35,814 bases of DNA from contig JAFUTN010000031.1 of assembly GCA_017484225.1 (NCBI GenBank), positions 1 through 35,814 of the forward strand, written 5' to 3'. The notes beneath the pieces are model-generated. The model saw nothing but the letters and a program-made list of their open reading frames with translations. It made no database searches and was not told the DNA's origin. Positions 1-35,814 of the stretch are shown here, one piece after another. How positions within the stretch are numbered: the stretch's first letter is position 1; each line of letters opens with the position of its first letter. This DNA is from Alphaproteobacteria bacterium. GTDB lineage: Bacteria; Pseudomonadota; Alphaproteobacteria; RF32; CAG-239. Position numbers and translations under genes: made by a program.

Positions 1-1
1 A

Positions 2-463
2 AGTTTAGATGAAAGAAAACTCGGAAAATTACTCAAAAAAATCAAACAAGATGATATTATCATCGCAACGGAACTGTCACGGTTAGGTCGCAACCTTTTA
101 CAAGTGATGTCCATTCTTCATCACTGTATGAATATCGGTTATCAGGTCTGGACGATTAAAGATAATTACAAATTGGGTGCTGATATTCAATCTAAAGTTC
201 TCGCTTTTGCCTTCGGACTGTCGGCAGAAATTGAACGCACAATGATTTTTCAACGCACAAAACGTTGTTTAGACAGATTGCGTGCTGAAGGCAAGCACAT
301 CGGCAGAAAAAAGGGGAGCAAAAATAAAAACACAAAACTCTCCGGCAAAGCAGATTTAATCAAAACGCTTTTATCTCAAAACATCACCAAAACACAAATC
401 GCAAAAATGCTTAAAGTTGATTATTCCACCCTTTACAAATTTCTCAAACAACAGGCAGTTTAA
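2..463 (+). CDS. Serine recombinase (resolvase/invertase family), 5' end cut by window edge
   Basis: The frame is open from base 2, so the true start and the catalytic N-terminal serine lie before the window. What remains is the later part of the resolvase catalytic domain: ATELSRLGRN, matching the D/E-R-L-x-R region of Hin/Pin/gamma-delta recombinases, and a long E helix around FGLSAEIERTMI. A basic linker GRKKGSKNK follows, then a short C-terminal helix-turn-helix (ITKTQIAKMLKVDYSTLYKF) that would bind DNA. The overall form recalls DNA invertases of the Mpi/Pin group. The stop codon overlaps the convergent recombinase by 4 bp. Its substrate sites are not visible here. The family is sure; invertase versus resolvase is not. 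Confidence 0.85.
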   Translation, partial: SLDERKLGKLLKKIKQDDIIIATELSRLGRNLLQVMSILHHCMNIGYQVWTIKDNYKLGADIQSKVLAFAFGLSAEIERTMIFQRTKRCLDRLRAEGKHIGRKKGSKNKNTKLSGKADLIKTLLSQNITKTQIAKMLKVDYSTLYKFLKQQAV

Positions 464-1032
464 TATCCGAAACTTTCTTTATAGCGATAATATGTCGGTT
501 TGGTGATGCCGTATTTTTTCAAAATCACACAGACACGGACCTTGTTTTCAATATCTTGCTTTAACTCCTTTTGTTGCGAAAGAGACAATTTTTTGCTCCG
601 CTCTTTGGAATAAACGCCTTTTGCTCTGGCAATCGCTATGCCTTCCTTTTGTCGCATTTTAATCATATTGCGTTCAAATTCGGCAATACTTCCGATAATC
701 TGAAGAGTTAATTTGTTGAACGGATTTTCCGTATCGTCAGTAAAACGCAGATTTTCTTTGATGAAATAAATTTCAGCGTGTCTTTCTTCTGTAATAGTTT
801 TAACGATTTGTAATAGGTCGTTAATGTTTCTTGCTAAACGGTCAATGGAATGAACCTCAACAACATCGCCTTTTCGTATCCATTTCAGCATTTCCTGTAA
901 TTTAGGGCGATTGGTAGAACCACCGGAGGCATAATCTTCAAATACTTCATCATATTTGCCTGCCTCAATCACTTGGCGGTCAATTTTCTGCGAACCATCG
1001 GCACTGGAAACACGAGCGTATAAGAACTTCAT
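460..1032 (-). CDS. Serine recombinase / resolvase-like protein
   Basis: A 190-aa protein starting at the ATG at 1032, chosen because AAGGAG lies 7 bases upstream and the sequence then begins MKFLYARVSS as in other small resolvases. An upstream in-frame ATG at 1086 lacks such a site and only adds residues not typical of the family. The N-terminal YARVSS carries the nucleophilic serine, SIDRLARN is the conserved arginine segment, and SIAEFERNMI begins the long E helix. The C-terminus (ILKKYGITKPTYYRY) is a small helix-turn-helix. It would cut and religate DNA through a 5'-phosphoserine link. It is convergent with the recombinase at 2-463, and the AATATTAC repeats upstream may be its binding sites. 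Confidence 0.88.
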   Translation of the reverse strand: MKFLYARVSSADGSQKIDRQVIEAGKYDEVFEDYASGGSTNRPKLQEMLKWIRKGDVVEVHSIDRLARNINDLLQIVKTITEERHAEIYFIKENLRFTDDTENPFNKLTLQIIGSIAEFERNMIKMRQKEGIAIARAKGVYSKERSKKLSLSQQKELKQDIENKVRVCVILKKYGITKPTYYRYKESFGY

Positions 1033-1049
1033 TTTAATCTCCTTAAAAG

Positions 1050-1166
1050 GTAATATTATAGTTAAAGAATACACATTACTTTTCAAAAGTCAAACAAAAT
1101 ATTACCTTAATATTACTATTTTTGAATCATATTAGACGGTAACGCTGGAGTATGCCTCAATATTAC
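1050..1166. repeat. Four copies of AATATTAC (one inverted) upstream of the recombinase and RloA-like genes
   Basis: AATATTAC occurs at 1098-1105, 1109-1116 and 1159-1166, and as its reverse complement GTAATATT at 1050-1057. The second and third direct positions lie 11 bp apart, one helical turn after the first. The set fills the gap between two divergent genes and overlaps the expected promoter area of the recombinase at 460-1032. Possible roles are recombinase subsites (res-like) or an operator. No binding protein can be assigned from sequence. Confidence 0.55.
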
Positions 1167-1206
1167 TAAACAATATGCATGAGTAATAAATTGCTTCGTA
1201 AAACCA

Positions 1207-1235
1207 TTGACATTTTGATAAAACTAACCTATATT
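1207..1235 (+). promoter_or_regulatory. Sigma-70-type promoter of the RloA-like operon
   Basis: TTGACA at 1207-1212 and TATATT at 1230-1235 are separated by exactly 17 bp. Transcription would begin near 1242, giving a leader of about 25 nt before the ATG at 1267. This supports the choice of that start over the ATG at 1246. Confidence 0.7.
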
Positions 1236-1266
1236 TAACAAAAAAATGTTAAAAATGAGGTGTTTT

Positions 1267-2466
1267 ATGTTTTTAAATTTTAAAATTAAGAACTTTCTAT
1301 CTATCAAAGACGAGAACATAATTGATTTTTCTATAAATGAAAGTCAAAAGATAGATAATACATCAGAAAAGGTTTTAAAATCATTTGTTAATAAGATTGG
1401 ATGCATTGTCGGTCCTAATGCGTCAGGAAAGACTAACATTCTTAGGGCATTTGTAACTTTTGCGACATTTATAGAAAATTCGTACGATATGAAGAAAATA
1501 CAAATTGCCCCTCATTTCTTTCATAGAGATGAAAATACCTCCTTTTCTTGCGAGTTCATAGAAAAAGATATTCAATATCAATATAGTATTGTTTTGAATA
1601 ATATGAAAATTATACAAGAAAAATTACGAAAATTGAATTCACAGACAAATAGATATAATGATGTTTACTCAAGAGACAATTTGAGCGTTAAGACATCAAA
1701 TGATATTGAAATTAATTCTGCGGATTTGGTCCGTCTATCTGATAATATTACGTGTTTTTCGTTTCTTAAGAAGTTAAATTATTTTAAGCAGAAAAATATA
1801 GAAATAAACTCATTTGCGGAAATATTATCAAATGTTGAACTATTCCATTTTTTTGGGACAGCAAAACCTGTTATTTTATCAATGCTTGAAATTGCAGAAC
1901 AATTGGACAAAGATAAGGATTTAATTGCAAAATTGAGTAAGGAATTAAATAATATTGATACAGGCATAGATAATATCTTTGTTGTAGAAACTAAACAAAA
2001 AATTGAAGATGATAATAACGGATTGGTATCTGAAAAAATGGCAAAAGTATTAGGAACAGTGCATAAAGATAATGAGAAAGAGGCAAAGATACCTATTATT
2101 GATGCGTCAGATGGTACGCAGCATTATATAGATTTGTTTATTAAAGTGAATAATATATTAAATAGAGGAGGAATTCTTATAGCAGATGAAATTGAAAATA
2201 GTCTGCATGTAGATTTGGTAGAGAGAATTTTGAATTTGTTTATGAAAAAGGAAACTAATCCCAATAATGCACAAATTTTATTTACAACGCATAATCCTTG
2301 GTTCTTACAATATTTAACGAAGACTCAAATATTTATTGTGGAGAAAGAACACCAAAATACAGAAGTATTCCGTTTAGATGATATCAAGAGCGTTAGAAAT
2401 GATGAAAATTATTTTATGAAATATATTACAGGTGAATATGATGGTAAACCTAAAATAAGAGGATAA
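1267..2466 (+). CDS. RloA-like AAA/ABC-type ATPase (AAA_15/AAA_21, OLD-like), defence-associated
   Basis: A 399-aa ATPase beginning MFLNFKIKNFLSIKDEN, the usual opening of RloA/COG1106 proteins. The start at 1267 has GAGGTG 4-6 bases upstream; two earlier in-frame ATGs do not. Walker A is GPNASGKT (49-56). The signature-like DASDGT and Walker B ILIADE (D307, E308) follow, then the H-loop TTHN (340-343). The long insert between Walker A and the signature fits an SMC/Rad50-like coiled region. The next gene, 5 bp downstream, is RloB-like. In known ATPase + TOPRIM/RloB pairs (for example PARIS, where AriA pairs with AriB) the ATPase senses an invader and the partner acts as effector. The ATPase family is certain; an anti-phage role is inference. 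Confidence 0.82.
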   Translation: MFLNFKIKNFLSIKDENIIDFSINESQKIDNTSEKVLKSFVNKIGCIVGPNASGKTNILRAFVTFATFIENSYDMKKIQIAPHFFHRDENTSFSCEFIEKDIQYQYSIVLNNMKIIQEKLRKLNSQTNRYNDVYSRDNLSVKTSNDIEINSADLVRLSDNITCFSFLKKLNYFKQKNIEINSFAEILSNVELFHFFGTAKPVILSMLEIAEQLDKDKDLIAKLSKELNNIDTGIDNIFVVETKQKIEDDNNGLVSEKMAKVLGTVHKDNEKEAKIPIIDASDGTQHYIDLFIKVNNILNRGGILIADEIENSLHVDLVERILNLFMKKETNPNNAQILFTTHNPWFLQYLTKTQIFIVEKEHQNTEVFRLDDIKSVRNDENYFMKYITGEYDGKPKIRG

Positions 2467-2471
2467 TAGTA

Positions 2472-3095
2472 ATGGGAAAGAAAAGAGAAAAAAGAAAGGT
2501 TGTCCGTTATATTTATGAAGGTAAACTTACAGAGAGAGTATTTTTTGACCACATAAGGAGGTTCTATCCAGAGTCAAATGCTGAACCTTATCTGGTGTTT
2601 TGTGGAAGAGGGGGAACAGCAAATTCTCAAGTCTCCAATGTTTTGAAAGTATTGTATTTTGATAGGATATATTTAATTCTGGATGAAGACTTCCAAACAA
2701 AAGGTCCTATAGAAGATGACGTTTTAAGAAAACTTGAAGCGGAGTGGATACTAGAGAATGGAGCATTAAATGGGGTAAGATATCGTGATTATATTAATTA
2801 CAATAAAGGAAGACGTCCAATTATTATTTTTTCAAATCCGTCTTCAATAGAGGGAGTAATCTTACAGATATTAGGAAAATCTAAAAAAAGTCTTGAAGGG
2901 ATAGATACAGATAATCTTAAAAGTCAACTAAGTTCTTATGTTTCACAATACTTTCTTGAAAAGAACATAACTTTGCCTCACAGTAATGAGGAAAAATTGA
3001 GAGAATTCTTCGCTGCAAAATTTTCAAATGAATTGTTGCAAAGCAAAAGAAAGACTATTAAAGAGTTAGATTGTATTCTAAGTATATTTGAGTAA
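2472..3095 (+). CDS. RloB-like protein (TOPRIM-type fold), putative effector partner of the ATPase
   Basis: A 207-aa protein 5 bp downstream of the RloA-like gene, with AGAGGA before the ATG. The N-terminal basic segment is followed by YIYEGKLTERVFF (E16, E21), the family's E-G-x-T-E motif. ILDEDFQ (D71, D73) is the D-x-D motif, and FSNPSSIEGVIL (120-131) corresponds to the SNP-x-F/I-E block of RloB proteins. These acidic residues match the metal site expected of a TOPRIM-like nuclease fold. RloB was first described as an R-linked ORF beside type I restriction loci in Campylobacter; its biochemical activity is not established here. No restriction or methylase gene is present within the window. 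RloB membership is fairly sure; nuclease function is inferred. Confidence 0.75.
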   Translation: MGKKREKRKVVRYIYEGKLTERVFFDHIRRFYPESNAEPYLVFCGRGGTANSQVSNVLKVLYFDRIYLILDEDFQTKGPIEDDVLRKLEAEWILENGALNGVRYRDYINYNKGRRPIIIFSNPSSIEGVILQILGKSKKSLEGIDTDNLKSQLSSYVSQYFLEKNITLPHSNEEKLREFFAAKFSNELLQSKRKTIKELDCILSIFE

Positions 3096-3128
3096 TATTG
3101 CATGATTTAGATATAGGAAGATATAAAT

Positions 3129-3452
3129 ATGGGTATTGATTTTAATACAATCGCAGATGTTTTTAAAAAGTGTAAAGAATACACAAAAATTATTGAACGC
3201 CTAGATAAACTTGAGGAAGATGTTAGAATTCTTCAAACACAAATTAAGAATAATGATAAGACACGAACATGTCCGCGTTGTCATAATCCGACATTAAATA
3301 TTGACTATGTTGAAAGAGAATGTATAACAAGTATGAATACTTTAACAGGTGAGAAACGATATGGAACAAAAAAAATGTTTATTGCAAAGTGCTCCTCTTG
3401 TGATTGGGAGTGTGACGATCAAAATTTTATAAATCATCGCTTAAATGTCTGA
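3129..3452 (+). CDS. Small coiled-coil / zinc-ribbon protein
   Basis: A 107-aa protein 33 bp after the RloB-like gene on the same strand, with AGGAAG before the ATG. Residues 20-42 (IIERLDKLEEDVRILQTQIK) form a short heptad-like coiled coil. The C-terminal half carries two cysteine pairs, C48-x2-C51 (CPRC) and C88-x2-C91 (CSSC), with a further C95, typical of a zinc ribbon. I do not recognise a named family. Its place in the operon suggests a third component or modulator of the RloAB pair, but it could be unrelated cargo. The last 12 bp overlap the convergent integrase gene. Confidence 0.7.
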   Translation: MGIDFNTIADVFKKCKEYTKIIERLDKLEEDVRILQTQIKNNDKTRTCPRCHNPTLNIDYVERECITSMNTLTGEKRYGTKKMFIAKCSSCDWECDDQNFINHRLNV

Positions 3453-5549
3453 TTTTCGTTTTAAGAGTAGTATATTTTTAGTACGTTTAATCTTTGACTT
3501 GTGATATTCTCGTTTCTTTGGCATATCGGTTGGGCGATTTTTCAATTTTTCCCAATCAATCATCGGAAACTCCAGTTTATCCAGTGCTTCTTTAAGATTT
3601 GCCAGTGGTATTGAACCATTGTTGTATGATGAATAGGCACGCCTGTCATTTTTGCTCCAACCACCAATCTCTATGGCATAGGAATCAACAAAACCAAGCA
3701 TTTTCATATTCTGTGCTAAATTATGGCGAAACGAGTGAAACACTTTTGTAGCACCGATAATACCTAATTTTTCCAAATAATCGGCAAACCATTTGCCAAC
3801 AGCTTTGGTGTATTTGTTATCCTTATTGTATTTCAAATTAAACAACTTCTTATGATTATGTTTCTTTCTATCGGTAACATATTTTAGAAAACCCATATCC
3901 AAAATCTTTTGCGGAATAGGAATTATTCTTGTATTTTTCGTTTTGGTTTGTTTCACTTCTTTTTTCTTCAATACGGTTTCTCTGTCATCGGGAGATATAC
4001 TGATACAACTGATTCCTCCGTGTTTTTGGATATCCTCACAATCAAGTTGGCAAAGTTCATTGAGGCGAGCACCTATAAATAATGCTATTAAAGGTATCCA
4101 AAAGTATTCAGGATGTAATAACGGAGTATCTTTAACCACACATTGAGGATATGTTTTGTAGTTAAAAATTTTTGCTAATTCATCATCGGTAAAATGCTCG
4201 TATGATTGCTTTTTCTCTTTGGCATACTTAATTTTGTATCTGCTGAAAGGATTTGAATAAATGATTTCCTCTTGTAATAAGAAGTTCGCAAAAGTGTTGA
4301 ATAATTTGATGTGCCCTCTGATAGTGGGGTCGCTGATTTTTGGAACACTTATTTTATTTCCACATTCTTTTATAACTTCAAAAACATCCCTATCTTTAAA
4401 TTTTTGTTGGAAGTTGGCAGGCAATAGTTTCAAATTCTTTTCCAGTTCCTCAATATCTTGCTTACAGATTTTATCCACCCCTTTATATTTCATCAACTCA
4501 AACATACGAAGCAGCATATTTTTATGAGAAGAAATTGTTTTTGCCGAAACGCCTTGTAGTTTCTGTTCTTTCTCCCACATCTGCAAATACTTCTTGTAGT
4601 CAAATACTGGTGATTTAACAGCAATTTGCTCCAAATAGTTCTTATTCAAACTCTTTGCTGTATCAAGTATTGTGGTAAAATACATAGAGATTGGATATTC
4701 TTTTCCTGTCTTAATATATTCTATATAGTTGAGCAATAGTTCTTCCGATTCACGCATTTTATCAGCAAGTTCTGCCAAAGAAAACATCATATCACCGATA
4801 TCGTAGTCCTCATCACCTTTATGTCGTTCCAAAACATCTTGCAAATCTTCATCATTGTTGCCAACAATCTCATAATCATTCTTATCAAAGGCATAAATGA
4901 TTGCATTGGGATTGTCCTGCAAAATATCCACCAACTCTCTATCAACATTACGATTCACAATATCCTTATTTAATACTTTGAGTATGTAATCGTATAGTTG
5001 GTTATACTTCACACTTTCTGACGGATTGGCGATTCGTTCTTCTTCAATGGTTCTTACCTTGTATCCGTCATAAACATCTTGCTTTATAAGCGTTTCAAAA
5101 ATTGTTTCACCATCAGGTGTTTCGTATTCAACATCTGCGAGTCGCTCCATATCTGTCAAGCGAATTGGGCGATAGAAGCAGAAGTCCTTAAATGTTTTCT
5201 TGCCCGACTTAATGTCGCTCTCGTATCGTTCAACTTTCTTCAACACATCCAACCACCACTGCACGAAGATATGCTTAACCTCAGTATAGGTCAGACATAA
5301 CCTTATTTCCTTGGTGTGTTTGTGTCGCAGTTTCAACATCTCTTGATACTTCCTCTCATAGGATTGTATGAGCAAATCTGTTTTGTAGGCATATTCCTTA
5401 ACTTTATGCAGTGCCTCATAATAGTCCTTTGTGAATAAAGAATAGAAGAAGTTTTTGCGTTTGGCAATCTCCACCAGATGTTTAGGCACAACGAATCGTG
5501 CATAATAGGTGTGATTCCTTATTGTCAGATGTGGATATAAAGAAAGCAT
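3441..5549 (-). CDS. Tyrosine recombinase / integrase (large, with N-terminal DUF6538-like region)
   Basis: A 702-aa integrase from the ATG at 5549, in frame with a GTG at 5561. I prefer the ATG because the GTG has no separated ribosome site and the sequence then begins MLSLYPHLTIRNHTYYARFVVP, resembling the start of DUF6538 integrases. The middle (about 320-440) is a SAM-like core-binding domain. The C-terminal catalytic domain shows FIGARLNELCQL (R495), a beta-hairpin lysine region KKKEVKQTKTKNTR, HSFRHN (H605, R608), GGWSKND (W631) and a tyrosine at 639 or 642. It would cut and rejoin DNA at the tRNA-Ser target. The protein is nearly twice the usual phage integrase length because of a long acidic N-terminal half (about 100-300). 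Confidence 0.9.
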   Translation of the reverse strand: MLSLYPHLTIRNHTYYARFVVPKHLVEIAKRKNFFYSLFTKDYYEALHKVKEYAYKTDLLIQSYERKYQEMLKLRHKHTKEIRLCLTYTEVKHIFVQWWLDVLKKVERYESDIKSGKKTFKDFCFYRPIRLTDMERLADVEYETPDGETIFETLIKQDVYDGYKVRTIEEERIANPSESVKYNQLYDYILKVLNKDIVNRNVDRELVDILQDNPNAIIYAFDKNDYEIVGNNDEDLQDVLERHKGDEDYDIGDMMFSLAELADKMRESEELLLNYIEYIKTGKEYPISMYFTTILDTAKSLNKNYLEQIAVKSPVFDYKKYLQMWEKEQKLQGVSAKTISSHKNMLLRMFELMKYKGVDKICKQDIEELEKNLKLLPANFQQKFKDRDVFEVIKECGNKISVPKISDPTIRGHIKLFNTFANFLLQEEIIYSNPFSRYKIKYAKEKKQSYEHFTDDELAKIFNYKTYPQCVVKDTPLLHPEYFWIPLIALFIGARLNELCQLDCEDIQKHGGISCISISPDDRETVLKKKEVKQTKTKNTRIIPIPQKILDMGFLKYVTDRKKHNHKKLFNLKYNKDNKYTKAVGKWFADYLEKLGIIGATKVFHSFRHNLAQNMKMLGFVDSYAIEIGGWSKNDRRAYSSYNNGSIPLANLKEALDKLEFPMIDWEKLKNRPTDMPKKREYHKSKIKRTKNILLLKRKSDI

Positions 5550-5635
5550 TTGTTGTATCACCCTTTTGTATCACCAATTTTGTGCTTAAAAATGAGATAA
5601 AAAAGAGTAGATATAACAAATGCTTATAAATAAAG

Positions 5636-5660
5636 TGGCGGTGAGATAGGGATTTGAACC
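5636..5660. other. Candidate island attachment site (3' end of tRNA-Ser)
   Basis: The 3' end of tRNA-Ser, including its T-arm and encoded CCA, faces the integrase gene. Tyrosine integrases typically recombine in such tRNA 3' segments and rebuild the gene on insertion. The exact core and the matching repeat at the other end lie outside what can be seen, so the boundaries given are nominal. Confidence 0.4.
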
Positions 5661-5727
5661 CTAGGTACGCGGTAAAACGTACAATTGATTTCGAGTCAAC
5701 CGCATTCGACCACTCTGCCATCTCACC
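5636..5727 (-). tRNA. tRNA-Ser(CGA)
   Basis: Read on the minus strand, the acceptor GGTGAGA (5727-5721) pairs with TCTCACC (5646-5640), followed by discriminator G and an encoded CCA (5638-5636). The anticodon loop is CTCGAAA within GTTGA/TCAAT, giving anticodon CGA, which reads UCG serine codons. The long variable arm (paired around GTACG...CGTAC) is the class II form expected for tRNA-Ser. The T-loop GGTTCGAATCC is intact. The island integrase lies just beyond the 3' end. Confidence 0.96.
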
Positions 5728-5792
5728 ATGTTTACGCAATACTTTTATACTGCTTTTCTTTATTTTACAATAATTTTTTTAGTCAAATTTCA

Positions 5793-6770
5793 TTACAAGC
5801 GAACGCAAACACCGCCCCATGTAAAACCGGCCCCCATTGCCGTCAGCACCAAAAGCTGACCTTTTTTAATGCGGCCTGATGCATAATTTTCCGATAATGC
5901 CAAAGGTATTGATGCGGCAGACGTATTTCCGTGATGGTCCAAAGCCACAATAACCTTATCTTTATCAATTTCCAATCTTTCGGCAACACTGTCTATAATG
6001 CGTATATTTGCTTGATGCGGAATCAGCCAATCAACATCTTCCTTTACAACACCGGCATCATTCATAACGGTTTGAGCCGCTTCAGACAAGCACACAACCG
6101 CATGCTTAAACACTTCCTTACCGTTCATAACCACAAATCCGGAAGATTGGGTGCTTGAAACACCGCCGTTTGTTCCCAAACTCTCGTATTGCTCGCCATC
6201 AGCATATATGCGCGTACTTAAAACTCCGGTATCCTTATTAGTTCCCTCACCTTCAACTGCACGCAAAACTGCAGCTCCGGCACCGTCACCAAACAAAACG
6301 CAGGTATTCCGGTCAGTCCAATCAACAATTTTAGACAAGCACTCAGCGCCGGCAACTACTGCCGTTTTAGCCTGTCCGAGACGAATCATATTATCGGCCA
6401 ATGTTAACGCATACACAAAACCTGAACATGCCGCAGAAATATCAAACGCCGGAACACCGTGACGAAATCCCAGATTACGTGCGATTTTTGCCGCGGTAGA
6501 CGGAGTTGTATTATCCGGAGTAATGGTAGCCAAAATAAACACATCCACGTCTGAAGGAGTTAACCCCGCATTTTTGATGGCATTTTCTACTGCTTTTCCG
6601 GCAATTACCGAAGTAGTTTCCGTAGTGGCAATGTGGCGAGAACAGATTCCGGTGCGTGTCCGTATCCACTCATCACTGGTTTCTACCATTTGTGACAAAT
6701 CATCATTTGTTAAAATTTTTTCCGGTAAGCAATGCCCTAACCCGATAATTTCACTTCTAATACACATCAT
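5793..6770 (-). CDS. fabH: Beta-ketoacyl-ACP synthase III (KAS III)
   Basis: A 325-aa enzyme condensing acetyl-CoA with malonyl-ACP to start type II fatty-acid synthesis in the cytoplasm. The family's active-site triad is visible: C115 in ISAACSGF, H252 in IPHQANIR and N282 in HHGNTSAA. The N-terminal TSDEWIRTRTGI and the C-terminal GAGFTWGG are also diagnostic. The length is normal for FabH. Its start overlaps the end of plsX by 14 bp, so the two are probably translationally coupled. It is the last gene of the rpmF-plsX-fabH operon, and the tRNA-Ser follows downstream. Confidence 0.97.
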   Translation of the reverse strand: MMCIRSEIIGLGHCLPEKILTNDDLSQMVETSDEWIRTRTGICSRHIATTETTSVIAGKAVENAIKNAGLTPSDVDVFILATITPDNTTPSTAAKIARNLGFRHGVPAFDISAACSGFVYALTLADNMIRLGQAKTAVVAGAECLSKIVDWTDRNTCVLFGDGAGAAVLRAVEGEGTNKDTGVLSTRIYADGEQYESLGTNGGVSSTQSSGFVVMNGKEVFKHAVVCLSEAAQTVMNDAGVVKEDVDWLIPHQANIRIIDSVAERLEIDKDKVIVALDHHGNTSAASIPLALSENYASGRIKKGQLLVLTAMGAGFTWGGVCVRL

Positions 6771-7824
6771 ACAAAATATCCTGAGACAACTCGTCTAAAT
6801 CAACGTGTTCCACTTCATCACGAATCGTCTGAACAAAATCTTGACGAACCAATTTTGCTGCATTATCAATAGCATACGCAAAACCAACCTCATCTGTTCC
6901 TCCATGGCTTTTTACAGACAATCCGTTCAAACCGACAAACATTGCACCGTTATATTTGCGCGGATCCATTGTTTTTTTCATACTGATAAGAGCCGGCAGC
7001 AGAAAAGGTAATCCGATTTTTGCCAACAACGATTTCTTCACCGATTGTTTAAACATACCGGTAACCAAACGCGCCGTTCCTTCCATTGTCTTAAGGGCAA
7101 TATTGCCGGTAAACCCGTCAGAAACAACAACATCAGCATATCCGTCACTGATTTGGTGCGGTTCTATATATCCGATAAAATTCAAGTCCAAATGTGTGCC
7201 TTTTATCATTTTGGCGGCCTGATGAATCTCTTCCCGCCCTTTCATTTCCTCTGCACCGATATTCAGCAAAGCAATGCGCGGACGAGCAATATTCAAGCTG
7301 TGTTTTGCCAAAATATTACCGATAATGGCAAATTCAGCCAAATTTATTGCACTGCACTCGGTATTTGCACCCAAGTCAAGCATAACACACTGACCGTTTT
7401 TATGCGGTATCATGGTGCAAATTGCCGGACGATGAATTTTTTGAATTGTTTTCAGTATCATTTTGGAAATAGCCATCAGCGCTCCGGTGTTGCCGGCAGA
7501 AATTACCGCCTTTGCTTCTCCTTTGCGAACGGCATCTATTGCCATATACATACTGGTATTTTTGTTACGAATAACTTGAGAAGGTTTGTCCTCGTTACGA
7601 ACACGCTCACTCGTATGAACCAGCGAACAATATTCTTTCACTGACGGATTTTTTTTGATTTCTTCGTTAACTTTTGTTTCATCACCGAAGAGGATAAATT
7701 TTATATCGGGGTTGTCTTTGTGGGCTCTTGCGATTCCTTCTACAACAACACGAGGGGAATTATCTCCCCCCATTGCATCAACCGATATGACCAGATTATT
7801 ATTCTCAGACACAACCTGCTCCAT
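6757..7824 (-). CDS. plsX: Phosphate acyltransferase PlsX
   Basis: A 355-aa enzyme making acyl-phosphate from acyl-ACP, the first committed step of the PlsX/PlsY phospholipid route. The opening VISVDAMGGDNSP and the internal VISAGNTGAL and DVVVSDGFTGNIALK are PlsX signatures. The length matches the family. It sits 21 bp downstream of rpmF and overlaps fabH by 14 bp. This order, ribosomal L32 then plsX then fabH, is widely conserved in proteobacteria and links ribosome and membrane-lipid supply. Confidence 0.97.
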   Translation of the reverse strand: MEQVVSENNNLVISVDAMGGDNSPRVVVEGIARAHKDNPDIKFILFGDETKVNEEIKKNPSVKEYCSLVHTSERVRNEDKPSQVIRNKNTSMYMAIDAVRKGEAKAVISAGNTGALMAISKMILKTIQKIHRPAICTMIPHKNGQCVMLDLGANTECSAINLAEFAIIGNILAKHSLNIARPRIALLNIGAEEMKGREEIHQAAKMIKGTHLDLNFIGYIEPHQISDGYADVVVSDGFTGNIALKTMEGTARLVTGMFKQSVKKSLLAKIGLPFLLPALISMKKTMDPRKYNGAMFVGLNGLSVKSHGGTDEVGFAYAIDNAAKLVRQDFVQTIRDEVEHVDLDELSQDILYDVY

Positions 7825-7845
7825 ATTCCATTGGTTTATTTTCTA

Positions 7846-8031
7846 TTATTTTGCTTCCTTATGAGCAACAACTTCTTTTCCATCATATTGACCGCATTTC
7901 GGGCAAACATTATGAGGACGTTTCAACTCACCGCAATTAGGGCATTCTTGATATGAACTGGCAGACAGCGCATCATGTGAACGACGCATATCACGACGAG
8001 ATTTTGATACTTTTTTCTTTGGTGTAGCCAT
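7846..8031 (-). CDS. rpmF: 50S ribosomal protein L32
   Basis: A 61-aa basic protein of the large ribosomal subunit. The N-terminus [20 protein letters not shown] is the L32 signature, followed by a zinc-ribbon-like pair CPNC...CPKC. The length is typical. The ATG at 8031 is preceded by AAAGAGAAG. It heads the rpmF-plsX-fabH operon. The 140 bases upstream hold AT-rich sequence that should contain its promoter, but I cannot pick a convincing hexamer pair. Confidence 0.97.
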
Positions 8032-8171
8032 TTTTCTTCTCTTTAAATTAAATTACACAAACATTCGGCAGTATGTTTATCACAGCTTTTACAAAATAGC
8101 AAGTGAAAATATCACACCGACACGATTGGTTTGCTTTTATTCTTTTTTTTTGCATTTTGCAAGCACTTTTT

Positions 8172-9950
8172 TCACTTATTTTCACTAATGTCTATTTTAT
8201 CCACATTAAAGAATACCGGCAATATTTGATACGAGCCGTTATGATAATACACATACAACGGAATTCCGTCACGCCCGTAACTGCTCAGCGCCTTATCATA
8301 ATCATCATTATCTTCCGTCATATCTGCCTTAAACAAGACCACATTATTATCTTTTACAAACTTCTTAAATTTTGCACTGCTTAAGATAGTTTTTTCGTTA
8401 AACATACACGTTAGACACCATTGCGCCGTAAAGTCTACAAAAACATTTTCGCCGGCATCTGCCGCTTCTTTTACTTGAACAGCATCAAACTTTTGCCAAT
8501 TCAAACCGTTTTTGTTCAAATCAATCGGGAGATAAATTTGCGAAACAAGCACTCCTGCCAACCACATACAAGTCAATAAAACGGGAATAGCTAAAATTTG
8601 TTTTATTTTTACCATCCATTTTCCCGGTTTTGGTAAAATACGGTGCAAAAATTTCGGAGAAACTTCTGCCAACGCAAACGGAAAGGCATACCCTAAAGAT
8701 AAAGCGGTAAATACGGCAAAAACCTCTGCATCAGACTGCATAAAGGCATAGCCGATTGCAGCTCCCATAAAAGGACCGGTGCAAGGACTGGCAATTAACA
8801 CGGCAAAAAATCCGGTAAGGAACTCATTTAATGCCGACAATTCATATATTTTCTTACTGCTTAAATCCGGAAATTTTATTACTTCCGTCATAAATAAAAA
8901 CAACACAAAAAAGATTACCAACATTGCTCCGACAAAATAAGGAGATTGCAGCTGAAATCCCCACCCTACCGCCTCACCGCGGTTTTTCAAAAAAACAAGA
9001 ATCAGGGCTAATCCCCAAAAAGCACTTAAAACTCCGAGACAATACAAAGCAGCTTCCTTATAATTTGATTTACCGGAATTTTTTTTCATCAAACCGAATA
9101 CTTTTAAGCTGAGAATCGGAAACACACACGGCATGGCATTCAATATTAATCCGCCCAAAAACGCCAACAGCACTATGCGAATAAAATAAAGCAAATCAAA
9201 ATAGTCATATTTCAGTTCAACATCAAAAGCCGTATCGGGAGTAACTATCAAAGCATGTTTCAGCCGTTTTTGTTCGCTGATATTTTGCCAACTTATTTCG
9301 GTTTTTTTACTGCTTTCGTTCACGGTCATATTTTCACCGCTCACAACTTCACGTTCTGCCGGTATAACCGTAATACTCTCATGCTTGGGAAGTTCCACAC
9401 TGATAGCGGTTGTTCCCTTTTTAACTGTTGACACAATATTTTTCGGAAAAGTATCCTGAGCTTCCCTCTTAATATTTTTACATATTTTTTCAGATGTTTG
9501 CGGAAGTTCGTCTAATTTAAACATCAATTTTTCCGGTTTACAATAATCTTCACATTCAACAAAGGTAAAAGAAATTCCGACATCTTCCGGATTCTGCACT
9601 TCCAAACTGAAATATGCCGTATTTTTATAGATGTATTCATCCATAATTTCGTATGTTTTTTCAATTTGCGGAACAGACTGATTTATTACTTTTATCGGAT
9701 TTTCGGAAGATACACTTTTTATTATTGTCGGCTTGCCGATTTCCCCCGGATTACTCCAATATATATGCCACCCTTCGTTTATGGCAAACTTGGCAATTAT
9801 CTCTTTTTGCCCATCCGAAAAAAGTTCTATGCTTGTATTATCCGTGCTTTTGCTGACACTGTGCCTTACTTTAGGATAAATGTCTTCGGCATTTCCGATA
9901 ATCGGTAACGACAATAAAAATATAAATATCAGCAATAAACGTTTCATCAT
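8172..9950 (-). CDS. dsbD: Thiol:disulfide interchange protein DsbD family
   Basis: A 592-aa inner-membrane protein passing electrons from cytoplasmic thioredoxin to periplasmic thiols. It starts with a signal peptide (about residues 1-21, ending IIGNA). The periplasmic N-terminal domain carries a cysteine pair C133/C137 (ECEDYC). A membrane domain follows, with the two catalytic cysteines C275 (AMPCVFP) and C390 (SPCTGP) in the expected P-C-x-x-P-like settings. The C-terminal thioredoxin-like domain has WCLTC (C512, C515). All three redox pairs needed for the DsbD relay are present. The DsbD/ScsB type is clear, but the exact periplasmic partner is unknown. It overlaps the upstream glycosylase gene by 4 bp (ATGA). 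Confidence 0.93.
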   Translation of the reverse strand: MMKRLLLIFIFLLSLPIIGNAEDIYPKVRHSVSKSTDNTSIELFSDGQKEIIAKFAINEGWHIYWSNPGEIGKPTIIKSVSSENPIKVINQSVPQIEKTYEIMDEYIYKNTAYFSLEVQNPEDVGISFTFVECEDYCKPEKLMFKLDELPQTSEKICKNIKREAQDTFPKNIVSTVKKGTTAISVELPKHESITVIPAEREVVSGENMTVNESSKKTEISWQNISEQKRLKHALIVTPDTAFDVELKYDYFDLLYFIRIVLLAFLGGLILNAMPCVFPILSLKVFGLMKKNSGKSNYKEAALYCLGVLSAFWGLALILVFLKNRGEAVGWGFQLQSPYFVGAMLVIFFVLFLFMTEVIKFPDLSSKKIYELSALNEFLTGFFAVLIASPCTGPFMGAAIGYAFMQSDAEVFAVFTALSLGYAFPFALAEVSPKFLHRILPKPGKWMVKIKQILAIPVLLTCMWLAGVLVSQIYLPIDLNKNGLNWQKFDAVQVKEAADAGENVFVDFTAQWCLTCMFNEKTILSSAKFKKFVKDNNVVLFKADMTEDNDDYDKALSSYGRDGIPLYVYYHNGSYQILPVFFNVDKIDISENK

Positions 9951-10588
9951 TCTTTTCCGACCATAACTTTCAACCGAAGTATTATATCTTCAAACATTTT
10001 TTCCGTCAGCACTCCGGTGTTAATATTGTAACGTGATGTGTGAAAAGAATCAACCAGCCTGAAAGGATGATTTGTCAGTTCAAATTCTGCTCCGTGTGCA
10101 AATTTAAATTGTGATTTTTTGTAGCCGAGTGCCTGCAAAACAGCTCCATGTGCCACCGTTCCGAGTGCTAAAATAACTTTCAGATTCGGCATATCGGCAA
10201 TTTCGCTTTGCAAGAATTTGCGGCAATTAGTAATTTCTTCGGTTGTTACTTTATTTTGCGGAGGAACGCACCGCACCGAGTTCGTTACGCGCACATTATT
10301 CAGCATATAGCCGTCATCTTTTGTTTTTCGGTAGTCTCCGGTCGCAAAACCAAACTTTTTTAAGACCGGATATAAAATATCGCCGGCATAATCATTGGTA
10401 AACGGGCGGTTTGTCTGATTCGCCCCATTCAACCCCGGAGCAAGCCCGACCACCAAAATTTCGGAATTTAAATCACCGAACGGTTCCACCGCACCATTAT
10501 AATAATGCGGAAATTTTTGTTGATTTTGGTGTCTGAAATCCACCAAGCGCTGGCATAAATCACAATTTTTTTGCGGACATTGAAACAT
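9947..10588 (-). CDS. Uracil-DNA glycosylase, family 5 (UdgB-like, Fe-S)
   Basis: A 213-aa repair enzyme removing uracil or related deaminated bases from DNA. Motif 1 GLAPGLNGANQTNRPF and the later HTSRYN (H183 region) match family 5, whose usual forms are GLAPA...G-N and H-P-S-x-x-N; family 4 would have GE-x-PG. Cysteines C4, C9, C12, C107 and C122 supply the four ligands expected for the 4Fe-4S cluster, with one to spare. The start is preceded by a strong GGAGG. It is first in a two-gene transcript with dsbD. Family placement is fairly sure; substrate range is not readable from sequence. Confidence 0.88.
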   Translation of the reverse strand: MFQCPQKNCDLCQRLVDFRHQNQQKFPHYYNGAVEPFGDLNSEILVVGLAPGLNGANQTNRPFTNDYAGDILYPVLKKFGFATGDYRKTKDDGYMLNNVRVTNSVRCVPPQNKVTTEEITNCRKFLQSEIADMPNLKVILALGTVAHGAVLQALGYKKSQFKFAHGAEFELTNHPFRLVDSFHTSRYNINTGVLTEKMFEDIILRLKVMVGKE

Positions 10589-10608
10589 TTTTACCTCCGT
10601 TTTATTGC

Positions 10609-10636
10609 ATATTAACGCACAAATTTTACTTGTCCA
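10609..10636 (-). promoter_or_regulatory. Probable promoter of the UDG-dsbD transcript
   Basis: On the minus strand TGGACA (10636-10631) and TAATAT (10614-10609) are 16 bp apart, ending about 20 bases before the UDG start codon. The leader would be very short but includes the GGAGG ribosome site. Confidence 0.45.
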
Positions 10637-10730
10637 CCATTTAAAAAACTTTTTTCACGGTTATATACACCGACGAAAGTATTATCTGAAATGCTTTTTA
10701 TCAGTAAAACATTTATAAATGGAGATAAAA

Positions 10731-11294
10731 ATGAAAAAAACATTATTGTTAACTACTGCTGCGGCTTGTTTAACCGCTTTTAACGCAAATGCTTACACCC
10801 ACTCCATGATGGGCCAAATGCGTCCTTATGTCGGTGCGGAATACGTATTTTCTCATGCCAAAAACGGCGGAGAAGCTACAAATGCCAAAGATAATTTCCA
10901 CAGCGGAAAAGCTGATATCGGTATGGAATGGGCAAATTTTTTGGATACGGAATTTTCATATCAACATTCCGGTGAATTGAAAAGTGCTAATCCGGAAGGA
11001 GGCAAAATAAAAAGTTCATTCCAAGCTTATGCTTTGGATTTATACGGAAAATATCCGATAATGTGTTCACCGCTCAGTGCTGTCGGAACAATCGGCGGAG
11101 CCATTTATCACGGTGATTACAAAGGCTTGCCGAAAGATGACTTCAATAAATTCGGCTACCGTGCCGGCGTAGGTATGCAATACGACTTTACGGACAATAT
11201 ATCGGCTCGTGTAATCGGCAGATATACATACATTGACTCTCGCTATTTAAACAACCTGATGGAAGTTAATGCGGGTATTCTCTACAAATTCTAA
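10731..11294 (+). CDS. Small outer-membrane beta-barrel protein
   Basis: A 187-aa protein from the ATG at 10731, which has GGAG 6 bases upstream; an in-frame ATG at 10719 lacks this. The first 21 residues are a signal peptide ending FNANA, cleaved before YTHSM. The mature part alternates polar and hydrophobic residues in strands (for example GADIGMEW-like segments, FGYRAGVGMQYDF, NISARVIGRYTYI) and ends NAGILYKF with a terminal phenylalanine, the BamA-recognition form. This fits an 8-stranded OmpA/Omp25-like barrel. The protein is monocistronic with its own terminator. The specific role (structural, immune evasion, porin) cannot be told. Confidence 0.85.
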   Translation: MKKTLLLTTAAACLTAFNANAYTHSMMGQMRPYVGAEYVFSHAKNGGEATNAKDNFHSGKADIGMEWANFLDTEFSYQHSGELKSANPEGGKIKSSFQAYALDLYGKYPIMCSPLSAVGTIGGAIYHGDYKGLPKDDFNKFGYRAGVGMQYDFTDNISARVIGRYTYIDSRYLNNLMEVNAGILYKF

Positions 11295-11315
11295 AAATAA
11301 AATTCGCCATTTTTG

Positions 11316-11348
11316 CGCCGGAGTCCCATACTTCGGCGTTTTTATTTT
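11316..11348 (+). terminator. Intrinsic terminator of the outer-membrane protein gene
   Basis: CGCCGGAG (11316-11323) pairs with CTTCGGCG (11331-11338) with one G-T pair and a 7-base loop, followed by TTTTTATTTT. Confidence 0.9.
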
Positions 11349-11389
11349 AATATACATTTTTTATCCTCTATGAGTTTCCGACACAACCC

Positions 11390-11905
11390 TTATAATTGAT
11401 TCATATATTCTTGGAATGGAATGCTATAATCATCAGTATCCGGTGCATTTTGACTTGAATACACAAAATCAGCCATAAACATAATGTAAGACAATATAAA
11501 AGCATAAATTAAATTTCTATATGGTTTTAAAATATTCGGTTGCCATATAAAAATCATACTTGCATAAGTTACGGCACGCAACAATAACACCAGAAAGATA
11601 CCGGCTATAATTTTTCCTAACAAAGAAGCTATAAAAACAAACGGAAAGAATATCATCATTTCAACTACAATCAAGTCAAATGCCAACAAAATTATAACCG
11701 GAAATTTCCAAATCAGGTTGATTTTCTTGATTTTCTGCTTATCTTCACCAAACCAAATTTTCCATATTAAATAAGGAACAACAATACCGATATATAAACT
11801 CGGAATACAATAAAAAACAATACCAAAAAGCTGTATTGGTAGCAGTAATGTTGAAATAAGCAATATAGTAGTTTTAATAAGTTTTGATTTTTTTGTTTTT
11901 TCCAT
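11390..11905 (-). CDS. Hypothetical multi-pass membrane protein
   Basis: A 171-aa protein from the ATG at 11905, chosen because AAGGA lies 6 bases upstream; a farther in-frame ATG at 11935 has no such site. A basic N-terminus (KTKKSKLIK) is followed by about five hydrophobic segments, with a charged loop (GEDKQKIKK) after the second, and a hydrophilic acidic C-terminus. I recognise no family. It lies between the outer-membrane protein gene and the end of the phage operon, on the phage strand but behind the phage terminator and with its own strong promoter. It may be a lysogenic-conversion gene of the phage cluster or a host gene next to it. Confidence 0.7.
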   Translation of the reverse strand: MEKTKKSKLIKTTILLISTLLLPIQLFGIVFYCIPSLYIGIVVPYLIWKIWFGEDKQKIKKINLIWKFPVIILLAFDLIVVEMMIFFPFVFIASLLGKIIAGIFLVLLLRAVTYASMIFIWQPNILKPYRNLIYAFILSYIMFMADFVYSSQNAPDTDDYSIPFQEYMNQL

Positions 11906-11943
11906 ATCAAATCCTTTGTTTGTTATCTTAAACAATAATTTTG

Positions 11944-11963
11944 CAAAAGTTCCAAAACTTTTG
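11944..11963. repeat. Perfect inverted repeat in the leader of the membrane-protein gene
   Basis: CAAAAGT (11944-11950) and ACTTTTG (11957-11963) flank a 6-base spacer, about 40 bases upstream of the ATG at 11905 and inside the predicted leader. It could be an operator half-site pair or an RNA hairpin. Confidence 0.45.
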
Positions 11964-12021
11964 AACTATCTATGAAAGAATTTATACCCACCGCGAACAA
12001 CTATAAATTGTATTTAATATA

Positions 12022-12066
12022 ATAATAACCGACGAAGAAATTTATGTCAACTACTTTCTTGTCGGT
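12022..12066 (-). promoter_or_regulatory. Strong promoter with overlapping inverted-repeat operator, for the membrane-protein gene
   Basis: On the minus strand TTGACA (12050-12045) and TATTAT (12027-12022) are 17 bp apart. A long inverted repeat, ACCGAC(g)AAGAAA at 12028-12040 and TTTCTTGTCGGT at 12055-12066, spans the spacer and the -35 box. That placement suggests a repressor or activator site. Transcription would start near 12015, leaving a leader of about 110 nt. Confidence 0.6.
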
Positions 12067-12106
12067 TTAAGACATTTTTATTTCCTTTCTCTGTTATAAA
12101 ATTTAT

Positions 12107-12132
12107 CTCCGGCATTTTTTAGAATACCGGAG
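12107..12132 (-). terminator. Terminator at the end of the phage late operon
   Basis: CTCCGGCATT (12107-12116) pairs with AATACCGGAG (12123-12132) in a 10-bp stem with one wobble pair and a 6-base loop. On the minus strand it is followed by an AT-rich tract with a short T-run. It lies 22 bases past the stop codon of the last phage gene. Confidence 0.65.
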
Positions 12133-12154
12133 ACTGTTTGTGAAAGACCACTTG

Positions 12155-12835
12155 CTAAAGCCGGTGGCTTGCGTCTTTCAAGGGTGTTATTGAGCTTACC
12201 GTCCTGACTGCCGTGCCGAGATTTTTCCATCCCGACTCTTCATCTTGTGTCCGACGTGCCTGTATTCCGTGTTGTGCATTATACAAATTCATTTGATTTT
12301 CATAACCGGAAACAGAATTTTGCAGTTGTGACAATATTTGACTGATATAATTCTGTCTGGCATTATTGCTGAAATTTGCCGCACTGATACTGTTGCTCAA
12401 GCTGTTATCATAAGCATTTTGACCGGCAATAACACTGTTATATGCTGCCTGATTCAGAGCTGCATTTTGGGTGCTTTGCAAGTCATTCATTGCTCGTTGA
12501 TATGCTTCTGAGCCGACACTGATACCTTTGTTTGCCAAACTTGTTTCCAAATCTGCCTGCTGTTGTTGATATTGCGGTGTCAGCTTATCAACATACGCCT
12601 GATAAACAGCTTGTTCCGCCGCACGACGAGCATCATCCGAAGCATTCACCGAAAAGATGTAATTCGGCATTGCTCCGAGATTTTGACTCATAGATAATGC
12701 GTTTGCGGTCAAATTGTTCAGCGTATTGTCATAATTGCCGGTATTATAATTATTCAAATAATTTGTATAGTTGTTTTCAAATCCGTATGTTCCGGTTGAA
12801 CCGGCACCGAAAATTGAACCCACTGCTTTACTCAT
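12155..12835 (-). CDS. Phage structural protein, Ala/Asn/Gln-rich, candidate internal or tail-associated protein
   Basis: A 226-aa protein with a good AGGAG before the ATG. It opens with a glycine-rich segment (SKAVGSIFGAGSTG) and continues in long stretches rich in Asn, Gln, Ala and Ser, mostly predicted helical (for example ARRAAEQAVYQAYVDKL, QQQQADLETSLANKG). Proteins of this make-up at the end of podoviral morphogenesis operons are often internal/ejection or tail-end proteins. I cannot name the exact family. It is the last gene of the operon, overlapping the acetyltransferase gene by 8 bp. Confidence 0.7.
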   Translation of the reverse strand: MSKAVGSIFGAGSTGTYGFENNYTNYLNNYNTGNYDNTLNNLTANALSMSQNLGAMPNYIFSVNASDDARRAAEQAVYQAYVDKLTPQYQQQQADLETSLANKGISVGSEAYQRAMNDLQSTQNAALNQAAYNSVIAGQNAYDNSLSNSISAANFSNNARQNYISQILSQLQNSVSGYENQMNLYNAQHGIQARRTQDEESGWKNLGTAVRTVSSITPLKDASHRL

Positions 12836-13271
12836 GTTTTTTCTCCTGTTTTATCCATTTACATTCAGATTTAAGCATTCCGAAAATACAGCCGTCCGTT
12901 CCGTCATCACGGTAGTTTCGCAGCAATCCTTCTTGCTTAAATCCGAGTTTTTTCACCAGATTTATGCAGTTTTGATTCTCCTTACTTACTGAAAGACTGA
13001 TACGTCTGCATTTCAGATAATTAAACGCCATGCTGAACAAAAATTTCAGCAAACGGCGATTACACCACCGCTTATCCGTGGTGTAAATTGTCCACCAAAC
13101 TTCAATATATGGACGGTAATCGTGAAATATTATTCCGCCGATTAATTTTCCGCACAGCGAAAAACCGAATGTGACATGTTTGCCTAACCACCCCCGTCCC
13201 AGATGTAATTCGGCACAAACCCAATCTGTGATTGAGCCTGTTTTGTCTTCAATAATTTCATATTCCATCAC
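12828..13271 (-). CDS. GNAT-family N-acetyltransferase encoded within the phage tail operon
   Basis: A 147-aa protein with the GNAT fold. It has a central beta-strand segment (FGFSLCGKLIGGIIFHD), then VWWTIYTTDKRWCNRRLLKFLFSMAF as motif A region, and a C-terminal VSKENQNCINLVKKLGF followed by QEGLLR, the classic motif B of RimJ/RimL-type acetyltransferases. Acetyl-CoA would be the donor; the acceptor is unknown. It overlaps both neighbours (4 and 8 bp), so it is made together with tail proteins. Such enzymes are seen in a number of podoviral structural modules and may modify a virion or host protein. Confidence 0.8.
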   Translation of the reverse strand: MMEYEIIEDKTGSITDWVCAELHLGRGWLGKHVTFGFSLCGKLIGGIIFHDYRPYIEVWWTIYTTDKRWCNRRLLKFLFSMAFNYLKCRRISLSVSKENQNCINLVKKLGFKQEGLLRNYRDDGTDGCIFGMLKSECKWIKQEKKHE

Positions 13272-14827
13272 ATCACCCCGCTGCCGAGTTGAAAACGCAA
13301 AATCGTGTCATACCACTCAATGGCATTGCCTTTGGTCTTAGTTTTGAACACTATGCTTGCCTTGTATCCGGTTGAAGAATTTGCAATCCACTGACTTTGC
13401 ACCATGGTTGAACCGAGAGAACTCCATTTTGTGCCGACGGACAGTGCGCTTGATGACCACTTTTTTTTGTTCCACTTTGTTATACCGACAAAACCGACAT
13501 TTTCTTCATAATCTATGTTGCGTTTTTCCATATCCATATTGGTATATATCACCAATGAATATCCGCTGCTGAATTTTGTGCGCGGATTTATCAACTGTAT
13601 TTGTTTCAAAGAATTACTGCCCAAATTGCTGTATGCCTGTTCAACCGTGCCGGAAATTCGCGTGCCGTTATCGGAATACCCTTCATCAAACAAAAAAATA
13701 TCTCTGCCGTCGCAAAAATACATCCTCTTCTCAAATTCACTCCAGCAACAAGCATTAATGCCGGTAAAACGACACCATGCGCCGGTGTTTATATTGATTA
13801 CGTGTTGTTCAAAACCGCTTGCCACCGGCACATTAAAAATCGCATATCCGCCGCGACCGTATATAATCCCCTGCCATCCGTCATAATCAGCATATTTTGC
13901 CGTGCGCGAAAGCACTAATCCTCTGATGGCATCACTGAATGAAACTTGTGATGAATTGGCTTGCTCTATAGGTAACGCCTTTGAAAGCGGAATATATCCG
14001 TCTTCCGAAATAATGACAACATCTCCCTGATAAGGCACCAAACAATTATATCCTATCGGTCGGCTGATTTTATATGAACCGCGAAGTTTCCAATCATCTG
14101 CATTATTTACATTTGAACCTGAATAAACCAAAGCCTCACCTTCGGATGTTATAAACACCGTCAAATCATCAATTCCCTGCCCGCCGTCCTGTGTCCAGTT
14201 TGCAACGGCGACCAAATAACCGCCGAAACGGGCAACCTGTGCCAAATCAAAACATTGTAAAGCGCCGGAAATATTGCCGGCTGTTTGCGGATACCACACT
14301 TTCATGCTGTTCTTTTCCACAAACCATAAACGCTGTTTTGATACGCTCACATTAGTGATATAATGACTTTGGTTATCGGAAAAAATAAAATTCCAATCCT
14401 CAAAATGATGTTCACCGTTTCCATCCAAATAAAACACTTTCGGTGTATCCAAACCATTCACAAAATAAAGATAATTTTTGTATTGCTGCGTGCGGCAAAC
14501 ATTGTTGCCGAAAGTAACATTGTCATAAGCATACACATTGTCCGTTGCCGATACATTATATGCTTTTGTTCCGGATACAGCCAAAAATACGGAAGTTGTT
14601 TCTCCGCGATATTCGGCCAAAGTTCCGATTTCGGATGCTAAACTGTTATGCAAAACATAGCCTTTACGCAAGGCTACTTTTGTATCCAGAGGAATATAAT
14701 TATCCATAACCACAGCATATCCGGCATCCATATCCGCCGGATTGTCACGTGCGTTTAATCCTTTTATCGGTGCCGGCAATGTGTAACTTACCGATTTATT
14801 TGTTCTGTTGATTATGCGTTGCAACAT
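13268..14827 (-). CDS. Phage tail hub/nozzle-like protein with beta-propeller-type repeats
   Basis: A 519-aa protein with AAGGAG 8 bases before the ATG. The N-terminal LPAPIKGLNARDNPADMDAG and VMDNYIPLDTKVALRKGY are typical of podoviral tail proteins of the P22 gp10-like type. The body consists of repeated beta segments such as YKNYLYFVNGLDTPKVFYLD, RLWFVEKNSMKVWYP and RMYFCDGRDIFLFDEGY, suggesting a propeller-like tail hub. It would sit below the portal/adaptor and contact fibres. It overlaps the adaptor gene by 32 bp and the acetyltransferase by 4 bp. The tail-hub call is from motif pattern and place in the operon. Confidence 0.75.
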   Translation of the reverse strand: MLQRIINRTNKSVSYTLPAPIKGLNARDNPADMDAGYAVVMDNYIPLDTKVALRKGYVLHNSLASEIGTLAEYRGETTSVFLAVSGTKAYNVSATDNVYAYDNVTFGNNVCRTQQYKNYLYFVNGLDTPKVFYLDGNGEHHFEDWNFIFSDNQSHYITNVSVSKQRLWFVEKNSMKVWYPQTAGNISGALQCFDLAQVARFGGYLVAVANWTQDGGQGIDDLTVFITSEGEALVYSGSNVNNADDWKLRGSYKISRPIGYNCLVPYQGDVVIISEDGYIPLSKALPIEQANSSQVSFSDAIRGLVLSRTAKYADYDGWQGIIYGRGGYAIFNVPVASGFEQHVININTGAWCRFTGINACCWSEFEKRMYFCDGRDIFLFDEGYSDNGTRISGTVEQAYSNLGSNSLKQIQLINPRTKFSSGYSLVIYTNMDMEKRNIDYEENVGFVGITKWNKKKWSSSALSVGTKWSSLGSTMVQSQWIANSSTGYKASIVFKTKTKGNAIEWYDTILRFQLGSGVM

Positions 14828-15515
14828 TGATTATTACTCCTTTGGTAAATGAATTATCTGAATTAGCTAAACAAATATCGTTGGTTGCCAACTCAGAACC
14901 ATAACGTTTTTTCACTTCTTTTTGATATTCGTCGTATTCTTCGGTATAATCCAAACCGTTACGTTTCAACCAACGCCACAAAATATTCATTTTGACCAAA
15001 TACTCATCAAAAATCGGAACATCCGTGTTAGCGGTCAGGCTGTTTTTTTCTTCAAATGTTTGAAAATCCCATACCACATTGTTTGAGCGATATTGAAATA
15101 CAATTTTTACTCCGCTCGGCGGTGGGGTTAAAAATTTGAACATTCCGCGTTGAATAACAAATTTTATCTCGGCAGAATCACAGGAAAAATATTTTTCCTT
15201 CATCCATTGTGACGGGGTAATGGCTCCGATAATTCTTTCATGCGTATCTTTAATGTATATGGTATTATTCACCAAACAATAAAAATCGGGAGCCACATCC
15301 GAAATCGGATAATTGCTGACACCTGAAACCGTGCGCAGACTTCCTTGTTTAATCAATTCCTGCCAATCTCCGTAACGCATCATACTGTCAAGTGCTGACT
15401 TTGCAACGCTGAGAAAAATTGTTTCTTGCTGACTGTTCGGATTAAACAAATTATTCGGTCGTTTTACTGCCGCTAAATCGGCAACCTCGCGACAAATTTC
15501 CAATATTGTTTTCAT
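14796..15515 (-). CDS. Phage head-tail adaptor (P22 gp4-like connector)
   Basis: A 239-aa protein starting at the ATG at 15515 (MKTILEICREVADLAAV), which has AAGGAG upstream and overlaps the preceding stop in TAATG. A farther in-frame ATG at 15590 lies inside the neighbour's coding sequence and is unlikely. Helical ends frame a central beta part (GVSNYPISDVAPDFYCLV, AEIKFVIQRGMFKFLTPP) that fits podoviral adaptor proteins binding the portal ring. DEYLVKMNILWRWLKRNGLDY near the C-terminus is typical of this group. Neighbours are the capsid-side genes upstream and tail hub downstream, as expected. Confidence 0.7.
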   Translation of the reverse strand: MKTILEICREVADLAAVKRPNNLFNPNSQQETIFLSVAKSALDSMMRYGDWQELIKQGSLRTVSGVSNYPISDVAPDFYCLVNNTIYIKDTHERIIGAITPSQWMKEKYFSCDSAEIKFVIQRGMFKFLTPPPSGVKIVFQYRSNNVVWDFQTFEEKNSLTANTDVPIFDEYLVKMNILWRWLKRNGLDYTEEYDEYQKEVKKRYGSELATNDICLANSDNSFTKGVIINVATHNQQNK

Positions 15516-16087
15516 TACTCTGTCTCCTTTTTGCGTTTTGATGCCGTTTTTAAACGTTTTTCCAAAGATGCTATTTTTTCTTTTAAGCAAGCGATTTCAT
15601 CTTTGTATTGTTGCTCCTTATCCGCATTTTTTTTCAAATCGGTATTTTTTTCTGCTTGTTCCATAAACATTTGTGCCAACACATGCTCATTCTGCAGGCT
15701 CAAATTTTGCACTTTTTCAAAATCAAGTTCGGCAAGTGATTCAACCGTAAAAATTCCGCGATTTTTACAAGTGGCGATTTCAGCTGCATCCAAAAAAGAA
15801 AATTGCTCCAGCGGTGTCCCTTTTTTCACCTGTTCCTTTGATAATTTATAGAGCGCATATTCTTTCGGAAAACGTTTTATTTTTTCTTCTGTTGCCGGTT
15901 GATTATATACTTCGGTGCTGTTGTCTTTAATGCGTATTTCAACATAAGTAACATTTTTGAAAATCGGCAATCCGTTTTCCGTCAATTTTTCGGTTTTTAC
16001 GGCTTTATCATAAAATCTTGCCGCCACATTTTTTTCTTCATCACAATGTGCGGCAATTTGCTGAAACAAAGCAAATTCTGTATCCAT
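15515..16087 (-). CDS. Hypothetical phage structural-region protein with C-terminal coiled coil
   Basis: A 190-aa protein with AAGGA before the ATG. Residues 45-60 (NVTYVEIRIKDNSTEVYN) form a small beta segment. A middle helical part contains LDAAEIATCKNRGIFTVESL, resembling a helix-hairpin-helix (RNA polymerase alpha C-terminal-like) turn. The C-terminal 50 residues are a charged coiled coil ending in a very basic tail (KRLKTASKRKKETE). I do not recognise a named family. It sits between capsid and adaptor, the usual place of head-completion or capsid-accessory genes. Confidence 0.7.
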   Translation of the reverse strand: MDTEFALFQQIAAHCDEEKNVAARFYDKAVKTEKLTENGLPIFKNVTYVEIRIKDNSTEVYNQPATEEKIKRFPKEYALYKLSKEQVKKGTPLEQFSFLDAAEIATCKNRGIFTVESLAELDFEKVQNLSLQNEHVLAQMFMEQAEKNTDLKKNADKEQQYKDEIACLKEKIASLEKRLKTASKRKKETE

Positions 16088-16112
16088 ATCCTATTCCTTT
16101 CAATATCAAATC

Positions 16113-16142
16113 AAAAAGGCGGCACTAAAGCACCGCCCTTTT
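16113..16142 (-). terminator. Hairpin terminator or attenuator after the capsid gene
   Basis: On the minus strand a GGCGGTGC / GTGCCGCC stem (16137-16118, with two wobble pairs and a TTTA loop) is followed by TTTTTGATTT. It lies inside the late operon just after the major capsid gene, so it must be read through, or it lowers downstream expression relative to capsid. Confidence 0.7.
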
Positions 16143-16159
16143 AATGAATCACAATAACC

Positions 16160-17149
16160 TTATTCTTCTGAAGATGAATCAGATGTTCCGGTGGTATCAA
16201 TCAAAACACCTTGTGTTGCGGCATTGCTCATGGTCATATTGCCTGCCCAACCGATAATTTTATACAAAGCATCCTGATTTACGGCCATTCTTTCACCGCC
16301 GATAACTTTCATATTGCGGTCTTTATGTGAGCGCAAATAAATGAAATCGGTGTTTAAGAAATACATGTGCTTAGCCGGACAATTACCACCCTGACCGCCG
16401 TCAAAAATAACGTCGGCACCTTTGTATTTGAGTGATACAAATCCGGCATCCGCCATGTTCGGATTTGTAAAACGTTGCAAATCGGAAACCGATTTTTCAT
16501 ACAACGAATACATTTCATCATCACACACAATTAAATCAGGTTTATCTGTTCCGCGTGAGCAGTTAAGATAAAGCTTATCCATATTGGTGCGAATATTATC
16601 GGCAGTCAAAGCCGCACTAAGCGACTTGTTGCGCCAAAATTCGTTACCGGTTGTGGCACGATTTATGCCGCCGACAGTTCCGCTGGTCGGATCATCTGCC
16701 ACCAGCAACGCCAAACCGCCGATTGCTTTACCGGAAGAAGCCGTTCCGTCACCGAACAAAGCGGCAGACATTTTGTTGCACATGGTTTTTTCGGCATTGG
16801 CGATACGCTTTTCCAATAAATCCATTACTTGTTCGTCTCCGCTGTTAATCAGCAACTCTTCACCGGAAACAGCTACCGGAACGGCACAAAGTTTCAACGC
16901 ATATTCTGCTGCACTGAATAATTGTTTCGGTGTGTATGAAATGGTATCATAACCTGAATACCAAACCATATCCCCCTCACCGTATTCAAGTTCTTCTAAA
17001 ATTTTGGAACCGCCGCTGATCGGACGCAAATTTCCTTTGCTCTTCAAACGTGACAACAAAGCATTGTTTTTAGACACGTTGTCGGCCAAAGACTTGCTAC
17101 GGTTTTCCAATGTTACGGTGAATACATCATTATAATCTTGATTTGCCAT
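16160..17149 (-). CDS. Phage major capsid protein
   Basis: A 329-aa protein with a ribosome site AAAAGGAAA before the ATG. The N-terminal arm VTLENRSKSLADNVSKNNALLSRLK leads into ISGGSKILEELEYGEGD and WYSGYDTISYTPKQLFSAAEY, then a helix around NSGDEQVMDLLEKRIANAEKTM. Small loops GDGTASSGKAIGGL and a C-terminal strand/helix region KVIGGERMAVNQDALYKIIGW follow. This arrangement matches an HK97-fold capsid family seen in podoviruses and metagenomic phages. It follows a scaffold-like gene and is followed by a terminator hairpin, both normal for a highly expressed capsid gene. No protease gene is seen, so head maturation by cleavage is not expected. Confidence 0.88.
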   Translation of the reverse strand: MANQDYNDVFTVTLENRSKSLADNVSKNNALLSRLKSKGNLRPISGGSKILEELEYGEGDMVWYSGYDTISYTPKQLFSAAEYALKLCAVPVAVSGEELLINSGDEQVMDLLEKRIANAEKTMCNKMSAALFGDGTASSGKAIGGLALLVADDPTSGTVGGINRATTGNEFWRNKSLSAALTADNIRTNMDKLYLNCSRGTDKPDLIVCDDEMYSLYEKSVSDLQRFTNPNMADAGFVSLKYKGADVIFDGGQGGNCPAKHMYFLNTDFIYLRSHKDRNMKVIGGERMAVNQDALYKIIGWAGNMTMSNAATQGVLIDTTGTSDSSSEE

Positions 17150-17173
17150 TATTTTTTTCCTTTTCTAAATAAA

Positions 17174-18064
17174 TTAATGTTTAAATTTTGCCATATTTTT
17201 TTCTAATTCCTCACGCAAAGTGAGCTCTTTTTGCGGAGCCTCGGCTTTCCCTTTCGGGGCGAAGGCGGCATCCTGTGATTTTTGAGTATTTTGCGCAAGA
17301 TTATCTATTTGTTTGCGAATAATCTTTTCTCTTACAAAAGGATTAAGCCAAACAGCCTGATTGTAGGCTTCATCACAACCACGGACATATCCGTTCAACA
17401 ATAACGAAAGCATTTGTTCTTTCACTTCATTGAAATAGGGATGAATAAAACATCCGTTTTCGTCGCACTGTTGTCCGAAAAACTGTAAACTATCCAAAAT
17501 TTGCTGTTGTTTTTCGGCATCAAAATATTTTTTCATATCTTGGAAATTCTGTTCCAACTGACTGATACGAAAAGTAATTTCATCCGAAGCTCTGACATTT
17601 TTTTCCTTCGGAAAAACAACATCAACTCCGTAATAGTTTGCTAAAGCTTTGATAGTCGGTGCCGGATGATTGAACATTGCCTCGTCAAGTTTAGCCAATC
17701 CGGCGAACCAGTCGCGCGCTTTGGCAAATTGCGGAGACAAACGCTCAAAATTTTGAGCAAAAATATCTTCCAACACTTTATATCCCGTGATTTTGTTATT
17801 AATTTCGCTGAAGCCTTTTTCTATTTGCTTTTCCCTTTCCAGCAAAAATTGTTGCCAATCGGGCGAAAGATTTTTAAAATCTTCAGCGAATTTTTTGCGA
17901 TAACTTTTCGGAGCCACCACACTGATTTCAACCTGCGCGGTGTCAATGTCAGCCGGTTTATCCGAAAGTTGTGCTTCTTGATTTGCAATTTCCGGACTTT
18001 GTCGTTTGGCGACCGAAGCCTTTAAATTGCGTTCCAGTTCTTCTCTGAGTTCACTCATTTCCAT
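17174..18064 (-). CDS. Putative capsid scaffolding protein
   Basis: A 296-aa, charged, mainly helical protein just upstream of the capsid gene, which is where scaffolds are encoded. It has a Gln/Glu/Lys-rich middle with coiled-coil potential (for example SQLEQNFQDMKKYFDAEKQQ) and a basic C-terminus (NMAKFKH) that could bind capsid. The motif LREELE(R/K)N occurs at both ends, residues 6-13 and 283-290. AGAGGA precedes the ATG. It overlaps the small upstream gene by 10 bp. The role is inferred from composition and position. Confidence 0.65.
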   Translation of the reverse strand: MEMSELREELERNLKASVAKRQSPEIANQEAQLSDKPADIDTAQVEISVVAPKSYRKKFAEDFKNLSPDWQQFLLEREKQIEKGFSEINNKITGYKVLEDIFAQNFERLSPQFAKARDWFAGLAKLDEAMFNHPAPTIKALANYYGVDVVFPKEKNVRASDEITFRISQLEQNFQDMKKYFDAEKQQQILDSLQFFGQQCDENGCFIHPYFNEVKEQMLSLLLNGYVRGCDEAYNQAVWLNPFVREKIIRKQIDNLAQNTQKSQDAAFAPKGKAEAPQKELTLREELEKNMAKFKH

Positions 18065-18282
18065 ATTATCCTCTTATAATTGCGCAAAAATTCGTTTTTA
18101 ATTTCGTTTTTGCGCGCAATTTCTTGTTGAATGCGAATATTTTTCAGATATTCGGGTGAATAGTCGCTGGCCATGGCGTTTCCGCTACGGCGCAAATACT
18201 TGTCAACATCCGCAACCGAAGATGCGACAGATCCGTCCGGAAGAATCACTTCTTCCGTGAATTGTTTACTGAAATAGCTCAT
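18055..18282 (-). CDS. Small hypothetical phage protein
   Basis: A 75-aa protein between terminase and scaffold genes, with AAGGAC before the ATG and a 10-bp overlap with the scaffold gene. It is helical and basic in its second half (IRIQQEIARKNEIKNEFLRNYKR). I recognise no family. Small proteins here are often head-associated or terminase-linked, but nothing in the sequence proves this. Confidence 0.6.
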   Translation of the reverse strand: MSYFSKQFTEEVILPDGSVASSVADVDKYLRRSGNAMASDYSPEYLKNIRIQQEIARKNEIKNEFLRNYKRIIWK

Positions 18283-18297
18283 TGATATTTTGTCCTT

Positions 18298-19617
18298 TTA
18301 CCACTCGTTATTACTGTTTCCGGTTTCTGTTCTGAAAATGCTTTCCCAACTGTTATCCGGAATTTCCGTTTGCATTCCGGTTTCATAAACCGGCGCCGCA
18401 AAAGTAAGAGCCAAAGCATCTGCTTTATCGGGAGAACGTCCCAAGCGCTTTTTAATCTCATCTTTTTCTTCCAATAGCAAACGTCCCCGTGAATCATACT
18501 TTTTCCCCACGGAACAAAGTTCGGAAAACAAAGAATCATCATCCGGAAGACTCACATTCTGTTCGCCGCAAAGCCATTCCCGAAGTTCATCCCACATTTC
18601 GGCACGGCGATTATGATACCGGTCATCAGCGATTGCCTTGGAAGCAAACATCACCGGTTTAACAATCCGCTTAAACCCGCGGTCAAATAAGATATCTGCC
18701 ACACCGCCGCCGACACCGCCGGCATCAATAAACAAACGAACCGGATTATAAGTTTTAATAAAAAAGGTTGCCCTGTTGGCAACCTCCACATTGTCTAACC
18801 CGTGATAACTCTCAAACCGCAAACACTTTCTGCCGCGCCGAAAACAAAATACCGTATTGTCATCACCGAAACGGGCAACATCTAGCCCTATAATCAAAGG
18901 TGAATTTTCGGCAAAAACGGTATTTTTGGCAGCCCTATATACGCAATTTTGAGCAATCAGACGATTGTTTCCCTGACTGAGAGGAGCTCCCAACCATATA
19001 TGCTCATAATCCCGCGGATTTTCATTTTTGCACTTTTCTGCCAAATAAGTCATTTCTTCCGGACAAAACGGATTATCGGTATAATTGACCTTTACGACCA
19101 GCGTTCTCTCGTCGGGATGCAGCGCAACCGCCTGCCAAACCGGATCATTTTCAGTTTCTCTGTTCATAGAAATCCATATTTCCGAACCGGTTTTACGAAT
19201 AGTCGGATTTAAAACATCCCAACTTTGTTTGCTGATTTTTTGGGCCTCTTCCAACCAAACAATATCAACTCCCTCAAGAGATTTGATGTTTTGCGCACTT
19301 TTATCGCTCAGCCCCTTAAAAATAAATTCTGTTCCGGTAACGGCATTAATGATTTTGTTTTGCAAAACCTTATAGTCGGAAAGCTCATACCAATCAATTC
19401 GGTCAGACAGCAATTTGTGAACAGAATCTTTGATGCTTTCCTGCACCTCCCGCATACAGGCAATAAGCAATTTATTCATGCGCCCCAAAAAAAGCAAACT
19501 ATCGGCAAAAGCATAACTTTTTCCGCCGGCACGCCCTCCGTAATACAACTTATAACGATATTTTGTTGTCATCAGCGGTGCAAATATCTTCGGTATTCTT
19601 GCTATTTTGTCTTTCAT
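18298..19617 (-). CDS. terL: Terminase large subunit (PBSX/Terminase_3-like)
   Basis: A 439-aa DNA-packaging motor and nuclease. Walker A is GGRAGGKS (27-34) and Walker B is IVWLEE (119-124), the ATPase half. The nuclease half has D246 (GLDVARFGDD), D298 (FIDAGGVGGG) and D397/D400 (SPDKADALALTF), the RNase H-like metal ligands. Length and order fit TerL. It would pump DNA through the portal and cut it. The start is within the upstream terS-like gene (68-bp overlap), giving tight coupling. No residue expected for activity is missing. Confidence 0.95.
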   Translation of the reverse strand: MKDKIARIPKIFAPLMTTKYRYKLYYGGRAGGKSYAFADSLLFLGRMNKLLIACMREVQESIKDSVHKLLSDRIDWYELSDYKVLQNKIINAVTGTEFIFKGLSDKSAQNIKSLEGVDIVWLEEAQKISKQSWDVLNPTIRKTGSEIWISMNRETENDPVWQAVALHPDERTLVVKVNYTDNPFCPEEMTYLAEKCKNENPRDYEHIWLGAPLSQGNNRLIAQNCVYRAAKNTVFAENSPLIIGLDVARFGDDNTVFCFRRGRKCLRFESYHGLDNVEVANRATFFIKTYNPVRLFIDAGGVGGGVADILFDRGFKRIVKPVMFASKAIADDRYHNRRAEMWDELREWLCGEQNVSLPDDDSLFSELCSVGKKYDSRGRLLLEEKDEIKKRLGRSPDKADALALTFAAPVYETGMQTEIPDNSWESIFRTETGNSNNEW

Positions 19618-19825
19618 TGATAAAATCCACTAAAATCTTGGTGAGTTTATCCCCACCGGTTTCATTGCAGTTTTCTGCTTGCATTACGGCAATTTTACAT
19701 TTCAATTCTTCGGCTTTAAGAGCTAAACTCAAATTACCTTCATCAATAGCCATTTGTTGCAATCTGGAAAGCATATCCAAACTTTCGGCAAATGAATGAG
19801 TTTGATTTTTTCTTCTTTTTACCAT
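19550..19825 (-). CDS. Candidate terminase small subunit
   Basis: A 91-aa protein directly upstream of, and overlapping by 68 bp, the large terminase gene. A strong AGAGGATAGGA precedes the ATG. It is helical (SFAESLDMLSRLQQMAIDEGNL, LALKAEELKCKIAVMQAE) with a basic N-terminus (VKRRKN) that could touch DNA. Small terminases are highly variable, so the call rests mostly on position. It is shorter than usual (commonly 130-180 aa) and could instead be an unrelated small packaging-region protein. Confidence 0.5.
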   Translation of the reverse strand: MVKRRKNQTHSFAESLDMLSRLQQMAIDEGNLSLALKAEELKCKIAVMQAENCNETGGDKLTKILVDFINERQNSKNTEDICTADDNKISL

Positions 19826-19838
19826 TCCTATCCTCTTT

Positions 19839-19856
19839 ATTTATTGCGCAATAAAT
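19839..19856. repeat. 18-bp perfect palindrome between the lysis and terminase genes
   Basis: ATTTATTGCGCAATAAAT reads the same on both strands. It sits between the outer-spanin stop codon and the terS-like start. Possible roles are a packaging (cos/pac) element, an RNA processing hairpin or a regulator site. Confidence 0.6.
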
Positions 19857-20101
19857 CAGCGCTTAAAATTTCGGTATTCGGCAAGTTCCAAACGCAATTT
19901 GTTGATACGTGCGAGCCATTCCCAAAAATGCGAATAGTCACCTGCCGGCAAATGCGAAAGTTCTTCTGCCACCTTCGGACCCGCAACCGGATAAACCGGT
20001 AGAAACACCGACTCACAGTTTTCCTTCGCGCATGAGCTTAATAAGTTCGCTGCTGTCAGCATTAGGCTCAGAATAAATACGCGCTTTTTTTTGCGACACA
20101 T
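19856..20101 (-). CDS. Outer-membrane spanin subunit (Rz1-like lipoprotein)
   Basis: An 81-aa lipoprotein starting at the ATG at 20101, with GGAG 7 bases upstream; the in-frame TTG at 20107 is less likely. A basic N-terminus (CRKKKR) and hydrophobic segment lead to the lipobox LSSC with lipidated C24. The mature part has the proline-bearing stretch VFLPVYPVAGPK typical of Rz1. It starts inside the i-spanin gene, in another frame, overlapping it by 89 bp, which is the hallmark Rz/Rz1 arrangement. With the i-spanin it would bridge and fuse the two membranes at lysis. Confidence 0.85.
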   Translation of the reverse strand: MCRKKKRVFILSLMLTAANLLSSCAKENCESVFLPVYPVAGPKVAEELSHLPAGDYSHFWEWLARINKLRLELAEYRNFKR

Positions 20102-20219
20102 ATTCAATCTCCTTTTTTTGCTTATCCGTTATTTCTAATTGAGACTTAAGTTTTGCATTATACACGCAAAGCAAAATTACCGATAAAAATAAAAACACCG
20201 AAACTACGTATTGTTTCAT
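20013..20219 (-). CDS. Inner-membrane spanin subunit (Rz-like)
   Basis: A 68-aa protein with an N-terminal membrane segment (VVSVFLFLSVILLCVY) and a periplasmic charged helix (KLKSQLEITDKQKKEIEYV). It is short for an i-spanin, so the reach across the periplasm would be limited. GAGG precedes the ATG, and the start overlaps the upstream gene in ATGA. The o-spanin starts within it in another frame. The pairing makes the call solid despite low sequence signal. Confidence 0.8.
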   Translation of the reverse strand: MKQYVVSVFLFLSVILLCVYNAKLKSQLEITDKQKKEIEYVSQKKARIYSEPNADSSELIKLMREGKL

Positions 20220-20389
20220 TGCAGAACCTCTTTCAACAATGAAATTATTTCCGTCTTAAAGCAGACTATTGCTCCTAAAATCAGTATTCCCCATACCAAG
20301 AAATAGAGTTTTTGAAAGCGAATGACACTCAAAATAATCCACCGACAAAACCAATATTTTTGCTTTATAACTTTATCCTTTTTCCCCAT
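20216..20389 (-). CDS. Small single-span membrane protein of the lysis cassette (possible holin/antiholin)
   Basis: A 57-aa protein from the ATG at 20389, chosen over upstream in-frame ATGs because GAGGA lies 5 bases before it and 7 bases after the endolysin stop. A basic N-terminus (GKKDKVIKQK) is followed by one clear membrane span (LYFLVWGILILGAIVCF). It lies between endolysin and i-spanin. Such a protein could be a holin, pinholin or antiholin; which one cannot be told from sequence. Confidence 0.6.
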   Translation of the reverse strand: MGKKDKVIKQKYWFCRWIILSVIRFQKLYFLVWGILILGAIVCFKTEIISLLKEVLQ

Positions 20390-20396
20390 TGATTCC

Positions 20397-20819
20397 TCAC
20401 ACATCTTTATAAAAAATATGATTTTTGTATTCAAAACACGGCGTTTTTCCTCTTGCCCAACACGGTATTATCTGTCTTGTATGATAATGTGTCGCTCCGC
20501 CGGTAAAGTCTTTGAGTTTACCCTCAACAACTTTTTTGGCAACAATCAGGCAATCCTGAAAAATTTTATTTGTGGCATTCACCTTTTTGATGATTGCACA
20601 GTTTCTGTCATATTGATTCCAGCAAGAAAATTGCCCGTTTTTTAAGCAAGTTTGCGTTAAACTGGGAACTCTCTGCCCATCCTTAAAAATATAACCGGTA
20701 AACCAGCGGCAGGCTTTATAGCGGTTCTGGATAACACAGGCCACGGCTTCTATCCCTTTAATCCCTTCCCCGCGTGCCTCCCCGTAAAGCGTCCGCGCCA
20801 CAATGTCCGTATCAAACAT
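20397..20819 (-). CDS. Endolysin, SleB/cell-wall-hydrolase (Hydrolase_2) family
   Basis: A 140-aa peptidoglycan hydrolase from the ATG at 20819, with AAGGAG upstream; an in-frame ATG at 20849 lacks one. IVARTLYGEARGEGIKGIEA is the family hallmark, with E14 as the likely catalytic acid. AVACVIQNRYK and the later GGATHYH complete the fold. No signal peptide or membrane segment is present, so export to the wall needs a holin. The holin-like gene upstream overlaps it by 8 bp. It would degrade glycan strands, as SleB-type lytic enzymes do. Confidence 0.9.
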   Translation of the reverse strand: MFDTDIVARTLYGEARGEGIKGIEAVACVIQNRYKACRWFTGYIFKDGQRVPSLTQTCLKNGQFSCWNQYDRNCAIIKKVNATNKIFQDCLIVAKKVVEGKLKDFTGGATHYHTRQIIPCWARGKTPCFEYKNHIFYKDV

Positions 20820-21066
20820 TTGTTTTTCTCCTTTTTGTTTTATTTTCAATCAAAAATTCCAATTTTGTTTTTATTTCCGTCAATACTAAATTCTGTTGTG
20901 CTTGCAAAACAGCGATGGCTTCTATTTTGCCATCGCTGTTTTCAATTCTTTTCTCCAAATTTTCTAACTGAACTTCTTGTTTTGCCTTCCATTCACCTAT
21001 TCGGACAATAGCTGCAATCAACCCCATCAGCGAAGTGCACCCGCTGACTAATCCCCAATCTATCAT
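20812..21066 (-). CDS. Holin-like small membrane protein
   Basis: An 84-aa protein with one N-terminal hydrophobic segment (LVSGCTSLMGLIAAIVRI), a long charged coiled coil (QVQLENLEKRI-type heptads) and a basic end (KTKRRKTNV). It sits immediately before the endolysin and overlaps its start by 8 bp, with CAGGAG before the ATG. The layout resembles XhlA-like holin partners. A holin role is inferred from size, topology and place. Confidence 0.65.
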   Translation of the reverse strand: MIDWGLVSGCTSLMGLIAAIVRIGEWKAKQEVQLENLEKRIENSDGKIEAIAVLQAQQNLVLTEIKTKLEFLIENKTKRRKTNV

Positions 21067-21069
21067 CTT

Positions 21070-22080
21070 TTATTCTCCTGAAACAGTATGTTCCGGAACA
21101 TTTACTGTTCCGAGTTTAATTCCATTATAGCTTACATCCGGTGTTAAGATAATGCTTGTTCCTGTTTGATATGCATTAAGTGTAACGGCAGAACCATCAT
21201 CGGTATAATTATACAAACAACCTTCAATTTGCACATAAGGATGGCTGTCTGCCTCCCACCATATTGAATTGTTTACTTTAATATAAGTTTGAGATAAATC
21301 TATGGAACCTTGCCAATATTCAGAACTACCGTAACCATCTTTACCTAATGTAAACGGACCATTATCTATTAATTTAGTTGTAGAATTGTAACTATATTTC
21401 AATGTCCAAGTTTCACCATCAGGGGAAATATAACAACTATAAGTTGTGCCATCAAAAGATAATTTAATAAATGGATTTGTTGTCAATAAACTCGCCGAAC
21501 AAACATTTGAATCAATAAATTGTGAACCATTGTTGTATAACCATAAATGTAAATAACCTAAATTTGTTACACCAAAATTTATTCCATATCCGAATAAAAT
21601 TTTTTGAGATGCAGATGTTGAACCAACCGAAACTTTAGTAATAAATTCCCAACTATTCGCATCTTGAAAATTAGGATTATCATCTATTGTAAGATAATTT
21701 GAGTTTGAAAATCCACTAACAACTCCGGTAGATGTATTAACTGTCGGACTGCCAACGATTGTATAATTATCATAAACCGGTGTTGATGAAGGTATCGGAT
21801 ATGTTTGACCGGATGCTTTCATTGCATACAATGTCGGTGACGGCGTATTTCCATTTGGCAAAGTCGTATCAGAAAAATCAGCTAAATATAAATTGTTGTC
21901 TGCAGTAGAAAAAGAATAATCCAATCCGTCATAAGCAGTCATCTCTGTTGATGGAATATTTACAGTTTCACCAGCTGTAGTGAAAGTTTTTGTTGTTTTA
22001 TAATCATTATATCCGTCAGCTTTTATAGTAATTTTTGTCGGATAGCCTTTATAAACTGTTAGTTGTTGTGTTGTACTCAT
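21070..22080 (-). CDS. Phage receptor-binding/tail protein with a LamG/concanavalin-like domain
   Basis: A 336-aa protein with AGGAGG 7 bases before the ATG. The N-terminal 40 residues (LTVYKGYPTKITIKADGY and TAGETVNIPSTEMT) look like the second half of a PEGA-type beta domain. Around 100-280 lies a jelly-roll pattern (NSWEFITKVSVG, GYLHLWLYNNG, FIKLSFDGTTYSCYISPDGETW, DLSQTYIKVNN) typical of LamG/concanavalin-like carbohydrate-binding domains. It probably contacts a surface glycan. The start overlaps the upstream stop in ATGA. The base composition is more AT-rich than in the head genes, suggesting module exchange. Confidence 0.75.
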   Translation of the reverse strand: MSTTQQLTVYKGYPTKITIKADGYNDYKTTKTFTTAGETVNIPSTEMTAYDGLDYSFSTADNNLYLADFSDTTLPNGNTPSPTLYAMKASGQTYPIPSSTPVYDNYTIVGSPTVNTSTGVVSGFSNSNYLTIDDNPNFQDANSWEFITKVSVGSTSASQKILFGYGINFGVTNLGYLHLWLYNNGSQFIDSNVCSASLLTTNPFIKLSFDGTTYSCYISPDGETWTLKYSYNSTTKLIDNGPFTLGKDGYGSSEYWQGSIDLSQTYIKVNNSIWWEADSHPYVQIEGCLYNYTDDGSAVTLNAYQTGTSIILTPDVSYNGIKLGTVNVPEHTVSGE

Positions 22081-23498
22081 GAAACACCTCCTAAAATTTG
22101 TGCATTATCTAAATCTGTTGTTACAGTTACGTTTATAGTTTCCGGTTTTACAATATACGGAGCATAAACTGTCCAATTTGTTGCAGTAATCCATTGTTCA
22201 TATAACTCTGCAGGAACTAATATTTTACAATAAGGTTTTATAGCATTAAATGCATTCGTTCCATCAAGTGTAGGAACTTGTGTGCATTTAGTAAAATCTA
22301 AAACTTCTATTGCCGAACACTCTTCAAATGCATATCCGCCAATTTCCGTAACAGTGCTTGGAAATACAACTTTTTTCAGATATTTTGAACCACTGACAAA
22401 TGTACTTGAACCACCTGTAGAATTTCCTGTGCGAATTGTGGTAATACCTTCTGCTAAATAAATGTGTTCCAAGTTATAACAATTTTGTATCATACCATTT
22501 AAATAGTCTTGTTTAAGAAAATTAATACCTTTAAGCGTATAAGCATAGAGGTTTCCTACACCATCACCTCTATAAATTGTTGTGACACTTTCAGGCACAG
22601 TCAAGTATTTCAAATTATCATAATGAAAATTTCTAAAATTTATATATGATACTGTATTTGGTATTACTAAATAACGAACATACCAAGGAAGTCCTGTTCC
22701 GGAATCAGCATAATTTTGACTTATAGATGTCATACCGTTTGGCAATATACAACAATTATATAAATTAGTATATTGTCCAAAAAATGCTACCGGTAATTCG
22801 TTAATACCTTTACCGAATACTACAGATTGTAAAGAATTTAATGCTGCTAATCCCTCGTTTTTTAAAGTAATGTTAGGAATTAATACGGATACAACACAAG
22901 TATTATTTTGTTGAACACCGGCACTTCTCCAAGTTAAATTGTTATATTGACTTAATGAAGCATTGTCACAAACGATTGTATAACTTCCGTAATCTGCATA
23001 AGTATGTTCGGTTAAATTATCAACGGTTCCGTCTCCCCAATCTTTTGTTCCGGCAACACTCATTTTGTAAGTTAATCCGGTAACTTCATTCATTAATACA
23101 TCAATTTCCAACTTTCCGCTGTTAATTGTGTATGTCGGACCGATTATTACATCATATTCCGGCACTGTTATTTTATTGTTATTAACAGCAACAGGACAAG
23201 ACCAAGAATCAAATGTAATTCTGTCATGTTCAGGTGGTGTAGGTAATTCATAAACATCTCCTGCATTTAAATATTGTCTGTCAATAACAGTTCCGTCATA
23301 ATCAATAACCATTACAAGATATTCACCGGTAGCTGTAGACGAAGTTCCTCCGGTAGAAATGGCATTAATTTTTTCCGGATATAAAGAAAAGGCATCACTT
23401 TTTCCTACCGCAACGCCTTTATTTTCTATTGCCTGCCTGATATTTTCTTTTGTTTCGGCCAGCAAGTGTAATTTATCTGCTATTGTTCCGCTCATCAC
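22077..23498 (-). CDS. Phage tail protein with InlB-like, PKD and BspA-type leucine-rich repeats
   Basis: A 473-aa protein. The N-terminus (TIADKLHLLAETKENIRQAI, AFSLYPEKINAI) is an attachment segment common in gut-phage tail proteins. Next comes an InlB B-repeat-like part (LPTPPEHDRITFDSWSCP), then a PKD-like segment (WGDGTVDNLTEHTYADYG). The second half is BspA/LRR_5-type repeats (for example YLTVPESVTTI, HIYLAEGITTI, KVVFPSTVTEIGGYAFEEC). The C-terminus (NVTVTTDLDNAQI) looks like the first half of a PEGA-like domain that continues in the next gene. It likely forms a receptor-recognition unit. It is flanked by ATGA overlaps on both sides. Confidence 0.78.
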   Translation of the reverse strand: MMSGTIADKLHLLAETKENIRQAIENKGVAVGKSDAFSLYPEKINAISTGGTSSTATGEYLVMVIDYDGTVIDRQYLNAGDVYELPTPPEHDRITFDSWSCPVAVNNNKITVPEYDVIIGPTYTINSGKLEIDVLMNEVTGLTYKMSVAGTKDWGDGTVDNLTEHTYADYGSYTIVCDNASLSQYNNLTWRSAGVQQNNTCVVSVLIPNITLKNEGLAALNSLQSVVFGKGINELPVAFFGQYTNLYNCCILPNGMTSISQNYADSGTGLPWYVRYLVIPNTVSYINFRNFHYDNLKYLTVPESVTTIYRGDGVGNLYAYTLKGINFLKQDYLNGMIQNCYNLEHIYLAEGITTIRTGNSTGGSSTFVSGSKYLKKVVFPSTVTEIGGYAFEECSAIEVLDFTKCTQVPTLDGTNAFNAIKPYCKILVPAELYEQWITATNWTVYAPYIVKPETINVTVTTDLDNAQILGGVS

Positions 23499-23914
23499 AC
23501 AATCTCCCCGTTAATACCATCCAAGGATGATGATATATTTCCGATTTCATCATTTATTGCCGATATTTGCGAATCAATTTCGGCTTTGGTATAGTAATGT
23601 CCCAAACTTTCGGAAGCCTGCTCGGCACTTAATGCAGCACTTTGCGCACTGACACCGGCATTTTCAGCTTTTTGAGCTGCAGAAAAAGCATAATTTTGTG
23701 CCTGCTCTAAATATCCGTTCAAAGCTACACGCTTTTCTTCCGTGTATGCGTTTATTTTGGCTTCCACAACATTCTGCTCATAATTATCCAAATCAGGTTT
23801 TATTACCGTTTCGGCATAATATTTAATGTCTTCCAGTCCGGATTTAACATATCTGACAGATACATCAGTCTGCAATTCGGCTGCTTCTTGATAAAAAACT
23901 TCAATATTACTCAT
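23495..23914 (-). CDS. Tail-fibre stalk-like coiled-coil protein
   Basis: A 139-aa protein with GAGGTAG before the ATG. It is helical throughout and alanine/serine-rich in the middle (FSAAQKAENAGVSAQSAALS), a pattern of trimeric fibre stalks. It contains YYTKAEIDSQISAINDEIG, a short segment frequent in tail-fibre proteins. It has no globular tip, so it probably joins the receptor-binding proteins encoded next to it to the tail. It overlaps the LRR gene by 4 bp. Confidence 0.7.
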   Translation of the reverse strand: MSNIEVFYQEAAELQTDVSVRYVKSGLEDIKYYAETVIKPDLDNYEQNVVEAKINAYTEEKRVALNGYLEQAQNYAFSAAQKAENAGVSAQSAALSAEQASESLGHYYTKAEIDSQISAINDEIGNISSSLDGINGEIV

Positions 23915-23918
23915 TTTT

Positions 23919-24272
23919 CTACCTCGTAATTTGTGATGTTATTCTGAATGTTCCGACTTTATGAATATCGGACGGATAAATGGTATTAACTTCGCCTGTT
24001 CTTGACACCACTTGAATATCACAGGCATAATCACCAACCGGAATTGATGTCATGCTTGGTGTAATGTTTAAAGCGATTTTTCCGTTGGCGATATCCACCG
24101 GATCACCATATACCGAGAATTTAAGGTTACCGTTATCTTTGTCACGAACCTGCATTTCACAAGTCCAACCTCTTAAATCTACATCCTTATTATCCTTGCG
24201 CAAATAAATGCTGATTGTAAAACTGTCGCCCTGTCGCACTTCAATGACCGACTGACTTAATCTTCCTGTCAT
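23919..24272 (-). CDS. Phage Ig-like/BppU-like baseplate or fibre-linking protein
   Basis: A 117-aa all-beta protein with AGGAGG before the ATG. The pattern VRQGDSFTISIYLRKDNKDVDLRGW, then PSMTSIPVGDYACDIQVVS, matches the small beta-sandwich N-domains of phage upper baseplate (BppU-like) proteins that anchor fibres. The gene lies between the collar fibre and the stalk gene, 4 bp from the latter, which fits a linker role. Confidence 0.6.
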   Translation of the reverse strand: MTGRLSQSVIEVRQGDSFTISIYLRKDNKDVDLRGWTCEMQVRDKDNGNLKFSVYGDPVDIANGKIALNITPSMTSIPVGDYACDIQVVSRTGEVNTIYPSDIHKVGTFRITSQITR

Positions 24273-24281
24273 TTTTTCCTC

Positions 24282-25088
24282 CTATTGTGTTAATTTAGCC
24301 AAAATAAAATAGTTGATTGCTTGGTTAAGCGGCGTAACGTGAGTTGAGGCACCGTAAATTGAATTTGACCTGCTGGCATCAAAAGCAAGAGATGTGGTTC
24401 CGCCTCCGTCAATACCTCCGGCCTGTTGTTCCCAACCGCCGTTGGCCGTATAAAAAGCACCTTCCTGCGTTCCGGCACCGGTTCCGTATTCATGATTTAA
24501 CAAGCAGCGGTGATTATAATTGCCGGTAATATTAGGCAAACCTTCGGCCTGTGTGGTATAAATATCCGCAGCCGAATTTCCTCCGAGGCCTCGCAAAAAT
24601 TTGCCGCGATAGTCCGGAACATTAAATGTGGTTGAACCGTCACCCGCTCCGAACCGTGTTCCTATAACATCAAACAAATCGGCATAAACCGTGCGGCTCA
24701 GTTCCTGTCCGTTGCATAAAATCCAACCACCGTGGTTTTCGGATTTTACACTTGTTTTAACATCACCGACAAAGGTTTGAGATTTAATAATATTAGCAAT
24801 TACCGCTGTCAGCTCTTCGGTTAACGTGCCGGACAAATCATCAAGTTGTTTTTTGTTTACGACATCATTCGCCGCCAAACCGTCCGCAACATTGTTGATA
24901 CGGTATCCGCCCAAATTCAAATTTCCGCTCATAACCGAACGACCATCTTTGCAAACGCAGGCGCTTAATCCTTCGGCAAAGTTGTCATCTTCCTCGTCAT
25001 GGCGGTCGCTGACAATATCCACATCATTGATGCGATCTTGTTCCCAGCTGTGGATTCTGGTAAATTTTCCTTGAGAATCAAAAGGCAT
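24282..25088 (-). CDS. Phage tail fibre with tail-collar domain
   Basis: A 268-aa protein with AGGAGA before the ATG. GNLNLGGYRINNVADGLAAN is the usual fibre shaft repeat. The segment GGWILCNGQELSRTVYADLF, then FGAGDGSTTFNVPDYRGKFLRG, is the phage tail collar domain (PF07484 type), a trimeric knob-like fold. The C-terminal part (glycine/threonine-rich, ending QAINYFILAKLTQ) is standard for collar fibres. It probably is one of the fibres that touch the host surface. It follows the portal gene with a 15-bp gap. Confidence 0.88.
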   Translation of the reverse strand: MPFDSQGKFTRIHSWEQDRINDVDIVSDRHDEEDDNFAEGLSACVCKDGRSVMSGNLNLGGYRINNVADGLAANDVVNKKQLDDLSGTLTEELTAVIANIIKSQTFVGDVKTSVKSENHGGWILCNGQELSRTVYADLFDVIGTRFGAGDGSTTFNVPDYRGKFLRGLGGNSAADIYTTQAEGLPNITGNYNHRCLLNHEYGTGAGTQEGAFYTANGGWEQQAGGIDGGGTTSLAFDASRSNSIYGASTHVTPLNQAINYFILAKLTQ

Positions 25089-25103
25089 ATTCTTTCTCCT
25101 ATG

Positions 25104-26858
25104 TTATTTGTTACTGATTTTTTGAGATATTTCTGCCGTTTTCAAGGCAAGTTCATCTCGTTTAATTTTATTTTGTTCAGCCTTGAGAGCTAAATCTCCG
25201 GCAATTTTCTTTTCCTGCAATTCCAACTGTTTTGTCACAATCTCATTGTTTGGCTTTTCCGATTTAGGTTCATTCAATTCGGCCGAAATCTTCAGAAATG
25301 CGTCTTCCAACACACTGGCAAATTGCCGAGAGTTAGGCATTGAAACCATTAAAGAAGTCAACATCTGCTTATATAGCGGAAGTAATGCCGGTTGTGCCGA
25401 AACCAAATTAAATGCCTGACTGATTATATTATTGATATTACTCATAATCTTAATCACACGTTCCTGTTCCTGCTCTTGATTGAGACTGGTGTCGGTTTCA
25501 ATATCAATAATCATGTCACGAATTTTTTCGGTTTTCAGCAACTGAACGGCTTGCTTTACGATTTGGGCATCAGAAGAATACCCGACAGGCGCAAACATGG
25601 CTAAGTTATCTTGAGAAAACTGCTCACATATAATCTCGGCTTTGATGCGCAATAAATCACGCAAAAATCGTTGCATATCATTTTGCCGGTCTTGATTACG
25701 CAAAGTTCCGAAATTTGTTTTTTGGTTAACTGCCGTAGCAGTTTCTCCGACATTAGAAAACCCTCTCATAATATCAGACACGCCGGTAACTTCATAAATC
25801 GTATCAATTAATGATTTTCGGCGTGATGCCAATGCTGCTAAAGCCTCAACATACTGCGAAACAGGTGCAAAATCTATCACACCCTTTATCCCGCCGGCAT
25901 CTTTCAATTTTTCAAAATCATTTAAAGCAATTAACGTAACATCTTTGTTTAAGATATTGGCAAGTTCCGGAAACGCATTATCATAACAACCGGAAATTTT
26001 GATTGCCTGCATTGTTAAGCGCATCCGATTATTAATACCGTCAAGCTCGTCTAAAAGAGATTTGATTTCAACGTAATCAGGTATCGGAATAATACCGTCA
26101 TTGGTTAAAGTTGCCATAATCGGTTTCGGACAAGGGAAAAAACCGCTCAAGTGAAGCGTATCATCCGCCACACGCAAAAAATCATCTGTAATTTCCGGAC
26201 TGAGATAATAAATTTTACGTGATGGTTTATCCCATATTTCATACACGCTGATAACCTTGTCTTCTGCCGGTGCGGGCGCAAACTGATGTGCCGAATGCTG
26301 AGCAAAAATTTCGCTTACCTGTTTTTCGCTCATAAATGTTTTACGAGCAATCCATTCCACATCTTCCCACACATTAACTTTTTCCGTATCAGCAATAAAA
26401 CAATCCGGATTCACATATTCGGTAACCACATATTCCTTGTCTTTAAGACAAATATCACCGATAAATTTAAAATCCAAACAATATTGCTCCCACAACAGTC
26501 CGAATCCGGAAAGCAAAAAGTCATTACGAGCATATTTAACAACGCTGTCAAAATCAAATTGTTTCATATTCCAAGTCAGCGCACGCTCTAAAATCTGACA
26601 CGCAACATTTTGCGTTTCATCAGAAGAACGGTCTGCACGAACGATATACGGTTTCGGTTGCTTAAAATATAAAAAAGGCTTCAGTGTTTCCACGGATGAC
26701 CAAAAAATATTTTGCTTGTTTTTGCCGGTTTCGTTCCGGTAGTATTCACGAATATCGCGAACCAAATCATAATAATCAGCATATTTTTTCTCGGCACGAG
26801 AAATTTTTCGCTGCCAGAGTTCTAAACTTTCGTGGCGCGCTATATCTATTTTTTGCAT
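25104..26858 (-). CDS. Phage portal protein
   Basis: A 584-aa protein with AAAGGAG before the ATG. The N-terminal helical part holds EYYRNETGKNKQNIFWSSVETLKP-type sequence, WEQYCLDF and ARKTFMSEKQVSEIF, matching P22 gp1-like (podoviral) portal proteins. A long central helix region includes NRMRLTMQAIKI and SLIDTIYEVTGVSDIMRG. A C-terminal coiled-coil tail (QLQEKK-type, ALKAEQNKIKRDELALKTA) fits the barrel domain of large portals. It would form the dodecameric DNA gate at one capsid vertex. In this cluster it is separated from terminase by over 5 kb of fibre and lysis genes. Confidence 0.85.
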   Translation of the reverse strand: MQKIDIARHESLELWQRKISRAEKKYADYYDLVRDIREYYRNETGKNKQNIFWSSVETLKPFLYFKQPKPYIVRADRSSDETQNVACQILERALTWNMKQFDFDSVVKYARNDFLLSGFGLLWEQYCLDFKFIGDICLKDKEYVVTEYVNPDCFIADTEKVNVWEDVEWIARKTFMSEKQVSEIFAQHSAHQFAPAPAEDKVISVYEIWDKPSRKIYYLSPEITDDFLRVADDTLHLSGFFPCPKPIMATLTNDGIIPIPDYVEIKSLLDELDGINNRMRLTMQAIKISGCYDNAFPELANILNKDVTLIALNDFEKLKDAGGIKGVIDFAPVSQYVEALAALASRRKSLIDTIYEVTGVSDIMRGFSNVGETATAVNQKTNFGTLRNQDRQNDMQRFLRDLLRIKAEIICEQFSQDNLAMFAPVGYSSDAQIVKQAVQLLKTEKIRDMIIDIETDTSLNQEQEQERVIKIMSNINNIISQAFNLVSAQPALLPLYKQMLTSLMVSMPNSRQFASVLEDAFLKISAELNEPKSEKPNNEIVTKQLELQEKKIAGDLALKAEQNKIKRDELALKTAEISQKISNK

Positions 26859-26874
26859 ACAAAAACTCCTTTAA

Positions 26875-26897
26875 TAAAAAAAGCCGGCAAAACCGGC
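26875..26897 (-). terminator. Intrinsic terminator between the co-chaperonin and portal genes
   Basis: GCCGG (26883-26887) pairs with CCGGC (26893-26897) around a 5-base loop, and on the minus strand a run of seven T follows. It sits inside the late operon, 17 bases before the portal start codon. Confidence 0.85.
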
Positions 26898-26920
26898 AGA
26901 TTTAACAAATTTCAAAAAAT

Positions 26921-27166
26921 TCAATTATTTTCGGTGTAAACCCCCAATAAGCTGCTTTGTTTTATCACCGCCAGATTTTTTTCCGGCAGCGGTAATTCAT
27001 CAAAAGTGTGAAAGACCACCAAATCTCCTACTTTAACCATGTCAACCCTGTCGCCGATACTGACAACCGTGCCGACATTGGAGTAAGTTTCATCCATATT
27101 TATAAGAGAAGACTTGTGATTTTCAGCCAAACGAACAATAATTCGGTCTGAAATAGCTTTTAGCAT
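26921..27166 (-). CDS. Phage-encoded co-chaperonin (GroES/Cpn10-like)
   Basis: An 81-aa protein with the Cpn10 fold. AISDRIIVRLAE opens it as in GroES (I/L-x-D-R-V-x-V), NVGTVVSIGDRVDMVKVGDLVVFHTFDE gives the G-T-V and K-x-G-D-x-V-x-F motifs, and NLAVIKQSSLLGV closes it like the G/E-D-I-L-A-V end. It is shorter than bacterial GroES (about 95 aa). T4 gp31-like proteins replace host GroES to fold large capsid subunits, and this may do the same. It is first in the late operon, lying between two intrinsic terminators. Confidence 0.82.
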   Translation of the reverse strand: MLKAISDRIIVRLAENHKSSLINMDETYSNVGTVVSIGDRVDMVKVGDLVVFHTFDELPLPEKNLAVIKQSSLLGVYTENN

Positions 27167-27189
27167 TTTAAAATCCTTAATAAAAAATT

Positions 27190-27230
27190 AAAAAGCAGAG
27201 AAATTAATTAAAAATTTTCTCTGCTTTTTT
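27190..27230 (-). terminator. Strong terminator between the DUF6456-like gene and the late operon
   Basis: AAAAAGCAGAGAAA (27190-27203) pairs with TTTCTCTGCTTTTT (27216-27229) in a perfect 14-bp stem around a 12-base loop, with T-runs on both sides so that it can work in either direction. Only 23 bp separate it from the co-chaperonin start codon, leaving no room for a promoter in between. Confidence 0.92.
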
Positions 27231-27257
27231 CTGATTACAATTTTTCACTCTAATAAT

Positions 27258-27287
27258 TTTCTGAACACACTGGTCACCGGATGTCAA
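27258..27287 (-). promoter_or_regulatory. Candidate late promoter (activator-dependent?) at the end of the regulator gene
   Basis: A perfect -35 TTGACA (27287-27282 on the minus strand) overlaps the stop codon of the DUF6456-like gene. Seventeen bases on, only the weak TCAGAA stands where a -10 should be. The spacer holds CCGGTGACCAG, an 11-bp palindrome with one mismatch, which could bind a regulator. The terminator at 27230-27190 lies just downstream. Confidence 0.4.
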
Positions 27288-27787
27288 GAACTTTTTTTAT
27301 TTTTTTGCAAATAAAATTTCGCCAACCGCTCCAAACCCAAGCACAGCAACATCTTCTGATGATATTTATTGTTTTTATTTAATAATGTTCCTATAGGATA
27401 TTTATCACTAACTTTCAGTTCTTTATCCTCTATACACACGATTCTGACGACTCCCCAAAACTCTTCCGGAACACTTTTTATTGCCCGCAGATACCGTTCT
27501 TTGTAATACAGTTCAACATCAATCCCGACAGAGCCGGTAGTTGCTATATTTGTTTCGTGACACATAGCCGATTTAACCCCTTGTTTATTTGCCATATAAT
27601 AATCAAATGCGATTCGCTGTCCGGCACGGAATCTGTCTTCATCGGAAAATGGACTTTCCGGCAGATTCAAATACCCTTCATCATAATATTTTTCCAAAAC
27701 ACTTTTTTTATATAAAATTCCATCAGAACGTAAGGAATATCCACGCCTTAACAATCCTTTTTTATTTAAATATTTTTGCGTAATCAT
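27284..27787 (-). CDS. DUF6456-like phage regulator (candidate antiterminator/late activator)
   Basis: A 167-aa protein from the ATG at 27787, chosen because GGAG lies 8 bases upstream; the ATG at 27793 is too close. Its second half follows the DUF6456 pattern: RFRAGQRIAFDYYMAN, then SVGIDVELYYKERYLRAI, a middle VVRIVCIEDKEL, and KYHQKMLLCLGLERLAKFYL at the end. DUF6456-type proteins are common in Alphaproteobacteria, and I think related sequence occurs in the GTA activators, though I could not verify that here. The gene is first after the control region and precedes a promoter-like site plus terminator, the position of lambda Q. The function is inferred. Confidence 0.62.
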   Translation of the reverse strand: MITQKYLNKKGLLRRGYSLRSDGILYKKSVLEKYYDEGYLNLPESPFSDEDRFRAGQRIAFDYYMANKQGVKSAMCHETNIATTGSVGIDVELYYKERYLRAIKSVPEEFWGVVRIVCIEDKELKVSDKYPIGTLLNKNNKYHQKMLLCLGLERLAKFYLQKNKKSS

Positions 27788-27815
27788 TTTCATTTCTCCT
27801 ATATCTTCTTACATT

Positions 27816-27842
27816 TTTATAAGAAAAATATTTCAAAGTCAA
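27816..27842 (-). promoter_or_regulatory. Promoter of the DUF6456-like regulator, overlapped by a direct repeat
   Basis: On the minus strand TTGACT (27842-27837) and TATAAA (27821-27816) are 15 bp apart. The repeat ATAAGAAAAATAT occurs at 27819-27831 and again at 27842-27854, 23 bp apart, about two helical turns, covering this promoter. A TTCTTA/TAAGAA inverted pair also flanks the -10 region. Confidence 0.5.
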
Positions 27843-27857
27843 TAAGAAAAATATCGT

Positions 27858-27886
27858 TTTACAAAATAAGAATCTTATTTTATAAT
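27858..27886 (+). promoter_or_regulatory. Repressor promoter with palindromic operator
   Basis: TTTACA (27858-27863) and TATAAT (27881-27886) are 17 bp apart. A perfect 9-1-9 palindrome, AAAATAAGA at 27863-27871 and TCTTATTTT at 27873-27881, fills the spacer and touches both hexamers. The half-site ATAAGA recurs in the direct repeats over the opposite promoter, so one protein, probably the adjacent repressor, may bind all three sites. Confidence 0.72.
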
Positions 27887-27904
27887 GTGTCCCAGAGGTG
27901 TGTT

Positions 27905-28351
27905 ATGGATAGTACTGATGAAATTAGAAAAAAAGTAGCTCGTTTAATTGCAGAACGAGGCTTGAATTTTGCGCAGGTTTCTTTAAGTCTGGGCAAAAAT
28001 ATTGCTTATATTCAACAATTTATCAAAAACGGTTCCCCGCGCCGTTTAGGTGAGGTTGAGCGACGTAAATTGGCTCAAATTCTTCATGTTGACGAGCAGG
28101 AACTGACTGATTTAACATTGGCTGCATCCGGCGGACGCCTTTCCCCAGCCCTAAATTCCGATATTTTAGCAATGATAATTGAATATATTGAGACTTGGCT
28201 TAAAAATCGTAATTCGTCATTGTCTCCTCATGATAAGGCGGAATTAATTAAATTGATTTATATGAAAACGTATAATGATAATCTGGATTCTGCCGTTTCT
28301 AAGGTTAAAGATTTTATTGAAATATATGATGAATTAAGAAAAGCCGACTAA
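27905..28351 (+). CDS. XRE/CI-type phage repressor without peptidase domain
   Basis: A 148-aa protein from the ATG at 27905, which has AGAGGTG upstream; an earlier ATG at 27776 lies in the opposite gene and is unlikely. The N-terminal helix-turn-helix (IAERGLNFAQVSLSLGKN, then AYIQQFIKNGSPRRL) is a form common to alphaproteobacterial CI-like repressors, followed by LAQILHVDEQELTDL. The C-terminal part (about 80-148) is helical and lacks the S24 serine/lysine peptidase usual in such repressors, so RecA-driven self-cleavage is not expected. It is divergent from the DUF6456-like gene and probably controls both promoters between them. Confidence 0.85.
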   Translation: MDSTDEIRKKVARLIAERGLNFAQVSLSLGKNIAYIQQFIKNGSPRRLGEVERRKLAQILHVDEQELTDLTLAASGGRLSPALNSDILAMIIEYIETWLKNRNSSLSPHDKAELIKLIYMKTYNDNLDSAVSKVKDFIEIYDELRKAD

Positions 28352-28384
28352 ACTTTATATTCTTGAAGTTAGGACTTTTTACTT

Positions 28385-28606
28385 ATGACTGTTGATGAAG
28401 AAATTCAGGAGATTCTGCAAAGAACCTTGCCTGTGAATGATAATTTTGCCTGCGATAATAAAGAAAAGCCCAGCGAGACAGCTTCCAAAACAAATTCTGC
28501 TCTCAACGGCATCAATATTATAGGCAACAAAAATATTATTATTTCTGCCAATAACACTTTTATTTTATTGCTTTTGGCTGTTTTGATATTTTGCATATTT
28601 CACTGA
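28385..28606 (+). CDS. Small tail-anchored membrane protein downstream of the repressor
   Basis: A 73-aa protein 33 bp after the repressor stop, with AGGA upstream of the ATG. A charged N-terminal helix (TVDEEIQEILQRTL) and a polar linker lead to GINIIGNKNIIISANNTF and a C-terminal membrane span (ILLLLAVLIFCIF). I recognise no family. It may be co-transcribed with the repressor during lysogeny, so superinfection control or lysogenic conversion are possible, but this is a guess. Confidence 0.55.
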   Translation: MTVDEEIQEILQRTLPVNDNFACDNKEKPSETASKTNSALNGINIIGNKNIIISANNTFILLLLAVLIFCIFH

Positions 28607-28672
28607 TGGTTGCATTCAAGCGAATCCAATCACGTTTTATTGTTTTCATACAAATATAAAATATTATATTTT

Positions 28673-30850
28673 TTACATAAAAGAATAAGGATCTATATCT
28701 ATTTCAACCCTCACACCGCTCGGAATTTTATTCATATCCACCCATTGCCGTAATATTTTTTGGATATTCATATTTTTTCCGGTTTTAAGCAAAAGTCTGT
28801 ATCTGTATTTATCTCGCAGCAAAAACAATGGAGCGGGAGCCGGACCTAGAACTTCCACAAAATCACTTTTCGGAGCCGACATTGCCATTTTTTTTGCTAC
28901 ATTTTCAACATTTGTCACATTTTCTCCGGAAATAATCAAAGCCGCTAACTTGCCGTATGGAGGATAGTTCAGTAACTGTCTGTTTTTCTTTTCGTATTCA
29001 ATAAAACTTTTACGGTCATTGTGCAAAAGTGCCTGTAAAACATTGTTTTCCGGATATACCGTTTGCACAAAAACGGTGCCTTTTTTTCGGCCTCGTCCGG
29101 CACGACCGGAAACCTGAGATAATAACTGATAAGTTTGTTCCGACGCTCTTAAATCGCTACTCATCAACCCCAAATCGGCATCTACAATTCCGACAAGCGT
29201 TAAATCCGGAAAATGATGTCCTTTGGCTATAATTTGAGTTCCCACAAGAATATCAATTTCTTTGCGCTCCATTTTGGCAATAACATTGGAAACGGCGGTA
29301 AACGAAGCTGCATTATCACTTGAAAGTATTTCAACTTTAGCATACGGGAATCGCTTGCACACCTCTTCTGCCACCCGTTCCACCCCCGGACCGCATGCAG
29401 TTAACCCTTCTGCAGAGCCGCAATGCGGACACACATCCGGAATATCGTCAATATAGCCGCAATGATGACACATCATAACCTGCGATTTTTTATGCTCTGT
29501 CAGCCAAGAAGAACAACTCGGACATTGTATTCTGTGTCCGCAGTCTCGGCATATCAAAAGCGGAGCATATCCTCGCCGATTCAAAAACAATACAGACTGC
29601 TCTCCGCTCTCCAAATTGTTTTTAAGTGCCGAAACCAAATCAGGAGCCAACCAAGAAATGCCCCACTCCCCTTTTTGCGGACGATTTTTTTTCAAATCTA
29701 TAACTTTGATTTCCGGTAACAGTGCCGCTGCGAATCGGTTTTTCAAACAAACAATATCATATTTACCCTCATCAACATTTGCCAATGTTTCTAAATCCGG
29801 AGTTGCCGTTGATAAAATTATCGGAAAATTTTCTATTTTTGCCCGCACCACAGCCATATCTCGTCCCTGATAATTCACGGCATCTTCTTGTTTAAACGAG
29901 TGATCGTGACTCTCATCTACAACAATCAATCCCAAATTTGTGTAGGGCAAAAACAGTGCCGAGCGGGCGCCGACAATAACCTTCACGCGCCCTTGAGAAA
30001 TAGCTTTCCATGTGTCTGTTCTTTCTTTTTGTGTTAATCCGGAATGCCAGTTTGCCGGCCGCACCCCGAATCGTTTTTGAAATCGCCCCAGCCATTGTGT
30101 GGTTAAAGAAATTTCCGGAACCAAAATAAGAACTTGTTTTCCGGATTTAATAGTTTCGGCGACAGCTTCAAAATAAACTTCCGTTTTTCCCGAGCCGGTC
30201 ACACCATCCAGCAATGTAACCGAAAATCCGTTATTAACTTTCTGACACAATTTGTCTGCTGCCGTTTGCTGTTCTTCATTCAGTTCTACTTTGGCATAAT
30301 CACCGACAGGTTCTAAAAATTCTCTTTTATTTTCAATATAAACGGGTTCCAAAACTCCATTGTCTATCAAGATTTTTATGGCTGCCTGTCCCGCATTTGC
30401 CCCTTTGGCTATTTCTTGTCTGGTATATGGAGCATGGTTGAGCAAATCCATAATTCGCCAACGGGTATCAGAATTTTTGAGTCCGGCTTGAGCCAATGTT
30501 TTTCCCGAAAGTTTATACAAAACAGTCATTGGTGACGGCTCAAAAACCGAACGAACACTCAAAACCATTTTCAAAACCAGCCCGAGTTTTGCCATATTGT
30601 ATGCAGCAACCCATTTCAAAAATCGTATCATTTTTTCCGACAATGCCGGAAAATCATAAATTTTGCTTATATATTTAATTTTTTCGGGGGCAATATCAGT
30701 GTGAGTTTTCTTCTCATATATAATTCCGTATTGCTTTCGTCCTCCAAACGGAACTTCCACAATTTTACCGAGTTCAATATCATCCTCGGACAAATAGTCA
30801 AAAGGTTCATCAAAAGGAAGAGGCAGTAAAACACCGAAGATTTGAGCCAT
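28673..30850 (-). CDS. priA: Primosomal protein N' (replication restart helicase PriA)
   Basis: A 725-aa 3'-to-5' DNA helicase that reloads the replisome at stalled forks. The N-terminal DNA-binding part is followed by Walker A GVTGSGKT (216-223), Walker B-type DESH (312-315) and STATPDLE. A zinc-binding insert carries eight cysteines (C434, C437, C443, C446, C461, C464, C474, C477). The helicase C-terminal motif QVSGRAGRG is also present. The usual PriA motif II reads DEEH; here it is DESH, keeping the catalytic D and E. It starts right after the mazG-like stop codon, third in mutS-mazG-priA. Confidence 0.96.
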   Translation of the reverse strand: MAQIFGVLLPLPFDEPFDYLSEDDIELGKIVEVPFGGRKQYGIIYEKKTHTDIAPEKIKYISKIYDFPALSEKMIRFLKWVAAYNMAKLGLVLKMVLSVRSVFEPSPMTVLYKLSGKTLAQAGLKNSDTRWRIMDLLNHAPYTRQEIAKGANAGQAAIKILIDNGVLEPVYIENKREFLEPVGDYAKVELNEEQQTAADKLCQKVNNGFSVTLLDGVTGSGKTEVYFEAVAETIKSGKQVLILVPEISLTTQWLGRFQKRFGVRPANWHSGLTQKERTDTWKAISQGRVKVIVGARSALFLPYTNLGLIVVDESHDHSFKQEDAVNYQGRDMAVVRAKIENFPIILSTATPDLETLANVDEGKYDIVCLKNRFAAALLPEIKVIDLKKNRPQKGEWGISWLAPDLVSALKNNLESGEQSVLFLNRRGYAPLLICRDCGHRIQCPSCSSWLTEHKKSQVMMCHHCGYIDDIPDVCPHCGSAEGLTACGPGVERVAEEVCKRFPYAKVEILSSDNAASFTAVSNVIAKMERKEIDILVGTQIIAKGHHFPDLTLVGIVDADLGLMSSDLRASEQTYQLLSQVSGRAGRGRKKGTVFVQTVYPENNVLQALLHNDRKSFIEYEKKNRQLLNYPPYGKLAALIISGENVTNVENVAKKMAMSAPKSDFVEVLGPAPAPLFLLRDKYRYRLLLKTGKNMNIQKILRQWVDMNKIPSGVRVEIDIDPYSFM

Positions 30851-31261
30851 CTATTCTGCTTTCCGTGCGTATTTATCCAAATATACCGAAGAAAAACCGT
30901 TAGGATGACGTTTTTTCAGCTTTTCCATATTCATATTAATCACCTGTTCCAGCGGAATATTCAAAGCTATACAAACCGAACACAAATACCAGCAAACATC
31001 TCCCAGCTCTTTAATAAACAACTGCTTTGTATCTTCATCAAAATCCAAACCGTGAAATTTTACTTTTTTCCATACATCTGCAACTTCTCCGGCCTCACCC
31101 GCCAATCCGGCAACGGCATTATCCATACGCGAATATTGCCCGTTCAGTTTTTCTGACAAATATTTGAAGCGCTCTGAATAAATATCATCATTTTTAGAAA
31201 CTTCCGCCGTAACATAGTCAACGAAATCCGAGTATTGTTTAAAGTAATCAGTTGTATCCAT
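30851..31261 (-). CDS. MazG-like nucleotide pyrophosphohydrolase
   Basis: A 136-aa protein of the MazG/all-alpha NTP-pyrophosphatase group. The metal site pattern E-x-x-E...E-x-x-D is present at E56/E59 (LAGEAGEVADVW) and E85/D88 (KELGDVCWYL). It would cleave NTPs or dNTPs to the monophosphate and pyrophosphate, cleaning the pool of abnormal nucleotides. The length fits single-domain MazG-like proteins. It overlaps mutS by 14 bp and touches priA with no gap, so the three genes of genome upkeep are translated together. Confidence 0.85.
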   Translation of the reverse strand: MDTTDYFKQYSDFVDYVTAEVSKNDDIYSERFKYLSEKLNGQYSRMDNAVAGLAGEAGEVADVWKKVKFHGLDFDEDTKQLFIKELGDVCWYLCSVCIALNIPLEQVINMNMEKLKKRHPNGFSSVYLDKYARKAE

Positions 31262-33914
31262 CTGCTTTTTCCTTTTTTATCAAGTCTTGTAGTTCATATA
31301 TAATCTGCAGTGCTTCCCTTGCCGTCATATCATCAGGATTTAATGAGGCAACTTTTTCTTCTATTTGCGAGAGTTTTCTTTTTTCTTCCTTTACGGCAAA
31401 TGAAAACAGCGGTAAATCATCTTCATTCAAAACCATCTTGTTTTGATTGCTTTTCTCCAATTTTTGCAAAACCTGTTCGGCACGTTTGGTTACCGAAAGA
31501 GGCAGTCCGGCAAGTTTTGCCACATGTATACCGTAAGAACGGTCTGCCGTTCCGCTGATAACCTCATGCAAAAATACGACTTTATCATTAAAATCTTTAA
31601 TTCTCATGCAGTGGAGAGTAAGACAGCTCAATCTTTCGGCAATAGATGCAAGCTCGTGATAGTGAGTTGCAAACAAACATCTGCACTTATTCACTTCATG
31701 CAAATATTCAACCACCGCCCATGCGATTGAAAGTCCGTCAAATGTTGCCGTTCCGCGCCCTATTTCATCCAGAATAACAAAAGAACGCTCTCCGGCACGG
31801 TTCAAAATAGATGCCGTTTCTACCATTTCAACCATAAAAGTTGAGCGTCCTCTGGCCAAATCATCAGATGCTCCGACTCGGGAAAATACTTTATCTACAA
31901 CGCCGATATGCACAGATTTTGCCGGCACATAGGCTCCTGTTTGCGCCATAATGGCAATAATTGCATTTTGGCGTAAAAATGTAGATTTTCCGGCCATATT
32001 AGGTCCGGTTAACAGCCAAATACGATTTGTATCCACATTCAGACTGCAATTATTGCCGACAAAATTTCCTTCATTATGTTTTTTTAAGGAGTGTTCAACA
32101 ACCGGATGTCTTCCTTCCTCTATTTCAAAACACAGACTTTCGTCAACAAGCGGACGGCAATAGTTATTTTCTGCAGCCAATTCTGCCATTGCTGCGGCAA
32201 CATCAAGTTCGGCCAAAGCTTTTGCCGTAGAAAATATTTCTTTACCGGACACCAAAATATTTTTCACTAATTCATCATAAATTTTCAATTCCATAGCCAA
32301 TGCTCGTTCTTGTGCATTGCTGATGTTATTATCCAAATCATGCAGTTCCGCCGTTGTAAACCGTGCGGCATTCAGTATGGACTGGCGATGAATATATTTC
32401 GGATTCTCCAGCAGTTCGGCAGCATAACGACTCGGAACCTCAATAAAATAACCGATTAAAGTATTATATTTTATTTTGAGCTGTTCAATTCCGCTTTCTT
32501 CAACATATTTTGCCTGCAATTTGCTTACCATTTGTCCGCCGTTTTCTTTATTCAGGCGAATACTATCCAACTCCGGTGAATATCCGCTGCGGATAAATCC
32601 GCCGTCACGCGCCAACAAAGGTAAATCATCATTTAAGGCACTAAGCAGCATATCTGCCAAAGCCGAATGATTCCCGACACGTTTTAAGATATTCACAACC
32701 GCGGCAGGAACCTCGTCAACCACAGAATTTTGCCGATATATCATCACGGCATTTTTCACATCCGACAGCAAAGACAATGTTTGTGCAATCGTCAGCAAAT
32801 CCCGCGGGCCTCCTCGCCCTATACTCAGGCGCGACAAAGCACGTTCAATATCCGGACATGCTTTCAGCACTTCACGCAAATTTTCTCTGGCATCATGATG
32901 ATTAAAGAAAAACTCAACAGCGTCAAGCCGTTCATTGATTTGTTTTACATCCGTCAAAGGCATTGCCAATCTGGATTTTAACATTCGCGAACCAAACCCT
33001 GTAATTGTGCAATCAATTACCGAGATAAGCGTGCCGTCCTTATTTCCATCCAAAAGTTCCAAATTTTTTCCGGTTGCACCGTCAATTTCCATATAAGCTT
33101 CATTCAACAACTTAACAGGTGTTTCTATTCTCGGCATTTTTCCCCGTTGTGTTGTTTCCACATAGTCTAAAAGAACTCCGGCAGAAACAACTTCCGCTTT
33201 ACTGAAATTACCGTAAGCATCCAGAGTCTGAACTCCGTAAAAATTCTGCACTTTTTTTTGCGCATTTGCATAATTGAAACGTGCTGCCGGTAAAACCGAA
33301 AGTTTTTCTTTGTATTCACCTAAAAGCTGGAACAGCTGAGGATTTTCCAACATAGAATCCGGAACCAAAATTTCACTCGGCATCAATTTGGCAAACAAAG
33401 AAGATATTTCGCCATATATGCTGTCTGCGGTAACATTCTGTGCTTGAGTATAAAACTCGCCGGTAGATAAATCAATCCACCCCGCACCAAGAACAGAACC
33501 GTTTTGCACAACACACAGCAAATAATTATTTTTTCGGGAATCCAAAAGTGAATCTTCCGTCACCGTCCCCGGCGTAACCAAACGGACAACCTCCCTTCTG
33601 ACCACTGCTTTATATCCGCGTTTTTTAGCCTCTTTCGGGTCTTCCATTTGTTCGCAAACCGCCACTTTATATCCGTTGCGTATGAGTTTTGCCAGATAGC
33701 TTTCATAGGCATGAAAAGGCACACCGCACATCGGGACATCTTTTGTTTTTTTAGTCAGAGCAATATCCAAAACTCTTGATGCCACAATCGCATCATCATA
33801 AAAAAGCTCATAAAAATCACCCATCCGATAAAAAAGCAAATAATCTTTATGCTCGTTTTTTATTTGCATATATTGCGCCATCGCCGGCGTTAAATTTGTT
33901 TGTTCCGTCATCAT
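31248..33914 (-). CDS. mutS: DNA mismatch repair protein MutS
   Basis: An 888-aa mismatch-recognition ATPase. The N-terminal FYRMGDFYELFYDDA holds the Phe-x-Glu mismatch wedge. The C-terminal ATPase domain has Walker A GPNMAGKS (637-644), Walker B FVILDEIGRGT and the following FATHYHEL. Length and order match bacterial MutS1. It starts the mutS-mazG-priA transcript and is divergent from the sensor kinase gene. Nothing is missing or broken. Confidence 0.98.
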   Translation of the reverse strand: MMTEQTNLTPAMAQYMQIKNEHKDYLLFYRMGDFYELFYDDAIVASRVLDIALTKKTKDVPMCGVPFHAYESYLAKLIRNGYKVAVCEQMEDPKEAKKRGYKAVVRREVVRLVTPGTVTEDSLLDSRKNNYLLCVVQNGSVLGAGWIDLSTGEFYTQAQNVTADSIYGEISSLFAKLMPSEILVPDSMLENPQLFQLLGEYKEKLSVLPAARFNYANAQKKVQNFYGVQTLDAYGNFSKAEVVSAGVLLDYVETTQRGKMPRIETPVKLLNEAYMEIDGATGKNLELLDGNKDGTLISVIDCTITGFGSRMLKSRLAMPLTDVKQINERLDAVEFFFNHHDARENLREVLKACPDIERALSRLSIGRGGPRDLLTIAQTLSLLSDVKNAVMIYRQNSVVDEVPAAVVNILKRVGNHSALADMLLSALNDDLPLLARDGGFIRSGYSPELDSIRLNKENGGQMVSKLQAKYVEESGIEQLKIKYNTLIGYFIEVPSRYAAELLENPKYIHRQSILNAARFTTAELHDLDNNISNAQERALAMELKIYDELVKNILVSGKEIFSTAKALAELDVAAAMAELAAENNYCRPLVDESLCFEIEEGRHPVVEHSLKKHNEGNFVGNNCSLNVDTNRIWLLTGPNMAGKSTFLRQNAIIAIMAQTGAYVPAKSVHIGVVDKVFSRVGASDDLARGRSTFMVEMVETASILNRAGERSFVILDEIGRGTATFDGLSIAWAVVEYLHEVNKCRCLFATHYHELASIAERLSCLTLHCMRIKDFNDKVVFLHEVISGTADRSYGIHVAKLAGLPLSVTKRAEQVLQKLEKSNQNKMVLNEDDLPLFSFAVKEEKRKLSQIEEKVASLNPDDMTAREALQIIYELQDLIKKEKADGYN

Positions 33915-33991
33915 AAAATTAAACCTATTTAAACCTATTGCAGTTTACAATAAGTGCAAATTTAGTCCAGCATTTTATACGGGATAGTAAC

Positions 33992-35413
33992 ATGTTTCGC
34001 AACATTAAGGATTTCAAAAGCTACGAAAAAGACTCTCAACTTTCTACCAGAGTTATTATACTTTCCATACCGTCAGCTTTGTTGTTTATCACTCTGACAT
34101 ATTTTAGAATCTTGTCACCGGCAACAGCCTTTTTATGTTACGCCGTTATATTGATTTTCAATATGTTTTCGCTTTTTCCGCTCAGCTACGAAATGCGCTC
34201 TTTGCGTAAATATATATATTCACTGGTGAACGAAAAACCTGATACTCAACCGTTGGAGCTTTTGGAAAATGACACTAAAGAAATTGCCGAAGCAATTAAT
34301 TCCATGCACCGTTTTTGGAGTTCGCAAACAGATACTTTGAAAGCACAAACAATATCAGATGCCGCGGTTTTGGACACTTTGCCGGACCCGATTATCATGA
34401 TAGACAATGAGGGCAATATTACCGGCAGTAATTCTGCCGCACGTCAGCTTTTCGGAAATTCAATGCTGATGCACAATATTGACACCTTATTTAACGTAAA
34501 TATTTTCATTAAATCCGTAGAAAAGATTTTGCTCGGAAAAAGTGAATCCGAAAGTTTGGTATTCAGCGATTCCCAACACCAAAAACAAAGATTTTATGCT
34601 CACATTACGCGCCTTCCATGGTTTGCCAACGGCAGGGCTGCCGCCGTTATTTCGCTTTATGATATCAGCAAAGCCGCCAGTTTGGAAAAAATGCAGTCTG
34701 ATTTTGTGGCCAATGCCAGTCACGAATTAAGGACTCCGCTTTCTATCATTTCCGGCTTTATAGAAACATTACAAACTTCGGCCAAAGATGATGAGGAAGC
34801 CCGAGAAAATTTTTTAAACATCATGAAGGAGCAGGCAACCTATATGTCGTCACTGATTGAAAACCTGTTATCGCTTTCTCGTTTGGAAATGGCTCAGAAT
34901 ACCGAGTTGAAAGACAAAGTTGATTTGGGCGAAATTGTTGATGATGCCGTAAATGCCCTCAAAATAAAAGCCTTTAACCGCTCTTTGAATATCAAACAGA
35001 TTGAAACGGTAAAAATTCCGAAAATTATCGGTTCAATACAGGAAATTAAGCAAATTATTCAAAATTTACTTGATAATGCCATAAAATATGCCCAAGAAAA
35101 CACTGAAGTGACAATAGAGATGAAAGTTGTTAATCAAATACCGGCCAATGCCGGTCAAAATGTGGCGCAAGGCAGAGCAGTCAGCATTGCCATCAATAAC
35201 AAAGGTCCGAAAATCAATAAGGAAGATTTAAAACATTTAACCGAAAAATTTTATCGGATGCAAATTCATAAGGATATGCACATTAAGGGGACAGGTCTGG
35301 GGTTAGCAATCGCCAAACAGGTAATTTTGCACCATCGCGGCAATTTAACCGTTACTTCAACAACCTATAACGGAACAACTTTTACAATTTATTTGCCGAT
35401 AAAACAAAACTAA
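33992..35413 (+). CDS. PhoR-like sensor histidine kinase
   Basis: A 473-aa kinase from the ATG at 33992, taken because the sequence then runs into a normal cytosolic start (MFRNIKDFKSYEKD); an in-frame ATG at 33938 is possible. Two membrane spans (about 24-70) are followed by a PAS domain (LDTLPDPIIMIDNEGNITG). HisKA comes next with H244 in NASHELRTPLS, then HATPase_c with N362 (NLLDNAIKYA) and KGTGLGLAIA. This order matches PhoR-type kinases, which sense phosphate status with PhoB. No response regulator gene is next to it, so its partner is elsewhere or unknown. It ends at a hairpin terminator. Confidence 0.88.
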   Translation: MFRNIKDFKSYEKDSQLSTRVIILSIPSALLFITLTYFRILSPATAFLCYAVILIFNMFSLFPLSYEMRSLRKYIYSLVNEKPDTQPLELLENDTKEIAEAINSMHRFWSSQTDTLKAQTISDAAVLDTLPDPIIMIDNEGNITGSNSAARQLFGNSMLMHNIDTLFNVNIFIKSVEKILLGKSESESLVFSDSQHQKQRFYAHITRLPWFANGRAAAVISLYDISKAASLEKMQSDFVANASHELRTPLSIISGFIETLQTSAKDDEEARENFLNIMKEQATYMSSLIENLLSLSRLEMAQNTELKDKVDLGEIVDDAVNALKIKAFNRSLNIKQIETVKIPKIIGSIQEIKQIIQNLLDNAIKYAQENTEVTIEMKVVNQIPANAGQNVAQGRAVSIAINNKGPKINKEDLKHLTEKFYRMQIHKDMHIKGTGLGLAIAKQVILHHRGNLTVTSTTYNGTTFTIYLPIKQN

Positions 35414-35414
35414 A

Positions 35415-35437
35415 AAAACAGGCCTCACGCCTGTTTT
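35415..35437. terminator. Bidirectional terminator between the kinase gene and tRNA-His
   Basis: AAAACAGGC (35415-35423) pairs with GCCTGTTTT (35429-35437) around a 5-base loop. A-rich and T-rich flanks let it stop the kinase transcript on the plus strand and the tRNA-His transcript on the minus strand. Confidence 0.85.
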
Positions 35438-35442
35438 GAAAA

Positions 35443-35520
35443 TGGGGCGGATGAAGGGACTTGAACTCTCGACATCTGGTACCACAAACCAGCGCTCTAA
35501 CCAACTGAGCTACATCCGCC
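35443..35520 (-). tRNA. tRNA-His(GTG)
   Basis: On the minus strand G(-1) is followed by GCGGATG, which pairs with CATCCGC, then discriminator C73 and an encoded CCA (35445-35443). The anticodon loop TTGTGGT within CTGGT/ACCAG gives anticodon GTG. G(-1):C73 is the classic histidine identity pair. Several alphaproteobacterial orders have lost it, so its retention is a weak taxonomic hint away from those groups. Confidence 0.96.
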
Positions 35521-35592
35521 ATAAGCAGATATTTTAATAACTTGAAAAACAGGTAAAGTCAATACCCAAAATACAACATTTTCATTTTTTGT

Positions 35593-35620
35593 TTGCAAAT
35601 GAGATTTTATTTGCTATCAT
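35593..35620 (+). promoter_or_regulatory. Possible promoter for the structured 3' segment
   Basis: TTGCAA (35593-35598) and TATCAT (35615-35620) are 16 bp apart, just before the run of hairpins at 35629-35811. Confidence 0.35.
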
Positions 35621-35628
35621 AATTATAA

Positions 35629-35811
35629 GGCAAAATGCCCAGAACCCGAAAAAGGGGTTCGGAGCTGTAGCAAGCTTTATAGGTTTCGGTGTCAAGATGA
35701 GACATCGTGAATTTTTACCCGATTATTTGGGTAATGTTTGTTTCCCCGATTGTATTTTTTGGTTGGGGAGATTGTGGTGTATGTTCAGGCATTTATGCTA
35801 AAGGCCACAAT
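35629..35811 (+). ncRNA. Possible structured noncoding RNA or leader of the next gene, strand uncertain
   Basis: At least five hairpins follow one another: GAACCC/GGGTTC (35642-35660), GGTGTC/GACATC (35688-35706), TTACCC/GGGTAA (35715-35734), TCCCCGA/TTGGGGA (35743-35769) and ATTGTGG/CCACAAT (35771-35811). The segment holds a 70-codon open frame whose translation lacks any protein-like pattern. I do not recognise it as tmRNA, 6S, RNase P or SRP RNA. It could be a small RNA or a 5' leader/riboswitch of a gene beyond the window. Strand assignment follows the promoter-like sequence before it. Confidence 0.35.
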
Positions 35812-35814
35812 AGT

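Follow-up and report, generated by a model that had tools for sequence, protein, structure and literature searches.

The locus and its late cluster

The window, that is, the whole stretch of 35,814 nt that was analysed, carries a late gene cluster and the gene of its proposed regulator on the minus strand (Table 1). The gene of a GroES-like co-chaperonin is followed by those for portal, tail/fibre, lysis, terminase, scaffold, capsid and tail proteins, down to position 12155. The fibre region varies among genomes, and in the window it holds a BspA-type leucine-rich repeat protein (22077-23498). No integrase or replication gene was recognised among the ORFs between 12155 and 27793, several of which have no assigned family. 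An integrase gene (3441-5561) adjoins a tRNA-Ser in a region (3441-5727) that host genes separate from the late cluster, and this region is probably a separate integrated element. Two resolvase-like genes, an AAA ATPase (1246-2466) and an RloB-like-looking neighbour (2472-3095) were noticed by eye at 104-3452, possibly a defence cassette. A PADLOC search found nothing.

Table 1 Features of the late cluster and of its control region in the window
Feature	Position	Strand	Remarks
Late cluster (structural, lysis, packaging), GTA-like	12155..27166	-	orthologous across genus; co-diversifies with priA/mutS
Hairpin 3' of capsid gene	16110..16145	-	
Major capsid protein	16160..17149	-	phrog_9953, E 2e-109; 50% identical to phage Mx8
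Terminase large subunit	18298..19617	-	Pfam Terminase_3, E 3e-34
Portal protein	25104..26858	-	phrog_12082, E 3e-107
Terminator, GroES-portal interval	26876..26897 (hairpin 26883-26897)	-	
GroES-like co-chaperonin, first late-operon gene	26921..27166	-	Pfam Cpn10, phrog_3188
Leader terminator, tR'-like	27182..27229 (hairpin 27190-27229)	-	14-bp stem, 12-nt loop, T-rich tail, 23 nt before GroES ATG
Consensus-pause bases G-10 and T-3 G-2 Y-1	27237..27246	-	RNA 3' end at +16
-10-like hexamer TAGAGT, proposed sigma-dependent pause element	27247..27252	-	inferred +1..+6
-10 position TCAGAA	27259..27264	-	17-nt spacing fixed by accessory sites
Palindromic operator (putative) CCGGTGACCAG	27270..27280	-	in 17-nt spacer; consensus xxRGTNACYxx
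-35 element TTGACA	27282..27287	-	overlaps regulator stop; near-invariant in 25 main + 22 accessory sites
DUF6456-like regulator, 169 aa, proposed Q/GafZ-like antiterminator	27284..27793	-	Pfam + profile-profile
Divergent promoter region with conserved repeats (ATAAGAAAAATAT)	27794..27904	.	alignment of 23 loci
Divergent HTH protein, 148 aa, proposed repressor of regulator gene	27905..28351	+	weak HTH_19 match

Comparison of the genomes of the genus indicated that the cluster is inherited vertically with the host chromosome. It lies beside priA-mazG-mutS in 17 genomes and elsewhere in at least 4, the remainder being cut by contig ends. Portal distances track priA distances (r = 0.82, n = 15), and regulator distances track mutS distances (r = 0.92, n = 10). 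The capsid gene, mostly in a single copy, was found in 51 of 101 family genomes (7 of 16 genera), and the relatives of the capsid are those of phages Mx8 and ppBjS10J-1. Genes of the element occur at several loci, hereafter accessory loci. Named records of the cluster are rumen and gut alphaproteobacterial MAGs, and the cluster appears to be domesticated and virus-like, with rumen and gut bacteria as its hosts. As read from its genes, it has the profile of a podovirus-type GTA-like element and not that of an ordinary phage. No such element, diversified together with a family of Alphaproteobacteria of rumen and gut, is described in the literature searched. IMG/VR lists parts of the chromosomal cluster as viruses (L077, L078), and a 17-kb 'bacteriophage' contig from human faeces in Mexico (L079, MT835830.1) carries homologues in a different order and without the regulator.

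The putative late promoter and the leader terminator

The regulator gene runs directly into the putative promoter of the late operon. On the minus strand it ends with AGT TCT TGA, and the TGA stop lies within the TTGACA of the -35 element, which is followed in the window by a 17-nt spacer (TCCGGTGACCAGTGTGT), TCAGAA, AATTAT, TAGAGT, G, about 17 nt and the 14-bp hairpin. The preliminary description had compared this arrangement with pR'/tR' of lambda, naming a regulator gene that ends on TTGACA, a palindrome in the spacer and a 14-bp-stem terminator just before the first late gene, and we found each of these parts in place. Sequence comparison supports the layout and its conservation, with the unit TAAAAAAAGTTC-TTGACA-N17/18-TAAGAA-AATTAT-YANANT, then the hairpin and then GroES, in 25/25 regulator-carrying genomes of the genus. 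The stop codon falls within the -35 element in 19 genomes, and the ORF ends 9-19 nt earlier in the other 6. The AAAAAAAGTTCTTGACA block is retained where the ORF stops earlier; since this DNA is unchanged in those 6 genomes, selection seems to act on the DNA and not on the C-terminal KKSS.

The -10 position reads TCAGAA in the window, TAAGAA in most relatives and TATAAA at the accessory sites described below. TCAGAA is a poor -10 hexamer, so plain activation may also be needed at this promoter. The second, -10-like hexamer would lie at the very start of the transcript, the +1 numbering being derived from the -10 position. Its A2 and T6 are the same at every site (25/25 main, 22/22 accessory; 47/47 in all), and a scan of +9 to +22 for the pause consensus peaked at +16 in both promoter classes. 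In lambdoid late promoters, -10-like elements occur in the initially transcribed region, and in one studied case a G-10Y-1G+1 element overlaps the -10-like element (PMC4604602). AlpA needs a -10-like sequence at -1 to +5 together with a binding element in the spacer (PMC9371919), and its target terminators lie 26-54 nt downstream of the start (PMC7969949). A -10-like element with a pause consensus at +16 thus appears to reproduce the signature of the lambda/21 Q and AlpA promoters. As judged from alignment, the cis anatomy matches the Q/AlpA class in three separate parts, because a -10-like element, a spacer element and an early terminator are also found in the lambdoid and AlpA promoters.

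The leader hairpin was present in 25/25 main leaders, usually 18-25 nt ahead of the GroES ATG, and started 58-76 nt after the TTG (25 genus leaders; in L040 a different hairpin scored highest). Its arms took 20 distinct 8-nt forms among the 25 leaders with the pairing maintained, the stems being AU-rich (in the window, 4 of the 14 pairs are G-C). A hairpin score of at least 14 was reached by 23/25 genus leaders and by 0.4% of dinucleotide shuffles of these leaders, a comparison whose P values are optimistic because the sites share descent; a score of at least 16 was reached by 21/25 leaders and by 1.35% of other windows in the same loci. Conservation across the genus leaders excludes a chance origin of the hairpin.

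Two further hairpins had been pointed out before. The one after the capsid gene is present in the window and was kept in 11/12 clusters, with weak T-tails in several. The terminator after the co-chaperonin is present in the window as well and is not general, being found in 7/14 clusters examined. Given these counts, the leader terminator is the constant part. The earlier proposal that the full operon seems to need read-through is corrected in one respect: after GroES, such read-through is not a conserved need.

An RNA-based antitermination of the nut/boxA type or by a put-like leader RNA, with the DUF6456-like protein in another role, would draw on a linear TGTNAT...AAAAAA stretch conserved in the main leader RNA and on a 5' hairpin in accessory leaders. 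However, the pre-terminator main leader RNA has almost no structure (between 0 and -1.3 kcal/mol in most cases, -4.4 in one) and so lacks boxB or put hairpins, and no Rfam match rose above threshold: the search returned two tRNAs only, the leader matches being weak and far below the cut-off. We regard such a mechanism as very improbable.

Accessory promoter-terminator units and the spacer palindrome

Accessory sites were found by a pattern search and then by a sequence model. Most genomes of the genus have about 1-3 further unlinked sites (best E about 1e-13 to 1e-15), and sequence comparison thereby supports a regulon. These sites precede other genes, have no regulator gene upstream and carry TATAAA at 17-nt spacing, which fixes the position of the -10. 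Many accessory leaders (160-200 nt) contain two hairpins with T-runs; 9/23 had no hairpin scoring at least 14 in the scanned stretch, and in some of these a hairpin lies farther downstream. The late cluster of genome G008 is divided among three loci (L116, L117 and L037) on three contigs, each preceded by a promoter-terminator unit of its own; terS-terL and g18-scaffold-capsid occupy the other contigs, with a separate promoter and hairpin for each. In the window's genome, one accessory site (L112) heads a gene whose product is of unknown family. The same genome holds an apparently decayed accessory unit near a contig end (L155, G000:C12:47678-47738), in which the second hairpin is degraded and behind which no gene was found. 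Proteins of the accessory genes matched no Pfam or PHROG family. Those of L112-L121 and L152-L164 start with MxxYxxDexxxIDEFGVDHSxFSxRDExEYN or ETVRxTLxRVxRELG, and they may be virion or ejection proteins.

The accessory sites also bear on the role of the leader hairpin. Lying directly 3' of the regulator gene, the hairpin might simply terminate the regulator's own transcript, with the late promoter elsewhere. Yet the gap between hairpin and GroES is very short, accessory promoters with hairpins exist without an upstream regulator gene, and the AAAAAAAGTTCTTGACA block is kept despite an earlier ORF stop; we give this explanation hardly any credence. A terminator that merely closes the regulator gene was rejected by the accessory sites.

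Between the -35 and -10 of the GTA-like promoter, a pseudo-palindrome is strongly conserved and represents a candidate binding element. Its symmetry was 0.71 when centred near spacer position 7 vs 0.11-0.35 at other centres. The variable positions of the two half-sites covary (shuffle P 8e-4), and an accessory spacer resembles the main spacer of the same genome (13.1/16) more than those of others (10.2/16; permutation P < 5e-5), with shared descent inflating the P values of both covariation and matching. This within-genome matching is the pattern that a common trans-acting protein would impose, and the paired operators are natural material for specificity swaps.

Related clusters in other genera, found by eye, have the same order of parts with different palindromes. 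At locus L223 of genome G225, also read by eye, TTGACA-AGTTTTGCAAAACTGTG-TTACGA-TTTCGT-CAGAAT-GG is followed by GCCTCCTACTCCGGAGGC-T8. The promoter profile R1 stops short of other genera (E 0.03 at best), and the extension to them is softer for both reasons. L223 and L224 are two further capsid-bearing loci in that one genome, each with a regulator homologue, and are possibly prophages that retain kinship to the domesticated cluster.

The divergent HTH gene adjoins the regulator gene wherever the contig extends that far, and its product is probably a repressor that keeps the regulator off. Between the two genes lie ATAAGAAAAAT repeats, which recur upstream of the -35 at most accessory promoters; to our reading, this repeat may resemble the main -10 region. 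Identification of the HTH protein as RogA was set aside: RogA has an S24-like domain (PMC9632790), and the HTH protein, of 148 aa, has an HTH match only.

The spacer palindrome could instead be an operator of this repressor, in which case antitermination may still occur with loading at another site. An 11-bp palindrome in a promoter spacer is typical of repressor sites too, and the HTH gene accompanies the cluster. But with about 74% mean identity the HTH protein is conserved, in contrast to the variable palindrome flanks and regulator (about 52%). Moreover, the HTH-regulator intergenic region has the different repeat ATAAGAAAAAT, the RGTNACY palindrome is not apparent in its alignment, and ZBE, QBE and ABE occupy the same promoter position (PMC11150451, PMC9371919). 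We consider an operator of the HTH repressor unlikely and favour the regulator, not another protein, as the putative ligand of the palindrome.

The regulator and its relation to known systems

The regulator was found in one copy in 25/26 genomes of the genus. Its kinship to DUF6456 and GafZ, put forward in the preliminary description, holds at the profile level: hhalign gave E 9e-7 against GafA-type DUF6456 and, closer, E 1.7e-9 against phage-type DUF6456, while the match to Pfam DUF6456 itself (PF20057; residues 47-161, E 7.7e-4) scored 20 bits and stayed below the 26.3-bit gathering cut-off. In BFVD the regulator matches phage proteins, one of them named DUF6456 (prob 1.0). These profile comparisons relate the regulator, in diverged form, to GafZ/GafA and to the DUF6456 proteins of phages. 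PHROGs gave no convincing match for it, Pfam gave no match at E<=1 to the lambdoid Q families PF06530, PF03589 and PF06323, and no relatives of phage-type DUF6456 proteins were obtained in viral_contigs.

In VIA-align, the AlphaFold model of the regulator (pLDDT 79.6) had as its best match the antiterminator Q21 (6p1c; Z 6.8, rmsd 3.9, 107 residues), a result from one model with Z in the range that the tool calls common; sigma-28 and SigH region 4 came next. The model of a diverged orthologue matched sigma region 4 again (Z 6.1-5.1), and Q21 was not among its candidates. The predicted sigma-region-4-like fold is thus reproducible in two models, and the likeness to Q21 is a lead. Foldseek against PDB gave nothing significant, and a profile search of PDB sequences gave nothing.

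Such a fold would also suit an ordinary activator or sigma-like initiation factor, as in the Rhodobacter GafA model of action via omega, the leader hairpin then only trimming or attenuating. GafA is reported to act via RNA polymerase omega (PMC9638019), deletion of gafZ cut reporter activity about 4-fold even without terGTA (PMC11150451), and the -10 of the main promoter is poor. Plain activation, however, gives no account of terminators directly after nearly every regulon promoter, and it leaves unexplained why -10-like and pause bases are conserved within the transcript. We judge it distinctly unlikely.

It is probable, in our view, that the regulator is a processive antiterminator of the Q/GafZ type, which would load at a paused polymerase at main and accessory promoters. 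The lambda pR'/tR'-like reading gains support from genus-wide conservation, from hairpins with changed sequence and kept pairing, from the covarying operator, from the -10-like element at +1 to +6 and from the extra promoter-terminator loci. In the proposed mechanism, a promoter of the sigma-70 type, which begins within the stop codon of the regulator gene, would fire. Sigma would grip the second -10-like hexamer and thereby make RNA polymerase pause at about 16 nt of transcript. From the palindrome between -35 and -10, the regulator would then load onto the paused polymerase via its sigma-region-4-like helix-turn-helix, and the modified polymerase would ignore the leader terminator and transcribe the late operon of about 15 kb. 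When the regulator is absent, only a short leader RNA would be made. The cluster appears to be kept off by terminators directly 3' of its promoters, with the regulator as on-switch. As the same promoter-terminator unit would also drive unlinked accessory genes, one protein could switch on the whole GTA-like element.

The suggestion that DUF6456-like proteins form a Q-like antiterminator family fits the promoter anatomy, and at present one member, GafZ, comes with experimental data (PMC11150451). A wider reading would make DUF6456 a large, unrecognised fourth Q-type antiterminator family whose fold is sigma-4/Q21-like and whose home is in alphaproteobacterial phages, from which it passed into GTAs, here with a dispersed regulon, with promoter, pause and tandem terminators as a portable module, and with a new podovirus-type GTA kept off; we offer this tentatively, leaning slightly against it. 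The finding links the control of GTAs with late control of the lambda type down to single base pairs, suggests phage late regulators as the origin of GafZ-type proteins, and draws attention to a GTA-like element of podovirus type that has diversified together with a family of Alphaproteobacteria from rumen and gut.

Among known systems, Myxococcus phage Mx8 and Bradyrhizobium phage ppBjS10J-1 share a 48-50% identical capsid and part of the gene order; they differ as complete phages with replication and other phage genes (an integrase is annotated in Mx8), and profile search found no DUF6456-like match in them. FpGTA of Faecalibacterium is likewise a podovirus-like GTA-like element of gut bacteria, with two loci, but belongs to another phylum (PMC12946183).

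The regulatory system, as its anatomy suggests, works like Q, AlpA and GafZ, with a regulator that lies outside the Q families by sequence. AlpA of Pseudomonas aeruginosa is also a chromosomal antiterminator, with an ABE in the spacer, a -10-like sequence, early terminators as given above and two target promoters (PMC7969949, PMC9371919). Unlike the regulator here, to which it is unrelated in sequence, it controls lysis genes and not a particle cluster, and no palindrome is described for the ABE. Lambdoid Q proteins (lambda Q, Q21, Q82) at pR'/tR' share the operator in the promoter spacer, the -10-like pause element at the transcript start, the immediate terminator, the control of a late operon, the regulator gene just upstream and possibly, for Q21, the fold; in contrast to them, we see here no sequence match, a vertically inherited element and a dispersed regulon.

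Caulobacter GafZ, which acts with GafY at the CcGTA promoter, is a DUF6456-type protein and an experimentally supported antiterminator whose site lies between -35 and -10; the CcGTA promoter likewise has a near-palindrome at this position, and an early-cluster terminator and control of a GTA cluster are further likenesses (PMC11150451). The account of GafZ reports no likeness to Q (PMC11150451). Here the terminator stands before the first gene, whereas that of CcGTA follows it; the gene for the regulator directly borders the promoter, several promoters are targeted and not one, and conservation extends to a -10-like pause element. As to a partner like GafY, none was recognised, only the divergent HTH protein with its weak HTH_19 match, and the particle genes are podovirus-type and not RcGTA-type. 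The comparison predicts that loading of GafZ also needs a sigma-dependent pause.
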